Source: Streptomyces luteolifulvus (GTDB lineage Bacteria > Actinomycetota > Actinomycetes > Streptomycetales > Streptomycetaceae). Taken from it: 64,000 nt of DNA. Location of the stretch: contig NZ_VZRB01000008.1 of assembly GCF_008806595.1 (NCBI RefSeq), positions 148,826 to 212,825 on the forward strand, read 5' to 3'. Position numbers and translations under genes: made by a program. Positions 1 to 64,000 of this stretch are shown here, piece after piece; the stretch's first letter is position 1, and each line of letters begins with the position of its first letter. The notes beneath the pieces were generated by a model, which saw nothing but the letters and a program-made list of their open reading frames with translations, did not search any database and had not been told where the DNA came from.

Positions 1-1
1 C

Positions 2-82
2 GCCGCACGGGCCGCCGCCCCCCCGTCGGCCGCGGGCCCCGGGCTCGGCCACTACGAATCCGCCTTCGACGACAGGACCTAG
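2..82 (+). CDS. C-terminal end of an upstream chromosomal gene (partial)
   Basis: An open frame runs from the window edge to a TAG at 80-82 and ends in residues GLGHYESAFDDRT. It is followed 9 bases later by the GTG of the next gene in the same direction, consistent with an operon. Only 26 residues are visible, rich in Ala and Pro before the end, so no family can be named. Confidence 0.4.
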   Translation, partial: AARAAAPPSAAGPGLGHYESAFDDRT

Positions 83-91
83 GGTTGCGGT

Positions 92-580
92 GTGACCGAC
101 ACCAGACCACCGCTCGCCGTGTTCGACCTCGACAACACCCTCGCCGACACGGCGCACCGGCAGCGGTTCCTGGAGCGCCGGCCGCGCGACTGGGACGCCT
201 TCTTCGCTGGCGCACCGCAGGATCCCCCGATCGCCGAGGGCATCGCGCTGGTGCTGGACAGCGCGCGGGAATGCGAGATCGTCTACCTCACCGGGCGGCC
301 CGAGCGCTGCCGGCGCGACACGCTCGACTGGCTCGCCGCGCACGGACTGCCCGAGGGACGGGTCTTCATGCGGCGCAACGACGACCGCAGGCCCGCCCGG
401 CGCACCAAGCTGGAGATCCTCGGGCGGCTCGCCCGCACCCGGGAGATCCGCGTGCTGGTGGACGACGACGAGCTGGTGTGCGACGACGCCCGCCGGGCGG
501 GATTCACGGTCGTACGGGCATCCTGGACGGCCCCGTCCGAAGCGCTCGAGGAGGCGCAGGAGCGGGAGGGGCGGACCTGA
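92..580 (+). CDS. HAD-superfamily phosphatase (polynucleotide-kinase 3'-phosphatase-like)
   Basis: A 162-residue soluble protein with the HAD signature. Motif I is FDLDNTLAD, with the nucleophile and acid/base pair Asp12 and Asp14. Motif II is YLTGRP around Thr67. Motif III is a Lys near residue 106, and motif IV is VLVDDDE at 121-127. The short, cap-less form resembles stand-alone phosphatase domains of polynucleotide kinases, which hydrolyse phosphate monoesters; the true substrate is unknown. The start is GTG at 92, just after the TAG of the previous gene. It lies outside the mobile element and looks like ordinary chromosome. Confidence 0.8.
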   Translation: MTDTRPPLAVFDLDNTLADTAHRQRFLERRPRDWDAFFAGAPQDPPIAEGIALVLDSARECEIVYLTGRPERCRRDTLDWLAAHGLPEGRVFMRRNDDRRPARRTKLEILGRLARTREIRVLVDDDELVCDDARRAGFTVVRASWTAPSEALEEAQEREGRT

Positions 581-671
581 GATCCGGATCCCGCGACGCG
601 GAGGCCGGGGCCCGAGCGGGGGCCGGGGGCCGGACCCGGTGGCGGCAACCCCAGGTCCGGCCCCGCGGCCG

Positions 672-905
672 TCAGCTCGTGTCCTCGATGCGGAAACCGA
701 CCTTGAGGCCGACCTGGAAGTGCTCGATCTGCCCGTTCTCGATCTGGCCCCTGACCTGGGTCACCTCGAACCAGTCCAGATTGCGCAGGGTCTGCGAGGC
801 ACGGGCGATGCCGTTGCGGATGGCCTGGTCGACCCCCTCGTGAGAGCTGCCGACGATCTCCGTGACCCGGAAAAGGGACGGGCGATGTGGAGCCCACATC
901 CACAC
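672..905 (-). CDS. Dodecin family flavin-binding protein with displaced 5' end
   Basis: Residues from FRVTEIVGSS to the C-terminus match the dodecin family over its usual ~70 residues: the IARASQTLRNLDWFEV core, then RGQIENG and LKVGFRIED. Dodecins assemble into hollow dodecamers that bind flavin or CoA. The first ~12 residues (MWMWAPHRPSLF) do not look like a normal dodecin start. As I recall it, the Streptomyces form begins with a short MSNHTYRV-like segment. The GTG at 905 has no Shine-Dalgarno sequence. The replacement point abuts the integrase region, so integration probably removed the native start and promoter. The body of the protein is intact; expression is doubtful. Confidence 0.8.
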   Translation of the reverse strand: MWMWAPHRPSLFRVTEIVGSSHEGVDQAIRNGIARASQTLRNLDWFEVTQVRGQIENGQIEHFQVGLKVGFRIEDTS

Positions 906-1020
906 AGGTGGAAGGGTTGGAGTTGCCAGAAGGCCAGTTCAGGAGGGGTTTCCCGCCTGCCGATATTGCATGTGGCGGCATGTGGGTGCACGGGGGTGCG
1001 TGGACGGGATGTGGACTCTG
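864..1020. other. Candidate attL and integrase arm-site region
   Basis: This stretch lies between the homologous part of dodecin (from about 868) and the integrase stop at 1028. It contains four direct copies of ATGTGG (885, 970, 980, 1009) and a perfect 7-bp inverted repeat, GATGTGG-agc-CCACATC at 884-900. Repeated short motifs next to int are typical arm-type binding sites. The core crossover is probably near 860-885, where normal dodecin sequence stops. No tRNA gene is visible. The placement is an inference because attR is not in view. Confidence 0.45.
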
Positions 1021-1027
1021 CGCGGAC

Positions 1028-2311
1028 TTACACAACCCGCCGCAGGCCCCCGCCGTCCAGCGCCGCCCGCACACTCGACACCGAGTCCGCCGACGCGTGC
1101 GTGTACAACCACGTCACCCGGCCGCCGCGTTCATGCCCCAGGATCCGCTGCGCGTCGGCCTCAGGGATACCGAGCTCGTGCAGACGCGAGGCGAACGCAT
1201 GCCGGATGTCGTGGACGTGCGGCCACCGCTCGACACGGCCCGTCGTCGGATTGACCACCTTCCGCACAACCCCCGCAGCATCGGTGGCCTTGTTCCACTT
1301 CAGCCAGAAGTTCCCCCGGTCCAGGACCCCGTCGAACACTGGCCGCCCCTTCACCTTCTGCCCGGCCCGCTGCGAGCGGAAGACCAGCTCCTCGGCGTGC
1401 ATGCCACTGCCCGGCGCCGTCCTCGTGACCTTCGCCGGATGCTTCTCCAGGTGCGCCTTGAGGGCGTGCGCCGCGCGCGCCGACAGGGGAACGGTGCGGC
1501 AGCCGGCCTCCGACTTCGGGTACGCCTTGCGGTGAGCCTTGCCCCGCACGTTGATGATGGTCTCGCGAACCTGGATGCTGTCGTCGTCGAAGTTCACCCA
1601 GCAGCGCCGAAGTCCGATCAGCTCACCCCAGCGCAGCCCCGTTTCCTCCGCCACGATCAGCATCGGATGGAAGTGCTCGGGGACGTGGGCGCGGATCTCG
1701 GCGAGCTGGTCATAGGTGGGGGGCATCAGGTCGTCGGGGTGCTTCGGCTGCGGCTTGGGCAACTTGACGCCGTCGCACGGGTTGTGGCTGATGCGGCGGT
1801 CCCGCAGTGCTGCCGCCAGCATCCCGTCGAGCATCTGGAAGGCCTTCTCGATGGTGGCCCGGCCGACCTTCGCTGTCAGCTTCGCGATCCACGCCTCGAC
1901 GTCGAGATGCCCGATCGATGCCAGCGGCCACGAACCGAAGTGCGGCTGCACGTGGTTGAGCCACACGCTTTCTGCCGTCTCGTCAGTGTTGGCGGCAATG
2001 CGACGGGTCGGCTTCCACATGGCCTGCAACTCGTCGACTGTGATCTTCCCGCGGTCGAGGTCGACGAAGCTGCCGGAGCGGACCTTGTCCCGCGTCTTGT
2101 CGAGGAACGCCTCGGCCTTCTTCTTCGCGTTCTCCCCGGAGAACGTCTTGGCGCGCTGCTTGCCGGCCGGGTCGCGGTAGCGGGCCTGCCACGGGCCGGT
2201 GCAGCTCTTGCGGGTGGGTTCCTCGTGGGGGCGGAACCTTTCTGTGCACAGCTTGCAGCCGCACGACTTGATGCGGATCTGCCGAGGGTTGTTGCGGGCT
2301 TTACGGGGCAT
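1028..2311 (-). CDS. int: Tyrosine-recombinase integrase
   Basis: A 427-residue phage/ICE integrase that would perform attP x attB recombination and, with a directionality factor, excision. The N-terminus has a CGCKLC motif, followed by an AP2-like arm-binding segment (about 40-80), a core-binding domain (about 90-185) and the catalytic domain. All expected active-site residues are visible: Arg227 in ETGLRWGE, Lys266 in YPKSEAG, His367 and Arg370 in HDIRHAF, His393 in LGHERG, and the nucleophile Tyr403 in WLYTHAS. It faces outward toward the chromosome, the usual orientation beside attL. The ATG at 2311 overlaps the preceding gene by 11 bases, suggesting co-expression. Confidence 0.96.
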   Translation of the reverse strand: MPRKARNNPRQIRIKSCGCKLCTERFRPHEEPTRKSCTGPWQARYRDPAGKQRAKTFSGENAKKKAEAFLDKTRDKVRSGSFVDLDRGKITVDELQAMWKPTRRIAANTDETAESVWLNHVQPHFGSWPLASIGHLDVEAWIAKLTAKVGRATIEKAFQMLDGMLAAALRDRRISHNPCDGVKLPKPQPKHPDDLMPPTYDQLAEIRAHVPEHFHPMLIVAEETGLRWGELIGLRRCWVNFDDDSIQVRETIINVRGKAHRKAYPKSEAGCRTVPLSARAAHALKAHLEKHPAKVTRTAPGSGMHAEELVFRSQRAGQKVKGRPVFDGVLDRGNFWLKWNKATDAAGVVRKVVNPTTGRVERWPHVHDIRHAFASRLHELGIPEADAQRILGHERGGRVTWLYTHASADSVSSVRAALDGGGLRRVV

Positions 2312-2564
2312 GCCGTGCCTCCTCGCGCCGGGTGGCGGTTCGCTGCGGGGGGATGCGTGCCTGCTTGGGTACGGCCACGAAGTCCCCGCACCAGCATGTC
2401 GCGCCGAGGCCCAGCTGCGGGGCGCCCAGGTAGATGAGCATGGCCCTGATCTGCCTCAACGCGGTGAAGTAGTCGAGGTCTTGACCGATGATGATGGCGA
2501 CTCGGTCCCGGTCCCATCGCGGCGCGATCGGGTCGACGTCTTCCATGATCACGGTTGCGCACAT
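2301..2564 (-). CDS. Small hypothetical protein cotranscribed with integrase
   Basis: An 87-residue protein from ATG 2564, which has a GGGGG ribosome-binding stretch just upstream; an in-frame start at 2648 would add 28 residues. It overlaps int by 11 bases, so the two are probably translated together. It contains two Cys in CWCGDF and a hydrophobic centre, but no helix-turn-helix, so it does not look like an excisionase. Function unknown. Confidence 0.55.
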   Translation of the reverse strand: MCATVIMEDVDPIAPRWDRDRVAIIIGQDLDYFTALRQIRAMLIYLGAPQLGLGATCWCGDFVAVPKQARIPPQRTATRREEARHAP

Positions 2565-2612
2565 ACGACCCCCAATGGCCCATGACTCGGCTCGCGTGGC
2601 CCGGCCGCAGGT

Positions 2613-2643
2613 GGAGGTACGGCGGATGTTCGACGGTACCTCC
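2613..2643. promoter_or_regulatory. Inverted repeat upstream of the int operon
   Basis: A perfect 8-bp inverted repeat, GGAGGTAC (2613-2620) and GTACCTCC (2636-2643), lies between the repressor gene and the int operon, inside the alternative 5' extension of the small gene. It could be a regulator site or part of the int promoter. No convincing -35/-10 pair was found. Confidence 0.3.
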
Positions 2644-2733
2644 GACAACTACCGTTCGTGAAGCGTCAACACGCGATCAGTGAGGGCAAAACGAACATCG
2701 CAAAGGGTTGTACGACAATCGGCTTAAATTCCG

Positions 2734-3099
2734 TCAACGTGCGGACTTCTGCCGTTCCCGCATCGCCTGCATGGTCGCCTCAACGACGCGGCGGTCCTCG
2801 GTGTCGAGGGTGCGGAAGAGGTGGAGGAAGCGACGCTCTTCCTCGTCGTCGATGGCGACGGGCACGTGGCGGCCGGCGGCTTCGAAGACTTCGGCGACCG
2901 TGAGGCCGGCTCCGGCGGCGAGCTGGCGGAGCTTGTCGGGGTTGGGTCCGCGGTTGCCGGTGGCGCGGTCGCCGCTCTTCCAGCTGTGGAGGGTGGAGAC
3001 GGACAGCTCGGAGCGCCGGGCGAGGGTGGACAGGGTCCAGTCCTTCTCCCGCAGGACGCGATCGATCAAGGCTGCAAGGTCATCCACATGTAGAAGCAT
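2734..3099 (-). CDS. XRE-family repressor (cI-like immunity repressor)
   Basis: A 121-residue protein. Residues 20-45 (WTLSTLARRSELSVSTLHSW) form an XRE-type helix-turn-helix. The C-terminal half is charged, with VEATMQAMRERQ at the end. The start is ATG 3099, which lacks a clear Shine-Dalgarno sequence and may be read from a leaderless transcript. The reading frame stays open for hundreds of bases upstream, but that part is not protein-like and overlaps operators and forward genes. It diverges from the rightward early promoter, and repeated TCCACATTC operators occupy the interval, the layout of a lysogeny repressor. Confidence 0.85.
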   Translation of the reverse strand: MLLHVDDLAALIDRVLREKDWTLSTLARRSELSVSTLHSWKSGDRATGNRGPNPDKLRQLAAGAGLTVAEVFEAAGRHVPVAIDDEEERRFLHLFRTLDTEDRRVVEATMQAMRERQKSAR

Positions 3100-3153
3100 C
3101 GTGCACAGTCCGCATTGGCTACAAGTCGTCACGTGCCATGTGACCTGCTTTGA

Positions 3154-3286
3154 TTTCCACATGCGGAAGATTTGGCATATGCCCAAGCCCTGGCCAATGC
3201 TTTCCCGCACGCCAGATACCTTGACATGCATCCACATTCGGCGTTGAATGTGGAAACGAAGCCACTGGCCGACCTTCCACATTCGG
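3154..3286. promoter_or_regulatory. Operator cluster for the XRE repressor/Cro switch
   Basis: Three related sites lie in the divergent intergenic region: TTCCACATGCGGAA (3155-3168), a perfect 9-bp inverted repeat TCCACATTC-ggcgtt-GAATGTGGA (3231-3254), and TTCCACATTCGG (3275-3286). The middle one sits across the early promoter. Their shared core and spacing fit binding by the dimeric XRE repressor and/or the Cro-like protein. Confidence 0.7.
3221..3249 (+). promoter_or_regulatory. Rightward early promoter (PR)
   Basis: TTGACA at 3221-3226 is separated by 17 bases from TTGAAT at 3244-3249, a good SigA/HrdB-type match. The operator inverted repeat at 3231-3254 overlaps the spacer and -10, so a bound repressor would block polymerase. 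It would drive the Cro-like gene and the long early chain. Confidence 0.65.
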
Positions 3287-3324
3287 CCACACGGCGTCAC
3301 CACGCGGCCACGAAAGGGCACCTC

Positions 3325-3576
3325 ATGCACAGACGGGACAACGGCCAGCCCATCAGGGACGCGATGCGCGAGGCCGGACTGTCCATCGAACGCCTTGCCG
3401 AGAAGACCAAAGAAGCCGACCCCCTCGGCTACGGCATCAGCCGCTCCGCCATCGGCCACATGGTCTCCACCGGACCCAGCGGACGAAACCCCTTCGAGGA
3501 CCGCTCCTGCGACCTCGTCGCCCGCGCACTCGGCAAACCCATCGACGACCTGTTCAGCGCCACCGCCCCCACGTGA
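3325..3576 (+). CDS. Cro-like small HTH regulator
   Basis: An 83-residue protein from ATG 3325, with GAAAGG 8-13 bases upstream. PIRDAMREAGLSIERLAEKT then ISRSAIGHMVS reads as an XRE-like helix-turn-helix, followed by CDLVARALGKPIDDLF, a tail common in actinophage Cro/repressor proteins. It is the first gene after the early promoter and faces the cI-like gene, so a Cro role is the simplest reading. Confidence 0.7.
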   Translation: MHRRDNGQPIRDAMREAGLSIERLAEKTKEADPLGYGISRSAIGHMVSTGPSGRNPFEDRSCDLVARALGKPIDDLFSATAPT

Positions 3577-3594
3577 CCCTTCCCTTGCCCCGCG

Positions 3595-3612
3595 TTTCCA
3601 CATTCGCCGGAA
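3595..3612. promoter_or_regulatory. Fourth operator-like site upstream of the excisionase-like gene
   Basis: TTTCCACATTCGCCGGAAA repeats the operator core of the immunity region and is itself an imperfect palindrome (TTTCC and GGAAA ends). It lies between the Cro-like and excisionase-like genes, so the repressor may also control xis expression. Confidence 0.5.
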
Positions 3613-3642
3613 AATCTTCCGCAACAGACGAAAGGAGGACTC

Positions 3643-3903
3643 GTGAAGCAGCCCCGCACCCCCACGCCGCCGCCTTCCGAGAACCCCCTGCTCCTGACCA
3701 AGGCAGAGCTCATGGACTGGCTCAAGGTGAGCCGGATGTGGGTTGCCATGCGCCTGGCCGACGACCCCGAGTTCGTCCGCCGCTGCGTCGTCGACATCGC
3801 CACCCCCGGCAGCAGCCGGCAGACGCTCCGCTTCCCCGCCGCCGCGGTCGCCGACTACCTCGGCATCCCCGCCGAAGCGACCCCGAAGCCCATAGCCGCC
3901 TAG
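3643..3903 (+). CDS. Small HTH DNA-binding protein, excisionase candidate
   Basis: An 86-residue protein from GTG 3643, with a strong AAAGGAGG at 3630-3637. LTKAELMDWLKVSRMWVAMR is a winged-helix/MerR-like helix-turn-helix of the type found in excisionases and other small phage DNA-binding proteins. LRFPAAAVADYLG would complete the fold. Its position at the start of the early operon supports a recombination directionality factor, but it is not next to int, so a purely transcriptional role is possible. Confidence 0.6.
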   Translation: MKQPRTPTPPPSENPLLLTKAELMDWLKVSRMWVAMRLADDPEFVRRCVVDIATPGSSRQTLRFPAAAVADYLGIPAEATPKPIAA

Positions 3904-4006
3904 TGCGGCTTGAGCCCCAACCGCTGGTTCGCACACCGGCAGCCGGGGCCCCGCGGCCTAGCCGCGCGATCCACCCACACATCCCTGAGAGAACAGGAGT
4001 GGACCT

Positions 4007-4861
4007 TTGTCCACGAATCTACCTGACCGGCAGCCTGCGGAGATCGTCCGGGTGCCGTTCATGGACGCCTTCATCGAGACCGTCCTCGTCGACGGCGAAC
4101 CCCACGTCGTGCTCAAGCCGGTGCTGAAGGCGATGCACCTGGACTACGAGGCGCAGCGTCAGAAGCTCAACCGCAAGTCGTGGGCAACCACCTCCGTAAC
4201 GAAGGTGGTTGCGGAGGACGGCAAGGTCCGCGAACTGGTCGCGGTTGACCTCGACACCTGGTCGATGCTTCTTGCGAACATCGACGAGCATCGCGTGTCC
4301 GACGCGGCCCGTCCGCTGGTTATCGAGTACCAGCAGAAGAGCGCCCGCGCCCTGCGTGACTTCTGGACACGCGGCGGCGCGATCAACCCGGCCGCGACAT
4401 TGGAGCAGGTCGAGAGTCTTCGCACCCAGCTGGACGGCGTGGAGCGGGCGCAGTTGGCCCGTGAACGGCTGTCCGCGATGGGTGTCGCGAAGCAGTTCGG
4501 CCTCGTGAACGCCTCCTACGTCGAGGCGATGGCGCGCACGGAACTGGCGCGGATGAACGGCGAGGAGCCGGACATCGACCCGGTCGACATCACCATCACG
4601 TGCGACGAGTACCTCGACGGCCGGATCGCCCCGGCTGACCTCCCTTCGGCACGCACCCGCCTGGGGAAGACGGTGGCCGCCCTGTACCGGGCCCGGTACG
4701 CCGGCAAGGACCCGCAGAAGATCAAGCGCCCGATCCATGGGGTGCACCGCGAGGTCGCCGTGTACACGCACCGGGACATCGATCTGTTCGACACGGCCTG
4801 GGTCGAGGTCTCCAAGCACTACGACGTGCAGGACCGGTTCCAGCTCGGGGAGGCGTCGTGA
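4007..4861 (+). CDS. Phage antirepressor (P22_AR_N-type)
   Basis: A 284-residue protein. The N-terminal ~120 residues (IVRVPFMDAFIETVLVDGEP, DTWSMLLANID and the VIEYQQKSARALRDFW helix) match the antirepressor N-terminal domain family, whose members bind and inactivate phage repressors. The C-terminal half has a SAMGVAKQFGL segment typical of phage Rha/antirepressor relatives and a basic stretch. The start is TTG 4007 with GGAG 7 bases before it. It would push the switch toward lytic or transfer gene expression. Confidence 0.8.
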   Translation: MSTNLPDRQPAEIVRVPFMDAFIETVLVDGEPHVVLKPVLKAMHLDYEAQRQKLNRKSWATTSVTKVVAEDGKVRELVAVDLDTWSMLLANIDEHRVSDAARPLVIEYQQKSARALRDFWTRGGAINPAATLEQVESLRTQLDGVERAQLARERLSAMGVAKQFGLVNASYVEAMARTELARMNGEEPDIDPVDITITCDEYLDGRIAPADLPSARTRLGKTVAALYRARYAGKDPQKIKRPIHGVHREVAVYTHRDIDLFDTAWVEVSKHYDVQDRFQLGEAS

Positions 4862-5118
4862 ACGACCTGACCCCCGAGCCTCTGCCTTACGAGTCGCCGA
4901 CCCCGGACGTGTACGAGCTGATCTGGATGTCGGGTCACGTGGAGCGGATCGTCGCCCACGACGTGTCGTATGCGAACGGCCGGGTGCTGTTCCTGGCGGA
5001 CGCGGACGGCCGGATGCGGATTCAGCTGTCGACGCTGGAAGAGGACTTGCGGACGATCCGCAACGTCACCGACGACGAGGTGCTCCTCCTGCCGGAGGGC
5101 GGTGGCGACTGTGTCTGA
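4858..5118 (+). CDS. Small acidic hypothetical protein
   Basis: An 86-residue protein starting at GTG 4858, overlapping the antirepressor stop (GTGA), so translationally coupled. It is acidic, with beta-type patterns (VYELIWMSGHVERIVA, RVLFLADADG). No recognised domain. Confidence 0.65.
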   Translation: MNDLTPEPLPYESPTPDVYELIWMSGHVERIVAHDVSYANGRVLFLADADGRMRIQLSTLEEDLRTIRNVTDDEVLLLPEGGGDCV

Positions 5119-5485
5119 CCGCCTGTCACCGGAGCGCGAGGCCGAGATTGCCGACGCCCTCGACCGGGCCGCCGACCACATCGACACTGTCGGCTGGCTC
5201 CAAGGCGACCTGTACGACGACTACGCGCAGCATGGCAAGCCCCTCGCCGAGTGCCGGGTGTGCGCCATGGGCGCGCTCAACATGGCGCTTCACGGCACTC
5301 CAATGTTTCCGCTGAACCTCCAGCCGGATGAGCTCACGGCGCACGACGTTGCCGCGCTCGTCGAGCAGAGGATCGCGGGTTCGGAACTGGCTGACTGGAA
5401 CGACTCCCGCGGTCGCACGCAAGCCGAAGTGACGGCGCTGCTGCGGGAGACCGCTGCCGACCTGCGCAACGGCGGCGCGTCATGA
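5111..5485 (+). CDS. DUF6197-like protein, copy 1
   Basis: A 124-residue protein from GTG 5111. The pattern ALDRAADHIDTVGWLQGD, CRVCAMGALNMALHG, WNDSRGRTQAEVTALLRETA resembles the DUF6197 family of actinomycetes and their phages; function unknown. A related copy lies at 8317-8679. It overlaps the previous gene by 8 bases and the next by 4. Confidence 0.7.
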   Translation: MSDRLSPEREAEIADALDRAADHIDTVGWLQGDLYDDYAQHGKPLAECRVCAMGALNMALHGTPMFPLNLQPDELTAHDVAALVEQRIAGSELADWNDSRGRTQAEVTALLRETAADLRNGGAS

Positions 5486-5757
5486 CCGCCCCGGCCCGCG
5501 ACATGACCGCCCTGGACGTCCCTGCCGCGGAGGTGGCGGCGCGGATGGCCCGTAACGAGGCGGTGTTCACGCTGCTGACGGCCCGCCTGCAGAAGCCCAA
5601 GGGTTCGCACGATCTGGTGGCTTACGCCCTCGACGTGGCGCTGATCGAGTCCGACGCCCGCGTCGCGACTGACGAGAACTACCCGCAGTGGGCGACGGAA
5701 CTCGCCGCGCTCCCCACCTACTACCGCCCGACCGCGCCGAAGGAGGCGACGACGTGA
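5482..5757 (+). CDS. Small hypothetical protein
   Basis: A 91-residue, largely alpha-helical protein starting at ATG 5482 in an ATGA overlap with the previous gene. No recognised motif. The GGAGG for the next gene lies within its last codons. Confidence 0.6.
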   Translation: MTAPARDMTALDVPAAEVAARMARNEAVFTLLTARLQKPKGSHDLVAYALDVALIESDARVATDENYPQWATELAALPTYYRPTAPKEATT

Positions 5758-6626
5758 CCGCCCAGCATGATTCGGACCGCGACCCGTTCTGGGTCGAGAA
5801 CCGCGCCAAGTTCCTCGCCGCGATGAGTACCAGCGCCGACCCGAACGCCTGCGGCACCTGCCGCGGCAAGGCGCAGGCCGGTAAGCCGGTGGACCACGAC
5901 GAGTGCCAGCGGCGGGCCACGCTCTTGCAGGCCCCTGACCACCCCCACTACGAGATCCTGGCGGGCTTCTCCCTGGAGGAGAACGCGAAGCTCCCGGCCC
6001 GCTTCCACATCCCGGTCTTCGACGACTGCGGTGTGCCGAACTCGTGGCTGTGCGCGGTCTGCCAGGAGGAGGGGCAGGTCGTCGGCTGGCCGTGCGCCAC
6101 CGCCACCAAGTACGGCACGAAGGTGTTCACGCCGCTGCACGAGGCGGAGACGGCACAGAAGAAGCAGGTCGCACGGATCGCTGAGCTGGAGAACGCGCTG
6201 GCGGCTGCTGGCCGGTCGCTGTCGTCCTTCATCTTCGACTCCGACGATCCTGGCGCCGACGCTCTGGGTGCTCAGTGGCTCTACCACCAGGCGATGCCGC
6301 ACGCGGACGACCCGTTCGCCCAGCCGCGCGCCTTCCGTTCCAGTGTCTTCTCCGAGGCCGCGACGGCTGTCGAGAAGCTGGACGGCCAGACGCCGGACGA
6401 TCACCGCGACCACTCGCAGGCTTACCTCGACGGCTATTCGGACGGCGTACAGGATGCGGCCGAAAGCCTGGAGAAGCTCGCCGACCAGGCGGCCGAGGGA
6501 TCCGAGGCCGAGCAGGGCCCCGTGCCGGAGCACTACGACAAGGTGCCGGACCCACTGGACGGATGCCACTGGTGCGCGTGCGGCAACCGCTGGCCCTGCA
6601 AGCACGCGAAGGCGGTGGCGTCGTGA
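5754..6626 (+). CDS. Cys/His-containing hypothetical protein
   Basis: A 290-residue protein from GTG 5754, with AAGGAGG at 5740-5746. It has an N-terminal CGTCRG pair, a LCAVCQEEGQ pair, a short coiled coil (about 125-150), and a C-terminal CHWCACGNRWPCKH cluster typical of actinomycete proteins with a terminal CxCG zinc knuckle. Central DSDDPGADALGAQWLYHQ is unassigned. It is probably a metal-stabilised protein of unknown role. Confidence 0.65.
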   Translation: MTAQHDSDRDPFWVENRAKFLAAMSTSADPNACGTCRGKAQAGKPVDHDECQRRATLLQAPDHPHYEILAGFSLEENAKLPARFHIPVFDDCGVPNSWLCAVCQEEGQVVGWPCATATKYGTKVFTPLHEAETAQKKQVARIAELENALAAAGRSLSSFIFDSDDPGADALGAQWLYHQAMPHADDPFAQPRAFRSSVFSEAATAVEKLDGQTPDDHRDHSQAYLDGYSDGVQDAAESLEKLADQAAEGSEAEQGPVPEHYDKVPDPLDGCHWCACGNRWPCKHAKAVAS

Positions 6627-6847
6627 GCAACGTCCAGACCAGCGTTGTGGCGACGACGATCGCCCTCGGCAGCAACCCGGACGCGGTGGAACTCGACACC
6701 CGCGACGGCCACTTGATCCTCGTGCTGGCCGCCGGTGTGGACATCGTCCTCGACCACGCGGACCAAGACACCCTCGACAAGCTGGCCACCGTCACCGCGA
6801 AGGCCGCCGCTGTGAAGCGGGCCCGCAGCCTGAGGCAGGTGGCGTGA
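6623..6847 (+). CDS. Small hypothetical protein
   Basis: A 74-residue protein from GTG 6623 in a GTGA overlap. The sequence DAVELDTRDGHLILVLAAGVDIVLD suggests a small beta-rich fold, followed by a basic C-terminal helix. No family recognised. Confidence 0.6.
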   Translation: MSNVQTSVVATTIALGSNPDAVELDTRDGHLILVLAAGVDIVLDHADQDTLDKLATVTAKAAAVKRARSLRQVA

Positions 6848-7089
6848 TGATCGTCTTCTCTGACGGAAACGCCATCGACCTCGGCAAAGTGCAGGTCGCC
6901 TGCGACGGCACGCGCTGGCTGTGGACGTGCGACTTCACCGAGTACGGCGACCCGTTCATGGCGAACCTCGCCAACCCGCGTCTCGTCCTGCCGCTGCCCA
7001 CCGTGATCCGCGGCCACGGGCCGATCGCACCGGAGCGGCACAAGCCCACCACGGCCGAATGCCGGCAAGTCCTGGAGGCCGCGTCGTGA
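6847..7089 (+). CDS. Small hypothetical protein
   Basis: An 80-residue protein from ATG 6847, overlapping the preceding stop. It contains CDGTRWLWTCDF and ends in CRQVLEAAS. No recognised domain. Confidence 0.55.
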   Translation: MIVFSDGNAIDLGKVQVACDGTRWLWTCDFTEYGDPFMANLANPRLVLPLPTVIRGHGPIAPERHKPTTAECRQVLEAAS

Positions 7090-7205
7090 ACGGCTTCCTC
7101 GACACCCTGCTCCTGCTCGCCGTCCTCGGCCTCCTGGTGGCCGCTGCCGAGCACGACGCCCGCCTCGCACGCCAGCAGACCCGACGCGACGAGGACGAGC
7201 GGTGA
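7086..7205 (+). CDS. Small single-span membrane protein
   Basis: A 39-residue protein from GTG 7086 in a GTGA overlap. Residues 4-20 (FLDTLLLLAVLGLLVAAA) form one transmembrane helix, followed by a charged cytoplasmic tail ending in DEDER. Role unknown. Confidence 0.55.
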   Translation: MNGFLDTLLLLAVLGLLVAAAEHDARLARQQTRRDEDER

Positions 7206-7417
7206 CCGCCCCGGCGCCGGCGCTGTCGCCCACGGCGGGCCTGTTCGACAGCCTCGTCGCCCACCTCAACCGCCGCCTGGCGGACCGCATCAGCGAGTTG
7301 CTGCTGCTGATCGACGTGGAGATCGAGATCGGCCACGAGTACCGCACCGCCCGCGACTACGCCGACAGCGCCGCCGCCGGATACATCGACCGCACCGACA
7401 TCTGGGGGACCCAGTGA
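7202..7417 (+). CDS. Small hypothetical protein
   Basis: A 71-residue helical protein from GTG 7202, four-base overlap with both neighbours. The ISELLLLIDVEIEIGHEY segment is amphipathic rather than membrane-spanning. Function unknown. Confidence 0.55.
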   Translation: MTAPAPALSPTAGLFDSLVAHLNRRLADRISELLLLIDVEIEIGHEYRTARDYADSAAAGYIDRTDIWGTQ

Positions 7418-7872
7418 CCAGCACTTACACCCTGCCCCACGCCCCGTACATCGAGGCCATCGAAGCCGCCCTGACCGAGGCGAAGCTGACGCCCGAGCAG
7501 ACGGACGCGTTCGTCGAGGACTCCTACGACGTCCCGTACCTGCGTGGCGTCATCACCCTCACCACCGAGACCTCCGGTATCCCCGCGACCCGCTGGCCGC
7601 ACGGCCTGATCCTCATCTGGGACTGGCACACCGGCCGCGACGAGGACTACGCCCGCGGCCCCGTGTGGCAGTGGGCCCGCCTCAACGACGACGGCTCCAA
7701 CGCCTGGCCCTACGAGCAACTGCCCGTTGCCGACTGGGCTGCACCGCCGATGCTCGCCGCCGCCGTCGCCACCCTCGCCCACACCGGCACCCCGACGCCG
7801 ATGGCCAGCGGATGGCATCAGCACCTGCAGGCCCCTGTCGAGGCTGCCATTCGGAAGTGGGAGGCGTCGTGA
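7414..7872 (+). CDS. Hypothetical protein (possibly DUF6292-like)
   Basis: A 152-residue protein. YIEAIEAALTEAKL, WPHGLILIWDWHTG and LPVADWAAPPMLAAAV recall an actinomycete family often found on mobile elements, which I would tentatively relate to DUF6292. It starts at GTG 7414 in a GTGA overlap. Confidence 0.6.
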   Translation: MTSTYTLPHAPYIEAIEAALTEAKLTPEQTDAFVEDSYDVPYLRGVITLTTETSGIPATRWPHGLILIWDWHTGRDEDYARGPVWQWARLNDDGSNAWPYEQLPVADWAAPPMLAAAVATLAHTGTPTPMASGWHQHLQAPVEAAIRKWEAS

Positions 7873-8078
7873 TCTACCTCGCGCCGTTCATCCTCGTCGC
7901 CCCGCTGTTCCTGCTGCTGGCCGGGGAGCGCATCTCCGCCCGCATCCGAGCCCGCCGGGAGGCCGCAGCCGTCCAGGCGCGGCACGCCTGGATCGACGAA
8001 CGCATCCGCACCGAACGCAACCCGGGCCGCCGGACGGCCTGGCGAATGATCCGCAACGACAACCTGGGGGACCTGTAA
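7869..8078 (+). CDS. Small membrane-anchored basic protein
   Basis: A 69-residue protein from GTG 7869. The first ~18 residues (IYLAPFILVAPLFLLLAG) form a transmembrane or signal-anchor helix; the rest is Arg-rich. Role unknown. Confidence 0.55.
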   Translation: MIYLAPFILVAPLFLLLAGERISARIRARREAAAVQARHAWIDERIRTERNPGRRTAWRMIRNDNLGDL

Positions 8079-8320
8079 TGCCCACCTACCGCTTCCGAGA
8101 GATCAAGCACCAGGCCAGCAAGAGCCTGCCGTGCCCGGCGTGCGGGAAGAAGCTGCGCCGCCAGCGCACCTTCTCCCAGACCCTCAACCCGTTCAACAAG
8201 AACAAGGACGGCCAGGTCAAGACCGAGCTGGAGATCGTGCGTGAGCTGGTCGTCGTCGCCAGCAAGTGGGAGGCGGAGCCCGAGCCCCACCCGGCATGCC
8301 AGAAGGCGGTCGCGTCGTGA
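8078..8320 (+). CDS. Small zinc-ribbon-like protein
   Basis: An 80-residue protein starting at ATG 8078 (TAATG overlap). It carries a CPACGKKLRRQRTF motif near residue 18, one half of a zinc ribbon; only one further Cys lies near the end (HPACQK). The basic flank suggests nucleic acid contact. No family named. Confidence 0.55.
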   Translation: MPTYRFREIKHQASKSLPCPACGKKLRRQRTFSQTLNPFNKNKDGQVKTELEIVRELVVVASKWEAEPEPHPACQKAVAS

Positions 8321-8679
8321 CCGTCACCACCATCACGCCGACCGACGCCGAGATCGCCCTGACCCTCGACGCCGCGGCCGACCACATCGAATCGGTCGGC
8401 TACTGCAAGAAGTACCTGTACAGCGTCCGCCAGGCCGAGAACGGGCTCCCGCTCGACAAGTGTGAGGTCGACATCATCGGCGCCATCAACGTCGCCGTCC
8501 ACGGAACCCCCCGCCACGTGGGCGGCGACCCCCTCACCTGGGCCGCGGAGAAGGCCCTCAACGCGAGCATCGACGCCCCCTCCGTCGCCGCCTGGTGCGA
8601 CTACCGCGGCAACGGCAAGGCGAAGGCGATCGCGCTGCTTCGCGACACCGCGGCCAGCCTCCGTGGGGAGGCGGCGTGA
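8317..8679 (+). CDS. DUF6197-like protein, copy 2
   Basis: A 120-residue protein from GTG 8317, related to the protein at 5111-5485. Shared features are LDAAADHIESVGYCK, CEVDIIGAINVAVHG and WCDYRGNGKAKAIALLRDTAASLRG. It has diverged at the Cys-Ala-x-Gly-Ala core (CRVCAMGAL becomes CEVDIIGAI). Function unknown. Confidence 0.65.
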   Translation: MTVTTITPTDAEIALTLDAAADHIESVGYCKKYLYSVRQAENGLPLDKCEVDIIGAINVAVHGTPRHVGGDPLTWAAEKALNASIDAPSVAAWCDYRGNGKAKAIALLRDTAASLRGEAA

Positions 8680-8981
8680 TGCGCGGCAAGCACCGAGCAG
8701 GCCCGGACAACGCCCGGCTCAGGCAACTGCGCCGCGAAGACCGGCAGTACATCCGCTACTGCCACGAACGGTTCGCCGAACTCGGCCAGCGAGTCCGCTA
8801 CTGGCGGGCCCGCGCCGAAGTCGCCGAAGGACGGCTGCAGGCGAAGGAACAGCAACTCCAGCGGCAGACCGAGCAGCTGATGGCGCGGGACACCGAGCTG
8901 GAGACGCTGCGACGCCAGCTGAAGGCCGCCTCCGACGACACCGTCGAAACCCCGATCCCGGCCGAACTGGCCGCCGCATAG
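8679..8981 (+). CDS. Coiled-coil protein
   Basis: A 100-residue protein from ATG 8679 (GTG 8676 is also possible). Residues 15-85 are a continuous Arg/Glu/Gln-rich helix predicted as coiled coil. It ends the first run of overlapping early genes. Confidence 0.55.
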   Translation: MRGKHRAGPDNARLRQLRREDRQYIRYCHERFAELGQRVRYWRARAEVAEGRLQAKEQQLQRQTEQLMARDTELETLRRQLKAASDDTVETPIPAELAAA

Positions 8982-8983
8982 CC

Positions 8984-9023
8984 CGCCGTCCTCGCCGGAT
9001 GAGGCCAGGCCGGCGAGGCGGCG
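8984..9023 (+). terminator. Hairpin after the first early gene run
   Basis: CGCCGTCCTCGCCGG (8984-8998) pairs with CCGGCGAGGCGGCG (9010-9023) with one bulge. A second hairpin follows at about 9034-9058. There is no U-tract, so it is a weak terminator or processing signal. Confidence 0.4.
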
Positions 9024-9090
9024 CACAACAGAAACCCCGAGCGATGGAAGCGCCCGGGGTCCACCACCAGCATCCCATGGAGGGATTCCC

Positions 9091-9438
9091 GTGACCGTTT
9101 CCACCCACGAGGTGAGGGCCAGCCGCACCGCAACCCCAGTCCTCGTGCAAGCCGCCGAGCCGGTCCCCGGCCTGCACGTGTACGAGCAGCCGCAGGAACT
9201 CCGCCGGTGCAGCGACGACGCGACCCACCCGTGGCGGCTCGGCCACCACTCCGGCCTCCCCATGGCCGCATTCACCACCCACGACGAGGCCACCCAGGCA
9301 GCGCACGAAGTCGCCGGCTTCGCCGACTGGACCCGCACCGCCGACGACCTGCGAGCAGACCCCGACTTCGACCTGACCGGCTACTACGACCGGCTCATGG
9401 AAAAGACCCGCGGCCTCCTCATCGCCGGTCACGCCTGA
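9091..9438 (+). CDS. Hypothetical protein
   Basis: A 115-residue protein from GTG 9091, with GGAGGG 6-11 bases upstream. WRLGHHSGLPMAAFTTHDEATQAAHEVAGFADWT is compact and globular-looking. No recognised family. Confidence 0.6.
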   Translation: MTVSTHEVRASRTATPVLVQAAEPVPGLHVYEQPQELRRCSDDATHPWRLGHHSGLPMAAFTTHDEATQAAHEVAGFADWTRTADDLRADPDFDLTGYYDRLMEKTRGLLIAGHA

Positions 9439-9497
9439 CCAACAACCACCCATAGCGCGGTGTTGAGCGCTTCCCCCAAGCGTTCCGCCGCAGCCGA

Positions 9498-9531
9498 GGC
9501 CCCGCCTCCCCCTCCCACCGGAGGCGGGGCC
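9498..9531 (+). terminator. Perfect 12-bp hairpin
   Basis: GGCCCCGCCTCC (9498-9509) pairs perfectly with GGAGGCGGGGCC (9520-9531) across a 10-base loop. It sits between two genes. There is no U-tract, common for actinomycete terminators. Confidence 0.5.
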
Positions 9532-9560
9532 CGGCACCAGACATCCCGAAACGGAGAACT

Positions 9561-10259
9561 ATGAGCACCAACAGCCCCACCGCCGCAGCACCGCCCCTGG
9601 TGTTCGGCGACACGGAAACAACGGGCCTCGACCCGTTCATGCACGACGCGTGGGAGTTCGCTCTCATCGTGCGCCGCGATGGCCGCGACGAGGAACACGT
9701 CTTCCGCATCCGCCCCGACCTGGCCCACGCCGACCCGAAGGCGCTGGAGATCAACCGCTACCACGAGCGGACTGCCGCAGACGGCTGGACGTGGGACGAG
9801 CCGCACACCGCCGCGACCCGCATGTACTCGCTGCTGAACGGCGCCGTCCTCATCGGATCGAACCCGTCCTTCGACGCGGACATGATCCGCAACCTGTTCG
9901 CCCGCTACTACGACGTGGCGAAGCCCTGGCACTACCGCGCCCTCGACATCGCCACCTTCGCGGCCGGCCACCTGTACGGGCAGGCCGAGCGGATGACCCG
10001 CCAGACGTGCGACGCCGTCCACTACAGCAAGGTCGACGCCGCCCTCGGCTGGCCGTGGAGCTCCTACCGGGCATCGGAACTCGTTGGCATCCCGCGGCCG
10101 TCCGGCGACGCCGCGCACACGGCGCTCGGCGACGCACGCTGGGCACGGGACGTGTGGGACGCCGTCACCAAGCCTGACGCCTTCTACACCGCCACCGACG
10201 AGCAGCTCGGCGCCATGGCAGGCGAGGCCCTGTCCCGTTTCCACGGCGGTGCCACATGA
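9561..10259 (+). CDS. DnaQ-like 3'-5' exonuclease
   Basis: A 232-residue member of the DEDDh exonuclease superfamily. Metal ligands are visible: Asp17 and Glu19 in FGDTETTGLD, Asp105 in NPSFDADMI, and the His186/Asp191 pair in AHTALGDARW. This length equals a bare exonuclease domain, so it acts as a stand-alone nuclease or as a proofreading partner. It begins an operon with a coiled-coil protein and the RecE/RecT-type pair, suggesting a role in replication or recombination. Confidence 0.88.
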   Translation: MSTNSPTAAAPPLVFGDTETTGLDPFMHDAWEFALIVRRDGRDEEHVFRIRPDLAHADPKALEINRYHERTAADGWTWDEPHTAATRMYSLLNGAVLIGSNPSFDADMIRNLFARYYDVAKPWHYRALDIATFAAGHLYGQAERMTRQTCDAVHYSKVDAALGWPWSSYRASELVGIPRPSGDAAHTALGDARWARDVWDAVTKPDAFYTATDEQLGAMAGEALSRFHGGAT

Positions 10260-10441
10260 CCGAGGCCGAAAAGGACGAGTTCATCGAGAACCTCGAAGAG
10301 GAACTCACCGAGCTGCGCGACAACTACGCCGACATCGTCCGGGAACGCGACTCACTACAGGCGCAGGTCGACAGCCTCACGGCCCGGATCGAAGGCGCCC
10401 GCGATGACCTTGAGGACGTCGTTCGGGGGCTGGGCTCATGA
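10256..10441 (+). CDS. Short acidic coiled-coil protein
   Basis: A 61-residue protein in an ATGA overlap with the exonuclease. Almost the whole sequence (FIENLEEELTELRDNYADIV onward) is one acidic coiled coil. It overlaps the RecE-like gene by 4 bases and could be a small accessory factor. Confidence 0.6.
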   Translation: MTEAEKDEFIENLEEELTELRDNYADIVRERDSLQAQVDSLTARIEGARDDLEDVVRGLGS

Positions 10442-11304
10442 CCGCCGCCGTCGAGGTCGAGGCGCCGGTCGTCCGCGACGACTTGACCGCCGAGCAGTAC
10501 CACGCGGACCGCACGTCGATCTCCTCGTCCGGCCTGCGCGCCCTGCTGAATCCGGGCTGCCCCGCCCAGTTCAAGTACGACCGCGACCACCCGCAGCCGC
10601 CGAAGCGGGAGTTCGACCTCGGCAACGCTGTCCACACGGCGGTGCTAGGCGAGGGCCACGACATCGTCGAGATCGTCGGCTTCTCCGACTACAAGAAGCT
10701 CGAACCCCGCGCCCTGCGCGACGAGGCTTACGCCGAGGGCAAGGTGCCGCTCCTGCCGAAGGAGAAGCAGCAGGTAGACGCGATGGCGAAGGCGGTCCGC
10801 GAGCACCCGCTCGCCGGCCCGCTGTTCGCGCCCGGCTCGGGCATTGCGGAGCGCTCCTTGTACTGGACAGACCCGGCAACAGGCGTGCGCTGCCGGGTCC
10901 GCCCGGACTGGCTGAAGCAGCTGCCCGGCATGACGCTCGCCGTCGACCTGAAGACGACGAAGGACGCCAACCCGGAAGCCGTCTCCCGCGCCATCCGGGA
11001 TTACAGCTACCACCAGCAGGACGCCTTCTACACCGACGGCATCTGGGCCGCCCTGCAGCCCGAGGACGTCCGCTTCATCTTCGTCTTCATCTCCAAGACC
11101 GCCCCGTACCTGATCACGGTACGCGAACTCACCGACCAGGACCGGGACATCGGCCGCGCCCGCAACGAACGCGCCCTGCGCATCTACGCCGACTGCGTCG
11201 CCAACGACCACTGGCCCGACTGGACGGGCCCGGTCACCGAAATCCCCCAGATCGGAATGCCGACCTGGGACACCATCCGCCAAGCAGAGGAATACCTCGG
11301 ATGA
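10438..11304 (+). CDS. RecE-like PD-(D/E)XK exonuclease (DUF3799 type)
   Basis: A 288-residue protein with the layout of phage exodeoxyribonucleases partnered with RecT. The N-terminal YHADRTSISSSGLRALL is the usual opening, and His66 lies in GNAVHTAVL. The catalytic site is Glu138, Asp157 in RPDWL, and Asp170/Lys172 in AVDLKTTKDA, then a QxxxY-type QQDAFY. It would resect double-stranded ends 5' to 3' to give 3' tails. It directly precedes and overlaps the RecT-like gene (ATGA). Confidence 0.88.
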   Translation: MTAAVEVEAPVVRDDLTAEQYHADRTSISSSGLRALLNPGCPAQFKYDRDHPQPPKREFDLGNAVHTAVLGEGHDIVEIVGFSDYKKLEPRALRDEAYAEGKVPLLPKEKQQVDAMAKAVREHPLAGPLFAPGSGIAERSLYWTDPATGVRCRVRPDWLKQLPGMTLAVDLKTTKDANPEAVSRAIRDYSYHQQDAFYTDGIWAALQPEDVRFIFVFISKTAPYLITVRELTDQDRDIGRARNERALRIYADCVANDHWPDWTGPVTEIPQIGMPTWDTIRQAEEYLG

Positions 11305-12101
11305 GCAACGAGATCGCCACCCGCGACGAGCAGCAGGCCGTCGCCACCACCAACCCGGAGCAGACGCTCCCCGCCCCGGCGCCGACCGCCGGAACCACCG
11401 CCCTCATGGCGTGGGCACAGGAAGCCAGCCTCGCCTACGACATGGCGACCAAGCTCGCCGCCACCTCGTTCGTTCCGCAGTCCCTGCGAGGCAAGCCCGG
11501 CGACATCGCCGCCGCGATCCTCGCCGGCAGCGAACTTGGCATGAAGCCGATGGCGACTCTGAAGTCGATCGACATCATCCAGGGCACCCCGGCTCTGCGA
11601 GCCCACGCGATGCGGGCCGTCGTCCAGCGGGAGGGCCACAAGATCGAGCTGGTCGAGTCCCGGGACGATTACTGCAAGATGCGCGGACTCCGCAAGGGCG
11701 AAGAGACCTGGCAGGAAGTCGAGTGGGACATCCCGCGCGCCCGGCTCCTCGGCCTTCTCAACAAGGACCAGTGGAAGAAGCAGCCCAAGTCGATGCTCGT
11801 CGCCCGCGCCACGGGCGAACTCTGCCGGCTGATCGCCTCCGACGCCCTCCATGGCATGCCCTACGCGGCCGAGGAACTCGAAGGCACCGTCCACGCCGAG
11901 ATCGTCCCGGCGAAGGCGCCCCTGTCCGTCGCCGCCCTCACCGCCCCCGTACAGCAGCCCGCACCCGCTCCGGCCGACGAGCCCGCCTACACCGTCGCCC
12001 GCGACGACCAGGACGACGACAGCGACGGTCTGTGGGACCAGGACGCAGTCGACGGCTCCACCGACTGGCCCGAGGCGACGCAGCCGGGCGGTGCCGCGTG
12101 A
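11301..12101 (+). CDS. RecT-family single-strand annealing protein
   Basis: A 266-residue protein. The core (about 40-190) includes AAAILAGSELGMKPMATLKS, IIQGTPALRAHAMRAVV and SMLVARATGELCRLIA, the standard RecT/Redbeta-like signature. The C-terminal 75 residues are Pro/Asp-rich and probably disordered. With the upstream exonuclease it forms a two-component recombinase for annealing or circularising phage DNA. Confidence 0.9.
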   Translation: MSNEIATRDEQQAVATTNPEQTLPAPAPTAGTTALMAWAQEASLAYDMATKLAATSFVPQSLRGKPGDIAAAILAGSELGMKPMATLKSIDIIQGTPALRAHAMRAVVQREGHKIELVESRDDYCKMRGLRKGEETWQEVEWDIPRARLLGLLNKDQWKKQPKSMLVARATGELCRLIASDALHGMPYAAEELEGTVHAEIVPAKAPLSVAALTAPVQQPAPAPADEPAYTVARDDQDDDSDGLWDQDAVDGSTDWPEATQPGGAA

Positions 12102-12688
12102 ATGGGCCGCAGCACTACCGCGAAGGCGAGCGGCACCTGAGCGCAGCCTCGTTCGTGGACAAGCCGGGCGGCAGGCCTGTCGACCCGTCCGGGTCCCTGC
12201 ACCACGTGATGGCCGCCCAGGCACACTTCGCCGCCGCGCAAGCTGCCGCCACCGCCGCTCAACTCGCGGACCGGTACGTCGGCGACGGGGAGCACATCAG
12301 CGACTGGCGGAAGGCAATCGGCGACTTGGCGCCCATTGACGACCCGTGGGCGGCCCGGCACGCCGCCGAGTTCGGGCCGTACATCCCGGGCCAGCCGTAC
12401 TCGCCGCCCGTCGAGACGGCCCTTCGGAACCTCAACCTCGCCGGGCATGTGACGCCCGCCGACACGCTGGCCGCCGCTATCCCGATCATCGCCGGGCATG
12501 TCGCCGAGGCGCTCATCGACGGCGAGAACGACGCCGTCCGCAAGTGGGCCCGCAGCGTCACCGACGAACTGCGCCGGGTTGGCCTCGACCTCGCAGGCCA
12601 CGTCGAGCGCAGGGCCGAAGACCTCCGGCCCGACGTGCCGTTCAGCTACGACACCCCGCTCGGCTACAGCGACGAACCCCCGTTTTAA
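12098..12688 (+). CDS. Hypothetical protein downstream of recT
   Basis: A 196-residue protein from GTG 12098 (GTGA overlap). It is Ala-rich and helical, with SLHHVMAAQAHFAAAQAAA and ADTLAAAIPIIAGHVAEAL. No catalytic motif or known family. Coupling to recT suggests a role during replication or recombination. Confidence 0.6.
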   Translation: MNGPQHYREGERHLSAASFVDKPGGRPVDPSGSLHHVMAAQAHFAAAQAAATAAQLADRYVGDGEHISDWRKAIGDLAPIDDPWAARHAAEFGPYIPGQPYSPPVETALRNLNLAGHVTPADTLAAAIPIIAGHVAEALIDGENDAVRKWARSVTDELRRVGLDLAGHVERRAEDLRPDVPFSYDTPLGYSDEPPF

Positions 12689-12705
12689 CCCGCACCCATA
12701 GGGGC

Positions 12706-12732
12706 GCCCCGGCCGCGGGAATCGGCCGGGGC
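12706..12732 (+). terminator. Perfect 10-bp hairpin
   Basis: GCCCCGGCCG (12706-12715) pairs with CGGCCGGGGC (12723-12732), 7-base loop, directly after the end of the recombination operon. Confidence 0.5.
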
Positions 12733-12752
12733 CCCGGAACCAGGAGAACACG

Positions 12753-13208
12753 ATGCTCACCCATCCGTACACCGACGACGACCTCCGCGCCGAGGCTGCA
12801 CGGCAGCTCCGCGCCGCCGTCGACCCCGAGGAGATCGGGGAGTCCACGGTCATCGAGGGCCACAAGATCCCCAGCCGGGGTGACTTCCAGTGGGACCAAC
12901 TCGACGACACCGACTTCACCGAAGCGGACCGCGGCATCAGCGAACTCGTCGAAGACGCAGTCGACATGTCCCGCTGGTCAGTCGATCTCGGCGCCAGCTA
13001 CCTCAAGCACGTGACGAACCTCGTGTGGGGCCACGGCACGAACTGGGACCTCGCCGTTCAGGTCGCACACCGGCCCGGCCTGAAGGACGACTTCCACGAC
13101 GAACTCGTCACGGCCGTTCGCCGCGCCATCAACCGCGTCCTCGACGACCGCGGCATCGACACCCCCGAGCTCGAGCAGCACGGCACACCCGAGGAGGCAG
13201 CGTCATGA
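12753..13208 (+). CDS. Hypothetical acidic protein
   Basis: A 151-residue acidic protein from ATG 12753, with AGGAGAA upstream. Its Asp/Glu-rich N-terminal half includes WDQLDDTDFTEADRGISELV. No family recognised. Confidence 0.6.
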   Translation: MLTHPYTDDDLRAEAARQLRAAVDPEEIGESTVIEGHKIPSRGDFQWDQLDDTDFTEADRGISELVEDAVDMSRWSVDLGASYLKHVTNLVWGHGTNWDLAVQVAHRPGLKDDFHDELVTAVRRAINRVLDDRGIDTPELEQHGTPEEAAS

Positions 13209-13552
13209 CCGCGACCGTGCAGCCGGCCCTCGACGGCAGCGTCCCCGAGCCGCGGAAGACGCGGACGCAACGCCAGGCCGAGGACTACGAGACCTGGCTC
13301 GCCGAAGTGTGGCCCGTGTTCATCACCGCCGCAGCATCCGGACGCACCTTCACCACCTACGAGATCGCCGACGCCCACAACCTGCCTCAGCCGCCGAACC
13401 CGCAAGCGCACTGGGGGCACCTGATGACGCTCCTGAAGGGCGAGGGCTACGTGCGCAAGGTCAGCTGGGCGTGCTCCAGCCGGCCCACCGCCCACCACTC
13501 CGGGGTGCGCACCTGGCGCGGCACCGCAGCCGCCAGGAGGGCAGCCGCGTGA
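13205..13552 (+). CDS. Hypothetical winged-helix-like protein
   Basis: A 115-residue protein in an ATGA overlap. RTFTTYEIADAHNLPQPPN, WGHLMTLLKGEGYVRKV and the RTWRGT end read like a small winged helix that could bind DNA. The assignment rests on pattern only. Confidence 0.55.
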   Translation: MTATVQPALDGSVPEPRKTRTQRQAEDYETWLAEVWPVFITAAASGRTFTTYEIADAHNLPQPPNPQAHWGHLMTLLKGEGYVRKVSWACSSRPTAHHSGVRTWRGTAAARRAAA

Positions 13553-13743
13553 GCGACCTCACCGCCTGGTACCTCAACCAGCTCGACACCCACGGCCTGC
13601 CCGCCGTCCTCGCCGCCCAGTTCGTCATCTGCCTCGCCGTCGCCCTCCTCATCGGCGGCGCCTGGAGCGCAGCCCAACGGCGGGAGGAACAGCAGCCGAT
13701 CGACAACGAACAGCCGGCCAGGAAGGAGACGCCGCAGCCGTGA
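13549..13743 (+). CDS. Small membrane protein
   Basis: A 64-residue protein from GTG 13549. Residues 18-40 (AVLAAQFVICLAVALLIGGAW) form one transmembrane helix; the C-terminal tail is polar. Role unknown. Confidence 0.55.
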   Translation: MSDLTAWYLNQLDTHGLPAVLAAQFVICLAVALLIGGAWSAAQRREEQQPIDNEQPARKETPQP

Positions 13744-14566
13744 CCACCGCCGCCGACCACACCCCGTCCCGATCCTGCTACCTGCGCGGCTGCAAGACGG
13801 CCGCCTGCAAGCAGGCCAACTACCGGTACATGAGCCGCATCCGCCTCGAACACCACGCGGCCAACGCCGCCGGACCGACGCCACCCAAGCACGCGCCCAC
13901 GTCGAACGACTCCTCACGGCCGGCTGGACCCAAGCCCAGATCGCCCGCGCCGCAGATCTCGTCCACCACCTCATCTCAGACATCCGCTACGGCAAGCAGA
14001 CCATCTCCAACAACACCGCCTACGCCATCCTCTCCGTCCCGATCGGCCCCCCGCCCGCCGACACCCGCGACGTCGACGCCACCGGCACCACGCGCCGCCT
14101 CCAAGCCCTCGCCGCTATCGGCTGGCCCATCGCCCAACTCGCCCCACAACTCGGGATCTTCCCGTCGGCGCTCGGCAACATCGCCCGCGGTGAACTCCGA
14201 ACTGTCCGCCGCGCCACCGCCGACATCGTCGCCCTCCACTACCAGCACCTCATTCGCCGGCCCGGACCCAGCAACAGGGCCCGCATCCTCGCCCGCAACA
14301 AGGGTTGGCACGGGCCGGCCGCCTGGGACGGCGCAGCCATCGACGACCCGCTGGTACTGCCGGAGACCGAGCAGGCCGACGAGCTCGAGCCGAAGCGCGA
14401 CGACCTCGCCGCCGTCCGCCGCGCTGAGATCGAACACCTCGACGCATTCGGCCTCCCCGCCCACGAGATCGCCGCACGCCTCGGCATCAGCGAATCCACC
14501 GTCAACGGCATCCTCCGCGAACTCCACACCGGCCAGCGACGCGACCGGAAGCAGGTGGCTGCATGA
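13740..14566 (+). pseudogene. Actinophage-type HTH protein with an apparent -1 frame change
   Basis: The GTG at 13740 opens with SRSCYLRGCKTAACKQAN (a Cys motif usual at the start of this family), then YRYMSRIRLEH. After about 13855 this frame becomes Thr/Ser/Pro-rich noise. The -1 frame continues with family-like sequence to TGA 14564-14566: HVERLLTAGWTQAQIARAA, ALAAIGWPIAQLAPQLGI, and a terminal HTH with LPAHEIAARLGISESTVNG. The joined product would be about 275 residues. The cause may be a real mutation, recoding or a sequencing error. It overlaps the WhiB-like gene by 4 bases. Confidence 0.7.
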
Positions 14567-15228
14567 CCGGCACCAGCAGCAACCGGGACTGGCGGGCGAC
14601 CGCCGCCTGCCTCGACGAAGACCCTGAACTGTTCTTCCCGAACGGCACCAGCGGCCCCTGGCTGATCCAGATCGAGGACGCCAAAGCCGTCTGCCGCCGC
14701 TGCCCCGTCGTCGAAGCCTGCCTCCAGTACGCGCTCCAGGGGCGCATCCCCGAAGGCATCTTCGGCGGGCTCACCGGAGACGAGCGCGCCAGCCTCAACC
14801 GGTCCGTCCGCCGCGGACGCACCACCCCGCAGCAGGCGGAAGACAAGGCAGCAACCGCCCGGCAGCCACGCCGCGAAAACCCCCTACAGGACCTGTTCGA
14901 CAACAACACGGTCCGCCTCTTCGGCGGCCACCTCGCCTGGATCGGCCCGACACAAGCCTGGCACCAAAACCGCCCCTACACCCCGAAGAAGCTCGCGTTC
15001 ATCCTCGCCCGCGGCCGGGAGCCGGAAGGCCGCGTACTGGTCGACTGCGGCAACCGCAAATGCGTCCTCCCCGCTCACGTCGCCGACGACGCCGAACGCA
15101 TGCAATGCGGCACCCGACCCGGCTACCGGCGACACCAACGCCAAGGCACGGAGGTCTGCGAGCCGTGCCGGGAAGCGAATGCCGACGCCGAACGCCAACG
15201 CACCGGCACCACCCGAGCCGTCGCCTAG
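14563..15228 (+). CDS. WhiB-family iron-sulfur regulator with a C-terminal extension
   Basis: A 221-residue protein. Residues 1-80 carry the Wbl [4Fe-4S] ligands Cys16, Cys44, Cys47 and Cys53 (VCRRCPVVEAC), then the GIFGG turn (family consensus G-V/I-W-G-G) and a basic region. The extra ~130 residues contain LVDCGNRKCVLPAH and end in HQRQGTEVCEPCREAN, a Cys knuckle similar to the start of the upstream HTH gene. Phage Wbl proteins can bind sigma factors and block host WhiB-dependent septation or promote superinfection exclusion. The target here is unknown. Confidence 0.88.
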   Translation: MTGTSSNRDWRATAACLDEDPELFFPNGTSGPWLIQIEDAKAVCRRCPVVEACLQYALQGRIPEGIFGGLTGDERASLNRSVRRGRTTPQQAEDKAATARQPRRENPLQDLFDNNTVRLFGGHLAWIGPTQAWHQNRPYTPKKLAFILARGREPEGRVLVDCGNRKCVLPAHVADDAERMQCGTRPGYRRHQRQGTEVCEPCREANADAERQRTGTTRAVA

Positions 15229-15241
15229 TCCGGACACGACA

Positions 15242-15261
15242 AGGCCCCGCAGACGCGGGGC
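15242..15261 (+). terminator. Hairpin terminator between convergent genes
   Basis: GGCCCCGC-agac-GCGGGGCC is a perfect 8-bp stem just after the WhiB-like stop and facing the end of the reverse-strand antitoxin-like gene; it could serve both directions. Confidence 0.55.
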
Positions 15262-15286
15262 CAGGAGGAAAGGAGGAGCGATGAGG

Positions 15287-15652
15287 TCAGTCCGGTTCGT
15301 AGTCGGCGAAGCGCTTGGCCCTGGCCGCGTCTCGCTCCTCGATCTCCGTGAGCTTGACAGCCATCTGCTCGAGGAACTCCTGCGTGGTCGCCGGCTGGGG
15401 CCGCTCGCCCGCGACGAAGTGGAACGCCTCGATCATGCGGCGGTCGGACTGTGCGGTCTCGAAGGCGCCGGGCGTGACGAGGTAGGCGCGGCGCCGGCCG
15501 CGCACGGTAAGGGCGCTGACCAGTCCGTCTTCGCGGACTTGCTCGATGAGCCGTGTCAGGAGAGCGCGCGCCCGGGTGAGCGGCACTTCCTGAATGCCGT
15601 CCTCGGCAATGCGGGGCTCCAGGTCAGACGCCATGTCGAGAGTGTAAGCCAT
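15287..15652 (-). CDS. Phd/YefM-like antitoxin-type protein
   Basis: A 121-residue protein from ATG 15652, which has GGAAGGA 6-12 bases upstream; an earlier start at 15676 is less likely. EVPLTRARALLTRLIEQVRE then SALTVRGRRRAYLVTPGAF matches the N-terminal fold of Phd/YefM antitoxins. The C-terminus (about 80-121) is a charged helix. It lies alone on the minus strand in a forward operon, with no adjacent toxin, so it may be a lysogen-expressed orphan antitoxin or regulator. Confidence 0.65.
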   Translation of the reverse strand: MAYTLDMASDLEPRIAEDGIQEVPLTRARALLTRLIEQVREDGLVSALTVRGRRRAYLVTPGAFETAQSDRRMIEAFHFVAGERPQPATTQEFLEQMAVKLTEIEERDAARAKRFADYEPD

Positions 15653-15759
15653 GGTGATTCCTTCCATTCTTTCCAATCTTTAAAGTAGTATGGCAGCGGA
15701 GGACCGGAGCTGCCAACAAGCCCAGCCCTTTGAGCAGTTGCGACCGAGAGAAGACACCC

Positions 15760-16668
15760 GTGGGAATCCGCCTGATCGTCGAGGTGCTCACCAGCGCACC
15801 CGAGGCCCTGACGCACCGGGAGAAGCTCCTCCTCGTCGTCCTGGCCGAGGACGCCAACGACGACACCCGCATCACGTGGAACAGCGTGGAGCGGCCCCAG
15901 GTGCTCCGCGGGGCCAAACTCAGTCGCGCGCAGCTCTACGCCGTCCTCAAGTCACTGATCACCAAGGGTGCTCTCGAGAAGCTGACGGCTGGCCAGAAGA
16001 ACGGCACAGCTAAGTACAAGCTCGCCAAGTTCCCCGAGTCTCAGTGTCCGGAAATCCCTGACGCTGAGCCCCCCTCTCAGGGTCCCGGAAACGCGGACAC
16101 TGACGACTCTCAGCGTCCCAGTTCTCCTGACACTGAGCCCAACGGTCAGTGTCAGGAAAACGCGGACACTGACCCGTCTCAGTGTCAGGGATTCTGGGAC
16201 GTCAGTGTCAGGGAATCCGGGACGCCTACCCCTCTTAACCCCTCAACTACTACCCCTCTAGCTAGCCAGCAGGAGGGCCAGCCAGCCGGGTCCGATCTTG
16301 ACTACGGCATCCCCCCTGCTGCGCGCCCGCTCGTCGACGGACTCAGCGCAGCAGGCGTCATCGTCCGATGGCCCTTCAAGGGCAACGGATGGTTCCCGCT
16401 ACTCAGCCTGATCTCCAAGAGCGGTGCTACTGCGTTGCTGGACCACGCCGTCACCGCTGCAGCGCGTGCGACAGAACCCATCGACTCCGCCCGCTACTTC
16501 ATGCGCGGCTGGGGTGAACTTCCGCCCCTGCCGCCTCCGGACGCCAAGCGCCCAAAGCTCAAGTCGGTGAAGCCGAACGGCCATCGGCCCTACCAGCCCC
16601 CCACCGACCACTCCGTCTACGAGAACGGATTCCACACCCATGCCCGAACCCAAGCCTCTGGCGAGTGA
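15760..16668 (+). CDS. Phage replication initiator (lambda O-like arrangement)
   Basis: A 302-residue protein from GTG 15760, with GAGAGAAG upstream. Residues 1-85 (GIRLIVEVL, ALTHREKLLLVVLAEDANDD, KLSRAQLYAVLKSLITKGAL) form the winged-helix DNA-binding domain of actinophage initiator/helix-turn-helix replication proteins. A Ser/Pro/Asp linker (about 93-153) is encoded by the repeat cluster described separately. The C-terminal domain includes FPLLSLISKSGATALLDHAV. It overlaps the DnaC-like loader gene, reproducing the lambda O-P order. Confidence 0.8.
   Translation: MGIRLIVEVLTSAPEALTHREKLLLVVLAEDANDDTRITWNSVERPQVLRGAKLSRAQLYAVLKSLITKGALEKLTAGQKNGTAKYKLAKFPESQCPEIPDAEPPSQGPGNADTDDSQRPSSPDTEPNGQCQENADTDPSQCQGFWDVSVRESGTPTPLNPSTTTPLASQQEGQPAGSDLDYGIPPAARPLVDGLSAAGVIVRWPFKGNGWFPLLSLISKSGATALLDHAVTAAARATEPIDSARYFMRGWGELPPLPPPDAKRPKLKSVKPNGHRPYQPPTDHSVYENGFHTHARTQASGE
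16038..16218. repeat. Iteron cluster, candidate replication origin
   Basis: At least nine copies of a motif close to CTCAGTGTCAGGAA lie in both orientations. Direct copies occur near 16040, 16076, 16108, 16145, 16177 and 16201; inverted copies (CGGACACTGAC or CCTGACACTGAG) near 16094, 16126 and 16163. They are inside the initiator gene's linker, exactly as in lambdoid origins. The following 16225-16270 stretch is unusually AT- and pyrimidine-rich for this genome and could unwind. Confidence 0.75.
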
Positions 16669-17359
16669 GGCCGTCATGCAGCGCATGCAGCGCGCACTCG
16701 AGGCGCGCGGCCTCGGCCACGTCACCGCCGGCCCCATCGACGACACCCCGACCCCCGACGAGCCCGGCCACCCCGAGTACCACCGCCGCCAACGCGCCAA
16801 CATCGCCGTCAAGCGCTGGACCACCGCCACGCCGTACCGGTACCAGGAAGCCGAGGCGACACACCCGCAGGTGATTGCCTGGGCGGACCGGGCCATCGGC
16901 GATCCGAAGACCGCCGGGATCCTTTTCCTCACCGGCCCGTTCGGCACCGGCAAGACTCACCAGGCCTACGGCGCCCTCCGCCGCATCGCCGAAGCAGGGC
17001 CCGACCGGTTCGAGTTGCTGGCGCTCACAGCCCCCGACATGTACGCGCTGATGCGCCCGGGGGGCAGCGAGAAGGGCGCCGAGTACGAGGTCAAGCGGCT
17101 GATGCGGATACCGCTGCTGCTGATCGACGACCTCGGCACCGAGAAGATCAGCGAGTTCACCGAGGAAGCCACCTACCGGATCCTCAACGAGCGCTACAAC
17201 GAATGCCGCCCGCTGATCATCACCAGCAACCTGCCCGTCGCCGACCCGAACGGCACCGACCTCCACGACCAGTTGGGCGCCCGCATCACCTCCAGGCTCG
17301 CCCAGACCACCACCGTCGTCGCCCTCGGCGGCAACGACCGCCGGCTCGGTGTCGCATGA
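16640..17359 (+). CDS. DnaC/IstB-type AAA+ helicase loader
   Basis: A 239-residue ATPase. Walker A is GPFGTGKT (99-106), Walker B is LLLIDD (159-164), sensor-1-like ITSNLP follows, and an Arg finger candidate lies in ARITSRLAQ. This is the size and layout of DnaC-type loaders that place the replicative helicase on an origin. It overlaps the initiator gene by 29 bases, so the two are tightly coupled. Confidence 0.9.
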   Translation: MPEPKPLASEAVMQRMQRALEARGLGHVTAGPIDDTPTPDEPGHPEYHRRQRANIAVKRWTTATPYRYQEAEATHPQVIAWADRAIGDPKTAGILFLTGPFGTGKTHQAYGALRRIAEAGPDRFELLALTAPDMYALMRPGGSEKGAEYEVKRLMRIPLLLIDDLGTEKISEFTEEATYRILNERYNECRPLIITSNLPVADPNGTDLHDQLGARITSRLAQTTTVVALGGNDRRLGVA

Positions 17360-17748
17360 CCGACCTCACCCAGATCAGGACGCACGGCGAACCCGCCGAC
17401 TACCGCGGCCCGTTCGAGCCAGTCCGCGCGGCCATCCGCACAACCACCCGACTCGCCGAATGCCACCGCTGCGAGGAAACGGCGATCCCGGACCTCGTGC
17501 ACCTCGTCGACGACGAAGGCATGCCGCTCTGCCCCAACTGCACGCGCCATGTTGGCGTCGCTCTGCGGCGGGGTCTGCAAGCCCTGAACCAACTCGCCCA
17601 CGCCGCTCGCCAACCGGGCGTTCACCCCGCCGAGTCCCTCATCTGGGACTGGCGCGCTGCCCTGGCCGTAGCTCGCCCCGAGGAGTTCCAACTCCTCCAG
17701 TCCGCCGGGCAACTCCTCGCCGCCCACAACGGAAGGGCGGCGTCGTGA
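17356..17748 (+). CDS. Zinc-finger-like hypothetical protein
   Basis: A 130-residue protein in an ATGA overlap. It has a CHRCEE plus CPNC pair (residues ~37 and 61), a likely four-Cys zinc site, then a helical C-terminal domain (LIWDWRAALAVARPEEFQLL). No family named. Confidence 0.6.
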   Translation: MTDLTQIRTHGEPADYRGPFEPVRAAIRTTTRLAECHRCEETAIPDLVHLVDDEGMPLCPNCTRHVGVALRRGLQALNQLAHAARQPGVHPAESLIWDWRAALAVARPEEFQLLQSAGQLLAAHNGRAAS

Positions 17749-18077
17749 GCGACTCGCAGATCCCGCAGGACGACGGCATCCAGATCGACGACGTCAAGGC
17801 CGTCCGCCGCGAAGGCCGCGATGAGCTGAAGGCCCTGCTGCGGGCGCAGATCGACATCGGCAAGGCCCGCCGTGAACCGCCCGTCAAGCCGAAGCCTCCT
17901 CCTCCGCCCGGCCACCGTCCCGGCGCCTGGCCGACCGGGACGTCCCCGCCCGGCCCACCACCCGAGTGGTCCCGCCCGAAAGCCGAGTGGGATGCGGCTG
18001 TTCGGCACTACCGCAACACCGAGCACCAGCCCGACCAGCCCTGCGACTGCGGCAACTGCCCCAAGGAGAACCGATGA
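17745..18077 (+). CDS. Proline-rich hypothetical protein with a terminal Cys motif
   Basis: A 110-residue protein from GTG 17745 (GGCGTCGTGA junction). It has a helical N-terminus, a long Pro-rich centre (KPKPPPPPGHRP), and a terminal CDCGNC motif. It is probably largely disordered. Confidence 0.55.
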   Translation: MSDSQIPQDDGIQIDDVKAVRREGRDELKALLRAQIDIGKARREPPVKPKPPPPPGHRPGAWPTGTSPPGPPPEWSRPKAEWDAAVRHYRNTEHQPDQPCDCGNCPKENR

Positions 18078-18379
18078 CCCTGCACGCCGGAGCCCCGATG
18101 CCCGACTCCCTCCGCCACTTCATGCGCGCCGGCCAGCATCCGGCCCGCTCTGTGCCGTGCCCGCACTGCGGCGCCGGCGCCCACCGGCCGTGCCAGCTGC
18201 GGAAGTCCGGCCGGATCCTCACCCAGCCGCATCCGCAGCGCGTGTCCGCGTGGGCGAAGGCGACGGCCTGCTGTCCGGAGTGCCAGGTCGAGCCCGGGAC
18301 GCCCTGCCACGACGAAGGCCGCGCCCGAACCACCGTCCACAACCGCCGCTACCAGGAAGCCGAGGCCACCGCAGCGTGA
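18074..18379 (+). CDS. Double zinc-knuckle protein
   Basis: A 101-residue protein. Two similar Cys motifs, CPHCGAGAHRPC and CPECQVEPGTPCH, are spaced about 40 residues apart, each of the zf type found in many actinomycete mobile-element proteins. It may bind nucleic acid. Confidence 0.65.
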   Translation: MTLHAGAPMPDSLRHFMRAGQHPARSVPCPHCGAGAHRPCQLRKSGRILTQPHPQRVSAWAKATACCPECQVEPGTPCHDEGRARTTVHNRRYQEAEATAA

Positions 18380-18612
18380 ACGCATACGACCGCCTGATGG
18401 CCGAGGCCCTCCCGACCGGGACGTTCGGCCACGCCCGCCCCGCCAAGCCGCGGCCCGCCAGCCCGGCGCCGCGGTGGACGCCGGAGGAGCAGGCCGCCCA
18501 CCTCGCCGATCTCAACGCCGCCCTCGACGGCTGGCAGGACCCCAGCGAGACCGCGACCCGCGACCGCCGCCGCCCGCGCCGACTCCGCGTCATCGACGGG
18601 CAGGCCGCCTGA
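18376..18612 (+). CDS. Small hypothetical protein
   Basis: A 78-residue protein from GTG 18376, with basic ends and one acidic helix (WTPEEQAAHLADLNAALDGW). Four-base overlap with the previous gene. Function unknown. Confidence 0.5.
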   Translation: MNAYDRLMAEALPTGTFGHARPAKPRPASPAPRWTPEEQAAHLADLNAALDGWQDPSETATRDRRRPRRLRVIDGQAA

Positions 18613-18812
18613 TGTCCCGCTGCACGGCGTGCGGCCGTCGGCTTCGGGTTCCGGCGCCGTCGGGTCTGGGCCCGGTGTGTGCCCGCCGTCTGGGCGTCAC
18701 CGGGCGCCCGGCCCGAGCCTCGCCGCCGCCGTCCGCCGGCCCGGTGCCGTCGATGCCGGGTCAGGCCGAACTGCCCCTCGTCGATCACCAGCCGACTTTG
18801 TGGTCGCTGTGA
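18612..18812 (+). CDS. DUF6011-like small Cys protein
   Basis: A 66-residue protein from ATG 18612. CTACGRRLRVPAPSGLGPVCARR fits the short CxxCGRxL...GPxCxRR motif of DUF6011-type domains common in Streptomyces mobile elements. The C-terminus is Pro-rich. Confidence 0.65.
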   Translation: MSRCTACGRRLRVPAPSGLGPVCARRLGVTGRPARASPPPSAGPVPSMPGQAELPLVDHQPTLWSL

Positions 18813-18897
18813 CCGCGGCCCGCCCGTTGACCTGCGCCCGTCACCCCAACCCGCCCCCAACACCACAGACCACCACCAACCCGGACAAGGAACCCAC

Positions 18898-19958
18898 ATG
18901 ACCAGCCGTAGCAAGCACCGGCAGCCCGTCGGCGACATGTTCCCCGGCATGCCCGACCTGCTGACCAAGCAGCCACCGAAGGCCACCGACGGCGAGCACG
19001 TCGCCCGCACCCTCGACGAAGCGATCGCCCGCACCTTCGAAATCCTCGGCGAAGCGCTCGCCACCTACCCGATCGTCGGCAGCTACGGCCTGTTCTCCGG
19101 CGGCAACGACTCAGTCGTCCTCATGCACCTGATGCGTGAACGCATGGACGCCCTGCTGCACGTCAACACCGGCACCGGAATCCCCGAGACAACGCAGCAC
19201 GTCCGCGACGTCGCCGCCGCCTGGAACGTTGATCTGCACGAACTGCACCCGCAGAACTCGTACCAGGACCTCGTCCTCGGCAAGGTCCTGGCCGGCCGCG
19301 GCCCGAACGCCGGGAAGCGTGCCGTGTGGCAGGGCTTCCCCGGGCCCGTCGGCCACAAGGTCATGTACCGGCACCTCAAGGACGAGCCGCTGATGGCGTT
19401 CCGGCGAAGCGTCGTCGGCGACCAGGGCCGCACCCGGAAGATCGTCTATCTGGGTGGGATGCGCTGGGCCGAGACCGACCGCCGGTTCCGCAATGCTGAA
19501 GCCATCGACCAGGACGGCGCCATCGTCTGGGTGTCCGCGATCGTCCACTGGACCGATGTCCACATGCGCGAGTACCGGGCCCGGTATCGCTGCCAGCAGG
19601 ACCATGAACACGCCCAGCATCGGCTGTGCTTCGACGGCGCCCTCCCGCTCAACGAGGTCACCGAGCACCTGCACATGTCGGGTGAGTGCCTGTGCGGGGC
19701 GTTCGCCAAGCCCGGCGAACTCGACGAGATCGAGTTCTTCTACCCCGAGGTAGCCGGGGCGCTGCGCGACTTGGAGCGCCAGGCCGAGAGGGCTGGTATC
19801 CCCGCCTGCCGGTGGGGCCAGAAGCCTCCCGGTGAAGCCGACTCAGTGCCTGCTCGTCCTGCATCGCCGTTCCCGGCCAGGACGACCTGATCGACCAGTG
19901 GCGCGACATGGGCCTGATCACCCCGGAGCAGCATGCCGCGTTCACCCGCTCGGCCTGA
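18898..19958 (+). pseudogene. PAPS-reductase-like PP-loop protein with an apparent -1 frame change near its end
   Basis: The first frame encodes an adenine-nucleotide alpha-hydrolase fold. The PP-loop SGGNDS is at residues 67-72, followed by NTGTGIPET, RTRKIVYLGGMRW and WTDVHMREY. PAPS-reductase-like proteins in phages and mobile elements are often tied to sulfur or DNA-modification chemistry; the substrate here is unknown. At about 19848-19853 the frame would end early, whereas the -1 frame gives CSSCIAVPGQDDLIDQWRDM to TGA 19956-19958. That restores a Cys-x-x-Cys and a coherent C-terminus. If unrepaired, the product loses only the last ~35 residues. Confidence 0.7.
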
Positions 19959-20010
19959 GCCCGCCCCCGTGTCCCTGCCCGCACCACCCCACCCGACGAA
20001 AGGCACACCC

Positions 20011-20184
20011 ATGACCGACGAAGAGTTCGCCGACCTCCAGCGCCGTGCCGACGAGCGCCACGTTCGCCAGTGCCTCAACTGCCATGGCTACGAGCAAGGC
20101 CACCGTGACCTGCTTTGGCCGGGGCCAGAGCGCAACTGCTTCAGCTACGAGCCCCGCGGGCCAGAAGCGAAGTCCGTCGCTTGA
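20011..20184 (+). CDS. Small Cys-containing protein
   Basis: A 57-residue protein from ATG 20011, with GAAAGG upstream. VRQCLNCHGYEQGH and RNCFSY give a possible zinc site. No family recognised. Confidence 0.55.
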   Translation: MTDEEFADLQRRADERHVRQCLNCHGYEQGHRDLLWPGPERNCFSYEPRGPEAKSVA

Positions 20185-20193
20185 CTACCAGGT

Positions 20194-20224
20194 GGGCCCG
20201 CCGTGCGGCTATCGCGGCGGGCCC
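20194..20224 (+). terminator. Perfect 10-bp hairpin
   Basis: GGGCCCGCCG (20194-20203) pairs with CGGCGGGCCC (20215-20224) across an 11-base loop, directly after a stop codon. No U-tract. Confidence 0.5.
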
Positions 20225-20269
20225 CGCCCCGCAGCCTCCCACACCCGATCACCTGAACGGAGAACCCCG

Positions 20270-20761
20270 ATGACCGACCAGCCCGCCCCGCTCACCGCCC
20301 AGCAGCTCGCCGACATCGACGCCCGTGCCGCCGCGCGCCGTGCCGCCTTGTCCGGCTGGATCAACTGCTACTCGCCGCTCGACGAGCAGGAAGCGTTGGA
20401 GGACGCGGAGGCTGTGCTGGAGGAGGACATGCCCGCCCTGCTTGCCGAGGTGCGCCGCCTGCACGACGAGACAGCCCCGCTCACCGACTCCGAGCGCACC
20501 ATGCTGCGCTACGCCCTCGACCTCGCCCAGGAGCAGATCTGGTCGGAAGGCGGGTTCACCGACGACGACCAGGCCGCCGTGGACTCGTTGCGTGCGCGCG
20601 TCGACGGGCAGACGCCGCCCGCCGCCGCCTCGTCCGGGGTTGTGGGTGGGCGTCAGGCGCCCGCACAGCCGCCCGGGGCCCCGGAGCCGCCACACACGCC
20701 CGCCGGGCCGTCACAGGGGCGTACAGGGGCCGCGGCGGATGCGGGCGGGCGGACCGGCTGA
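20270..20761 (+). CDS. Hypothetical acidic helical protein
   Basis: A 163-residue protein from ATG 20270, with GGAGAA upstream. Acidic helices occupy residues 8-110 and a Pro/Gly/Ala tail follows. No motif recognised. Confidence 0.55.
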   Translation: MTDQPAPLTAQQLADIDARAAARRAALSGWINCYSPLDEQEALEDAEAVLEEDMPALLAEVRRLHDETAPLTDSERTMLRYALDLAQEQIWSEGGFTDDDQAAVDSLRARVDGQTPPAAASSGVVGGRQAPAQPPGAPEPPHTPAGPSQGRTGAAADAGGRTG

Positions 20762-20918
20762 CCCTCAGGTGCCGTTTCCCGCCGCACAGTTCGTTGCCAG
20801 ACGGCCTCAGGGGCGCTCCAGGCCCGCCGGGTCCACCCGGACGCTCCTAGGCCGTCTACGGCCCGCCTGTGGCCTTCCGGTCCCGTCCCGAACCTGAAAC
20901 CCACCCAAGGAGATCCGC

Positions 20919-21182
20919 ATGACGCACACCCGAACCCACGTCTACGTCTCGTTCGCCAACCCCTACCTCGTCTGCGACCTCTGCCGACAGCCCGTACCCC
21001 GCTGGCACAACAACGACAAGTGCGGCTGCGACGAGACGTTCTGGAACGAGCCCTGCCAGCACACCGCCGGGATCACCAGCGTCTGCCCGTCCTGGTCCCC
21101 GGTCGACGGCTGCCTGTGCCAGGAAGTCCTCGGGAGTGTTGAGCACGGTGAGCCCCCGGCCGCTACGGAGGCGGCCCGGTGA
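20919..21182 (+). CDS. Cys-rich hypothetical protein
   Basis: An 87-residue protein from ATG 20919, with AAGGAGA upstream. YLVCDLCRQPV, DKCGCDE, EPCQH and DGCLCQ give eight Cys with His, consistent with one or two zinc sites. The 157 bases before it hold no gene. Confidence 0.6.
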   Translation: MTHTRTHVYVSFANPYLVCDLCRQPVPRWHNNDKCGCDETFWNEPCQHTAGITSVCPSWSPVDGCLCQEVLGSVEHGEPPAATEAAR

Positions 21183-21535
21183 GCAGCCACCGCCTCGACG
21201 TTCCCGAGCTGCACCGCAGACTCGACGCCCGCCGCCGAGACCTCGGCCTCACCTGGCGCGGTGTCGCCCGTCAGACCGGGCTCGCCATCTCGACGTTCAC
21301 CCGCATCGGCAAGGGCCGCACGGTCGAGGCTGACGCGCTCGTGACCCTGCTGGTGTGGCTCGACCTCGACAGTGAGATCGCTGTGCTCGTCGAGCCCGGC
21401 CAGCCCAAGATCCCCTGCCCTGGCTGCCGTCGCATGTTCGAGCCGAAAGTCGACGGCACCGTCCGCGCACACGGCTGCGAGCCCGCCACCCAGCCTGCCG
21501 TGTCTGCGGCCCCGACCACCAAGGACACCCCATGA
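21179..21535 (+). CDS. XRE-like HTH protein with a Cys motif
   Basis: A 118-residue protein in a GTGA overlap. RRRDLGLTWRGVARQTGLAI is an XRE helix-turn-helix (about 18-45), then LVTLLVWLDL. IPCPGCRRMF gives a CxxC pair near residue 80. Probably a small DNA-binding regulator. Confidence 0.7.
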   Translation: MSSHRLDVPELHRRLDARRRDLGLTWRGVARQTGLAISTFTRIGKGRTVEADALVTLLVWLDLDSEIAVLVEPGQPKIPCPGCRRMFEPKVDGTVRAHGCEPATQPAVSAAPTTKDTP

Positions 21536-21810
21536 ACACCGCCGACGAACTCCGGGCCGCAGCAGCCATCTTGCGGCAGATGCGATTCCCCGCGGCCATG
21601 ACCGCCACCTCCAGCACCGCCGCGCTGATAGGGGCCCGGCTGCCGCTCGCCGAACTCCTGGAGTCCGCGGCCGAGCTGCACGAGGCCAACCCGCCCCACC
21701 GTGGCGTGCCGCGCCCCGGCTGCCAGTGGTGCGCGGACGAGGACTGGCCGTGCGCCGACACACGAGCCGCGCTGGCTGTGGCGCGCGCCCTCACACCACC
21801 CCGCACCTGA
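21532..21810 (+). CDS. Small hypothetical protein
   Basis: A 92-residue protein in an ATGA overlap. Helical N-terminus (ADELRAAAAILRQM), C-terminal CQWCADEDWPCAD motif. No family named. Confidence 0.55.
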   Translation: MNTADELRAAAAILRQMRFPAAMTATSSTAALIGARLPLAELLESAAELHEANPPHRGVPRPGCQWCADEDWPCADTRAALAVARALTPPRT

Positions 21811-21826
21811 CGAAAGGACCCCAACC

Positions 21827-22084
21827 ATGACCCTCGCCGAACTCCGAGCCGAACTCGACGCCCTCAACCTCCCCGACGACACGATCGTCGTCCTCGCCAA
21901 GGACGCGGAAGGCAACGGCTTCAGCCCGCTCTCCGTCATGGACGGCGCCCTCTACGAGGCGCACAGCTCCTTCTCCGGCGACTGGTACGCGACCGACCAG
22001 ATGCGCGCGCAGAACCCCGAGAACGACTGGGACCAGGCGCCCAACGGCACGGTCCCCGCCGTCTTCCTCTGGCCCACCAACTGA
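21827..22084 (+). CDS. Small hypothetical protein
   Basis: An 85-residue protein from ATG 21827, with GAAAGGA upstream. MTLAELRAELDALNLPDDTIVVLAKD suggests a small alpha/beta fold. Common in actinomycete mobile DNA but of unknown role. Confidence 0.6.
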   Translation: MTLAELRAELDALNLPDDTIVVLAKDAEGNGFSPLSVMDGALYEAHSSFSGDWYATDQMRAQNPENDWDQAPNGTVPAVFLWPTN

Positions 22085-22150
22085 CCGACGCCCGCTGTCA
22101 GTGCCCACCACTACCGTCCCAACACACCACAAACCAGGAGGAAAACGACC

Positions 22151-22420
22151 ATGACCGGCTTCAACCCCGTCAAGACCCCCACCACCGACTACCCCCACCC
22201 CGTCGGCACGACCATGCGCGGCTCCATGGGATCGCTGTCCACCGTCATCGACCGTGACGGCTTCGCCTTCCTCGCCTGCTGCACCGAGCACGAGGCGCAG
22301 GGCAAGGCGTCCGGCTACTACGTGCAATCCGAGGACGGCCGCGTGCTGGACCGATCGGTGCCCGAGCCCGAGGCCGACGGCTACGAGTGCCCGCACATCC
22401 CGGGCCGACTGCTCGCCTGA
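22151..22420 (+). CDS. Small hypothetical protein
   Basis: An 89-residue protein with AGGAGG 11-16 bases before ATG 22151. GFAFLACCTEHEAQGKASGY and CPHIPGRL carry possible metal-binding Cys/His. Function unknown. Confidence 0.55.
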   Translation: MTGFNPVKTPTTDYPHPVGTTMRGSMGSLSTVIDRDGFAFLACCTEHEAQGKASGYYVQSEDGRVLDRSVPEPEADGYECPHIPGRLLA

Positions 22421-22434
22421 CCCCCCGCCCCCGC

Positions 22435-22465
22435 CCGGCTGCCTGCTTCCCCGGCAGGCAGCCGG
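22435..22465 (+). terminator. Perfect 12-bp hairpin
   Basis: CCGGCTGCCTGC (22435-22446) pairs with GCAGGCAGCCGG (22454-22465), 7-base loop, between two genes. Confidence 0.5.
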
Positions 22466-22496
22466 CCCCCGCCCAGCCCGACCACCAGGAGCACAC

Positions 22497-22679
22497 GTGA
22501 CCGACCAGACCGCCCGCCCGTTCCGCGACGAGCCCACCGACGTCCTCCACACCGCCCTCGACCTCGCCATCACCCACGCCGACCAAGCCGCCCGCTTCCG
22601 GCCCGCGCAGCAGGGAGACGAACTGCCCTCCGTCGTAGGCCTCTTCCGCACCGAACTCCAGCAGCGAGGGGAACTGTGA
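22497..22679 (+). CDS. Small hypothetical protein
   Basis: A 60-residue helical protein from GTG 22497, with AGGAG about 8 bases upstream. Coupled to the next gene by overlap. No motif. Confidence 0.5.
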   Translation: MTDQTARPFRDEPTDVLHTALDLAITHADQAARFRPAQQGDELPSVVGLFRTELQQRGEL

Positions 22680-24115
22680 CCATGAACAGCCAGACCCTTC
22701 CGCCGCCGCAGGGCCCGGAGTACACGCCCTGCGGGTGCGGGCACATCGAGCCGGAGCACGAGCTGAATGCAGGCGAGTGCCGCTCGTGCGACTGCTCGGC
22801 GTACCGGCCTGCCGTCTCGTCGTGTGTCCCGGCCGCCACACCCGACGACGCGCCTGTGGACCCCAGCCTCCGCGACCGGATCGCCGAGGCGCTGCGGCCC
22901 GGAAGCCGTGACCGCAGTGGCTGCTACCCCGAGGGCCTCATGCGCGACGTGGACGCGGTCCTGGCCGTGCTGCCAGCCGCCACCAGCCAGGCCGCGATCC
23001 TGAACGCCGCCACACCCGACGACGAGCCCCAGTTCGGCGTACCCGGATGCACCTGCCGCCCCTTCACCCGCCAGGAGACCCCACCCCGATACCTCGACCA
23101 GCCGGGCGACACCGTCGACATGATCACCGACTGCCCCCACCATGCGCGCGCCGGGTCTGTGGACCCCGCCAGCCTCCGCGACCGGATCGCCGCCGTGCTC
23201 CGCGAGCACGGCATGGTGCACCTCGGCGACCAGGTCCCGGCTGACGAGTACGACTGCTGCGCCGACGCGGTCCTGGCCGTGCTGCCAGCCACCGACCGGG
23301 CCGCCGCTTTGCTGGACGACGACGAGGGCGACGAGCTCGTGTGCGTCGACCTGTGCGGGAGCTGCGACGCCTGCGGGATGGAGCCCTTCGGGACGCCCGC
23401 CGAAGGATGGCGGGAGGCCGCACGGTTCCTGCGGCGCACTGCCCGCGCGTCCGGCGACCGCCAAGGCGCGTTGCACGGGGCCCGGATGATCGAGGCCGAG
23501 CTGCGCCGCATGGCCGACGAGACACCCCAGCCCGCACCGGCCGCCAGTGGCCCCGACCTTGCACGCCTCCTCGCCACCCACACCGACAGCCTCGCCGCCA
23601 CCATCGAAGGCTTCACCGGAATCGCGGCCGGCTCACTCCAGCCCGGCCTGAAGCGCACCCTGGACTTCCTCAAGCTGTACAAGGAGCAGCTGCTCACAGG
23701 GCACTGGACGCCTGAGATGCGCCGCCTCCTGGACCAGCTGGCCGCCGGGGCGCAGCAGCAGACCGACACCGAGACGCCCGAGGTGATGCTGGCCCGGCCC
23801 GCCGCATGGGCCAGCAAGCGCCAGGACGCGACCGTCGACCCGGCCAGGTGCCCCCGCTGCAAGGGCGACAACCAGGAGGCGTTCGCACTGTGCGCCACGT
23901 GCGACCAGCCCGCCCCAGTGCAGCCCGCGGCAGACGACACCGGCGACCGCATCGTCGGCCACCGCTCCCGACTCGGCATGTTCCTGTACTGCACCCGCCA
24001 CACCGACGAACTCGGCGCCTCCGGCATCCCGATCACATCCGACGACCTGCCAGACGGTGGCCTGTGCGCCAAGTGCGGCACGGACCTCCTGATCCCACAG
24101 GAGCCCCGCCCGTGA
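22676..24115 (+). CDS. Large Cys-rich hypothetical protein with repeated helical unit
   Basis: A 479-residue protein. It opens with CGCGHIEPEHELNAGECRSC. It contains two copies of a unit SLRDRIAxxLR ... DAVLAVLPA (around residues 65-100 and 165-205), then LCGSCDACG, a helical stretch and three more CxxC pairs (CPRCKG, CATC, CAKCG). This mosaic is seen in Streptomyces phage and chromosome-embedded elements with no known activity. It overlaps both neighbours by 4 bases. Confidence 0.6.
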   Translation: MTMNSQTLPPPQGPEYTPCGCGHIEPEHELNAGECRSCDCSAYRPAVSSCVPAATPDDAPVDPSLRDRIAEALRPGSRDRSGCYPEGLMRDVDAVLAVLPAATSQAAILNAATPDDEPQFGVPGCTCRPFTRQETPPRYLDQPGDTVDMITDCPHHARAGSVDPASLRDRIAAVLREHGMVHLGDQVPADEYDCCADAVLAVLPATDRAAALLDDDEGDELVCVDLCGSCDACGMEPFGTPAEGWREAARFLRRTARASGDRQGALHGARMIEAELRRMADETPQPAPAASGPDLARLLATHTDSLAATIEGFTGIAAGSLQPGLKRTLDFLKLYKEQLLTGHWTPEMRRLLDQLAAGAQQQTDTETPEVMLARPAAWASKRQDATVDPARCPRCKGDNQEAFALCATCDQPAPVQPAADDTGDRIVGHRSRLGMFLYCTRHTDELGASGIPITSDDLPDGGLCAKCGTDLLIPQEPRP

Positions 24116-24306
24116 CCCGCTGGAAGCCCCCACACCCCGCACGCAGCACCCCACCGCCCGCCCACTGCCCCAACGGGCGCCCCTACCGCACCGCAGCCCT
24201 CGCCGCAGCCGCACTCATCCCCGGCTACGGCAACCCCCACCTCACCCCGACCGCCTGCCAGTGCTGCCGCGGTTGGCATAACCAACCACCCAAGGAGCAT
24301 CCGTGA
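24112..24306 (+). CDS. Small Cys-containing protein
   Basis: A 64-residue protein from GTG 24112, basic and Pro-rich with CPNGRPYRTAALAA and a terminal CQCCRGWH motif. Such peptides occur beside similar genes in actinophages. Function unknown. Confidence 0.5.
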   Translation: MTRWKPPHPARSTPPPAHCPNGRPYRTAALAAAALIPGYGNPHLTPTACQCCRGWHNQPPKEHP

Positions 24307-24578
24307 CCTGCCCCGACGATGACGTCCTCGACTACTGGGCGCACGACGACCACACCACCCGCCACTTCTGGGCGGCCCTCGCCGACGACACCGGCGGGGA
24401 GCCGGCGCCGATGCCGCCCGAACCCTGCGACACCGGCACACCCGTCGACTGGGCTGTTCGCGAACAACGCCTCCGCATCGCGCTCGGCATCAGCACCTGC
24501 GGCTGGCTCGACCTGCTCGGCCAGAACACCACCGGCCGGCCCATCACCGACATCCACCCGGACGGAGGAGTCCTGTGA
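24303..24578 (+). CDS. Small hypothetical protein
   Basis: A 91-residue acidic protein from GTG 24303, with AAGGAG about 5-10 bases before it. RHFWAALADDT and WAVREQRLRIALGIS suggest helices. No family. Confidence 0.55.
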   Translation: MTCPDDDVLDYWAHDDHTTRHFWAALADDTGGEPAPMPPEPCDTGTPVDWAVREQRLRIALGISTCGWLDLLGQNTTGRPITDIHPDGGVL

Positions 24579-24754
24579 CCCGCCCGACCCCGCCACCCCG
24601 GCAGCCCGTCACCGCCTGGACGCTGCAAGTCCTCCACCTCTGCTACCGCGGCGAGAAGATCGAAGACGTCCTCGAGCGGGCGATTCGGATGCTCGCCACC
24701 GCCGACGGCAAAGTCGACACCGGCGGACGCATCAAAAACGGGCGGCACCTGTGA
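24575..24754 (+). CDS. Very small hypothetical protein
   Basis: A 59-residue protein from GTG 24575, preceded by GGAGGAG. It overlaps the previous stop and the next start (GTGA at both ends). VTAWTLQVLHLCYRGEKIED is amphipathic. Supported by the continuous overlap pattern rather than homology. Confidence 0.5.
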   Translation: MTRPTPPPRQPVTAWTLQVLHLCYRGEKIEDVLERAIRMLATADGKVDTGGRIKNGRHL

Positions 24755-24993
24755 AAGACCTGACCCGCCGACAGCGGCAGGTACTCGCCCTGGCCGCGAA
24801 CGGCAACACCAACGAGCAGATCGGCGCCTGGCTCGGCATCAGCCCCTGCACCGTGAAAGACATCCTCGGCTACGCCTACCGCACATTGGGCGCCACCGAC
24901 CGCGCGCAAGCCGTCGCCATCGCCCTCGCCATCGGCGAACTCGGCGTGCATGAGATCCACATCCCCGACCAGCAGAGAGAAACCGCCGCATGA
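24751..24993 (+). CDS. LuxR-type HTH regulator (stand-alone domain)
   Basis: An 80-residue protein consisting almost only of a GerE/LuxR helix-turn-helix: LTRRQRQVLALAANGNTNEQ, IGAWLGISPCTVKDILGYAY, LGATDRAQAVAIAL. There is no receiver or ligand domain, so it would bind DNA constitutively or through a partner. GTG 24751 overlaps the previous gene. Confidence 0.8.
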   Translation: MKDLTRRQRQVLALAANGNTNEQIGAWLGISPCTVKDILGYAYRTLGATDRAQAVAIALAIGELGVHEIHIPDQQRETAA

Positions 24994-25514
24994 CCGACAA
25001 GACCCAGCAGCAGAAGCGGCCAGCCACACCCGAGGAAGACATCGAGGTGCTGTACGGCCGCGTCGCCAAACTCAACGACGCCGTGTCCGCGCTCCTCAAC
25101 CCCAACTGGGGCGCCAGCATGGGCATCCTCCCCGAGGAGCACCCGCTGTACCCGGCGGCGCTGGAGCCACTGCCGAGCCGCGTCGCGAAGCCGTTCGATC
25201 CGGCGCAGGAGGAGCAGGGCGCGCCCGTCGACTGGCAGGCCATCGCCAAGCAGCGCGAGAGGGAGTTGAAGAAGATCGGCGAGGCCCGCCACTTGGCCGA
25301 AGCCGCCGTCGCCCGCGTCCGCAAGGTGATCGCCGAACGCCGTACCGAAGTCGCCGACCGCGAAACCGACGGCATGCTCCCCTTCGGCACCCCCGGCGCC
25401 TCCTGGTGCGACGCCGTCACCGTCACCTGCGACCGCATCGACGACGCCCTCCGCATCCACCCCGAGCCCGTCGGCATCCCCTGCCCGCCCGACCAGTCGG
25501 AGCCCGCCCCGTGA
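24990..25514 (+). CDS. Hypothetical protein
   Basis: A 174-residue protein in an ATGA overlap. A central helix (IAKQRERELKKIGEARHLAE) is coiled-coil-like. No family recognised. Confidence 0.55.
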   Translation: MTDKTQQQKRPATPEEDIEVLYGRVAKLNDAVSALLNPNWGASMGILPEEHPLYPAALEPLPSRVAKPFDPAQEEQGAPVDWQAIAKQRERELKKIGEARHLAEAAVARVRKVIAERRTEVADRETDGMLPFGTPGASWCDAVTVTCDRIDDALRIHPEPVGIPCPPDQSEPAP

Positions 25515-25735
25515 TCCACCAGGCCGCACCCCGCCCCGTCACCGACTGCCAGGCCAGCATCCGCGGGCACTGCCTCGCCGCCGCAGCAGGCCAGGACGTG
25601 TGCGCCATCCAGGACGGCGAGTGCGTGTACGGGCCGCCCGACCCCGCACCGGCCAGACACGACAGCGGGCCGAGCGTGCGGGAATGCGCCGAGGCGGACG
25701 CCCGCTGGTGGGGTGGCGAAAAGACTGGCGAATAG
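25511..25735 (+). CDS. Small Cys-containing protein, last gene of the early chain
   Basis: A 74-residue protein from GTG 25511. CQASIRGHCLAAA, DVCAIQDGECVYG and RECAEAD give five Cys. It is the last forward gene before a strong hairpin and a block of leftward genes. Confidence 0.5.
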   Translation: MIHQAAPRPVTDCQASIRGHCLAAAAGQDVCAIQDGECVYGPPDPAPARHDSGPSVRECAEADARWWGGEKTGE

Positions 25736-25736
25736 C

Positions 25737-25772
25737 GAAGCGCCCCGCTCCGGACTCCGGGCGGGGCGCTTC
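25737..25772. terminator. Bidirectional terminator closing the early operon
   Basis: GAAGCGCCCCGC (25737-25748) pairs perfectly with GCGGGGCGCTTC (25761-25772), 12-bp stem, 12-base loop. It separates the forward early chain from the convergent leftward gene at 25782, so it can act in both directions. Confidence 0.75.
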
Positions 25773-25781
25773 GTCATGTCA

Positions 25782-26441
25782 TCAGCCCTGGTTCTCCTGC
25801 TCCCGCATGAACTCGGCAACGATTGCCGTATGGCGGCGCATTGCCGCCCGCAGCTGGTTCCGCTGAAACTTCTCCCGACCTGCCTCCACCACCTGTTCCC
25901 ATCCTTCGCGGCCGTCAGTCAGCCGCTCAGCGATCAAGAACTCGATGATGTCCTCCAGGCTCGGCCGGAACCGCTTCCCGCCCACCGGGAAGTGCAGCTT
26001 CTCCAGTGGCCGCTTCTCGTCGCCCGCCCGGTTGAGAGCATCCAGCGCCGGCGACTCGCCGTGCACCTGCAAGTGGGCGCTCGTGTACTTGTCCTTCTCA
26101 CGCTCATAGTCGAAATGGCAGAGGCAAGTCTCCAGATCTTCGTCCGAGAAAATGCCGCAATACGACTTATGGACTGTCAGGTATTTGGCCTCGTCGTCAA
26201 GGTGAACCTGGTAGCTCAGATTCATCCACAGTCGCGGCTTCTTGCTGTCGATCCGCACAGGGAAACCCGTCGGCTGCGTCAGATTCTGCCGAGACAGCCC
26301 GCTACCAACGGTGAAAACCGGGATACTGTCGAACGGGCGCTGAACCGCCTTGATGCGCACGTCACGACAGATCGTCGTGTTGAGCACGTTCTGCAGTTCC
26401 TGGGCGAAGTCGTAGGCCAATCGTCCCAGGTCAGAGGTCAA
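25782..26441 (-). CDS. Second gene of a toxin/antitoxin-like pair (unknown family)
   Basis: A 219-residue protein. I choose TTG 26441, which overlaps the upstream gene by 11 bases; a longer form from 26525 would run through that gene. LTSDLGRLAYDFAQELQNVL opens it. A beta-rich centre (PVRIDSKKPRLWMNLSYQVH), a CHFDYEREKDKYTSAHLQVHG segment with several His and Cys, and a C-terminal RPSLEDIIEFLIAE helix follow. I do not recognise the family. Base composition is visibly less GC-rich than neighbouring genes, a sign of separate acquisition. Confidence 0.65.
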   Translation of the reverse strand: MTSDLGRLAYDFAQELQNVLNTTICRDVRIKAVQRPFDSIPVFTVGSGLSRQNLTQPTGFPVRIDSKKPRLWMNLSYQVHLDDEAKYLTVHKSYCGIFSDEDLETCLCHFDYEREKDKYTSAHLQVHGESPALDALNRAGDEKRPLEKLHFPVGGKRFRPSLEDIIEFLIAERLTDGREGWEQVVEAGREKFQRNQLRAAMRRHTAIVAEFMREQENQG

Positions 26442-26640
26442 CCGTGCCGCCAATCGACACCCACAGGGCGTGAGCTTGCGCCGACGAGAAGTCACGCTGG
26501 CGAGCCTGCTGCTCAAGCTCCGCATAGGTCAGACCAAGCTCATCCAGAGCCTGCTCCGCCGCAGCCCGAAACTCCTCAGCAGACACAACGATCACAGTCT
26601 CATCATCATGATCAGTAACCCATTGCTCCATGACACTCAC
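26431..26640 (-). CDS. First gene of a toxin/antitoxin-like pair (antitoxin candidate)
   Basis: A 69-residue protein from GTG 26640, with GGGGGG 6-7 bases upstream. ETVIVVSAEEFRAAAEQALD then ELGLTYAELEQQARQRDFSS reads like a short DNA-binding or neutralising domain, ending in WVSIGG. Small acidic first gene, overlapped by a larger second gene, is the classic antitoxin-toxin order. AT content is raised here too. Function is inferred from layout only. Confidence 0.6.
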   Translation of the reverse strand: MSVMEQWVTDHDDETVIVVSAEEFRAAAEQALDELGLTYAELEQQARQRDFSSAQAHALWVSIGGTVDL

Positions 26641-26795
26641 AGCTATCCCCCCAGACGGCGCTTAACGTAGCCAGTGTCGTTCATGGGTCTGACAGCGTGG
26701 CTCAACCACAGCCAGCACCGCTATAGGTATGCCCCGATTGGTCGAACAATTACCAACCCTGGAGTGACAGGCAGCACTCCCCGACGACAAACAGA

Positions 26796-26824
26796 CAGCC
26801 TCCGACCCAGTCGGTCGGGGGCTG
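26796..26824 (-). terminator. Intrinsic terminator on the minus strand
   Basis: CAGCCTCCGACC (26796-26807) pairs with GGTCGGGGGCTG (26813-26824) with one mismatch. On the minus strand it follows the stop of the small HTH gene and is succeeded by a T-rich stretch (TCTGTTTGTC). Confidence 0.7.
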
Positions 26825-26834
26825 CCCGCTTCTT

Positions 26835-27080
26835 CTAAGCCGCCTCCTCCACCTCCGGAGGCCGCTTCCCGTTCAGCACCTGCCGGATCCAGCTGGGCGT
26901 GAGCCGCATCCGCGCCGCCAACTGCTCCACCGTGACCCCTCGCCGGTACGCTGCGCGGACCGCCCCATCCCGGCGATCGATGTTCCGCTGCCGCGCATCC
27001 CGGCCCGCAACCGTCCGGTGCAGGAACGCCGCCCACTGCAACAGCAGTTGGCCGGTGATGTCGCTCAACCTGCCCGCCAT
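26835..27080 (-). CDS. Small HTH protein
   Basis: An 81-residue protein from ATG 27080, with GGGGGA about 6 bases upstream; an earlier start at 27107 is weaker. GVTVEQLAARMRLTPSWIRQ is a helix-turn-helix near the C-terminus, after a basic helical region (ARQRNIDRRDGAVRAAYRRG). Probably a small transcription or recombination factor. Confidence 0.65.
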   Translation of the reverse strand: MAGRLSDITGQLLLQWAAFLHRTVAGRDARQRNIDRRDGAVRAAYRRGVTVEQLAARMRLTPSWIRQVLNGKRPPEVEEAA

Positions 27081-27165
27081 GCAAGTCCCCCAATTGTTGA
27101 ACGCCACCCCGCTCGTAGGTCACCGTCAGGGCAGTGCCGCAGCTCCGCAAGGGCGCATGCGAGAA

Positions 27166-27194
27166 AGCCCCACCCGTGCACGACGGATGGGGCT
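27166..27194 (-). terminator. Intrinsic terminator on the minus strand
   Basis: AGCCCCACCCG (27166-27176) pairs with CGGATGGGGCT (27184-27194), one mismatch. On the minus strand it lies just past the stop at 27212 and is followed by TTTCTCGC. Confidence 0.7.
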
Positions 27195-27211
27195 GAAGGG
27201 GTTGTAGCTGC

Positions 27212-27601
27212 CTAGATCTTCCGAACAAATGCGCGCTCGCCGTTGTGGAAGTGGACTGTCACGCCGGGGTCCTGCTCGCCCTCCCGCGCCGACCACACGT
27301 CGATCCGCTCGGTGTCCGCCGGCTCTGCCGCCCCGATCACCCCGGCCAGCCACGCGTCCGGGGCGGCACCAAGCGGGGCTTCCGTGTACGCGGGCGGACC
27401 GCTCTCCACGGCCGGCGTCGCGGGCTCATGCTTCGCCCCGTCAGCGAGTTGGCCTATCACCTGCCAGCGCAAGTCCCGCCCACCCGCCGACACGGCCAAC
27501 GCGAACGGATACTTGCCGCCCTCCACAGCCTTCGCACCCTGCACACCAGGCGTTCGTTGCAGGACGTCGACCAGGAAATCGCGGTACTCAAGGGGGCGCA
27601 T
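27212..27601 (-). CDS. Hypothetical protein
   Basis: A 129-residue protein from ATG 27601, AAAGGA upstream. YRDFLVDVLQRTPGVQGAKAV, RDLRWQVIGQLADGAKH and VTVHFHNGERAFVRKI suggest an alpha/beta protein. I believe similar proteins occur on Streptomyces mobile elements, but no function is known to me. Confidence 0.6.
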   Translation of the reverse strand: MRPLEYRDFLVDVLQRTPGVQGAKAVEGGKYPFALAVSAGGRDLRWQVIGQLADGAKHEPATPAVESGPPAYTEAPLGAAPDAWLAGVIGAAEPADTERIDVWSAREGEQDPGVTVHFHNGERAFVRKI

Positions 27602-27678
27602 ACGGGGTCAAATCCTTTCGGTGGTGGGCCCGGCCAGCCTAGTGGTTGGCCGGGCGTGGGGATGGGCTCAGGGCGCGG

Positions 27679-28398
27679 TCAGGTGACGACGGGATTCTGC
27701 CGCCACGAGTCAGCTACCAAGGCAGCCATCAGGGCGGCCACCTGATCGTCAGTCATGGCTTCTCGCAGTGCGATGGCGACCTCTTCGGGTCGGTTTGCTC
27801 GCAGAAAGAGCCACCCGTTTCCAGCAGACGGCTCAGGCGCGACTCGATGTCCATGGCCATGCTGGAGGATCCCGAATTCCGCGAGTTTTCCGCAGGCTCT
27901 CTTCACCGTCTCTCTGCTAACACCAAACTCGACGGCGTATGCCGTATGGGAGACCTTTGTTCCCGGCGGCAGTTCACCAGACTCGATTCTGCTGCGGATC
28001 AGCTCGGCGACGCGCATGTAGTGCTTGTTGGACTCTTCATGTGGTAGCAGTTCGGTTCTGGCGGCACGGGCTTGTTCAATGCGTTGGATTGCCTGGGGTG
28101 CGTGGGGATTGTCTCTGACGTTGAACCGGGGGCGTTCCTTGGCTATGGCGTCGATCTCGGCAAGTTCGGCGTCCAGTCGATTGCCGAACCATTCGTCTGT
28201 GCGCTTCGTCGCCAGCTTCCACCATGTGTCGTATGCGTTGCGAGCGTGCTGCTCGGCGCGGGCGTCGGGGTCGAAAGCGATCCCGACGTAAAGCAGGCAG
28301 CCGTCGGCTGCGAAGTATCGATAGAGGGCGGTACGCCCGTGAAGTGCTATGACCCCTCCTTGATGGATGGGATGATCGTGTACACGGGGCCCGCTCAC
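27679..28398 (-). CDS. GIY-YIG domain fused to a GntR winged helix
   Basis: A 239-residue protein. Residues 22-95 form a GIY-YIG-type domain: ALYRYF (the GIY strand), LLYVGIA (the YIG strand), an Arg near 47, acidic residues near 78-84 and PRFNV at 90-94. Residues 126-188 are a GntR winged helix (RVAELIRSRIESGELPPGTK, FGVSRETVKRACGKLAEFGI). This combination would pair DNA recognition with a nuclease-like or nuclease-derived domain. The GTG at 28398 has a poor ribosome site, whereas a perfect AAGGAGG (28355-28361) is followed by an in-frame ATA at codon 17, so the true start is uncertain. Confidence 0.8.
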   Translation of the reverse strand: MSGPRVHDHPIHQGGVIALHGRTALYRYFAADGCLLYVGIAFDPDARAEQHARNAYDTWWKLATKRTDEWFGNRLDAELAEIDAIAKERPRFNVRDNPHAPQAIQRIEQARAARTELLPHEESNKHYMRVAELIRSRIESGELPPGTKVSHTAYAVEFGVSRETVKRACGKLAEFGILQHGHGHRVAPEPSAGNGWLFLRANRPEEVAIALREAMTDDQVAALMAALVADSWRQNPVVT

Positions 28399-28430
28399 CT
28401 CATCTGAGCGGGCCCCGCCGCTTCCGTTCG

Positions 28431-29165
28431 CTACCTTGCGTCCGGAACATCGATCTCCTTGGTTGGTGGATAGATGTCCTCCCAGTGCTCGATGGGGCCA
28501 TCCTGGTCATGGAACGTGACGTTCGTGACCAGCACGGCAACGGCGACGTGATCTGGTGCACTGATACCCAGGGCGTCGAGTTCATCTTGTGACGCCTGGC
28601 GCGCTCGCGCTCGCCGCTGGCCTCGGATGATCTCGTTTCCGGTGCGCTCGGTGTAGATCTGCTGCCAGAACTTCGGGAGTGGGCCGTCTTCGCTCACCTC
28701 GGGTACGGCGATCGTGGCGCGCGGATGAATGATCGACACACCGACAGACGTGGGTTTGCCGTCCTGCCGGAACGTGCGAATGCGGATGATCACTTCTTCG
28801 CCGGGGTCGATGTCGAGCGCCCTGCAGACCCGGATGTCGCGACAGGAGCGGCGCATGGCTCGGTGCCCCGTGGAGTCTTCCCCGGGCCCGTACCGCCTAC
28901 CGTTGCGCGCCATCCGGTCGAGTCGGTCGACGCCGCTGACGACGACAGGCAGGTCAGCCACGACCGTGCCGGCGCCAGCCCTTGTTGTGATGAGGCCCTC
29001 GGTCTTCAGCAAGTTGAAGGCTCTGGCGGCCGTGTTCCGGGCGACGCCGTGAATCTGAGCTAGCTCGTTCACGGTGGGCAGCTGGTCGCCCGGCCTCAGG
29101 TCGCCGTCGGTGATGCTCTGCCGGTACTCGGCGGCGATGTCCGCGTACCCCTTTCGGTTTTCCAT
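28431..29165 (-). CDS. GntR/UTRA-family repressor (KorSA/TraR-like)
   Basis: A 244-residue protein from ATG 29165, GGGAG upstream. Residues 5-70 are the winged helix (YADIAAEYRQSITDGDLRPG, HGVARNTAARAFNLLKTEGL). Residues ~85-235 match the UTRA effector domain (EVIIRIRTFRQDGKPTSVGV, IEHWEDIYP). In Streptomyces conjugative plasmids and AICEs, GntR proteins (KorSA, KorA, TraR) repress transfer and replication genes because unregulated tra expression is lethal to the host. It diverges from the transfer-like block across a triple operator. Confidence 0.85.
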   Translation of the reverse strand: MENRKGYADIAAEYRQSITDGDLRPGDQLPTVNELAQIHGVARNTAARAFNLLKTEGLITTRAGAGTVVADLPVVVSGVDRLDRMARNGRRYGPGEDSTGHRAMRRSCRDIRVCRALDIDPGEEVIIRIRTFRQDGKPTSVGVSIIHPRATIAVPEVSEDGPLPKFWQQIYTERTGNEIIRGQRRARARQASQDELDALGISAPDHVAVAVLVTNVTFHDQDGPIEHWEDIYPPTKEIDVPDAR

Positions 29166-29201
29166 GTAGCTCCCTCTGTCGCGGGCACGGTTCCTGTTCA
29201 T

Positions 29202-29260
29202 GTAGAACGTACCATCTTGCGGGGGGTAGAACGTACCCTCAGACTCGTGGTACGTTCTAC
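29202..29260. promoter_or_regulatory. Triple GntR operator GTAGAACGTACC
   Basis: Three exact 12-bp copies occur: 29202-29213 and 29226-29237 in direct orientation, and 29249-29260 inverted (GGTACGTTCTAC). The second and third form an inverted repeat with an 11-base spacer. They lie in the divergent region between the GntR-UTRA gene and the transfer-like operon. TACGTT within a site is a possible rightward -10 (29251-29256) with TAGAAC at 29227-29232 as a weak -35. Confidence 0.75.
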
Positions 29261-29319
29261 CCGTGCTCGACGGGGCGCCGCGAAAGCGGACCTCTCGGGT
29301 GCGCCCTGAACGCGAAAAA

Positions 29320-29357
29320 GCCCCTGGTCGGGCCTTCCACAACGCCGACCAAGGGGC
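29320..29357 (+). terminator. Leader hairpin or attenuator of the transfer-like operon
   Basis: GCCCCTGGTCGG (29320-29331) pairs with CCGACCAAGGGGC (29345-29357) with a one-base bulge, in the leader between the operator and the first gene at 29390. It is preceded by an A-run (GAAAAA), so the signal is bidirectional. It may attenuate basal transcription. Confidence 0.55.
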
Positions 29358-29389
29358 AACGGAGCTACCTGCGATAACAGGAGACCGCC

Positions 29390-29878
29390 ATGGCCAATCA
29401 TGCCACCAGTCCGGGCACGGCACGCCCCGAAGCCATCGCCACCGTCAGCCCGTTCCCGGCGATCGCGCCGGGCCACCACCTCGCCCCAGTGGCGATCGGC
29501 GCCCCCGGCTCCGAGCAGAAGATCGTGTTCGTTCCATGCCCGGACTGGTGCGCGACGAACCACGTCTCCAACTGGGTGCACTTCCTGGAGGACGTCGACC
29601 ACACGGGCGATGAGTTCGCCGTACACGTCCCCTCGTTTTTCAACGAGGGCAAGCCGGTCTACAGCCTGACCGCGGCGGTCGGCAGCGACTCGATGTCGAC
29701 CGACCCGCGGATGCGTGCAGCGCACGTCATCGTGGGCGACGAGGGCAGCGTCGACGCCTACCTCACGCCGGACATGGCGCGGACCACGGCAAACGACCTG
29801 CGCAAGCTGGCCGACAAGCTCGACGAGGCCGCCCGCACCGCCCGCCTGCACAACCAGCACGTAGAGGCGGTGGCCTGA
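29390..29878 (+). CDS. DUF6907-like protein
   Basis: A 162-residue protein from ATG 29390, AGGAG upstream. VPCPDWCATNHVSNWVHFLE, DVDHTGDEF and TANDLRKLADKLDEAA match the DUF6907 family, which is frequent on Streptomyces plasmids and integrative elements; function unknown. First gene of the transfer-like operon. Confidence 0.7.
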   Translation: MANHATSPGTARPEAIATVSPFPAIAPGHHLAPVAIGAPGSEQKIVFVPCPDWCATNHVSNWVHFLEDVDHTGDEFAVHVPSFFNEGKPVYSLTAAVGSDSMSTDPRMRAAHVIVGDEGSVDAYLTPDMARTTANDLRKLADKLDEAARTARLHNQHVEAVA

Positions 29879-30099
29879 TGACCACCGCGATGTCGGCCGC
29901 CGACATTGCAGCCCATGAGGCTGCGTCCTACGTCCGCCGCCCCCGCAAGGTTCTCGCCACCTCCCCGGCCGGCCACCCGCGCGGCAGTCGGCCGGCGGAG
30001 GAGCTGGCCCGCCAGTTCCGCGACCACGGTGTCCCGGCAACCGTCGTGCAGGACATTCGCACCGACCGGTTCCTCATCGTCGAGGAGGCCGGGTCGTGA
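29878..30099 (+). CDS. Small hypothetical protein
   Basis: A 73-residue protein from ATG 29878, one-base overlap with the previous stop. AEELARQFRDHGVPATVVQD looks like a small ferredoxin-like fold. No family. Confidence 0.55.
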   Translation: MTTAMSAADIAAHEAASYVRRPRKVLATSPAGHPRGSRPAEELARQFRDHGVPATVVQDIRTDRFLIVEEAGS

Positions 30100-30440
30100 C
30101 CTCCCACATTTCCAACGTCTACCGGCTGCGTTGGCAGCGGGATGCGCATCGGGCGCTCGGGGAGTTCCTCAAGGTCGCCGACCTGCCCGCCCTCGCGTGG
30201 AGGATCGCGACTTCGGGTGCGCTGGTCGGGGATGTCGACTCGCTGACGTTGACCGCGGGCGAGCAGCGGGCCGCGTTCGACGCGTGGGTGCGCCGGCTGG
30301 ACGCGATGGTGTGGCCGGAGCGCACCGACGTGGATGGCACCGTGCACCTGCACGCGAAGTTCGCGTGGGCCCGCAACGACGAGGTCCGCGGCGCGATCCG
30401 CGCGGCGATCGCCCCGCCGATCGACGAGGTCACCCCCTAA
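30096..30440 (+). CDS. Hypothetical protein
   Basis: A 114-residue protein in a GTGA overlap. DLPALAWRIATSGALVGDVD, LTAGEQRAAFDAWVRRLDAM and HLHAKFAWARNDEVRGAIRA are compact. Similar small proteins accompany transfer genes in Streptomyces elements, but the role is unknown. Confidence 0.55.
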   Translation: MTSHISNVYRLRWQRDAHRALGEFLKVADLPALAWRIATSGALVGDVDSLTLTAGEQRAAFDAWVRRLDAMVWPERTDVDGTVHLHAKFAWARNDEVRGAIRAAIAPPIDEVTP

Positions 30441-30528
30441 GCCGCCGCGTCGGCGGAGAAATCCGATCCCCCACGGCACCCGCCGACGCGGCACCCAACC
30501 CCCGTCCTACTCCCACCGAGGAACCGCC

Positions 30529-30693
30529 ATGTCTATCCAGGACCGTGCCCGTCTGATCGACCAGTACCTGAAGGCCGACGAGGAGCAGCGCCGCCTGATC
30601 CGCGACCAGGCCGCCGGTGTCGACGCCGTCACCCCGCTCGGGCCGCGACTCGTCGACGAACTCGACGGGCTCCGACTCCCCGCCGCCGCCTGA
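30529..30693 (+). CDS. Small acidic protein
   Basis: A 54-residue protein from ATG 30529, GAGGAA upstream. It is entirely helical (ARLIDQYLKADEEQRRLIRD). One-base overlap with the next gene. Confidence 0.5.
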   Translation: MSIQDRARLIDQYLKADEEQRRLIRDQAAGVDAVTPLGPRLVDELDGLRLPAAA

Positions 30694-30869
30694 TGGCCGT
30701 CCAGGACGTCCACTTCCACTGCCCGAAGTGCCATCCCGAACTGGTGGTGGGTGCCACGCCCGCCATTTGTGGCCGCACCATCCAGCACCTCGTGCTGGGT
30801 GCCGGCCGCGAACGCAAGTGCGCCAGCTGCAAGCAGAAGCGGCGCGACCACGAGCAGAGCCACCGCTGA
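30693..30869 (+). CDS. Small zinc-ribbon protein
   Basis: A 58-residue protein from ATG 30693. HCPKCHPE and KCASCKQKRR give a four-Cys zinc ribbon with a basic tail, plausible for nucleic acid binding. Confidence 0.6.
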   Translation: MAVQDVHFHCPKCHPELVVGATPAICGRTIQHLVLGAGRERKCASCKQKRRDHEQSHR

Positions 30870-30897
30870 CCACCCGAATCCCTGAGAGGAGCCCGCC

Positions 30898-31194
30898 GTG
30901 CACGCCTATCTGATCACTGCGAAGCCTGGCCGGTGGCACCGTGCCGCCGTCTGGGCGGGCCGGTGGGCGCTGCGGGCCCTCGCCCTCACGGTGATGGTCG
31001 CCCTCGGGGCGGTCGTCTTCGTCGTCCGTTCCGCCCGGCCGGTCATCAACTACCTGGCCACCCGGGCCGCCTGGCTGGAGCTTTGGGCGGCATCGGTGAC
31101 CGGGATCGGCCCGGTCGGCGCCGCGGTCGGCTCCGGGCTGACCGACGAGTTTGTTCGCGAATTCCACAAGGCGCGCACCGGCGCGCCCGCCTGA
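30898..31194 (+). CDS. Small membrane protein (Spd-like)
   Basis: A 98-residue protein from GTG 30898, GAGGAG upstream. One clear transmembrane helix (ALRALALTVMVALGAVVFVV, residues ~25-45) follows a basic N-terminus. Small membrane proteins encoded before traB are typical spread (Spd) proteins in Streptomyces plasmids; that role is inferred from position. Confidence 0.6.
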   Translation: MHAYLITAKPGRWHRAAVWAGRWALRALALTVMVALGAVVFVVRSARPVINYLATRAAWLELWAASVTGIGPVGAAVGSGLTDEFVREFHKARTGAPA

Positions 31195-31208
31195 GAGAGG
31201 AGCCCGTC

Positions 31209-31394
31209 ATGGGCCAGTTCATCGATCGCCTGATCGGTACGAAGGAGGCGCGCGCCAAGGTGCGTGCCGCGCAGCAGCACTTGGAGGAGGTGTCGGCCGG
31301 CATCACCGAGGAGACCGACGAATACCTCGCCGCGAACCAGGCCGTCATCGACGCCGAGGAGGCGCTGCCCCGCTGGCGCCGCGGACCGAGGTGA
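31209..31394 (+). CDS. Small hypothetical protein
   Basis: A 61-residue helical protein from ATG 31209, GAGGAG upstream. GTKEARAKVRAAQQHLEEVS is coiled-coil-like. Unknown function. Confidence 0.5.
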   Translation: MGQFIDRLIGTKEARAKVRAAQQHLEEVSAGITEETDEYLAANQAVIDAEEALPRWRRGPR

Positions 31395-31401
31395 GGGACT
31401 G

Positions 31402-31605
31402 ATGCCGATCACGTTCCGTAAGAGCTTCCGGATCCTGCCCGGCGTCCGCCTCAACATCAACCGGCGCTCCTGGTCGGTGACGGTCGGGCCGCGTAACGGG
31501 CCGAAGCGCACCTGGTCCAGCACCGGCCGCACCACCACCAGCGTCGACCTTCCCGGCCCCTTCGGTTACCGCTCCACGCGGTCGCGGCGCAGGACGGGGG
31601 AGTGA
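31402..31605 (+). CDS. DUF4236-like small protein
   Basis: A 67-residue protein from ATG 31402. ITFRKSFRILPGVRLNINRR then SWSVTVGPR fits the DUF4236 family (a short beta-rich domain of unknown function seen in many bacteria and mobile elements). Confidence 0.75.
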   Translation: MPITFRKSFRILPGVRLNINRRSWSVTVGPRNGPKRTWSSTGRTTTSVDLPGPFGYRSTRSRRRTGE

Positions 31606-31805
31606 CCGTGCGGATCATCGCCTTCCTCGCAGTCTTCGCGCCGTCCCTGGCCGTCGGCATCACCACGCTCGAGGTCGCCAAGTCCCTCGACTGGTCTAGG
31701 CCGTGGCCGCTCGTCGCAGGCGAGGCCGTCGCCGTCAGTGCGTTCATCGGCCTCAACTACCTGACCAGCATCCTGATCGCCCACCTCGCCGCACGCCGCG
31801 GCTGA
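31602..31805 (+). CDS. Two-span membrane protein (Spd-like)
   Basis: A 67-residue protein from GTG 31602 in a GTGA overlap. Two hydrophobic helices (IIAFLAVFAPSLAVGITTL and VAVSAFIGLNYLTSILIAHL). A likely inner-membrane accessory protein of the transfer block. Confidence 0.6.
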   Translation: MTVRIIAFLAVFAPSLAVGITTLEVAKSLDWSRPWPLVAGEAVAVSAFIGLNYLTSILIAHLAARRG

Positions 31806-31827
31806 CCCTGGAAGGACACCGACTCCG

Positions 31828-33180
31828 ATGACCGCCAGCCCGCCCCTGAACGGCCACAAGCGGCCGGCCATGCCCGTGCTCGGGGACTGGCAGCCGGTCG
31901 AGCCCGAGCCCGTCGAGGAACAGCGCAGCCCCCAGCCCGAACCGCCAGTCGCCGACGCCGAAGTTGCCCGTGCCAGGGCATGGGCCGAAGCCGAAGAACG
32001 CCGCGTCGCCGCTGAAGCAGCGAAGGAAGAACGCCGCATCAAGGCGGAGGCTGAGGCCGACGCCATCCGAGCGAAGGGCGAGGAGGAAGCACGCCGGCTG
32101 CGGCTCGCCAACGACCGGCAGGAGCGGAAGGCCCGCGAGGACGACGCCGCCAGCGACGCCCGCATCGCCGAGTCCCACCGCAAGCGCGACGAAGCCAACC
32201 GCGCCAGCAAAGAGGCAGCCGAGCAGGCCAAGCGCACCAGCGAGGAGCAGGCCGAGGCTGCGAAGGAAGTCGCGGAAGCCGACGAGAAGTGGCGCAAATA
32301 TGCGATCCGCTTCGCGATCGTCTGCGCCATCGTCGCCCTGCCCGTCCAGATGAACGCGTTCTGGAACCGGGAAGCACCCTGGCTGATCGCCGCCCCGATC
32401 ATGCTGGAAGGTGCCGCATGGGTCGTGCACCGCGGCGCTCGCGCAGCTGTCGCCAATGGCCGGCCGGTCTGGCACTACCGCACCATCGTCTGGCTGTTCG
32501 CCCTGATCGCCGCCGCGATCAACCTGTTCCACGGGATCGCCGAGTTCGACCTCGGAACCGCGATCGGCACCGCGTTCGCCTCGGTCGCCGGCCCCGGCGT
32601 GTGGGATCTTCACGAGCACGGCCGCATCCGCAAGCGCGACGGCGTGAAGACCCGCCGCGAGCGCAAGGCGCAGGAGAAGGCGGCCAAGGTGGAGGCCGCA
32701 CGCAGGGCGTCGGAAGAGAAGCGGCGAGCCGCCGAGAACGAGGCCGCCGAGAAGGCCGCGGCGGAAGCCCGTAAGCGGCTCGCCGAGGACCGCGCCGAGC
32801 AGTTCCCGGACGTCTGGGACGAGGCCGTGAAGATCGCCGCCGCGGTCGGATCGACCACCGACGACGCCGCCGTGTGGGCGCGCGCCTACCGCAACATCAA
32901 GGGCTGCGACCCGGGCGAGTCCATCGAGTCCATCACCGCCCGCCGGGCCGCCGAGAAGCGCGTCGAAGCAGCCCTCACCGGCACACCCGTGAACACCCTC
33001 AGCAAGACCACGAACGCGCAGCGTGCGATCCAAGTGAAGGCGCCCCGGAAGACGTCCTCGTACAAGCCCGTTCCGCCCCGCCGGAAGAAGAACGACACCC
33101 CCAGGTTCCACCCCGCGGCGCGCGCCCTTGCAGCCGACGCCAAGCGCACCGCCAACGCCCGCCAGAAGGACGCGCCATGA
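31828..33180 (+). CDS. SpdB2/DUF2637-type spread membrane protein
   Basis: A 450-residue protein from ATG 31828. An Ala/Glu/Arg-rich coiled coil (about 45-165) precedes four hydrophobic segments (about 170-275), including VCAIVALPVQMNAFW, AAPIMLEGAAWVV, RTIVWLFALIAAAINLFHGI and TAFASVAGPGVWDLHEHG. These match the membrane domain of Streptomyces SpdB2-like proteins. A second charged coil and a basic tail follow. SpdB2 proteins interact with TraB and support spreading of plasmid DNA within recipient mycelium. It overlaps the TraB-like gene by 4 bases. Confidence 0.75.
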   Translation: MTASPPLNGHKRPAMPVLGDWQPVEPEPVEEQRSPQPEPPVADAEVARARAWAEAEERRVAAEAAKEERRIKAEAEADAIRAKGEEEARRLRLANDRQERKAREDDAASDARIAESHRKRDEANRASKEAAEQAKRTSEEQAEAAKEVAEADEKWRKYAIRFAIVCAIVALPVQMNAFWNREAPWLIAAPIMLEGAAWVVHRGARAAVANGRPVWHYRTIVWLFALIAAAINLFHGIAEFDLGTAIGTAFASVAGPGVWDLHEHGRIRKRDGVKTRRERKAQEKAAKVEAARRASEEKRRAAENEAAEKAAAEARKRLAEDRAEQFPDVWDEAVKIAAAVGSTTDDAAVWARAYRNIKGCDPGESIESITARRAAEKRVEAALTGTPVNTLSKTTNAQRAIQVKAPRKTSSYKPVPPRRKKNDTPRFHPAARALAADAKRTANARQKDAP

Positions 33181-35180
33181 GCATCGACCAGCACCCCGAA
33201 CTCCCGCCCGACTGGGATCTCAGCAAGGTGATCGAGGGCAGCCTCGTCGTGCCCGACGACCTGTCCGGCGAGGACATCGCGCCCGGCGTCCTGCTCCCTT
33301 ACGAGCCCTCCTACCCGGTGCTGCGGAAGACCGGCGGCGCGGCCATGGTCGTCGTGTCCAAGACGGCCCGGATGTGCGGGCTCACGGTCCGCTGGTTCGG
33401 TGCCGGGGCGAGCGCGGTGTCGTTCCTCGGCTGGCGGTACGTGCGCGCCCACGACCTTCAGGAAGTCCTCGGCGGCATGTCCAAGTCCGGCGACTGGAAC
33501 AAGGTCGACATCGTGCGCAAACGCCGCTGGAAGTTCCTCGGCTGGGCAGGTGTCGCCACCGCAGGCCTCAACCTCGCCGGCTGGTGGGCGCTCGTGAAGT
33601 TCGGCGGGATGACCGCGCTCGACTGGTCGTGGAAGATCCCGCCCGCCCTCACCGCCGCCGCCGCTGTCGCCGCGGTCACCCTGTACGGCCGCTACCGGGT
33701 CAACCGCCCGGAGCTGGCCCCGCAGCAGATCATCGCCGACCAGGACAACCCCGAGTCCGACGAGCCGTTCCCGCTCGCCCTGGCCACGTCGCCGGGCATG
33801 GTCGAGGACTGCGTCTCGCGCGCTCTCGCCTGGGAAGGCATCGGCACCCGGGCCGTGCGCGCCCTCGGCTTCCGCGGCAAGTTCTGGGAGATCGACGTCA
33901 TCCTCAAGGGATCCACCCCCGGCAAGGTCAACGCGGTCGCCGAGCAGCTGGACGCCCACTTCAACATCAAGCAGGGCGGCACGCTCATCGACCCCGACCC
34001 GGCCGAGTCCGCGCACCTCGTGCTCCGCCTCGTCACCGGCAACCCGTTCGAGGACATGGCCAAGCCCGCAGTGCACGCCCCGAACAGTCTCGACATCACC
34101 GACGCGCACAACTTCGGCCGCTGCATGGACGGCACGCCGCTGAACCTCGTCCTCGAGGGCCTGCGGATCCTCGTCATCGGCGTGTCCGGCGCCGCCAAAA
34201 CCACCGGTGTCCTCCGCGACCTCGCCGAGATCATCACCGCCTGCCACAACGCCATCGCCCTCGACCTCGACCCCGTCAAAGACGGGCTGCGCGAGTTCGA
34301 AGGCGTCATGGCCGCCCCGCCCATCCGCGGCAACAAGGCCTGCGAGGAATGGCTCAGCCACCTGGTGAAGATGGCCAAGGCCCGCAACACCGTCCGCAAC
34401 CGGCTCGACATGGGCGACACCTGGGTCGCCACCCGCAAACACCCGGCGATCTTCGTGTTCGTCGACGAGTTCATCTACCTCAGCCAGACAGCGAAGGAAC
34501 TCTTCATCGAACTCCTGCGCCTGGCCAAGCAGTCCGGCATCTACCCCGTCGCCGCAGGCCAGGACGCCACCAGCGACAGCATGGGCGACGCCATCGCCGA
34601 CACCTTCACCCTGCGCGTCATGCTCGCCTCCCGCTGGGACGACATCCGCGTCGTCTTCGGGCAGGGCTCCGCCGCCAAGGGCTTCCGCCCCGACCGGCTT
34701 GTGCCCGCCCAGAACAAGGACATCAAGAACGATGCGGGCCAGTCCTACATCAAGGGCCCCGGCCTGGACCGGCCGCTGCTGTACGGGTGGAACGAGCACA
34801 GCCGCGACGGCATCAAGCAGGCCGTCGCCGACCGCACCACGGCGGGCCGGCCGTCCTTCGACCGCGACACGTTGCAGGCCGCAGGACTGCTGCACCTGGC
34901 CGACGGGGGAGTCGAGCAGAAGCTGATCCCCGGCGACCGGCAGATCGTCGTCGACGCGATCGAGGTCATGGCCGACCTCAAAGTGGAGCGGATCCGGCCC
35001 GAGCCGCTCGCCGAAGCCCTCACCGACCTGAACCCCGACCTGTACGGCGACCTCACGACCGTCCAGCTGCGGAAGCTGCTGCGGGAGGCCGGGGTTGGCG
35101 CGCCGGTGCCGATCGGGGACATCGACGGGCTGACGAACCCGCGCGGCTACAAGCTCGAAGCCCTGACCGCTTTGACCTAG
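33177..35180 (+). CDS. FtsK/SpoIIIE-type DNA translocase, TraB-like conjugation ATPase
   Basis: A 667-residue protein. Hydrophobic segments lie near 68-88, 122-142 and 155-171. A soluble region precedes the motor domain: Walker A GVSGAAKTT (335-343), Walker B IFVFVDE (425-431), then GQDATSDSMGDAIADTFTLR. The C-terminal ~90 residues form a winged-helix-like domain (TVQLRKLLREAGVGAPVPIG). Streptomyces TraB is a single hexameric translocase that moves double-stranded plasmid DNA between hyphae, binding 8-bp TRS repeats through its C-terminal winged helix. The residue before the Walker A lysine is Ala340 rather than Gly, which is unusual. The symmetric hexamer array follows immediately. Confidence 0.85.
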   Translation: MSIDQHPELPPDWDLSKVIEGSLVVPDDLSGEDIAPGVLLPYEPSYPVLRKTGGAAMVVVSKTARMCGLTVRWFGAGASAVSFLGWRYVRAHDLQEVLGGMSKSGDWNKVDIVRKRRWKFLGWAGVATAGLNLAGWWALVKFGGMTALDWSWKIPPALTAAAAVAAVTLYGRYRVNRPELAPQQIIADQDNPESDEPFPLALATSPGMVEDCVSRALAWEGIGTRAVRALGFRGKFWEIDVILKGSTPGKVNAVAEQLDAHFNIKQGGTLIDPDPAESAHLVLRLVTGNPFEDMAKPAVHAPNSLDITDAHNFGRCMDGTPLNLVLEGLRILVIGVSGAAKTTGVLRDLAEIITACHNAIALDLDPVKDGLREFEGVMAAPPIRGNKACEEWLSHLVKMAKARNTVRNRLDMGDTWVATRKHPAIFVFVDEFIYLSQTAKELFIELLRLAKQSGIYPVAAGQDATSDSMGDAIADTFTLRVMLASRWDDIRVVFGQGSAAKGFRPDRLVPAQNKDIKNDAGQSYIKGPGLDRPLLYGWNEHSRDGIKQAVADRTTAGRPSFDRDTLQAAGLLHLADGGVEQKLIPGDRQIVVDAIEVMADLKVERIRPEPLAEALTDLNPDLYGDLTTVQLRKLLREAGVGAPVPIGDIDGLTNPRGYKLEALTALT

Positions 35181-35189
35181 AACATCCAC

Positions 35190-35341
35190 TGCTCGCGGGG
35201 TGCTCGCCACTGCTCGACCGCAGGTCACAGCCGCTCGACCAGGTGCTCGCCCAACTGCTCGCCGAAAACCCGAGCACCCAGCGAGCAGCACCCCGAGCGG
35301 CTCTGACCAGCAGCGGAGCACCCGCGAGCACCCGCCGAGCA
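35190..35341. repeat. Symmetric TGCTCG array, candidate TraB recognition (clt-like) locus
   Basis: Six TGCTCG-type hexamers point right (starts 35190, 35201, 35211, 35232, 35244, 35256) and six inverted copies follow (35271, 35282, 35294, 35315, 35325, 35336). The copies at 35232 and 35294 read CGCTCG/CGAGCG and that at 35315 reads GGAGCA. Start-to-start steps are 11, 10, 21, 12, 12, then 15, then 11, 12, 21, 10, 11: about one helical turn each and mirror-symmetric. It lies 10 bases behind the traB-like stop, where TRS/clt loci occur in Streptomyces plasmids. Confidence 0.8.
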
Positions 35342-35389
35342 CCACGCAAACCATTACAAAACGATCGACCGCACGAGGAGACCCCGATC

Positions 35390-36298
35390 ATGCCCGCGAA
35401 GCGCAAGCCGGCCCGCCGAACCACCGCTACGCGCCGCGGCAAGCCCGCAGCCCGCAAGCATCCCGCCAGCCGCGTCAAAGTCCCCCGCAAAGGTCCCCTG
35501 CACGCCCAGATCGGGGCGCGCATGGTCCTCTTCGCCGTCTCCAAGCTCGACAACCACGACGACGTCATCCGCTCCCGCAAAGACGCCGCAATCCTGCGCC
35601 TCACCCACGAAGGCTGCCCCACCTGCAAAGGCAACGGGCAGATCTTCACCAAAGGCAAGGACGGATCCTTCACCGGATCGAAGCCCTGCCCCGCAAAGCC
35701 CACCCGGCAGAAGGTGTCCCGTTGGGCGGTGTACAAGGCGTCCCGGTTCGGCGCCGACCAGCGCACCGGCCTCGTCGGCTGGACCTGCCCCTGCGGCAAG
35801 AAAGAGAAGCCCCGCTACCGGGACGCCAAGGAGGCCACCAAGGCGCTGCGTACCCACGAGCGGGCCAAGCACGGCGGCAAGACGGTCGGCGGCACCTGGT
35901 ACGGGCAGGCCACCGAAGCCGCCATCCAAACCGCACCCGAGAAGCCGGCGCCCGCCAAGAAGACCGCGGCCAGGACCCGGACCCCCAAAGCGCACGACCT
36001 CAGCAAGTACGAAGTACGCCGCGAACCCGCCCCATACAACCCAGCTGACCCGGCGATGGAACACCGCCGCAAGCCCGGCAGCAGCAACCCCGATGAAAAG
36101 AACCAGCACTCCGGGCTCACCGACTTCGAGTGGGTCACGCAAGACAAAGAGCGCAACGTCCTGCCCGGCGAATGCCCGCGTTGCAAAGGCACCAGCATGA
36201 TCTTCGCCCTCAATGCCGACGCCAAAGCCGACTACGACCGGCAGATCGTCATCCACTGCCCCAACAAGTCCTGCAGCGGCGGCCGAGTAGCCGCCTGA
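35390..36298 (+). CDS. Basic zinc-knuckle protein of the transfer-like block
   Basis: A 302-residue protein from ATG 35390, GAGGAG upstream. A Lys/Arg-rich N-terminus precedes CPTCKGNGQIF (DnaJ-like CxxCxGxG), a CPCG zinc site with a HERAKHGG motif (C2H2-like, about 143-165), and a terminal CPRCKGTSMIF plus CPNKSC pair. It is likely a nucleic-acid-binding protein. It sits right after the hexamer array, so it could act on it. Confidence 0.65.
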   Translation: MPAKRKPARRTTATRRGKPAARKHPASRVKVPRKGPLHAQIGARMVLFAVSKLDNHDDVIRSRKDAAILRLTHEGCPTCKGNGQIFTKGKDGSFTGSKPCPAKPTRQKVSRWAVYKASRFGADQRTGLVGWTCPCGKKEKPRYRDAKEATKALRTHERAKHGGKTVGGTWYGQATEAAIQTAPEKPAPAKKTAARTRTPKAHDLSKYEVRREPAPYNPADPAMEHRRKPGSSNPDEKNQHSGLTDFEWVTQDKERNVLPGECPRCKGTSMIFALNADAKADYDRQIVIHCPNKSCSGGRVAA

Positions 36299-36321
36299 CC
36301 ACCCCGGAAGGAACCCGACCC

Positions 36322-36804
36322 GTGTACGACCTGCCCGAGCCGCCCGCCGCACCCGCCACCGGGCAGGCCCACATCGACGACAACGCCCGCAAGCTGCTCG
36401 CTGCCGTCGAGGAGGCGATGCAGACACCCGCCTCCTACCGCGACACCACCCCCGTGCCGCGCTACGGCCCCACCCCGCCCGTGCAGCAGCCCGGCATCCC
36501 GGCGATGTCGGAGCGCGCCACCGACGCCAGCGTCATGATGATCGCCGGAGGGTTCCTCAGTCTCTGCCTCGGCGCAGCCGCCTCTGCCGTCCTGTACTTC
36601 TCCGGCACCGCCAACGAGACCGTCGTCATCGCCATCTGCGCCGGACCGCCCGCCACGTTCCTCGCCCTGAAGAGCCTTGTGAAGGGCGTGAAGAAGGCCG
36701 CCATGCCAGAGATCCACAACCACACCTACAACGGCACCGTCCACCAACGCCACACCCACAGCAGCACCCGCGGCGTCTGGGTCAAGACAAACAACCAGCA
36801 GTAG
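36322..36804 (+). CDS. Membrane protein with two spans
   Basis: A 160-residue protein from GTG 36322, GGAAGGAA upstream. Two hydrophobic helices (MMIAGGFLSLCLGAAASAVL and TVVIAICAGPPATFLAL) follow a Pro-rich segment. A His-rich tail (IHNHTYNGTVHQRHTH) follows. The layout recalls small membrane proteins near tra/spd genes. Confidence 0.65.
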   Translation: MYDLPEPPAAPATGQAHIDDNARKLLAAVEEAMQTPASYRDTTPVPRYGPTPPVQQPGIPAMSERATDASVMMIAGGFLSLCLGAAASAVLYFSGTANETVVIAICAGPPATFLALKSLVKGVKKAAMPEIHNHTYNGTVHQRHTHSSTRGVWVKTNNQQ

Positions 36805-36918
36805 CGAGCAGCCTGAGCTGGGGGCCAAGGACTCCCGCCCGGCTCTCCAGCCTATTGGCAGGCCGAGGGACCCGGGCGGACTGCAACGCACCACCCACCA
36901 CCACATAGGAGAGAGAGC

Positions 36919-37398
36919 ATGACATTACAGACCATCGAGCATGTGACGGGCCGATCGCTCGTCGGGCCCGCGTTCTTCGAGCGGCTGTCCCGCCGCGTGG
37001 CCAAAACCAACGGCATGACCCCGGAAACCGCCGACGCGATCACCGACCAGGCTCTCGCGTACCTCGCCACCTCAGCTCAGAAGCCCGACGGTGCGCCGAC
37101 GCTCTACATGAGCGCGGACGTGGACCCGGCATGGCACGAGTTCATGACGTTCACCGCCGCCTACGACCAGTTCTTCCGGCGGCCGGGATGGCACAAGGTC
37201 CACCACGCGCCCTGCGACGGTTGGGGAGGAGCCACCTATCCGGCGCCGCATGTCGCGATCCCGCCGACCGTGGACGCGATCCGCGCCGCCGGGTACCAGG
37301 TCGTCCCGGAACTGTGGACGGCGAAGGTGGACTGCGGTGACACGTGCGGCGACGACGGCAAGCCCGGCGACCCGCTGCCGTGCGGCGACCACGGCTGA
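36919..37398 (+). CDS. DUF1399/GRDP-like protein
   Basis: A 159-residue protein from ATG 36919, GGAGAG upstream. SADVDPAWHEFMTFTAAYDQ and the HHAPCDG motif match the short domain found in glycine-rich-domain proteins (DUF1399), common on Streptomyces plasmids and integrated elements. C-terminal Cys/Asp-rich CGDTCGDDGKPGD may bind metal. Function unknown. Confidence 0.65.
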   Translation: MTLQTIEHVTGRSLVGPAFFERLSRRVAKTNGMTPETADAITDQALAYLATSAQKPDGAPTLYMSADVDPAWHEFMTFTAAYDQFFRRPGWHKVHHAPCDGWGGATYPAPHVAIPPTVDAIRAAGYQVVPELWTAKVDCGDTCGDDGKPGDPLPCGDHG

Positions 37399-37477
37399 CC
37401 AAACCCACCCCAGATAGCCAGTGCGGGCCCGGTAGCGTTACCGGGCCCGCACCACCCAGCGAGAGAGAAACGTACCG

Positions 37478-37930
37478 ATGGCGAAGAACCTGAACGGCCA
37501 CGGCAGGGTCACCATCTTCCCGATGCTCCACGACTGGGAGACCGGATCCCGCTGCGTCCTCGCCTATACGACCGCCGACAACGGGTTGACGGCCGTCCTC
37601 GGCGTCGTCCCGGTCGAGGGCAATGTGCACGAACCTGGCGACCTATTCGCACTCGCCGCTCGGCACGGGTTCATCGGCGAGTGGAAAGGCAGCCACGAAC
37701 AGCGGTGCGGCTGCTGGCTCGCCTGCACCGGTTCCGGGTCCCGGACGGTGCGGAAAGCCCGCACGATCGACACAGAGGTCGGGTGGGCGGTTGACATGGC
37801 GCGGGTCGTCGACCTCGACAGTGCGTACTACGGGCATCTTCGGGTGCACGCCGGCCGGATCACGCTCGACGATCCGGGGCTGATGGAGCAGGCGCGCGCG
37901 CTCATCGCGGACGAGTTGCTGGCCGTCTGA
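37478..37930 (+). CDS. Hypothetical protein
   Basis: A 150-residue protein from ATG 37478, GAGAGA upstream. EQRCGCWLACTGSGSRTVRK and a beta-rich N-terminus. No family recognised. A terminator follows. Confidence 0.55.
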   Translation: MAKNLNGHGRVTIFPMLHDWETGSRCVLAYTTADNGLTAVLGVVPVEGNVHEPGDLFALAARHGFIGEWKGSHEQRCGCWLACTGSGSRTVRKARTIDTEVGWAVDMARVVDLDSAYYGHLRVHAGRITLDDPGLMEQARALIADELLAV

Positions 37931-37952
37931 CCGCTATCCCGACCCGCCCCCG

Positions 37953-37981
37953 CCCCGGCCGACGTCCTCGGTCGGGGTTTT
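37953..37981 (+). terminator. Intrinsic terminator with U-tract
   Basis: CCCCGGCCGA (37953-37962) pairs with TCGGTCGGGG (37968-37977), one G-T-type mismatch, followed directly by TTTT. A strong end for the transfer-like operon. Confidence 0.8.
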
Positions 37982-38080
37982 CGGCTTGGGCACGGCACGC
38001 GCAAGCCACCGGCTGTCAACCGCATGCGGCACCATTAACCCAGCGTCACCAGCAGCCCCGCCCCGCACCGAGGAGCCGCC

Positions 38081-38785
38081 GTGCACGACCAACCCAGCCT
38101 TGACGGATACGAATGGCCCGTCTGCGTGACGCCCCGCTGTAAGCGGCAACTGTGGATCGCCGAAGCAGGACGGTGGGCCTGCCGGCCCTGCGAGGACGCA
38201 ACCGCGACCCGAATCAGCGAACTCCCCGCCCTGTTCCGCCGACTCGACACCACCGCCATGCTCACGCGAGGCGCCCGTAACCCCGGAGCCGGAACCACGG
38301 GCAGCCGCACCCCGCCGATCCCGCCACGCCTGGACGTCCTCAACCTCGTCGGCCCCGGCGGGATAGCAGCCCGGCTGCGAGACATTGAGGATGCGTGGAG
38401 GTCGGCACTCAGCTGGACCATCGCCCCCTGGCGCGGCAACCCGGCTGAAGCGATCCCGCATCACGCCCGATTCCTCACCGACAACCTCCTCTGGGCATGC
38501 TCGTCATACGAGTCCGTCGGCCAGGACATCGCCGACCTGCGCCGCCTCCACGCGCAGTGCAAGGCACTCACCGAACAGAAACCCAAGACCGGACAGGTGA
38601 AGATCGGACTCTGCCCCGTCCAGATCGACGACCAGCCGTGCGGCACGCAACTCACCGCGAGCACCCGAAGCTTCAAAACGACCTGCCCCACATGCGACAC
38701 CAGCTGGGAAGGCGAGCAGCAGTGGCGGGTACTGCGCAGGGCCCAGGAACAAGTCACCGCTGAAACCGCACAGACCGCCGCATAA
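38081..38785 (+). CDS. Zinc-finger hypothetical protein
   Basis: A 234-residue protein from GTG 38081, GAGGAG upstream. N-terminal CVTPRCKRQLW and ACRPCED; C-terminal CPVQIDDQPCGTQ and TTCPTCDTSW, giving two four-Cys zinc sites around a helical middle (LRDIEDAWRSALSW). Proteins of this layout occur beside the packaging genes of Streptomyces phages, so it may mark the start of the virion module. Confidence 0.65.
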   Translation: MHDQPSLDGYEWPVCVTPRCKRQLWIAEAGRWACRPCEDATATRISELPALFRRLDTTAMLTRGARNPGAGTTGSRTPPIPPRLDVLNLVGPGGIAARLRDIEDAWRSALSWTIAPWRGNPAEAIPHHARFLTDNLLWACSSYESVGQDIADLRRLHAQCKALTEQKPKTGQVKIGLCPVQIDDQPCGTQLTASTRSFKTTCPTCDTSWEGEQQWRVLRRAQEQVTAETAQTAA

Positions 38786-38808
38786 ACCGGCAGACACACA
38801 GAAGGCCC

Positions 38809-38837
38809 TTGACGAAACCAGCCACCGACTGTAATCG
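38809..38837 (+). promoter_or_regulatory. Candidate promoter before the late region
   Basis: TTGACG (38809-38814) is 17 bases from TAATCG (38832-38837). A transcript from here would start near 38845 and meet a terminator at 38879. The -10 is imperfect. Confidence 0.4.
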
Positions 38838-38878
38838 TGATGCTTGATCGTGGCACACGAGTCACATCACGACCCTCA

Positions 38879-38909
38879 AGCCCCCGCCGTGAGCAGTCCG
38901 GTGGGGGCT
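38879..38909 (+). terminator. Hairpin terminator upstream of late genes
   Basis: AGCCCCCGCC (38879-38888) pairs with GGTGGGGGCT (38900-38909), one mismatch, followed by TTCGC. It would end a short leader or small RNA begun about 40 bases upstream. Confidence 0.6.
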
Positions 38910-38932
38910 TTCGCACACCTGCGGGAGGTGAC

Positions 38933-39214
38933 GTGGTCGCCTACCCCAACCCCGACGGCCTCGACATCCACATCGCCCAACTCGACGGCAACGACGACCT
39001 CGGCGACCTATGGGAAGCCGCACGCGCCGCCGGAGTGAAGCCCGGCACCATCCGCGTCTGGATGACCCGAGGAAAGATCGAACCCGTCCTCGACGGCGAA
39101 GCAGGCCAGTACTTCCACCTCCCCACCATTCGGCGAGCAGCAGTCGGCGGAGCCAAACACACACCCGCCGACCCAGCCGCCAACAGCCGCGGACCACACG
39201 CCCGCGCCGCCTGA
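38933..39214 (+). CDS. Small HTH protein at the start of the late region
   Basis: A 93-residue protein from GTG 38933, with GGAGG only 4 bases before it. LWEAARAAGVKPGTIRVWMT then QYFHLPTIRRAA reads as a MerR/DNA-binding helix-turn-helix seen in small terminase or late-regulator proteins. Role uncertain. Confidence 0.6.
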   Translation: MVAYPNPDGLDIHIAQLDGNDDLGDLWEAARAAGVKPGTIRVWMTRGKIEPVLDGEAGQYFHLPTIRRAAVGGAKHTPADPAANSRGPHARAA

Positions 39215-39286
39215 CCGTCCCGTCGCCCGAAACGCCCCCGTCACGGACGGCGGGACTTCCAACGCGCAAAATCGGAGGTTGGCCAA

Positions 39287-39733
39287 GTGTCGAATCTAGT
39301 CTTCAACGTTTCACTCGGCCGCATCGCCTATCTGGCCAGCCTCCCCGCCGCGAACGACGGGCTCGTCCTGATCGCCCTGGAAAGCAGCGGCCTGGAGACC
39401 GATGCCGTCCTGCGCGACAAGGACGACTTCGCCGCGGTCGTCTCCGGCACCACCAACGAGCAGACCACCGTAGGCCGCAAGCCGCTCACCGGCGTCACAG
39501 CCACCATTGACGACACCAACGACCGTGTCGCACTCGACGCCGACGACGTCACCTGGACCTCACCCACCGGCAACGCTGTAGGCGCGGTCGTGATCTGCTA
39601 CGACCCGGACACCACCACGGGCACCGACGCCGACCTGATCCCGCTCACCAAGCACGATCTTTCGTGGACCCCGGACGGCAACAACTTCACTTTGACCATC
39701 TCAGACTTCGCGCGGTCCAGCTCCGCCGCATAG
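39287..39733 (+). CDS. Putative virion structural protein
   Basis: A 148-residue beta-rich protein from GTG 39287. VFNVSLGRIAYLASLPAAND and WTSPTGNAVGAVVICYDPDT resemble small structural proteins found just upstream of packaging genes in actinophages. Possibly a decoration or minor tail component. Confidence 0.6.
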   Translation: MSNLVFNVSLGRIAYLASLPAANDGLVLIALESSGLETDAVLRDKDDFAAVVSGTTNEQTTVGRKPLTGVTATIDDTNDRVALDADDVTWTSPTGNAVGAVVICYDPDTTTGTDADLIPLTKHDLSWTPDGNNFTLTISDFARSSSAA

Positions 39734-39769
39734 CACCCGACGGCCCGACGGCGGGAGCAGGAGGTCGCC

Positions 39770-40747
39770 GTGGCGAGCTTCACCGACGACTTCAACCGCG
39801 CCGACTCCACCGACCTGGGAGCCAACTGGGTTGAGGTGTCCGGCGACTGGTCGATCTCCTCCAACCAACTCAGCCCGGGTTCGGCAGGCGGCACGATCAT
39901 CCTCCGCGCCGCCGGCGCCATGGACACCAGCGACAACTCGGCGCAGGCCACGATCGCCGCCACCACCGCGGCGAGCCACGGCATATGGTGCCGAGGCAAC
40001 TCGAACATCACCAGCGGCTACCTGTGGCGCAACGACGGCACATCGTGGGACCTGTTTTCCGTCGTGGGCGGCTCCTTCAGCGTCATCGGCACCTACGTGG
40101 CTGCAGCCTCGCCGGGCGACGTCGCGAAAGTCCAGGCCGTCGGATCGACGATCAAGGGCTTCGTCAACGGGATCGAGCGGGTCAGCGTCACCGACACCAA
40201 CGTCGCATCGGGCACGAGCGTAGGAATCCGCAGCGAGTCGACCAGCGCAATCCGATTCGACGACTTCACCGCCGCAGACATAACCGCCGGCGCGATCCTC
40301 GGCGTCGCAACCGCGGCAGAGACGGCTCAGCCGCTCACCGGATCCAAGGCGGCCACTCTCGGCACGGCCGCGGAGACGGCTGCTGCACAGCCCCTCACCG
40401 GCACCAAATCCGCGACGCTCACCCCGGCCGTCGAGCAGGACACCGCACAGACTCTCGCCGGAGCCAAGACGGGCACTCTCGGCATCGCGACTGCCGCAGA
40501 AGCCGCACAGCCTCTCGCAGGGCTCGTCACGGCAGCACTCGGCACAGCCGCAACCGTTGAGACAGCCCAGCCGCTGACAGGCGCCAAGAGCGCCACCCTC
40601 GCCCCGGCCGAGGAGACCAGCACCGCAAGGCCACTCGCCACAGCCGGCGCCGACGACGACATCGACGTCAGCGTCGGGGCGCCGTACAGCCGGTGGACAG
40701 TAAGCGAACCCAGCAGTCAACCCTGGCCCGTCGGCGTCCCGTACTGA
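39770..40747 (+). CDS. Repeat-containing virion protein with LamG-like N-terminus
   Basis: A 325-residue protein from GTG 39770, GGAGG upstream. Residues 1-170 (FTDDFNRADSTDLGANWVEV, ADSVxI-type strands ending FDDFTAADI) fit a concanavalin/LamG-like fold used for carbohydrate contact. Residues ~175-305 hold six imperfect ~20-residue repeats around AAETAQPLTGSKAATLG. The C-terminus is SRWTVSEPSSQPWPVGVPY. It could be a surface decoration or adhesion protein. Confidence 0.6.
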   Translation: MASFTDDFNRADSTDLGANWVEVSGDWSISSNQLSPGSAGGTIILRAAGAMDTSDNSAQATIAATTAASHGIWCRGNSNITSGYLWRNDGTSWDLFSVVGGSFSVIGTYVAAASPGDVAKVQAVGSTIKGFVNGIERVSVTDTNVASGTSVGIRSESTSAIRFDDFTAADITAGAILGVATAAETAQPLTGSKAATLGTAAETAAAQPLTGTKSATLTPAVEQDTAQTLAGAKTGTLGIATAAEAAQPLAGLVTAALGTAATVETAQPLTGAKSATLAPAEETSTARPLATAGADDDIDVSVGAPYSRWTVSEPSSQPWPVGVPY

Positions 40748-40757
40748 GGAGGCGGAC

Positions 40758-41057
40758 ATGGAACTCCCCGCCACCAGCACCGAGTACGTGCACGCCGACG
40801 TCACCCCACCCGCTGGTATCGACATCACCGGCACCCCGCCGAAGCTCGCCATCCTCCCCGTCAGCAACCGCAACAACCCCGCCACGGGCGACTGGAAGAC
40901 CGGGGCCTGGACCAACGGCACCACCGCCCGCATCCTCGTCGGACCCGACGGCGGCGCACTCACCCTGGCCAGAGGCGACTACCGGGTGTGGGTGTCCTTC
41001 GACCCGCCCGGCTCGGAGAACATCGTCCGCATGTCCGGCTACCTCGGCATCACCTAG
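40758..41057 (+). CDS. Small virion-associated protein
   Basis: A 99-residue beta-rich protein from ATG 40758, GAGGAGG upstream. VHADVTPPAGIDITGTPPKL and YRVWVSFDPPGSENIVRMSG look like an immunoglobulin-like domain. Its gene follows the repeat protein directly, suggesting a shared structural role. Confidence 0.6.
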   Translation: MELPATSTEYVHADVTPPAGIDITGTPPKLAILPVSNRNNPATGDWKTGAWTNGTTARILVGPDGGALTLARGDYRVWVSFDPPGSENIVRMSGYLGIT

Positions 41058-41262
41058 ACCGGCGCCACGGCCGGCCTTCACCGCCCGGCCTGAGCGTCAC
41101 CTCAGGCGGCGGGCCAGTACGCCGCTGCCGAGCCGTCGCAGCCACAGCCCCCACGATCAGGCATGCGGCTGGCAGCAGCAGCCAATACAGGTGGGTCCAC
41201 AGCGAGACCATCACCAAGAACACGCCGACCGCCACCACACCCACGGCGCCATCCGACTTCAT
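41050..41262 (-). CDS. Small two-span membrane protein on the opposite strand
   Basis: A 70-residue protein from ATG 41262, with GGGGGTGG 6-13 bases upstream. Two hydrophobic helices (VGVVAVGVFLVMVSLW and YWLLLPAACLIVGAVAAT) and a basic tail. It is convergent with the preceding gene (8-base overlap). It could be a lysogen-expressed membrane protein, but it may be fortuitous. Confidence 0.5.
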   Translation of the reverse strand: MKSDGAVGVVAVGVFLVMVSLWTHLYWLLLPAACLIVGAVAATARQRRTGPPPEVTLRPGGEGRPWRRSR

Positions 41263-41308
41263 CGACACCACCCCCAAGGCGGGACAGAGTAGCGACGCGG
41301 AGGCGGCC

Positions 41309-41665
41309 ATGCCCAGACGCGGAAGCCATCGGGTGTGCTCGGTGCCCGGATGCCCAGAGTTCACGACGGCGGGCCGATGCGAAGAGCACCGTCGAGAAGC
41401 AGAGCAGCGACGCGGCAGCGCACGACAACGCGGGTACGGACGCGAGCACGAGCAGCGGTTCAGGCCAGCAGTCCTCGCCCGTGATCCGGTCTGCGTGCTG
41501 TGCAGGCAGCGCCCCAGCGTGCATGCCGACCACCACCCCCATAGCCGGCGGGAGCTCGCCGAGCAGGGCCTCGACCCCAACGACCCCAAGCACGGGCGTG
41601 GTCTGTGCGGGCCGTGCCATAGCAGCGAGACAGCCAAGGCTCAGCCCGGAGGATGGAACCAATGA
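41309..41665 (+). CDS. HNH endonuclease (packaging-associated)
   Basis: A 118-residue protein from ATG 41309. N-terminal VCSVPGCPE Cys pair, then the HNH core: CVLCRQRPSVHADHHPHSRR, DPNDPKHGRGLCGPCHSSET. In cos-type siphoviruses an HNH nuclease encoded next to the terminase is needed for cohesive-end cleavage, which fits this position. Confidence 0.88.
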   Translation: MPRRGSHRVCSVPGCPEFTTAGRCEEHRREAEQRRGSARQRGYGREHEQRFRPAVLARDPVCVLCRQRPSVHADHHPHSRRELAEQGLDPNDPKHGRGLCGPCHSSETAKAQPGGWNQ

Positions 41666-41985
41666 CCGGTAAACCCAGCCCCAAGCGGACCGAGGATCGT
41701 GAGGATCGCCAGGCTCCGGTCACCTTCAGTCCGTACCTCATGCGCCGTCACACCGAGCAGTTGGCCGGCTGGCTGCACGCCAACGGTGTCGACCCGGACG
41801 ACGTGGCCATCGACCATCCGATCAGCGTCGTCGACGGTGTGATCCACTACCACGCCGCAGACCTGGACCGAAGTGGTGAGTCGACCGATGACAGCGAGGT
41901 CGACGAAGCGATCACGGTCGAGCGCACTGCGCGGTGCGTCGAGCCGGCTCCGGACCTCTCCCAGGCAGGCCCGCAAGCCAGTTGA
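41662..41985 (+). CDS. Hypothetical protein
   Basis: A 107-residue acidic protein in an ATGA overlap with the HNH gene. YLMRRHTEQLAGWLHANGVD and DHPISVVDGVIHYHAADLD. No family recognised. Confidence 0.55.
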   Translation: MTGKPSPKRTEDREDRQAPVTFSPYLMRRHTEQLAGWLHANGVDPDDVAIDHPISVVDGVIHYHAADLDRSGESTDDSEVDEAITVERTARCVEPAPDLSQAGPQAS

Positions 41986-42294
41986 TGTCGCACTGTGTGA
42001 CATCGGTGGCCCGGGAGCATGGCCAGACGATCTCCCGACGATCACAGCAAGCCCCTGACCTGCGCAAACGTGACGATCAGGAATCCAGACGGTTCGAAGT
42101 GATCAACGCGCAGGCCTCTGACCTGGGGGGATACTCCCCGTGACGATCTTCTGTCGGACCGCCGGGGAGGGCGCTCGATGCGTGTACGGGTCTGGGACGA
42201 CCAAGATCACGGGGTGTGTGACCCAGCGTGACCTACGCGCCTGCCGCAACGGCGGGCGCCGACGTGCCGCAACGGCACATGGAGAGTGATCGCA
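41986..42294. other. Noncoding interval before terminase; cos/pac candidate
   Basis: About 300 bases with no convincing gene. It holds a direct repeat TGCCGCAACGGC at 42242-42253 and 42265-42276, and a GGGGGATACTCCCC hairpin near 42126-42139. Lying between the HNH and small-terminase genes, it is a natural place for the packaging site. Confidence 0.4.
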
Positions 42295-42912
42295 ATGGCA
42301 GGTATGGGACCCCCTCCCAAGCCGGCCGGGGAGCGACGCAGGCGCAACGCCACGATCGCCATGACCCGGCTGCCGGCAGGAGGACGGAAGGGTGACCCGC
42401 CCAAGTGGCCGCTGATCGATGACGTCGTCGCGACGACGCAGCGGGACATGGCTCGCCGTCAGGCCGACGAGTACGAACTCCAGCTGCTGGAGCCGGATCT
42501 ACAGGGCCGTCAGCGGGCTGCGGTGCAGCGGAAGCTGGACGGGGCGCAGGCTGCGGCGACGGTGCTGGACAAGCAGATCGAGGCCACCGCCGCCCTGGAG
42601 GCGGAGCTGTGGCGGGATCTGTGGGCGACGCCTCAGGCGGCTGCGTGGGAGAGGCTGGGATGGACTCGTGAGGTCGCGCAGTACGTCCGCTGGAAGGTGA
42701 AGGCTGAGCTCGGTGATCTGGACGCCTCGAAGGAGGCTCGGCAGCTGGGTGACCGTCTGGGGCTGACGCCGCTGGCGCTGCTGCGGCTGCGCTGGGAGAT
42801 TGCGCCGGACGAGGTGGCCGAGCAGAGGCAGGAGCGTTCGACGCAGGCGCGGAAGAAGACTGCCCGGCAACGGCTGCGGGTCGTCGACAGCGAAGCCGCC
42901 GGGGGGTCGTGA
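42295..42912 (+). CDS. terS: Terminase small subunit
   Basis: A 205-residue protein from ATG 42295, GGAGAG 8 bases upstream. PPPKPAGERRRRN and the LDKQIEATAALEAELWRDLW helix, followed by WERLGWTREVAQYVRWKVKA and LGLTPLALLRLRW, match actinophage small terminases. It would recognise packaging-site DNA and guide the large subunit. Directly upstream of the large subunit gene. Confidence 0.8.
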   Translation: MAGMGPPPKPAGERRRRNATIAMTRLPAGGRKGDPPKWPLIDDVVATTQRDMARRQADEYELQLLEPDLQGRQRAAVQRKLDGAQAAATVLDKQIEATAALEAELWRDLWATPQAAAWERLGWTREVAQYVRWKVKAELGDLDASKEARQLGDRLGLTPLALLRLRWEIAPDEVAEQRQERSTQARKKTARQRLRVVDSEAAGGS

Positions 42913-43100
42913 TGGCGCAGCTGGTGAAGCTTGAGCCGGGCGACATCCTCGTACTGGCGAACGTCGGCGAGTGTCAGGCGGAAGCTATCCAGGAGCACTG
43001 GGAGTCGGTGCGCGAGGCGATCGGCGTCGAGCACATCCTCGTCTTCGAGGGTGACGTCGATCTGAGCAAGGTGTCTGCGGATGCCCTGGCGAGGCCCTGA
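42912..43100 (+). CDS. Small protein between terminase subunits
   Basis: A 62-residue protein from ATG 42912. LVKLEPGDILVLANVGECQA ... ILVFEGDVDLSKV is compact and alpha/beta. Small genes of this kind occur here in many actinophages, with no known function. It overlaps the large terminase gene by 20 bases. Confidence 0.6.
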   Translation: MAQLVKLEPGDILVLANVGECQAEAIQEHWESVREAIGVEHILVFEGDVDLSKVSADALARP

Positions 43101-44652
43101 CCATCCGGGCGAGTTCCCTACGCTGGGGTGGCTGGTCGGGGAGTGGATTGAATCCCATTGCGTGATCCCGGACGGCGACGACATCGGCGAGCCGTACCTA
43201 CTGACGGACGAGATGTGGACGTTCCTGGCCTGGCACTATCGGCTGCGTCCGGACGCCACCGAGGACGGCTGGCGTTCGGCCTGGCACTACAGGCGAAGCC
43301 AGCTGGTGCGCCCGCAGAAGTGGGGCAAGGGTCCGCTGACGTGCGCGATGGTGTGCGCGGAGGCGGAGGGCCCGGTGCGGTTTGCGGGCTGGGATGCGGA
43401 CGGCGAGCCGGTGGGGCGGCGGTGGGAGACGCCGTGGATCCAGATTGCGGCGACTTCTGAAGATCAGACGGACAACGTGTACCGCGCGCTCGTTCCGATG
43501 ATCAATGAGGGGCCGTTGGCGGACATCATCCCGGACACCGGGGAGACCCGCATCAACGTGCCGGGCGGCGGTCGCATCGAGCCGGTCACCAGCTCGGGCC
43601 GTGCCCGCCTGGGCCAGCGGATCACGTTCGCTGTGCAGGACGAGACGCACTCCTGGCTGGAGGCGAACGGCGGTTGGAGGCTCGCCGAGACCCAGCGCAG
43701 GAACCTGTCCGGCACGGGCGGGCGCGCGGTGGAGACGACGAACGCGTGGGATCCGTCCGAGCAGAGCGTGGCGCAGAGAACGGCGGAGGCATCCGTCCGG
43801 GACGTGTACCGCGATCACCGGATTCCGGCGCCGGCATCGCTGGCGAACAAGCGGGAGCGGCACAAGGCGCTGCGCGTCGCCTACGGCGATTCCTCCGTGC
43901 TCGTCGGCGGCTGGGTTGATCTGGACCGCATCGACGGCGAGCTGGTCGAGATTGCGGAGAAGGATCCCGCACAGGCGGAGCGCTTCTACCTGAACCGGAT
44001 CGTGGCCGGTACGGGCGCGTACATCGACGGCGACCGGTGGGATCTACGGCTGGCGCTGCAAGAGGTTGAGCCGGGCGCTGCGGTGACGCTGGGCTTCGAC
44101 GGTTCGGACATTGACGACTGGACCGGCATCCGCCTCGAGACCCTGGACGGCTACCAGTTCACCCCGGTCTATGGCCCGGACCGTCGGCCGACGGTGTGGA
44201 ATCCGGCGGAGTGGGGCGGGCAGGTGCCGCGGCTGGAGGTCATGGCCGCGTTCGACGAGGTGTTCGCGACGTACCGCGTAGTGCGCGCCTACCTCGACCC
44301 TCCCTATTGGGAGACCGAGGCGGACACGCTGGCCGACCGGCATGGCGAGAAGGTCGTGGTGCGCTGGTACACGAACCGGATTGTGCAGATGCACGGTGCG
44401 GCCGAGCGGCTGGCGACGGACGTGACGAAGAAGGACTCGACGTTCTGGCACGACGGCTGCACGTGGGCGGGCCAGCACATCCGCAACGCCCGTAAGGCGG
44501 CGCGGCCTGCCGGGCGTTACCTGCTGAAGAAGGCGTCGGAGTCCCAGAAGATCGACATTGCGATGTGTTCGATTCTCGCCCACGAAGCCGCTGGCGACGC
44601 GATCGCCGCGGGCCTGGCCAAACCGAAGCGGCGCAGGGTCGCCGGGTTCTGA
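43081..44652 (+). CDS. terL: Terminase large subunit
   Basis: A 523-residue packaging motor. A degenerate Walker A lies in RPQKWGKGPL (about 78-86), Walker B in ITFAVQDE (181-188) with catalytic Glu188, and coupling ETTNAWDP at 218-224. The nuclease acidic residues are Asp340 and Asp343 in LGFDGSDIDD, a DPPYWE motif, and C-terminal Asp in SQKIDIAMCS. It translocates DNA into procapsids and cuts it. Confidence 0.95.
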   Translation: MPWRGPDHPGEFPTLGWLVGEWIESHCVIPDGDDIGEPYLLTDEMWTFLAWHYRLRPDATEDGWRSAWHYRRSQLVRPQKWGKGPLTCAMVCAEAEGPVRFAGWDADGEPVGRRWETPWIQIAATSEDQTDNVYRALVPMINEGPLADIIPDTGETRINVPGGGRIEPVTSSGRARLGQRITFAVQDETHSWLEANGGWRLAETQRRNLSGTGGRAVETTNAWDPSEQSVAQRTAEASVRDVYRDHRIPAPASLANKRERHKALRVAYGDSSVLVGGWVDLDRIDGELVEIAEKDPAQAERFYLNRIVAGTGAYIDGDRWDLRLALQEVEPGAAVTLGFDGSDIDDWTGIRLETLDGYQFTPVYGPDRRPTVWNPAEWGGQVPRLEVMAAFDEVFATYRVVRAYLDPPYWETEADTLADRHGEKVVVRWYTNRIVQMHGAAERLATDVTKKDSTFWHDGCTWAGQHIRNARKAARPAGRYLLKKASESQKIDIAMCSILAHEAAGDAIAAGLAKPKRRRVAGF

Positions 44653-44668
44653 CCGAGAGGGGGCGTGG

Positions 44669-46063
44669 ATGCCTCAGCCTGCAGTTCAGTCCCCGGAGTG
44701 GTGGCGGGATCGCCTGTACAAGAAGCTGTGCGATCGGTCCAAGGAGACCGCGAAGTTCGACGAGTACTACGAGTGCGAGCATCCGCTGCCGTTCCTGCAC
44801 GAGAAGGCCAGGGATCCGTTTCGGCGGCTGTTGAAGATGTCACGCGCCAATTACATGGAGCTTGTCGTCGACGCGCTGGTCGGGCGCCTGGAGGTGGCCG
44901 GGTTCCAGTCCGACAGTACGGGCAAGGCGGATGAGGCGGCGTGGGGGCTGTGGCAGGACAACAACCTGGACGGGGGCTCGTCTCTGGCGTTCCTGGAGGC
45001 GGCGATCCGGGGCGAGTCGTACCTGCTGGTGTCTCCTCCGGAGGGACGTCGCGCGGGCTGGCGGATCACGCCCGAGCACCCCACCCAGGTGATCACGGAG
45101 GCGGTGCCGGGCGAGCCGGGCGAGTTGGCTGCGGCACTGAAGTTGTGGGTGGACGACTGGACGGCGAGGCTGTGCGCCACGCTCTATCTGCCTGACCGGA
45201 TCTACAAGTTCGAGGCGCCGGAGCCGAAGACGGGTGAGAACCCGAGGTGGGTGCGCCGAGAGGTGCGCGGCGAGGAGTGGGGCGGCAAGAACCTGCTGGG
45301 TGAGCTGCCGTTCGGGGTGCTGGCGAACCGGCCGCGGATGCTGAAGCCGGGCGCCAGCGAGTTGCGTTCGGTGACGGGTATCCAGGACCGGATCAACAAG
45401 ACGATCACGGACCGGATGATGACGCAGGAGTTCGCGGCGTTCCCGCAGAAGTGGGTGACGGGGATGGAGATCCCCGTCGATGAGAAGACCGGCCAGGAGG
45501 TTCAGCCGTTCGATGTGGCGGTGAACCGAATCCTGATGGCCGAGGACCCGGGCGCTCACTTCGGGCAGTTCGCCGCCGCGGACTTGGGCGGCTACCTGAA
45601 GGGCAAGGAAGCCGACGTTCACGACATCGCCGCGATCACCTCGACGCCTCCGCACTACCTCCTCGGCTCGATGATCAACCTGTCGGCGGAGGCGCTGAAG
45701 GCGGCCGAAGCGGGCCTGATCCACAAGATCTACCAGCGGCGCCGGTTCCTCGAGGAAGGCCTGGAGCGCACGATGCGGCTGGCCGGGTTCGCCTCATCTC
45801 AGGCCCGCATCGTATGGAAGTCCCCGGAGTGGCGGACAGAGGGCGAACTGGTTGACGCGCTGGTCAAGATGGGGACGCTCGGGGTTCCGCGCGAGGTGCT
45901 GTGGGAGCGGTGGGGTGCTACGCCGCAGGAGATCGAACGCTGGCGGCGCCTGAGCGAGGACGCGCTGACCCGGGCGCTGGAGGGCGACCTGGCGGCCGAG
46001 TACGGGCCGAAACCCGAAACGGCTCCGGGCCAGCCTGAACAGGCGCCGCAGGCGGCCTACTGA
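44669..46063 (+). CDS. Portal protein
   Basis: A 464-residue protein from ATG 44669, GAGAGGGGG upstream. WRDRLYKKLCDRSKETAKFD, YMELVVDALVGRLEVAGF, LAFLEAAIRGESYLLVSPP and the TSTPPHYLLGSMINLSAEAL segment match SPP1/gp6-like portals. Twelve copies form the DNA channel at one capsid vertex and dock the terminase. Confidence 0.92.
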   Translation: MPQPAVQSPEWWRDRLYKKLCDRSKETAKFDEYYECEHPLPFLHEKARDPFRRLLKMSRANYMELVVDALVGRLEVAGFQSDSTGKADEAAWGLWQDNNLDGGSSLAFLEAAIRGESYLLVSPPEGRRAGWRITPEHPTQVITEAVPGEPGELAAALKLWVDDWTARLCATLYLPDRIYKFEAPEPKTGENPRWVRREVRGEEWGGKNLLGELPFGVLANRPRMLKPGASELRSVTGIQDRINKTITDRMMTQEFAAFPQKWVTGMEIPVDEKTGQEVQPFDVAVNRILMAEDPGAHFGQFAAADLGGYLKGKEADVHDIAAITSTPPHYLLGSMINLSAEALKAAEAGLIHKIYQRRRFLEEGLERTMRLAGFASSQARIVWKSPEWRTEGELVDALVKMGTLGVPREVLWERWGATPQEIERWRRLSEDALTRALEGDLAAEYGPKPETAPGQPEQAPQAAY

Positions 46064-47103
46064 TGGCCGTCTCGCAGCGTGAGGCCGTTGATGTGGCGTT
46101 CGCCTATTACGCGGCTCAGGCACGCCTGGTGCGGCGGACCACGAATCGTGTGCAGCGGCTGTGGCGCACGCTCGACGCGGGCAATCTGTCCGGGTCGTGG
46201 CAGGCCCTGGTGGGGCCGGGGGTGATGGAGGCGGTGACGGCCGGGCAACTGGCCGCCGCCGCCCAGGCCGACCCCTACCTCGACGCGGTCGAGGCCGCGG
46301 ACGGCGTCGAGGAAGAAGCGGACACCAGGGTGCGGGCAGCATCCTTCGCGGGGGTCGCCTCGGACGGCCGGGCGCTGGACACGCTGCTGTACCTGCCGGT
46401 CATCTCGACGAAGCAGGCGATCGGCGTGGGCGCCTCGGATGTGGACGCGATGATGCGCGGCCTCAACCAGCTGCTGCGCATGTCGGCGACACAGGTCGCG
46501 GACGCGGGCCGTACTGCGGTGGGTGCGGGCATCGCCGGCAGGCGCACGATCCAGGGCTACATCCGCATCGCTGCGGCCCCGTGCTGCGCCCGCTGCGCCA
46601 TCCTCTCGGGCAAAGAGTTCGGCTGGAACCGCGGTTTTCAACGCCATCCCCGCTGCGACTGCATTCACATGCCGGCCACCCTGATCGCACGAGGCCGGGG
46701 CGGGCGGGGCCTGGTCCCGCCACGGCAGGGCCTGGTGACGAACGCCCAGGACTACTTCAACGGGCTGTCCCGCCGCGAGCAGGAGCGCATCTTCACTGTC
46801 GCCGGGGCGCGGGCGATCCGTGACGGAGCAGACATCACGTCGATCGTGAATGCCCGCCGCGGCATGGCCACCGCTTCGGCCTACGGAAGACAACTCCAGG
46901 TGACCCGTGAGGGCACGACGCGGCGTGGTGCGTTCTACCGCTCGGAACGGGCTCGTGCCATCGCCCGCGGGCAAGCCCCGGCGAACATCGGCCGCTCGTT
47001 CCGGCTGCGCACCCCCCGGCTGATGCCGGAAGAGATCTACCGGCTCGCTGGGAGCCGGGACGAGGCGATCGCCATGCTGCGCCGCTTCGGCTACCTGACC
47101 TGA
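46063..47103 (+). CDS. MuF-like minor head protein
   Basis: A 346-residue protein one base after the portal stop (ATG overlaps TGA). The central CCARCAILSGKEFGWNRGF and HPRCDCIHMP are the Cys/His signature of MuF-like capsid morphogenesis proteins. It is probably carried inside the head and attached to the portal. Confidence 0.85.
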   Translation: MAVSQREAVDVAFAYYAAQARLVRRTTNRVQRLWRTLDAGNLSGSWQALVGPGVMEAVTAGQLAAAAQADPYLDAVEAADGVEEEADTRVRAASFAGVASDGRALDTLLYLPVISTKQAIGVGASDVDAMMRGLNQLLRMSATQVADAGRTAVGAGIAGRRTIQGYIRIAAAPCCARCAILSGKEFGWNRGFQRHPRCDCIHMPATLIARGRGGRGLVPPRQGLVTNAQDYFNGLSRREQERIFTVAGARAIRDGADITSIVNARRGMATASAYGRQLQVTREGTTRRGAFYRSERARAIARGQAPANIGRSFRLRTPRLMPEEIYRLAGSRDEAIAMLRRFGYLT

Positions 47104-47145
47104 CCGCGCGCAACGCGCGGCCTGATCCCGCAACGGGAGCACCAC

Positions 47146-47697
47146 ATGTCCGAAACCGCAACCGAAACCACCGTGCCCGAAGGTGGCGCCGGCCCAGCCA
47201 GCCCTGCCGAACCGGCTGGGCCGCCTGAGGGTGGCGATGCCCCGCTCGGGCCAGCAGGGGAGAAGGCGCTCGACGAGTGGAAGCGGCGTGCCAAGGAAGC
47301 CGAGAAGGCCGGCCGCGCGCAGGCCGCCAGGCTCAAGGAGATCGAGGACCGGGACAAGACGGAGCTACAGAAGGCGTCGGAGCGAGCCGACGCGGCCGAG
47401 AAGCGTGTCGCCGCAATGGCTGACCGTGCCGTTCGTGCCGAGGTCCGGGCCCTGGCTGCTGCAACATTCGCCGACCCGTCCGATGCTGCGGCGTTCCTCA
47501 ACCCGTCCGACTTCGTCGACGGCGACGGAGACGTCGACACCAAGGCGGTCGAGAAGGCGCTCGCCGACCTGCTGAAGCGCAAGCCCCACCTCGGCAAGGA
47601 AGCGGCACCCCCGTCCTTCGACGGCGGCGCGCGCACAACGGCGGCGGCACCTGCCGACATGAACGCCCTGATCCGCCAGAAGGCGGGCCTGGGCTGA
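47146..47697 (+). CDS. Capsid scaffold protein
   Basis: A 183-residue protein from ATG 47146. Disordered Pro/Gly/Glu N-terminus, a long charged coiled coil (WKRRAKEAEKAGRAQAARLK), then FLNPSDFVDGDGDVDTKAVE and a short C-terminal helix: the standard actinophage scaffold layout just before the major capsid gene. Confidence 0.88.
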   Translation: MSETATETTVPEGGAGPASPAEPAGPPEGGDAPLGPAGEKALDEWKRRAKEAEKAGRAQAARLKEIEDRDKTELQKASERADAAEKRVAAMADRAVRAEVRALAAATFADPSDAAAFLNPSDFVDGDGDVDTKAVEKALADLLKRKPHLGKEAAPPSFDGGARTTAAAPADMNALIRQKAGLG

Positions 47698-47753
47698 CCC
47701 ATCTCCGGCGCGGCGAGGTCCGGCCGGCTGACGAGAAATGAGGAGGCCGGACC

Positions 47754-48698
47754 ATGGCCTACAACAACCTGACCTCGCGGACGGACGCTGCGGCGCTCAT
47801 CCCGGAAGAGGTCTCCAACGAGATGCTCGGCAAGGCGCTGGAGCAGTCCGCCGTCCTGTCGATGTTCCGGCGTGTGCCGGTGGGCCGGGCGCAGGTCCGG
47901 TTCCCGGTGCTGTCGGCGCTGCCGACCGCGTACTTCGTGTCGGGTGACACCGGTCTGAAGCAGACGACCGAGGTCAACTGGACGAACAAGTACCTCAACA
48001 TCGAGGAGATCGCGGCGATCATGCCGGTCCCGGACAACGTCCTGGCCGACGTGGACGCCAACGTGTGGGACGAGGCTATGCCGCTGCTGACCGAGGCTTT
48101 CGGCCGCACGCTCGACGCGGCCGTCTACTTCGGCACCAACGCTCCCAGTTCCTGGCCGACGAACATCGCCTCCTCGGCGACGTCCGCCGGCAACAACGTG
48201 ACCGCCAACTCGGCGGCCACCGCGGGCGCGTTCTTCGGTGACGTCGACAACGCCTACGAGAAGCTTGAGGCCGACGGCTACGACGCGACGGGCTTCGTCG
48301 GCGCGACCTCGGTGAAGACGCGGCTGCGGAAGTCGCGTGACAGTCAGGGCCGCAAGCTCGACGAGTCCCGCGTGGCCGGGAACCTGATGTCCCTGGACGG
48401 CCTGCCGATCATGTACCCGATGCGTGGTCTGTTCCCGACCGCATCCGGGTCGCCCACTCTGTTCATGGGCGACTGGTCGCAGTTCGTCGTGGGCGTCCGC
48501 CAGGACATCACGATGAAGGTGCTGACCGAGGCTGTCATCCAGGACAACACCGGGGCCATCGTCTACAACCTCGCTCAGCAGGACATGACCGCCATCCGCC
48601 TGACCTTCCGGGTCGGCTGGCAGGTCGCGAACACGATCAACAACGACCAGCCGACCGAGGCGAACCGCTACCCGGTCGCCCGCATCGACCTGCCGTAA
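47754..48698 (+). CDS. Major capsid protein (HK97 fold)
   Basis: A 314-residue protein from ATG 47754, GAGGAGG upstream. AALIPEEVSNEMLGKALEQS, the VPVGRAQVRFPVLSALPTAY strand, KYLNIEEIAAIMPVPDNVLA and the terminal VGWQVANTINNDQPTEA are typical of HK97-type major capsid proteins in actinophages. It forms the icosahedral shell. Confidence 0.93.
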   Translation: MAYNNLTSRTDAAALIPEEVSNEMLGKALEQSAVLSMFRRVPVGRAQVRFPVLSALPTAYFVSGDTGLKQTTEVNWTNKYLNIEEIAAIMPVPDNVLADVDANVWDEAMPLLTEAFGRTLDAAVYFGTNAPSSWPTNIASSATSAGNNVTANSAATAGAFFGDVDNAYEKLEADGYDATGFVGATSVKTRLRKSRDSQGRKLDESRVAGNLMSLDGLPIMYPMRGLFPTASGSPTLFMGDWSQFVVGVRQDITMKVLTEAVIQDNTGAIVYNLAQQDMTAIRLTFRVGWQVANTINNDQPTEANRYPVARIDLP

Positions 48699-48725
48699 CC
48701 CGGCCCGCAGAAGAGGAGCACTCTC

Positions 48726-49130
48726 ATGGCAGACACCGCCCCCTACGTGCGGGTCATCGAAGCGGACGTGCCCGCAGCGGCGACAGCCGCGAGCGACGAC
48801 TCGGTCATCGCACAGGCACCGTTCGACTGCACGGTTACGGCTGTGCAGTACGTCCCGGAGGCCGCCATCACTGGCGCGGCCACCAACAATCGGACTGTCA
48901 CCCTCGTGAACAAGGGGCAGGCAGGCTCTGGCAGTACCACGGTGGCGACGCTGACGTTCGACTCGGGCGTCGACGGAACCGCCAACGATGAGAAGACGAT
49001 CACCCTGTCGGGTACCGCCGCGAACCTGGTGCTGGCCTCCGGCGACACCCTGCAGTGGCGGTCCATCGCGAACGGCACCGGGCTGGCCGACCCGGGCGGT
49101 CTGGTCCGCATCACCGTCTCTCGGAACTGA
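48726..49130 (+). CDS. Putative head decoration protein
   Basis: A 134-residue beta-rich protein from ATG 48726, GAGGAG upstream. VIAQAPFDCTVTAVQYVPEA and VTLVNKGQAGSGSTTVATLT; it follows the major capsid gene, where decoration or head-fiber proteins are often encoded. Confidence 0.65.
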   Translation: MADTAPYVRVIEADVPAAATAASDDSVIAQAPFDCTVTAVQYVPEAAITGAATNNRTVTLVNKGQAGSGSTTVATLTFDSGVDGTANDEKTITLSGTAANLVLASGDTLQWRSIANGTGLADPGGLVRITVSRN

Positions 49131-49141
49131 GGAGCAGTCCC

Positions 49142-49369
49142 ATGACAGAGCGAAAGACCGCCGCCCCCAAGGATGCGGCACAGCAGGAAGCGCAGAAGAC
49201 CATCGACAGGGCGGAGGAGCGCGGTCTCCTCGGCGTCGAGGTTGACCCCACTCCGAACGAGAACTACACGGTGGCGGGTGTGCTGGCCGGCGCCCCCACC
49301 CCGGAGACGGACCTGGACCACGCCCGCCAGGTCCGGCAGCAGCTCGACGACGACGCGCGCCAGCGCTGA
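49142..49369 (+). CDS. Small head-region protein
   Basis: A 75-residue charged protein from ATG 49142, GAGGAG upstream. GLLGVEVDPTPNENYTVAGV in the middle. Similar short proteins lie before head-tail connectors in Streptomyces phages; role unknown. Confidence 0.6.
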   Translation: MTERKTAAPKDAAQQEAQKTIDRAEERGLLGVEVDPTPNENYTVAGVLAGAPTPETDLDHARQVRQQLDDDARQR

Positions 49370-49387
49370 CGAGGGGAGGCGGCTGCC

Positions 49388-49957
49388 GTGGCTCTTCCCC
49401 CGTTCGCTACGGCGGCCGAACTCGACGCCGCCACCCAGTCCACGATTCCTGCGGCGACTGCTGATCTGGCGCTGGCTTCCGCGTCGGCGGTCATCCGCCG
49501 GTGGACGCGGCAGGACATCACCCGGGTCGCCGATGATGTGGTGACGCTGCGAGTGATCGATGAGTGCGAGCTGGTGCTGCCGCAGCGGCCGGTGGTGTCG
49601 GTTGCGCAGGTGAGGGTGAACAGTCTCGTACTCTCAGACTGGGTGCTGTCCGGTGACCGGCTCTTGCGCACGGGAGGCTGGCGGCACCTCCCCGGTACCA
49701 CGACCTATCCGGACCCGGGCCTGGTGGAGGTTACGTACACCCACGGCTGGGATGAGATCCCGGGCGATGTGCGGGCCGTCTGTCTGGACCTCGCGGCCAT
49801 GACCGTCACCAACCCGTCCGGGCTGCGAAGCGTGGCGATCGACGACTACTCCCGTACCTACGCCACGGAGACCCTTGGCGCCGGGACGCTGTCGACCGCG
49901 CACAAGGAGATGCTGACGCCCTACCGGCGACGCATCGGCACGGTGACGCTCCGGTGA
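49388..49957 (+). CDS. Head-tail connector (gp6-like adaptor)
   Basis: A 189-residue protein from GTG 49388. TAAELDAATQSTIPAATADL, ASAVIRRWTRQDI and GLVEVTYTHGWDEIPGDVRA match the HK97 gp6/adaptor family. It forms the ring under the portal. Confidence 0.82.
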   Translation: MALPPFATAAELDAATQSTIPAATADLALASASAVIRRWTRQDITRVADDVVTLRVIDECELVLPQRPVVSVAQVRVNSLVLSDWVLSGDRLLRTGGWRHLPGTTTYPDPGLVEVTYTHGWDEIPGDVRAVCLDLAAMTVTNPSGLRSVAIDDYSRTYATETLGAGTLSTAHKEMLTPYRRRIGTVTLR

Positions 49958-50370
49958 CCGCCCTGGAGGCAGCGCTGGCGGCTGGCCGTCGTGAGGCCGA
50001 GGCGCTGATGCGGGACATGGTGACGATCTACCGGCCGGGTCCGGACATCTTCGACCGGACCACCGGCGGCACGATTCCCGGTGCGTCCGAGGTCACCTTC
50101 TACACCGGCAAGGCGCGGGTGAAGCCGGATCAGCTCGCCGACTCCGAGGTGCAGGCCGGTGAGCGGGAAGTCGCGCTGCGCCAGTACAAGGTGACCGTTC
50201 CGTTCTCGACGCTTCTGCCGTCTTCGGGGGTTCGACCGCGGCCCGGGGATGTGGTGGATGTGACGGCGTCGCCGGATCCGCGGCTTGCGGGTCTCCGGCT
50301 GTGGGTGACGAGTGTGCAGTACTCGGGCACGGCCACGGCGTGGCGGATCATCGCGGAGGACCGGTCATGA
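49954..50370 (+). CDS. Head-tail stopper (DUF6093 type)
   Basis: A 138-residue protein in a GTGA overlap. VTIYRPGPDIFDRTTGGTIP, YTGKARVKP and VTVPFSTLLP are characteristic of DUF6093 head-tail joining proteins. Likely the stopper between adaptor and tail. Confidence 0.78.
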   Translation: MTALEAALAAGRREAEALMRDMVTIYRPGPDIFDRTTGGTIPGASEVTFYTGKARVKPDQLADSEVQAGEREVALRQYKVTVPFSTLLPSSGVRPRPGDVVDVTASPDPRLAGLRLWVTSVQYSGTATAWRIIAEDRS

Positions 50371-50756
50371 TCAATGCCAACACCAGGCAGCTCGACGAGC
50401 TCGCCAACGTGTTCCGCGTGAACGCGGTGCGGGCACAGGTGCAGGCGCGGGCAGTGGTGGCCCGTGGCGCCCTGAACGTCAAGAACGGCTGGCGGGCCAA
50501 CGCGACCGCATCCGCCGGCCAACATGCGCGGCTGTACCCGTCCAGCATCAGCTACGACATGAAGCCGCATCCGACCGGGGCGTCCGCGGAGATCGGCCCG
50601 GACAAGGGCAGGCCGCAGGGCGCGCTGGGCAACCTGCTGGAGTTCGGCTCCGTGCACAATCCGCCGCACATGGACGGCGCCAGGGCGCTCGCGGCCGAGG
50701 CGGCGGCGTTCACCGCGCACGTGGCTGCGATCGGCGCGCAGATGGGGCGCGGATGA
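50367..50756 (+). CDS. Tail completion protein (HK97 gp10-like)
   Basis: A 129-residue protein in an ATGA overlap. KNGWRANA, YPSSISYDMKPHPTGASAEI and LLEFGSVHNPPHMDGARALA match the gp10-like family that completes the head-tail interface. Confidence 0.82.
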   Translation: MINANTRQLDELANVFRVNAVRAQVQARAVVARGALNVKNGWRANATASAGQHARLYPSSISYDMKPHPTGASAEIGPDKGRPQGALGNLLEFGSVHNPPHMDGARALAAEAAAFTAHVAAIGAQMGRG

Positions 50757-51154
50757 CGACGCCGGCGGTGCTGCCCCACCGGGACGCGGTGCGTGCGGCT
50801 CTGGAGGCTGCGCAGCTTGTGGTGGGGCTTGGAGGCGCGCCTGATCCGGTGCCGTCGTCGGGGATGTATGTCGTCCTCTACTTCACGCCGGGCCAGTCCC
50901 TGCCGGAGTCGCTGGCTGATGCGCGCACGGACTTCGACAGCCTCTTCCAGGTCACGTGTGTGGGCCCGGATGAGGAGCGCTGTCTGTGGCTGGCTGACAA
51001 GGTCCGCACCGCGCTGTACGGGCCGCTGACCGTGGCCGGGCGGGTGGTGTGGCGGCCTGAGGAGCTCGGCGGGCCCCCGGTGCAGCGCGACGACGACGTA
51101 TCCCCGCCGCTGTTCTACGTGCCGGTGCAGTACCGGCTCCAATCAACGTCCTAG
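50753..51154 (+). CDS. Tail terminator protein
   Basis: A 133-residue protein in an ATGA overlap. YVVLYFTPGQSLPESLADAR, FQVTCVGPDEERCLWLADKV and VSPPLFYVPVQYRL fit the tail-terminator family that caps the tail tube. Confidence 0.82.
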   Translation: MTTPAVLPHRDAVRAALEAAQLVVGLGGAPDPVPSSGMYVVLYFTPGQSLPESLADARTDFDSLFQVTCVGPDEERCLWLADKVRTALYGPLTVAGRVVWRPEELGGPPVQRDDDVSPPLFYVPVQYRLQSTS

Positions 51155-51166
51155 GAGGAGAGCCCC

Positions 51167-51499
51167 GTGGCCACTCTCAGCACTCAGACCATCGTTGCCG
51201 CCGGGCTCGACCCGACCTATGCGGCAGCGGCCGGCGGCGGCGACAAAGTCGTCCCCGGTTCGACGACATTCCTGCACGTCATCAACGGCGGCGGCTCGCC
51301 GGTCACCGTCACGGTGGCGGCGCCCGGCAACTTCTACGCGGCTGTCGCGAACCCGGACTTGGCGGTCACGGTGGACGCCTCCGGCGAGAAGATGATCCCG
51401 ATCCCTGCGACGCCGTTCGGTGACCCGGCCGACTCCGGCCTTGCGGCCGTCACCTACTCCGGCGTGACCAGCGTGACCGTCGCCGCCCTGCGCATCTGA
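51167..51499 (+). CDS. Small beta-rich virion protein
   Basis: A 110-residue protein from GTG 51167, AGGAGGAG upstream. LHVINGGGSPVTVTVAAPG and AAVTYSGVTSVTVAALRI suggest an immunoglobulin-like structural domain, perhaps a head or tail decoration. Confidence 0.7.
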   Translation: MATLSTQTIVAAGLDPTYAAAAGGGDKVVPGSTTFLHVINGGGSPVTVTVAAPGNFYAAVANPDLAVTVDASGEKMIPIPATPFGDPADSGLAAVTYSGVTSVTVAALRI

Positions 51500-51521
51500 C
51501 CTTCCACCCTCAACCCAGCTC

Positions 51522-51546
51522 GCCCCGCCGCGTCGGGGCTTTCTTT
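51522..51546 (+). terminator. Intrinsic terminator before the tail-tube gene
   Basis: GCCCCG (51522-51527) pairs with CGGGGC (51534-51539), then TTTCTTT. It separates head-completion genes from the tail gene set and may set their relative expression. Confidence 0.7.
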
Positions 51547-51568
51547 ATGCCCCGAAGGAGGCACTGCC

Positions 51569-52048
51569 GTGTCTGATGTGATCAACGACGGCAAGACCCG
51601 GGTTGCCTGGGTGACGACCATCGCCAACATCGCCGCCCCGACCACGGCCGAGCTGAACGCCGGCTTGGACTTCACCACCCGCATCACCCCGGACGGCCTG
51701 AACATCCCGGCGGAGACCGCCGACGTCGACAACTCCAGCCTCGCGTCGACGTTCACCACCAACCGGGCCGGCCGCCGCTCGTTCTCGCCCGAGGTGACGT
51801 TCAAGCGCGGCGACACCGCAGGCGACGACCTGCCGTGGACCACGCTCACCTACCAGACGATGGGCTACCTCGTCGTCCGCCGCGTCCTCGCCTACACGAC
51901 CGCGTGGGCGGCGAGCCAGAAGGTGGAGGTGTACCCGGTGGAGTGCGGCGAGCGCAACAGCATCCCGCCCGCGCCGAACGAGGTCGCGAAGTTCACCAGC
52001 ATGATGAAGCTCCGGGAAGAGCCGAACACCGCCGCGACGGTGGCATGA
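51569..52048 (+). CDS. Major tail tube protein
   Basis: A 159-residue protein from GTG 51569, GAAGGAGG upstream. KTRVAWVTTIANIAAPTTAE, TADVDNSSLASTFTTNRAGR and a C-terminal beta domain match actinophage tail-tube subunits. Its gene precedes the chaperones and tape measure, as expected. Confidence 0.85.
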   Translation: MSDVINDGKTRVAWVTTIANIAAPTTAELNAGLDFTTRITPDGLNIPAETADVDNSSLASTFTTNRAGRRSFSPEVTFKRGDTAGDDLPWTTLTYQTMGYLVVRRVLAYTTAWAASQKVEVYPVECGERNSIPPAPNEVAKFTSMMKLREEPNTAATVA

Positions 52049-52563
52049 TGCCGGACATCAAGGAGATCCTCGCGAAGGCCCGCCCGCGGGAGCACACGGT
52101 GCGGATCTGCCTTGCCGGGGACCTGGCGGCCGAGGTCGACCGCCTGGAAGCGGAACTGGCCAGCTATGCCGGATGGCAGCAGCAGTCGATTGCGGATCAG
52201 AACCCGGCGATCGAGGTCGCTGAGAAGATTGCCGCGGCGCGGGAGGCGATGCGTGAGGCGGAGGTGCCGTTCACGTTCCAGGCGCTTGGTGCGAAGGCGT
52301 GGTCGGATCTGGTGGCGCAGCATCCGAGCGAGAACGAGGGCGAGTCTTGGGATGACGAGAGCCTCGCTCCCGCGCTCGTGGCGGCCTCCGCCAAGGATCC
52401 AGTGATGACGCCCGAAGACGTGGCTGCCCTGTTCGAGCAGCTGAACATGGGGCAGCGGCAGGAGCTCATCAACGCGGCGTGGACTGTGAACGGGGAGGCC
52501 ACGGCTGTCCCTTTCGCGCTGCACGCCTCCGCGATCCTCGCCTCCCGCACCGACGGGAAGTAG
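52045..52563 (+). CDS. Tail assembly chaperone, short form (gpG-like)
   Basis: A 172-residue protein from ATG 52045. KEILAKARPREHTVRICLAG, VPFTFQALGAKAWSDLVAQH and VMTPEDVAALFEQLNMGQRQ are usual for gpG-type chaperones. It binds the tape measure during tail assembly. It stops at 52561-52563; a -1 slip at CCCTTTC makes the long form. Confidence 0.85.
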   Translation: MMPDIKEILAKARPREHTVRICLAGDLAAEVDRLEAELASYAGWQQQSIADQNPAIEVAEKIAAAREAMREAEVPFTFQALGAKAWSDLVAQHPSENEGESWDDESLAPALVAASAKDPVMTPEDVAALFEQLNMGQRQELINAAWTVNGEATAVPFALHASAILASRTDGK

Positions 52564-52868
52564 AGACCGCACGGGCGTGGAGCGTACCACGCAGCATCTT
52601 CCTGGGGCGGCCGTGGCCGCAGCCCGGCGAGCCGCTGTGGACGGACGAGGACCGGGAGTGGGCGCTCGCTCTCCACTACGTCGAGCAGGACGTGTGCCCG
52701 GACTGCCGCCAGCCGTGGGGTGAGGCCACCGACCCCACGAACGAGGGCGCGTGGACCGCGCATCTGGTGCGCTGCCACGCCTGCCACACCGCGGCCCGCA
52801 CGGTGGGCCAGTTCGAGTCCAGCGGCGGCGACATGCGCGGCCTGCACGTCAACCTGAGCAAAGGGTGA
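52045..52868 (+). CDS. Tail assembly chaperone, frameshift product (gpGT-like)
   Basis: The first 157 codons of the short chaperone are joined by a -1 ribosomal slip at 52509-52515 to a second frame ending at TGA 52866-52868, giving about 274 residues. The extension contains VCPDCRQPWGEATDP and CHACHTAARTVGQ, a zinc-ribbon-like tail. This gene has no plausible independent start. Lambda G/GT and most siphophages make the long form at a few percent of the short one. Confidence 0.82.
52509..52515 (+). promoter_or_regulatory. -1 programmed frameshift slippery site
   Basis: C CCT TTC in the zero frame fits the X XXY YYZ heptamer (CCC TTT after slip). It lies 46 bases before the zero-frame stop. 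The two frames overlap here, and the -1 frame stays open to the tail-chaperone extension. Confidence 0.8.
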
Positions 52869-52876
52869 GGTGAGCC

Positions 52877-55800
52877 GTGGCTGTCCGTACCGTCTCCGTC
52901 CTGCTCACCGCGGACATTGCTGCGTTCCGCGCCCGTATGGGGGAGGCGTCGCGGACGGCGAACCGCACCTCGGCGGACATCCGCACCGCCATGCGGAACG
53001 CGGGCCGCACCATGGTCAGCGTCGGCCAGAACCAGCGGCAGGCGCTGAAGATGGTGCAGGGCGCGTCGCTCGGCCTGGTGGCCGCGTTCGGGTTCGCGGT
53101 CGCCGCGTCCGCGAAGTTCGAGAAGGCCATGAGCAACGTGAAGGCGGTTACTCGGGCCAACGCTACGCAGATGGGGCAGCTGCGGGCTTCCGCGCTGGAG
53201 GCGGGCCGGACGACGGCGTTCTCCGCGGTGCAGGCTGCGGAGGCTCAGCATGAACTCGCCAAGGCTGGCGTGTCCGTATCGGACATTGCGGGCGGGGCGC
53301 TGAAGGGCGCCCTGAACCTGGCCGCTGCCGCGGAGATCAACGTCGCGGAGGGCGCGGAGATCGCGGCAAACGCCATGGTGGTGTTCGGGCTGAAGGGCAA
53401 GGACGTCGGACACGTTGCCGACGTGCTCGCCGCCGCGGCCAACAAGTCCACGACGGATGTGCACGCGATGGGCCTGTCGCTGCGGATGGCAGGCCAGGTC
53501 GCCTCGCAGACCGGGCTGTCCCTGGAGGACACCGTCGGCGCGCTCACCCTGTTCGCGGCGGAGGGCCTGAAGGGCTCGGACGCCGGTACGTCGTTCAAGG
53601 TGATGCTGCAGCGGCTGACCCCGCAGTCCAAAGAGGCTCAGGCCGCGATGGACAAGCTGGGCTTCACCGCCTACGACAGCCAGGGCAATTTCGTTGGCCT
53701 GCAGGAGACGTCCCGCCGCCTGAAGGAGTCGTTCTCCGGCCTCACCCCCGAGGCCCGCAACGCGGCCATGGGCGTGATCTTTGGCAGCGACGCCGTCCGG
53801 GCCGCGAACATCCTGTACAAGCACGGCGCGGAGGGTGTTCGCACCTACACGGACGCCGTCAATGATCAGGGCTATGCCCAGGCCGTGGCGATGACCCGCA
53901 TGGACAACCTGATAGGTGACTTCAAGCTGCTGCGGGCGGCGCTGGAATCCGCGCTGATCGAGACGGGCTCGGCCGCGAACTCGGCGCTGCGGGACATGGT
54001 GCAGTGGGTCACCCGCCTCATCAACATCTACAACGGGCTGCCGCCGGGCCTGCAGCAGACCGTCGGTGTCATGACGGGCCTGGTCGGCGTGATCGGCCTG
54101 GCCGGGGCGTCGATGCTGCTCCTGCTGCCGCGGATCATGCTGGTGCGGCGCGAGCTGCAGGCGATGGGCGTCACTGCTGCGGTGGCGCGCACGCAGCTGA
54201 TGCTGCTCGGCAAACTCGGGCTCACCATTGGCGTGCTCGCCGGGATCGGCTACGGCGTGAGCAAGATGGCCGACCAGTTCGCGGAGGCCCCGCCGAAGGT
54301 CGACGCGCTGACCCAGAGCATGAAGGAACTGGCTCAGACGGGCCAGACCAAGGGCGAGCTCACAGAGGCGTTCGGGAAGGATCTCGACGAGCTGGGCGAG
54401 TCCGTCGCCCGCATCGCGCACCCGAGTGTGCTCAAGAGGGTTAAGGACTTCTTCTCCACGTTCGACCCGTTCAGCAACACCGACCTGGACCGCTCCCGCA
54501 AGGACATCGAGGCCGTCGACCAGGCGCTCGCCCAGCTCGTCTCGTCCGGCAGCGCGAAGGAAGCGCAGTCGACGTTCAAGGCCCTGGCCGAGGTTGCCGA
54601 GGAACACGGGACGTCGACGGAGAAGTTCCTCACCCTGCTGCCCGGGTACGCCGAGGCTCTCGCGACCACGAACCAGACCGCCATGCTCACCGCCGAGGCG
54701 GAAGGCCAGCTCGGCGACGCCACGGCGACGACGGCCGATGAGATGGCCGACCAGCGCACCGCTGCGGAGAAGCTGTCGGAGGCCCTGGACGTCCTCAACG
54801 GGGCGGCCATCACTGCCGCCGAGGGCCAGATCGGCTTCGAGCAGTCGCTGGACGATCTCCGCGAGGCGGTGAAGGAGAACGGCACCACTCTCGACGTCAC
54901 GACGGAGAAGGGCCGCGCGGTCAAGTCGGCGTTCCTCGACGCGGCCAAGTCGGCGCAGGACTACGCCCAGTCGGTCGCGGACCAGAAGGGCTCCGTCGAG
55001 GCCGGCAACGCGGTCCTGGAAACGAACATTGCAGCGCTGAAGCGGACGATGAAGCAGGTCGGGTTCACCGACAAGAAGATCGAGGAGCTGATCGGCACCT
55101 ACGCGCAGCTCCCGCCGAAGACCGCGACAGAGGTGAAGGCCGAGACGGAAGGGGCGATGCGGGACCTCGAAGCGGTCCAGAAGAAGGTCAAGAACACCAA
55201 GGGCAAGACGGTCACGGTCTCTGCCCTGACGAAGGAGGGGCAGCGGCAGCTTGAAGCCCTCGGCTTCAAAATCAAGCGGACTAAGGGCAAGCGCGTCGAG
55301 ATCACGGTTCCCACCGGCACCCAGCAGTCCGCCGTGCGCGCCCTGGCTGGCGCCATCGCTTCCCTCCGCGACAGAAGCATCCGCATCACCACCGAGTACC
55401 GCATCATTGGCAAACCTGGCGGCCCGCCGTCCGGCAGCTACTACGGCTCCACCGTCGGACGCTCCGCTCAGGGCGGGCCGGTGCGTCGCCGCTACGCCTC
55501 CGGCGGCATGGTGCTGGGCTTCCCCGACGGCGGGGCCGTGTTCGGGCCCGGAAGCTCCACCTCGGACAGCATCCCCACGCTTCTGTCTAACGGCGAGTAC
55601 GTCATCAAGGCTGCGGCCGTCAGCAAGTACGGTCTGGCGATGTTCGACGCGCTCAACGCTATGCGCCTCGCCTCCGGTGGCGCGGTCGGACTTGCGAAGG
55701 GCGGCAAGGCCAAGAAGAAGACGCCGCAGTCCGTCCTCAACGCCCGACGCGAGGTCCCCGGCGACCTGGGCGCCCTGGGCCGGGCCCTCAACGACAGCGC

Positions 55801-56710
55801 GTCCGACATCCGCTCCGCATCCAATGCGCTGATCACGGATCTGAAGAAGCTCGGCAACGCCGGCTGGCACCTGGCCAAGCGGGTCGACGCCACCAGCCGG
55901 AAGCTGCAGGATCTCGCCAACCGGCGCGACAAGGTCAGCGAGAGGATCGCCGAGGCGAAGTCGTTCGCTCGCTCCACGACCGGGGACGTCAAAGATTTCC
56001 TCGGCGTCGAGGGCGGCGGCTCCGCAAAGTCCGTCATCAAGCAGATGCAGGACGAGCAGCAGACCGCCGGCAAGTTCAAGGCGGACATCGCCAACCTGCG
56101 CAAGCGCGGCCTCAACAAGACCCTGCTGGCGCAGGTCATCGCCGAAGGGCCGGAGGGGCAGCTCGCCCACACCCTGCTGTCCGCCACCCAGGGCGAGATG
56201 AAGCAGCTCAACGCCCTCGCAGGCAAGGGCTCCAAGCTCGCCAAATCCATCGGCAACCTGTCCGCTGATGCCCTCTACGACGCAGGCAAGAACGCCTCCA
56301 AAGGCTTCCTCGCCGGCCTGAAGGCTGAGGAGAAGGCCCTCCAGAAGCAGATGGACAAGCTGGGCCAGGACCTGATCAAGGCCATCAAGAAGGCCCTGAA
56401 AATCCACTCCCCGTCGGCTCGGGCCCGCGACGAGGTCGGCAAAATGTTCGGCCGCGGTGTCGCCCAGGGCGTCGCCCTGTCCACGCCCGGCGTGCAGGCT
56501 GCCGCGCACCGCATGTCCGCAGCAGCCATCAGCGCCGCCTACACGCGCCCCGCGGCCCCGGCCGCAGCAGCCGCAGGCGGAGGCCAGTTCAGCGGGAACC
56601 TCTACCTGGAGTCGGGCCAGTTCCTGGGTGCGGTGAAGGGCACCGTCGAGCCGCTGATCCGTGACTCCGAGCAGCGGCAGGCGTACCGGGCCAGGGTGGG
56701 GAGGCGCTGA
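52877..56710 (+). CDS. Tape measure protein
   Basis: A 1277-residue protein from GTG 52877, the longest in the window. N-terminal GPNxxR-poor but typical TP901-type core: AKFEKAMSNVKAVTRANATQ, AQHELAKAGVSVSDIAGGAL and GTSFKVMLQRLTPQSKEAQ. Hydrophobic segments lie near 392-420 and 450-460, followed by long coiled coils (KTVTVSALTKEGQRQLEALG) and LKIHSPSARARDEVGKMFGR at the C-terminus. It sets tail length, predicting a tail of roughly 190 nm at 1.5 A per residue. Confidence 0.95.
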   Translation: MAVRTVSVLLTADIAAFRARMGEASRTANRTSADIRTAMRNAGRTMVSVGQNQRQALKMVQGASLGLVAAFGFAVAASAKFEKAMSNVKAVTRANATQMGQLRASALEAGRTTAFSAVQAAEAQHELAKAGVSVSDIAGGALKGALNLAAAAEINVAEGAEIAANAMVVFGLKGKDVGHVADVLAAAANKSTTDVHAMGLSLRMAGQVASQTGLSLEDTVGALTLFAAEGLKGSDAGTSFKVMLQRLTPQSKEAQAAMDKLGFTAYDSQGNFVGLQETSRRLKESFSGLTPEARNAAMGVIFGSDAVRAANILYKHGAEGVRTYTDAVNDQGYAQAVAMTRMDNLIGDFKLLRAALESALIETGSAANSALRDMVQWVTRLINIYNGLPPGLQQTVGVMTGLVGVIGLAGASMLLLLPRIMLVRRELQAMGVTAAVARTQLMLLGKLGLTIGVLAGIGYGVSKMADQFAEAPPKVDALTQSMKELAQTGQTKGELTEAFGKDLDELGESVARIAHPSVLKRVKDFFSTFDPFSNTDLDRSRKDIEAVDQALAQLVSSGSAKEAQSTFKALAEVAEEHGTSTEKFLTLLPGYAEALATTNQTAMLTAEAEGQLGDATATTADEMADQRTAAEKLSEALDVLNGAAITAAEGQIGFEQSLDDLREAVKENGTTLDVTTEKGRAVKSAFLDAAKSAQDYAQSVADQKGSVEAGNAVLETNIAALKRTMKQVGFTDKKIEELIGTYAQLPPKTATEVKAETEGAMRDLEAVQKKVKNTKGKTVTVSALTKEGQRQLEALGFKIKRTKGKRVEITVPTGTQQSAVRALAGAIASLRDRSIRITTEYRIIGKPGGPPSGSYYGSTVGRSAQGGPVRRRYASGGMVLGFPDGGAVFGPGSSTSDSIPTLLSNGEYVIKAAAVSKYGLAMFDALNAMRLASGGAVGLAKGGKAKKKTPQSVLNARREVPGDLGALGRALNDSASDIRSASNALITDLKKLGNAGWHLAKRVDATSRKLQDLANRRDKVSERIAEAKSFARSTTGDVKDFLGVEGGGSAKSVIKQMQDEQQTAGKFKADIANLRKRGLNKTLLAQVIAEGPEGQLAHTLLSATQGEMKQLNALAGKGSKLAKSIGNLSADALYDAGKNASKGFLAGLKAEEKALQKQMDKLGQDLIKAIKKALKIHSPSARARDEVGKMFGRGVAQGVALSTPGVQAAAHRMSAAAISAAYTRPAAPAAAAAGGGQFSGNLYLESGQFLGAVKGTVEPLIRDSEQRQAYRARVGRR

Positions 56711-58177
56711 ATGGCGATCTCCTACGTGGGCGTGGGCGCCCTCTCGCAGGCGGCCACGTCCATCACCCCCGCCTACCCGGGCGGCACCGCGGCCGGGCAA
56801 CTCGCCGCCCTCCAAGTCGTCTCCGGGCACCCGGACGACTCCGTGCCGTCGACACCGTCGGGCTGGACGCTGGCCGGCAGCTTCTCCGGCGGCGGCGGCA
56901 CGTTCGGCTCCGGCACCGGTCCGCGACGGCTGACCTATTTCACGCGGGTACTGCTCGGCTCCGACGCCACACCCACCACCACGCTGCCCACCGGAACCGG
57001 CTCGGTCATCGCCGGCCGCATCCTCGCCTTCTCCCGGTCGGCCGGCACCGGCTGGCGGTGGGCATCCACGTTCGGCGAGGACACCAGCAGCGGCACCAGC
57101 TTCTCCGCCGCCTGCTCGCAGGCCCTGACCTGGGCGGCGAACGACTTTCAGCTGATCGGCTACGCGCTGCCGGTGTCGACGGCCTCCCTCACCAGCGAGG
57201 CCATCACAGCAACGGGCATCACCTTCGGGTCGGTCACCGAGCGGGCCGACGACCAGATCACCAGCGGCAACGCCGGACGGCTCGGCGCGGCAACCTGCAC
57301 GGTGTCGTCCGGCTCCGGTACACAGGCGCCCACTGTCACGGCAACACTGGCCGCCTCCTCGATCGGCGTGGCCGGTGTGCTCCGGCTTCGCGAGGCGTCG
57401 GCCGCGATCAGCGCCACCGCGCAGACCGTGTCCCCGCCGAGGAACCTCGTATCGGTGACCGGGATGCTCGCCGAGAACATCGTCGCGGCCACCGTCTACC
57501 GGCTGGTCGGCACCGCCCGCACCGCGGTGCGGGCGGCCAGCGAGGTGAACGTCACCAGCCAGGACGCACTGCTTCGCGTGGATGCGGAGCAGCCGTTCGG
57601 GACGGCCGTCTCCTACACGGCCGAACTTGAGGACGCCAACGGTGTCGTGTGGACGGTCACCACCGCCAGCAGCATCACGTCCACGGTGACCGCCGACGTC
57701 ATCTCGGACGCGATCCGCGGGGTTGGCGCGTCCGTCCGGATCGCGTCCTGGCCGGAGAAGCGCCGCGACCGCGACGCCACCCAGTTCAACGTCGGCGGCC
57801 GGATCGTCGTCGTCAGCCGACCCCGCTCTTCCCCCACGGCGACAGTGCTGGTGCGCACGGAAACCGCAGAGGCAGGGGACGCCCTTCAGGACGTCCTCGA
57901 CGAGGCCACCGAAGGCGTCGTACTGATCCGCAAGCAGACGACGATGGTGGGCGTGGACAGCTACCTCGTGGTGCTGTCCGACTCCGAGGACCGCAACTGG
58001 TACGACGCGGTGCGCCGCTGGTCCCTCGACACCGTGGAAACCGAGCCGTGGCCGGACGTCCTGGAGGCCGCCGGATTCACCTTGCAGGACATCAGTGACA
58101 ACTACACGTCCCTACAGGACATCGCCGACGACAACGCCACGCTTCTCGCCCTGGCCCTACGCGACTTCGGGGTGTGA
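56711..58177 (+). CDS. Distal/minor tail protein
   Basis: A 488-residue protein starting one base after the tape-measure stop. N-terminal ~230 residues are Gly/Ser/Thr-rich beta (YVGVGALSQAATSITPAYPG). The C-terminal part (SDAIRGVGASVRIASWPEKR, VVVSRPRSSPTATVLVRTET) resembles Dit-like tail-tip domains. Likely part of the baseplate that links tube to adhesin. Confidence 0.8.
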   Translation: MAISYVGVGALSQAATSITPAYPGGTAAGQLAALQVVSGHPDDSVPSTPSGWTLAGSFSGGGGTFGSGTGPRRLTYFTRVLLGSDATPTTTLPTGTGSVIAGRILAFSRSAGTGWRWASTFGEDTSSGTSFSAACSQALTWAANDFQLIGYALPVSTASLTSEAITATGITFGSVTERADDQITSGNAGRLGAATCTVSSGSGTQAPTVTATLAASSIGVAGVLRLREASAAISATAQTVSPPRNLVSVTGMLAENIVAATVYRLVGTARTAVRAASEVNVTSQDALLRVDAEQPFGTAVSYTAELEDANGVVWTVTTASSITSTVTADVISDAIRGVGASVRIASWPEKRRDRDATQFNVGGRIVVVSRPRSSPTATVLVRTETAEAGDALQDVLDEATEGVVLIRKQTTMVGVDSYLVVLSDSEDRNWYDAVRRWSLDTVETEPWPDVLEAAGFTLQDISDNYTSLQDIADDNATLLALALRDFGV

Positions 58178-58178
58178 C

Positions 58179-59261
58179 GTGCTGGAGCTGTCCACTGCGG
58201 CGCTGGCTGTCGTGCAGCGCTCCTACGCCATACAGGTCCGCGCCGAATCCTGGCTGGACGGCGAACTCCTCGCCGACGGCATCCCCGTCGCGACCGGCAC
58301 CGAGGAACGCGACCGCTCCCTGACCGTCCCGGAACGCATCACCCTGACCGTGCCGAGCCGGGACCGCGGCACCGACTGGGACCCCACCGACCCCGGCCAC
58401 CCGCTGGCCGCCTACGGCCAGCAGCTACGCATCGACGTCGGCATCGGAGTCGGCGCAGGCAAAACCGAGTGGATCAACCGGGGCTGGTTCCCCATCGCCG
58501 GGTCCGACACGGACGGCGAAACGGTCAACGTGCAGTGCGAGGGCCTGCTCACGCTCATCGAGGAGGCCAAGTTTGTTGCGCCATTCCAGCCCAGCGGCAC
58601 GCTCGCGTCGACCGTGCGATCTCTCGTGGAGCCGGCTCTCACGGTGCAGTTCGACGGAACCCTGACCGACCGCAACGTTCCGGTCGGCATGCAGTGGGAC
58701 GAGGACCGGATGGCCGCCCTCAGCGAGGTGCTGGACGCCTGGCCGGCCGTCCCCAGGGTCACCGAGGACGGGTACCTGCTCATCGAGCCGATCACCGACA
58801 CCGGGACGCCCGTCCTCGCGCTGACGGACGGCGTGGGCGGCACAGTGGTGCGCTGGCAGGGCAGCAACAGCCGCGACGGCGCATACACCGCGGTCGTGGC
58901 CCGCGGCGAGGACTCGGCGGGGAACCCGATCCAGGGCGTCGTGTACGACACCGACTCCCTCTCGCCGCTGCGCAACGCCGGACCGTTCAGCCCGCTGGCC
59001 GTGCCCTACTCCTACGACAGTCCGCTGCTCACCACAGTCACCCAGTGCCGTACCTCGGCCGCCGCCACGCTGAAGCGGCTGCGGCGGACCGCGTCCAGGC
59101 GGCTCGCGGTGACCATGGTGCCGCATCCCGGGCTGATGACCGGTGACGTGGTGTCCGTGACCGGCGCCGGGCTGACCAGCGCCCCGGCCATGATCGAAGC
59201 CCTGTCGATGCCGTACTCGCCCGGCGAGATGCAACTGACTTTGCGGGTGATCAATGCCTGA
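58179..59261 (+). CDS. Minor tail protein (DUF5047 type)
   Basis: A 360-residue protein from GTG 58179. YAIQVRAESWLDGELLADGI, VPERITLTVPSRDRGTDW and LPEALEA-type tail strands match DUF5047 proteins of actinophages, which occupy the tail tip. The end (MIEALSMPYSPGEMQLTLRV) overlaps the next gene by 8 bases. Confidence 0.82.
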   Translation: MLELSTAALAVVQRSYAIQVRAESWLDGELLADGIPVATGTEERDRSLTVPERITLTVPSRDRGTDWDPTDPGHPLAAYGQQLRIDVGIGVGAGKTEWINRGWFPIAGSDTDGETVNVQCEGLLTLIEEAKFVAPFQPSGTLASTVRSLVEPALTVQFDGTLTDRNVPVGMQWDEDRMAALSEVLDAWPAVPRVTEDGYLLIEPITDTGTPVLALTDGVGGTVVRWQGSNSRDGAYTAVVARGEDSAGNPIQGVVYDTDSLSPLRNAGPFSPLAVPYSYDSPLLTTVTQCRTSAAATLKRLRRTASRRLAVTMVPHPGLMTGDVVSVTGAGLTSAPAMIEALSMPYSPGEMQLTLRVINA

Positions 59262-60066
59262 CTTCCGTGACCTGAAGGGGTCCCTCACCGGCGGCGGGCC
59301 CTTGATCGGCTATGCCGATTCCACCGTGTCCAGCGGCGCGTGCGTCGCCACCGTCGCCGGCATTCAGATCACGGTCCGCGCCGTCGCCGGGCTTACGGTC
59401 GCGGTCGGCGACAAGCTGCTGATCCAACGGATCGGCAGCACCTACTGGGCCACCTCGGTCGCCGCCGCAGCCCCCGCGGTGCCGCCGCCCACACCGGTCG
59501 TCGCCGAGGGAAGACCGGACACGGGCGACCCGGCCCCCGCCCCCAAACCGACCGTGAAGACCGGCAGCCTGGTGTGCTCGCCGGTCGCCACCGCCTCCTA
59601 CCGGGACGGCAAATGGCGCACTGACATCGGGCCCGTGTCCGACGCCGACACCTTCCAGGGCCGCTACGCCGGCAGCGCCTACGGCCGGAACACCGGGTGC
59701 GCCTTCTACGGATCCAAGCCCCGCTCCCTGTCCGGGGCCACGGTCACCAAGGCGACCATCCGGGTACGGCGCCTGACCGCCGGCGATTTCGCCGCCCGCA
59801 CGGCCACACTGCGCCTGGTCACCCAGTCCACGCGTCCGGCCGGGGCGCCCACGTTGAACGAAACCACGACGGGCCCGAGTCTCGCCGTGAACGCCACGAC
59901 CAATGCCTTCGTGATTCCCAACTCGTGGGCACAAGCTCTCGTGGATGGCACCCGCGGCGGCCTGGCCATCTCGATCTCCGCCGACTCGCCTTACATCAGA
60001 CTGGCCGGCCGCGGATCCTGGTCGGCCGCCTGGACGCTCACCATCTACTGGCGGCGCAGCTCGTAA
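59254..60066 (+). CDS. Minor tail protein
   Basis: A 270-residue protein from ATG 59254. N-terminal beta segment, a Pro-rich linker (PPTPVVAEGRPDTGDPAPAP), then a carbohydrate-binding-like C-terminal half (GAFYGSKPRSLSG-type strand, LRLVTQSTRPAGAPTL, YIRLAGRGSWSAAWTLTIYW). Probably contacts the host cell wall. Confidence 0.72.
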   Translation: MPDFRDLKGSLTGGGPLIGYADSTVSSGACVATVAGIQITVRAVAGLTVAVGDKLLIQRIGSTYWATSVAAAAPAVPPPTPVVAEGRPDTGDPAPAPKPTVKTGSLVCSPVATASYRDGKWRTDIGPVSDADTFQGRYAGSAYGRNTGCAFYGSKPRSLSGATVTKATIRVRRLTAGDFAARTATLRLVTQSTRPAGAPTLNETTTGPSLAVNATTNAFVIPNSWAQALVDGTRGGLAISISADSPYIRLAGRGSWSAAWTLTIYWRRSS

Positions 60067-60080
60067 CCCATCCGCCCCTC

Positions 60081-60104
60081 AAAGGCCCGCCCCGGCGGGC
60101 CTTT
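60081..60104 (+). terminator. Perfect intrinsic terminator
   Basis: AAAGGCCCGC (60081-60090) pairs with GCGGGCCTTT (60095-60104), loop CCCG; a perfect 10-bp stem ending in TTT. Works in both directions. Confidence 0.8.
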
Positions 60105-60129
60105 CGCATGCCCCGAAGGAGAGTGACGG

Positions 60130-60903
60130 GTGACGCAGACGACCACAAAGGGCATCCGATTCGCCGAGTCGAACGATCATGCCAGAATCTGGGAGCACAC
60201 CCAGGCCCTCGCCCAGGACGCCGACGCGCTCATCGTCGGCAACGTCAACGTTCAGCGCTTCGACGCGTCCGGCACGTGGACGAAACCGGCCGGGGCGCTC
60301 CTGGTCGACGTCATGGTCGTGGGCGGCGGAGGAGGCGGGGGCGGAGTGCCCGACACGTCCTCCAGCCAAGCCTCAGCAGCGGCAGGCGGCGGAGGAGGCG
60401 GCTACGCGCGGCGCATCCTCGCCGCCGCATCGGTCGGCTCCACCGTCTCGGTCACCATCGGCGCAGGCGGTGCGGGCGGCACAGCGTCCGGGGCGACCGC
60501 CAACGCCGGCTCCAACGGCGGCAGCACCAGCTTCGGCAGCCACGCGGTGGCGGGCGGCGGGAACGGCGGCAGCCCGGGACTCCAGTCCGGTAGCACGCAG
60601 GCCACCGGCGGCGGCAGCCCGGGTATCGGCACGACCGGCGATCTGCTGCTGCGCGGCCACGACGGCGGCAACGGAGTCGTCATCTCTGCTGCTCCGGCCA
60701 TGACCGGAACCGGGGGTGCGGGCGGTGTTCTCGGCTCGATGCGGCGTGGGCCGGCTGTGACCGCGTCGGCGGCCTCCGGTACGGCCGGGTATGCGCCCGG
60801 TGGTGGTGGCGGTGGCGCGGTCAGCGGCACCGGAACCGGCACCGCGCAGCCGGGCGGGGCCGGCGCGGATGGCGTCGTTGTTGTCGTCACGTATACGGCG
60901 TGA
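60130..60903 (+). CDS. Glycine-rich tail adhesin
   Basis: A 257-residue protein from GTG 60130, GAAGGAGAG upstream. A short N-terminal helical region precedes RFDASGTWTKPAGALLVDVM and polyglycine runs (VVGGGGGGGG, AAGGGGGGYARR, YAPGGGGGGAVSG) spaced by Ser/Thr/Ala segments. This is the pattern of glycine-rich phage tail proteins that stack polyglycine helices for receptor binding. Likely a host-range determinant. Confidence 0.72.
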   Translation: MTQTTTKGIRFAESNDHARIWEHTQALAQDADALIVGNVNVQRFDASGTWTKPAGALLVDVMVVGGGGGGGGVPDTSSSQASAAAGGGGGGYARRILAAASVGSTVSVTIGAGGAGGTASGATANAGSNGGSTSFGSHAVAGGGNGGSPGLQSGSTQATGGGSPGIGTTGDLLLRGHDGGNGVVISAAPAMTGTGGAGGVLGSMRRGPAVTASAASGTAGYAPGGGGGGAVSGTGTGTAQPGGAGADGVVVVVTYTA

Positions 60904-60906
60904 CCC

Positions 60907-61305
60907 GTGACCAGCCCCGTCGAAGAGCAGCCTCCGCCGCCTGCTAATCCGCCGCCGCCGTTCACCACGGAGCGCCGCGACGCGTCGGTGACCGAGCAGT
61001 GGGATGTGCCGTCGCGCACTTACCGCCGTTACGAGTCCGGTGTGCTGGTCATTCAGCGGCCGTTCACCGACGCGGAGAACGCGTCCGCGAACCAGGCGCT
61101 CGCCGACGGCGCCCGCACGGTCAACAAGGCGACGCTGCTGCTGCGCGCCCGGACCGCGCTCGCCAGCAACGCCGCATACCTCGACAAGGTGAACGCCGGC
61201 ACGGCGACGAACGCCGACCACATCGCCCAAGTGCCAGCGTTGACGCGGCAGATGCAGGGGCTGATCCGCCTCATCGTCGGCAGCGACCTCCTCGACCAGA
61301 CCTGA
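60907..61305 (+). CDS. Tail-associated hypothetical protein
   Basis: A 132-residue protein from GTG 60907. Pro-rich N-terminus, WDVPSRTYRRYESGVLVIQR, and a helical C-terminus (LTRQMQGLIRLIVGSDLLDQ). Such a gene often lies between the tail fiber and lysin genes of Streptomyces phages. Confidence 0.65.
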   Translation: MTSPVEEQPPPPANPPPPFTTERRDASVTEQWDVPSRTYRRYESGVLVIQRPFTDAENASANQALADGARTVNKATLLLRARTALASNAAYLDKVNAGTATNADHIAQVPALTRQMQGLIRLIVGSDLLDQT

Positions 61306-61320
61306 CCAGAAGGGGGCCGC

Positions 61321-62280
61321 ATGGCGACTCCGATGACGGCTACGCAGGTCGTCACCCAGCTGAAGAAGTGGGGCATCCGCTACGTCGAGATCCCCGGCTG
61401 GGCCACCCACAACCGCAACACGGTCGGCGCCTGGGGGCCGGTTCACGGCTTCGTCTGGCATCACACCGGCGTGGATGTCAGTGATGCGGCAGGTTACGCG
61501 GCGGGCACCCTCTACAACGGGCTCGCCGGACTGCCGGGTCCGCTGTGCCAGTTCTCCATCGGCGCCGACGGCACCACGTATCTGGTGGGCTGGGGCCGCG
61601 CCAACCATGCCGGCGGCGGCGACCCCGCCGTCCTGGCGCACGTGATCAACGAGGACTACACGGGCCAGCTGCATCCCACGGTCGGCAACCGGGACGGCGT
61701 CGACGGCAACGCCCGCTTCTACGGCGTGGAAATCCAGTACTCGGGCAGTCACGAGATGACGGCCGCTCAGTACGCGGCGGCGCGTCGCCTGTCCGCAGCG
61801 ATTCTGGACTTCCACGGCTGGTCGGAGAAGTCGGTTATCGCGCATGGCGAGTGGTCGTCCGACAAGTGGGATCCCGGCTACGCCCCCGGCAAGATCATGG
61901 CCATGCCCGGTGTCCGCGCCGACGTCCTGGCCACCCTCATCGCAGGCCCCCTCCAGGAGGACGACATGCCCACCGCTGCCGAGATCGCCGCCGAAGTGGC
62001 GAAGACGCTGCCGCAGGCGACGTGGCTGACGGACGGGTTCGTGAAGAACCCCAACCCGGCCACCGCCGGAGACAACCCGTACATCGCCCCCGCGACGGGC
62101 CTCAGGAACATCGAGATCGTCGTGCGTCGTACCGAGAAGGCGCTTGCCGAACTCCCGGCCGTCGAGCTCACCGACCAGCAGATCGCCACCCTCGCCGCTG
62201 CGGTCGCCGCAAATCCGGCGCTGGCCGAGCTGATCGCGGAGAAGGTCGCCGTCAAACTCGCCGAGAGGCTGGCCGAGTGA
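61321..62280 (+). CDS. Endolysin, N-acetylmuramoyl-L-alanine amidase (Amidase_2)
   Basis: A 319-residue protein. The catalytic domain (about 10-205) has His47/His48 in GFVWHHTG, the FYGVEIQYSG motif, and AHGEWSSDKWDPG, the zinc ligands and acidic residue of Amidase_2 lysins. It cleaves the bond between muramic acid and L-alanine. The C-terminus is helical (LAALAAAVAANPALAEL-type), perhaps a cell-wall-targeting or oligomer region rather than a known binding repeat. Confidence 0.92.
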   Translation: MATPMTATQVVTQLKKWGIRYVEIPGWATHNRNTVGAWGPVHGFVWHHTGVDVSDAAGYAAGTLYNGLAGLPGPLCQFSIGADGTTYLVGWGRANHAGGGDPAVLAHVINEDYTGQLHPTVGNRDGVDGNARFYGVEIQYSGSHEMTAAQYAAARRLSAAILDFHGWSEKSVIAHGEWSSDKWDPGYAPGKIMAMPGVRADVLATLIAGPLQEDDMPTAAEIAAEVAKTLPQATWLTDGFVKNPNPATAGDNPYIAPATGLRNIEIVVRRTEKALAELPAVELTDQQIATLAAAVAANPALAELIAEKVAVKLAERLAE

Positions 62281-62624
62281 TCCTCAACTTGACGCCACAC
62301 CCGATCCGTCTTTACTCGAACGATCGAGAGGACGGCATCGACGACCTCGACTTGCACCTGCGCGAGGTCATCCCGCCGGAGCCGAAGCCCGCGCGGCTGG
62401 CCACGATCGAGCTCGGCACCCAGGCCGACGGGATCGAGCTCGTCGAGTACGGGCACGCCCACGACCTACCTCCCATGCGCCAGGACGTGCGGCTCGTCGT
62501 CTCCCTCGTCGTTGCACTGTCGCTCGTGACGCGCGGCCGTGACGACCTGCTCGTCCCTTACCGCGAGGTGCGGAACTCGGCTGGGACTGTCATCGGCTGC
62601 CGCCAACTGGCGCAGCCCGTCTGA
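62277..62624 (+). CDS. Conserved phage protein of unknown function
   Basis: A 115-residue protein in a GTGA overlap. ILNLTPHPIRLYSND and LVVSLVVALSLVTRGRDDLL match a widely distributed phage protein that opens with NLTPHP. Role unknown; here it lies inside the lysis cassette. Confidence 0.75.
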   Translation: MILNLTPHPIRLYSNDREDGIDDLDLHLREVIPPEPKPARLATIELGTQADGIELVEYGHAHDLPPMRQDVRLVVSLVVALSLVTRGRDDLLVPYREVRNSAGTVIGCRQLAQPV

Positions 62625-62638
62625 GAAACGAGATCACC

Positions 62639-62821
62639 ATGAAGATCAGCGGCATAGTCAAGTCCATCCTGTCCGGGCTCGCCGCAGGGTCCGCAGCCGC
62701 CGTGACCGCGGTACAGGACAACGTCATCACTACGGGCGAGGGCGTCACGATCGCGCTCGCCGTCCTCGGCGCCTGGGGCATCGTCTACGCCGTCCCCAAC
62801 AGGCCGAAGACTGGGGCCTGA
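62639..62821 (+). CDS. Small holin candidate
   Basis: A 60-residue protein from ATG 62639. Two hydrophobic segments (VKSILSGLAAGSAAAVTAV and GVTIALAVLGAWGIVYAV) and a short charged tail. It overlaps the next start by the TGAGTG junction. A class II-type holin is the simplest reading. Confidence 0.75.
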   Translation: MKISGIVKSILSGLAAGSAAAVTAVQDNVITTGEGVTIALAVLGAWGIVYAVPNRPKTGA

Positions 62822-63259
62822 GTGCCGCGCCGTGTAGCCCGGCGGCTGGGTCGGGCACTCGGCCGGCGGGGGGCGTTCCTGCTGTGCTTCGGCACGGTGT
62901 GGGCGCTGATCGGCTACGGGCAGATCACCGCGCCGCAGCCCGACCAGCGAGGCCTGAAGCTGCTGCTGGACATCATGCCGTTGGACGCTTGGGGCTGGTG
63001 CTGGCTCACGGCCGGGCTGGTGGCGATCGTGTCGGCGTGGATGCGCCAGGGCTGGGACTGGCCCGGCTTCCTCGCTCTGCCGCTGATGGTGATGCCGTGG
63101 TTCTTCGCGTATCTGATCGCGTGGTGGCCGCTCGGTGTCTTCCCTAGGGGGTGGATTGCAGCTGCTCTGTACGGCGCGCTCGCCATAGGGATTCTTGTTG
63201 TGGCTGGCTGGCGGGAGCCTCCGCGGCCGAAGAGAGCGGAGCCTCCCTATGAGTCCTGA
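62822..63259 (+). CDS. Four-span membrane protein, holin-like
   Basis: A 145-residue protein from GTG 62822. Four hydrophobic segments (GAFLLCFGTVWALIGYG, WGWCWLTAGLVAIVSAW, LALPLMVMPWFFAYLIAWW, AALYGALAIGILVVAGW). Actinophages often encode two or more membrane proteins in the lysis cassette; it may modify holin timing. Confidence 0.7.
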   Translation: MPRRVARRLGRALGRRGAFLLCFGTVWALIGYGQITAPQPDQRGLKLLLDIMPLDAWGWCWLTAGLVAIVSAWMRQGWDWPGFLALPLMVMPWFFAYLIAWWPLGVFPRGWIAAALYGALAIGILVVAGWREPPRPKRAEPPYES

Positions 63260-63581
63260 TGCGTTCATCACGGTCGGTGCGACCGTTCTGTCGGGTGGGT
63301 TCGCCGCATGGGGCGCACGTTCTGCGCGCAGGACGAGGCGGCAGGAGAACCGGGACGATTTCGCCGCGATCAAGGATGCGTTGAACGAGCGGATCGACGG
63401 GATGAAGCAGGATCTGGCAGTGCAGCAGGAGCAGATCACCGGGCAGGGCGCGGCGATCGCATGGCTCGTCACTGATCGCCGGAGCTTGGTCAGCACGATC
63501 CGCAACGCCGGGCTGAAGCCCCCCGCACCGCGCACGATCCCGGAGCGGGCGAGACCGTATCTCGACCACATCGACGTGTGA
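63249..63581 (+). CDS. DUF2746-like membrane/coiled-coil protein
   Basis: A 110-residue protein from ATG 63249, an 11-base overlap with the previous gene. N-terminal membrane helix (AFITVGATVLSGGFAAWGA), then a coiled coil (QENRDDFAAIKDALNERIDG). This shape occurs after holins in many actinophages and is associated with lysis or holin regulation. Confidence 0.65.
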   Translation: MSPDAFITVGATVLSGGFAAWGARSARRTRRQENRDDFAAIKDALNERIDGMKQDLAVQQEQITGQGAAIAWLVTDRRSLVSTIRNAGLKPPAPRTIPERARPYLDHIDV

Positions 63582-63595
63582 GAACTGGAGTGCGA

Positions 63596-63688
63596 ATGGA
63601 CGAGCCCCCGCCCCCGCCGCCGTTCTGGCTGAGCCCGCGCCCGTTCCTCGAACCCGACCTGCCACCGGCGGCCGACGAGCCGGAATGA
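63596..63688 (+). CDS. Proline-rich micropeptide
   Basis: A 30-residue peptide from ATG 63596, with GGAG 9 bases upstream. MDEPPPPPPFWLSPRP then LEPDLPPAADEPE. Its good ribosome site and position directly before the operon terminator favour a real gene, but it is too short for homology. Confidence 0.45.
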   Translation: MDEPPPPPPFWLSPRPFLEPDLPPAADEPE

Positions 63689-63691
63689 CCG

Positions 63692-63725
63692 CGCCCCCAC
63701 CTGCCTCGTGCGGGAGGGGGCGTTT
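63692..63725. terminator. Late-operon terminator, bidirectional
   Basis: CGCCCCC (63692-63698) pairs with GGGGGCG (63716-63722), followed by TTT. It ends the lysis cassette and faces the convergent gene at 63733. Confidence 0.7.
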
Positions 63726-63732
63726 CGCTGTG

Positions 63733-63999
63733 TCAGAACGGGGCGTCGCCCGTGCCCTCGATCTCCATCCAATAGCGCAGAGAGGGGGCGTCCATCTGCG
63801 CGTAGGTCTTCACGAACGTTGCCTCGCGGCTGTTGATGCGGAGTCGCCCCTCCTGGAGGTTCAGGATCTCCGGGGTCCGCGCTTCGGGCGGGACGGTGAG
63901 CCTGCCGGTCCAAGACCCCGAGCCGTCCTTGCTGAGAGCCACTTGTGCCGCCAACTCGCGGCCGTCTTCCAGGAGAAGGACCGCAGTCCCTCGGTGCAT
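63733..63999 (-). CDS. Hypothetical protein at the window edge (possibly partial)
   Basis: At least 88 residues; ATG 63999 is the first start visible but the frame may continue past the window. LLLEDGRELAAQVALSKDGS, WTGRLTVPPEARTPE, LQEGRLRINSREATFV and MEIEGTGDAPF suggest a small beta barrel. It could be chromosomal, beyond attR, or a prophage-carried cargo gene; nothing visible decides. Confidence 0.55.
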   Translation of the reverse strand: MHRGTAVLLLEDGRELAAQVALSKDGSGSWTGRLTVPPEARTPEILNLQEGRLRINSREATFVKTYAQMDAPSLRYWMEIEGTGDAPF

Positions 64000-64000
64000 A

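Follow-up and report, generated by a model that had tools for sequence, protein, structure and literature searches.

A mirror-symmetric hexamer array behind a TraB-like gene in a Streptomyces prophage as a candidate loading site for the encoded DNA translocase

Array anatomy and prophage context

What role might a cluster of short repeats play that lies directly behind a gene for a TraB-like DNA translocase? In the window (the whole stretch of Streptomyces luteolifulvus DNA that was analysed, 64,000 nucleotides), direct reading and a position scan identified twelve TGCTCG-type hexamers at 35190–35341, nine exact and three with one variant base, separated by 9 bp from the TAG stop codon (35178–35180) of a 667-aa gene. 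The left half (35190–35261, plus strand) contains six direct copies starting at 35190, 35201, 35211, 35232 (CGCTCG), 35244, and 35256, and the right half (35271–35341, minus strand) six inverted copies starting at 35271, 35282, 35294 (CGAGCG), 35315 (GGAGCA), 35325, and 35336. The spacing of 11, 10, 21, 12, and 12 bp, then 15 bp, then 11, 12, 21, 10, and 11 bp reproduces the twelve-hexamer, mirror-spaced array claimed in an earlier sequence-only reading of this DNA. That reading had taken the 21-bp gaps for one skipped helical turn, but each gap is occupied by a second conserved element, an 8-bp box of the general form GCAGGTCA / TGACC(T/A)GC. Direct reading places GCAGGTCA at 35220–35227 (plus strand) in the left gap and its mirror copy TGACCAGC at 35304–35311 (minus strand) in the right gap, and with the boxes included each half comprises seven registers of one helical turn. 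The array lies in non-coding DNA and ends 5' of the ribosome-binding site of the gene at 35390, from which it is separated by an A-rich tail (CAAACCATTACAAAAC, 35347–35362, plus strand) that is kept in the consensus of 13 family members.

The array is real and beyond chance. Within 160 bp it holds nine exact TGCTCG (five plus, four minus), compared to three in the best 160-bp stretch elsewhere (window positions 1–35100 and from 35401 on). In the 200 bp 3' of the stop codon, the best 6-mer occurs nine times versus a mean maximum of 2.6 in shuffled sequences, and 0 of 200 shuffles equalled this count. TGCTCG is also enriched in the window as a whole, with 100 copies versus 63 ± 7.4 in shuffles. 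Outside the array, minus-strand copies outnumber plus-strand copies by 35:20 on the left and 23:13 on the right, a lean that fits the codon usage of the plus-strand genes. Strand polarity does not change at the array, and KOPS-like polar guidance by TGCTCG was rejected because the same strand lean is found on either side. A scan of the host assembly (9.03 Mb, 105 contigs) for three direct TGCTCG copies with gaps of 4–16 gave six matches at five places, the array among them. Three of the four other places were inspected and contain 3–4 TGCTCG per 160 bp, on a single strand each, and thus none of these three forms a cluster dense enough to rival the array, which was the outcome that the earlier reading had named as damaging to its proposal.

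The element that carries the array, left unspecified in the sequence-only reading, is a prophage, as evident from its integrase, terminase, portal, head protease, capsid, tape measure, and amidase genes together with flanking direct repeats. It is 68.5 kb long, extending from window position 669 to coordinate 69215, and is bounded by a perfect 202-bp direct repeat, the left copy of which (669–870) is identical to 69215–69416 beyond the window. This is long for an attachment repeat, and the left copy lies within a frame on the minus strand (672–905) that we take to be dodecin-like. A tyrosine integrase gene (1028–2311, minus strand) adjoins the left end, and the structural and lysis genes, from terminase to amidase, are located at 42286–62280 on the plus strand. 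A DnaC/IstB-like helicase loader (16640–17359), likely a phage replication gene, is encoded far from the array. At 27679–28398 (minus strand) lies a gene whose product has a C-terminal half containing a GntR domain and an N-terminal half that we presume to be GIY-YIG-like from its motif, and a second regulator gene of the GntR/UTRA type adjoins at 28431–29159. Immediately upstream of the translocase gene, a DUF2637-like protein (31828–33180, plus strand) has 28% identity over 228 aa (E 3e-16) to a protein encoded at the same place on plasmid pFP1. The next gene 3' of the array (35390–36298, plus strand) shows no tie to it, as the arrays of relatives precede several unrelated genes.

The translocase and arrays behind related genes

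The gene in front of the array (33177–35180, plus strand) encodes a divergent FtsK/SpoIIIE (TraB-like) DNA translocase of 667 aa, in which sequence reading identified a Walker A-like GVSGAAKTT, a DEF box, and a hydrophobic N-terminal stretch. It is TraB-like and not a plasmid_TraB equivalog, with a match to this NCBIfam model of only E 0.002 and 16.7 bits versus a cut-off of 800. A search with Pfam FtsK_SpoIIIE gave no match up to E 10. Because the protein matches phrog_12531 (FtsK/SpoIIIE-like, E 2e-69), and because a profile–profile comparison (hhalign) gave an alignment of 435 columns (E 1.9e-10), extending into the winged helix, with four translocases for which Pfam FtsK (PF01580) is matched, it is assigned an FtsK-type P-loop motor domain.

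The C-terminal domain (residues 577–667, 34905–35177, plus strand) is the proposed reader of the hexamers. AlphaFold2, run on 27 sequences, predicts that this domain folds as a winged helix (mean pLDDT 88); only this C-terminal fold was used, the full-length single-sequence model having a pLDDT of 34. The best fold matches are winged-helix proteins, with Rex repressors first (Z about 7), a similarity that may reflect just a common arrangement and lends general support to DNA binding. FtsK gamma is absent among the best 50 matches of either fold search, which proves nothing either way, and no Pfam family was assigned to the domain up to E 10. Sequence matches to solved structures (a designed repeat protein, centrin- and calmodulin-type chains, and one viral protein) were weak and taken as chance, as were 31 matches in isolated phages (best E 0.3, Pseudomonas and Xanthomonas phages), the annotated ones of which are virion proteins. 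The corresponding domain of locus L028 gave no match in isolated phages.

Four named genome contigs, all from Streptomyces, contain a relative of the translocase gene, and further relatives were found on viral contigs and plasmids. To count arrays, loci with identical first 120 bp were merged, resulting in 102 loci, and three Stanwilliamsviridae loci, which represent negative examples, were omitted to leave 99; L067, containing runs of N, had been dropped before the counts. In 71 of these 99 non-redundant loci, the region 3' of the translocase gene beat 100 of 100 shuffles, versus 0 of 102 for the 3'-terminal 200 bp of the genes themselves (a control that takes in three lytic-type phages) and 1 of 66 for the region 3' of terminase matches. 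With a less strict threshold, at most 5 of 100 shuffles reached the count in 85 of the 99 loci and more than 5 did so in the other 14. The array is thus conserved in relatives, a check that the sequence-only reading had put forward for its claim. Among the first 13 viral contigs with relatives of the gene, 10 share the window-type C-terminus and the layout with a varying hexamer: TGCTCA in L033, L037, and L040 and CCCTCG in L036 are located at the positions of TGCTCG among close relatives. An unrelated C-terminus is encoded in L042–L044, and these have CGTCTA- or CCGGCG-type repeats. The Stanwilliamsviridae phages Evy, Naboo, and Angela, which are presumably lytic, encode a related FtsK-like motor with about 32% identity; these three differ in that none carries an array behind the gene, and the following gene begins immediately in the two that are annotated.

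The mirror layout is conserved among these arrays. In the 58 loci with a window-type C-terminal domain, 479 of 482 non-palindromic sites fit a single plus-then-minus split, with the split point left free and with 17 window-family loci sharing positions by descent; L027 and L028 contain plus sites only and L051 palindromic sites only. For 22 loci with other C-terminal domains, which were preselected for arrays passing the shuffle test with failing loci left out, a split, in either polarity, accommodates 144 of 153 sites, and the mirror is complete in 15 loci. As to the constant box, both forms (GCAGGTC and GACC[TA]GC) are present in 58 of 102 non-redundant loci and in 0 of 74 control stretches. 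The GCAGGTCA / TGACC(T/A)GC box is unchanged while the hexamer varies, also on plasmids, and probably binds something common to these elements. A role as a guide for the host FtsK was considered for the GCAGGTCA box and rejected, as CGCAGGTCA occurs 100 times forward and 99 times reverse in one same-genus genome with no switch among the first 100 places listed. Comparison of the loci shows that the layout is conserved while the hexamer copies change in concert.

Plasmids encode such arrays as well, including pFP1 and pSLUN2. On pFP1, the order of a GntR gene, a DUF2637 gene, an FtsK-like frame, and the array matches that of the prophage; the FtsK-like frame was located by tblastn and is absent from the gene table of the record. 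Among pFP1, pSLUN2, and similar Streptomyces plasmids, CTCTAC-type arrays with the same GCAGGTCA boxes occur on four. These plasmids differ from the window in having another C-terminal domain and hexamer and no terminase match (0 of 4 plasmid records: pFP1, pSLUN2, and two others), and pFP1 also encodes a MobF relaxase. Phage genes were searched for in 25 of 42 distinct viral contigs that encode the translocase, and the terminase phrog_9 was found in 16, the portal phrog_104 in 17, either in 21, and neither in 4. Judged by eye, the matches listed for the window's own terminase family and those for the translocase have no contig in common. As relatives of the translocase gene are accompanied by phage genes, the pFP1 gene order is alike, and the plasmids lack a terminase match, the translocase–array module seems to be exchanged between phages and plasmids. 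Of the extrachromosomal relatives found, the closest, L078, is located near 39.5 kb on the circular Streptomyces plasmid CP042280.1 (92.6 kb) and has a P-type domain and a TGCTCG array; it has an open frame of 607 codons and is identical in its DNA to L085. We also considered CP042280.1 as a phage-plasmid and rejected this, as the terminase search gave no match.

Hexamer identity and the C-terminal winged helix

Variability of the hexamer was compared to that of the C-terminal domain in 58 loci, obtained by merging near-identical pairs of C-terminus and array. The best hexamer-tracking residue is the one before [ILV]G in the first wing strand (P645 in the window), which corresponds to residue 69 of the model and follows the putative recognition helix (residues 52–62). 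With P or G at this position and an NPRG wing, the main base 6 of the hexamer is G in 13 of 13 loci, and with T it is A in 29 of 32, G in two, and tied in one (L016). All six loci with Q have a GCTA core, L155 being counted on a 5:5 tie, and all five with K lack a TGCT-type array (0–1 sites). Proline in another wing goes with other sites, namely CCCTCG with an NPNG wing (L036) and mixed GATC sites with a WQRG wing (L051). In summary, P or G is found with TGCTCG, T with TGCTCA, and Q with GCTA. Many T-type arrays (L011, L066, L073, L138, L140, and similar ones) contain, beside TGCTCA, the palindrome TGATCA at positions that are fixed, and base 3 of T-type hexamers may thus be C or A; the palindrome has no direction, which bears on the idea of two-way loading.

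Among the C-terminal columns, 645 was the best predictor of motif type, with 47 of 51 correct in leave-one-out trials from which the K, CCTCG, and tie rows had been excluded, compared to a majority baseline of 30 and 41 for the next best column. In a second viral set, for which the rule was fixed before retrieval, 20 of 22 loci fit by core bases, a scoring chosen after the rule and looser than it, and 18 of 22 by exact hexamers (TGCTCG, TGCTCA, or TGCTA). The misses by core bases are L131 and L132 (T with G at base 6), to which exact scoring adds L145 (a tie) and L155. Since the 22 loci are related to the first set and 17 are T-type, they provide a helpful test and not an independent one, and the arrays of the three new Q loci, the most telling cases, are degenerate. 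In a tree built from the motor part (57 rows, built with a quick method and having many open forks; L078 was omitted, as its called start left 109 aa before the domain), the residue changes 14 times, the motif 19 times, and the joint label 19 times. Four independent pairs on supported branches were available for each contrast, of which a mean of 3.9 (T versus P/G) and 4.0 (Q) show the motif as predicted and 0 the opposite, with a median p of 0.125 and with branches that the two sets may share.

The gene behind the array does not account for this pattern. A next gene could be recognised in 53 of the 58 loci, the other five being left out, and these genes form 13 groups; both residue type and hexamer vary within the two main groups (24 and 17 loci), indicating that the next gene is not the cause. 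The comparison shows that hexamer identity follows the predicted C-terminal winged helix of the translocase rather than the downstream gene, and it is probably the translocase's own tail that reads the hexamers.

Proposed function, rival explanations, and known systems

On the strength of these comparisons, we consider it likely that the array is a clt-type cis-acting loading site read by the winged helix of the upstream FtsK/TraB-like translocase, whereby we infer both the binding and the transfer. The earlier proposal that the TraB-like gene is associated with a transfer or DNA-loading locus thus gains support, since the array is conserved behind relatives and the hexamer co-varies with the C-terminal domain. 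Copies of this domain would bind the hexamers, one per helical turn on a single face of the DNA, and the bound domains could seat the motor on the excised prophage DNA. As the two halves of the array point in opposite directions, they may load two motors facing opposite ways, which would pump both arms of the circular element across a septum or into a neighbouring hypha. In the manner of a conjugative plasmid, the phage genome could in this way reach other parts of the mycelium, or other mycelia, with no need for lysis. A broader version of this proposal is put forward more tentatively and may well not hold: Streptomyces prophages, plasmids, and other FtsK-type elements would share a two-way loading site, its phased mirror hexamers placing two TraB-like motors back to back or face to face so that both arms pump a closed circular phage genome through septa, specificity would be set largely by wing residue 645 (P, T, Q), joint exchange of this residue and the twelve sites would allow an element to escape cross-mobilisation, and phages would spread in a plasmid-like manner without lysis.

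The main doubt concerns purpose, since segregation within the lysogen would leave the same marks. The translocase might bind the array just as proposed, yet be loaded to partition the element, when excised or replicating, across septa of the hyphae and spores of the lysogen itself, in the manner of FtsK or SpoIIIE and not for transfer to other mycelia. We regard this as a serious though somewhat unlikely alternative, suggested by the FtsK/SpoIIIE homology of the protein and by the listing of actinobacteriophage ftsK among genes potentially manipulating host development (PMC10117723). It is at odds with the hexamers being local, with no polar sites along the element, and with the gene order shared with pFP1, a plasmid whose replication and conjugation loci are the subject of a publication, as its title states. 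Control of the downstream genes by a regulator or by the translocase itself, with the array as an operator, would agree with its position between two genes of the same orientation and with an A-rich tail that could hold a promoter. This is improbable given that arrays precede unrelated genes (13 groups in 53 loci), that a search of 34900–35700 for sigma-70-type promoters, the one type covered, gave no match, and that an operator does not usually have as many as twelve phased sites; autoregulation might still be a secondary role of the array.

Iterons of a replication origin, bound by a phage replication initiator, can likewise consist of short and inverted repeats within 100–300 bp, as described for the RepA iteron of pWTY27 (PMC3583192). 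An origin is nevertheless highly improbable here, as the motif follows the C-terminal domain of the translocase, which is also the adjoining gene, and the DnaC-like loader of the prophage is located at 16.6 kb. Moreover, pFP1 is reported to have a RepA-bound repA/iteron locus (PMC3583192), yet its array lies behind its FtsK-like frame. A hairpin that acts as an RNA terminator or attenuator, or as a DNA cruciform, would explain why the array strand folds strongly as RNA (z −9.0), with inverted arms of 61 nt that are 75% complementary. Among 13 family members, however, complementarity between the halves is 80% for hexamers and 87% for boxes but 30% for spacers, which suggests that paired sites are kept rather than a stem. 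No terminator-like site was found at the array, and a hairpin needs neither alike repeats within an arm nor a motif that tracks a protein residue, making this explanation extremely improbable.

The proposed loading site can be compared to several known systems. FtsK with KOPS and SpoIIIE with SRS are motors of the FtsK fold, guided by short DNA sequences that a winged helix recognises. KOPS and SRS sites are scattered and polar along the chromosome, whereas the array is one local two-way cluster. Reportedly, Vogelmann et al. (2011) dealt with TraB and the 8-bp TRS repeats of the pSVH1 clt. The TraB protein of pSVH1 resembles the translocase described here in its FtsK-like motor and a C-terminal winged helix, which in TraB reads short repeats (PMC3583192, PMC4170104, PMC12857230), and differs in that the repeats are 8-bp TRS instead of hexamers. 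Recognition by pSVH1 TraB is reported to be mediated by helix alpha 3 (PMC3583192), while the best-tracking residue here is on the wing. More generally, TraB-type translocases move double-stranded DNA, with clt repeats read by the C-terminal winged helix (PMC3583192, PMC12857230).

Among known systems, the array comes nearest to TraB-TRS/clt of Streptomyces conjugative plasmids. One of these, pWTY27, has its clt directly behind the gene of the FtsK-type TraA, with a length of about 160–175 bp and short as well as inverted repeats (PMC3583192). Footprinting revealed two protected regions in this clt, which spans 16 bp of traA and the 159 bp that follow and whose repeats are both direct and inverted; TraA is a protein of 688 aa with transmembrane segments (PMC3583192). 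Compared by description, pWTY27 differs in having four 7-bp TGACACC repeats on a 14-kb plasmid (PMC3583192), in contrast to twelve hexamers in exact mirror arrangement and two constant boxes in a prophage. The possibility of a new class, raised in the sequence-only reading, is therefore not supported, as TraB-type translocases reading short clt repeats directly behind their own gene are known, with pWTY27 as an example (PMC3583192). In a literature search that covered few subscription papers, none of the titles and abstracts listed dealt with such an array or with TraB transfer by phages. As far as this search goes, the clt-like array in prophages, the anatomy of mirror and boxes across phages and plasmids, and the one-residue rule relating motor and site are new.

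If the proposal is true, a sequence rule would be available to find the transfer site of many actinobacterial elements; for the archetypal AICE pSAM2, the clt motif was still undescribed at the time of PMC9513070. Temperate phages would also be linked to TraB-type transfer, which would provide a further reason for phages to have FtsK-like genes, beyond the manipulation of host development to which these have been attributed (PMC10117723). The change of the signs along with one amino acid suggests how elements mark their DNA for intercell transport, and the proposal would open to experiment how a hexameric pump for double-stranded DNA moves a closed circle and how motor and site remain matched during divergence.

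Finally, repeats were noticed behind FtsK/TraB-like open reading frames in other genomes of the same genus. Judged by eye, CTACC/GGTAGAGG repeats are accompanied by a GACCTGC or CACCTGC box in L114–L117, L119–L121, L123, L124, and L126, while L118, L125, L127, and L128 have other repeats and the sequence of L122 ends early. The CTACC/GGTAGAGG repeats are possibly the clt of AICE-type elements.
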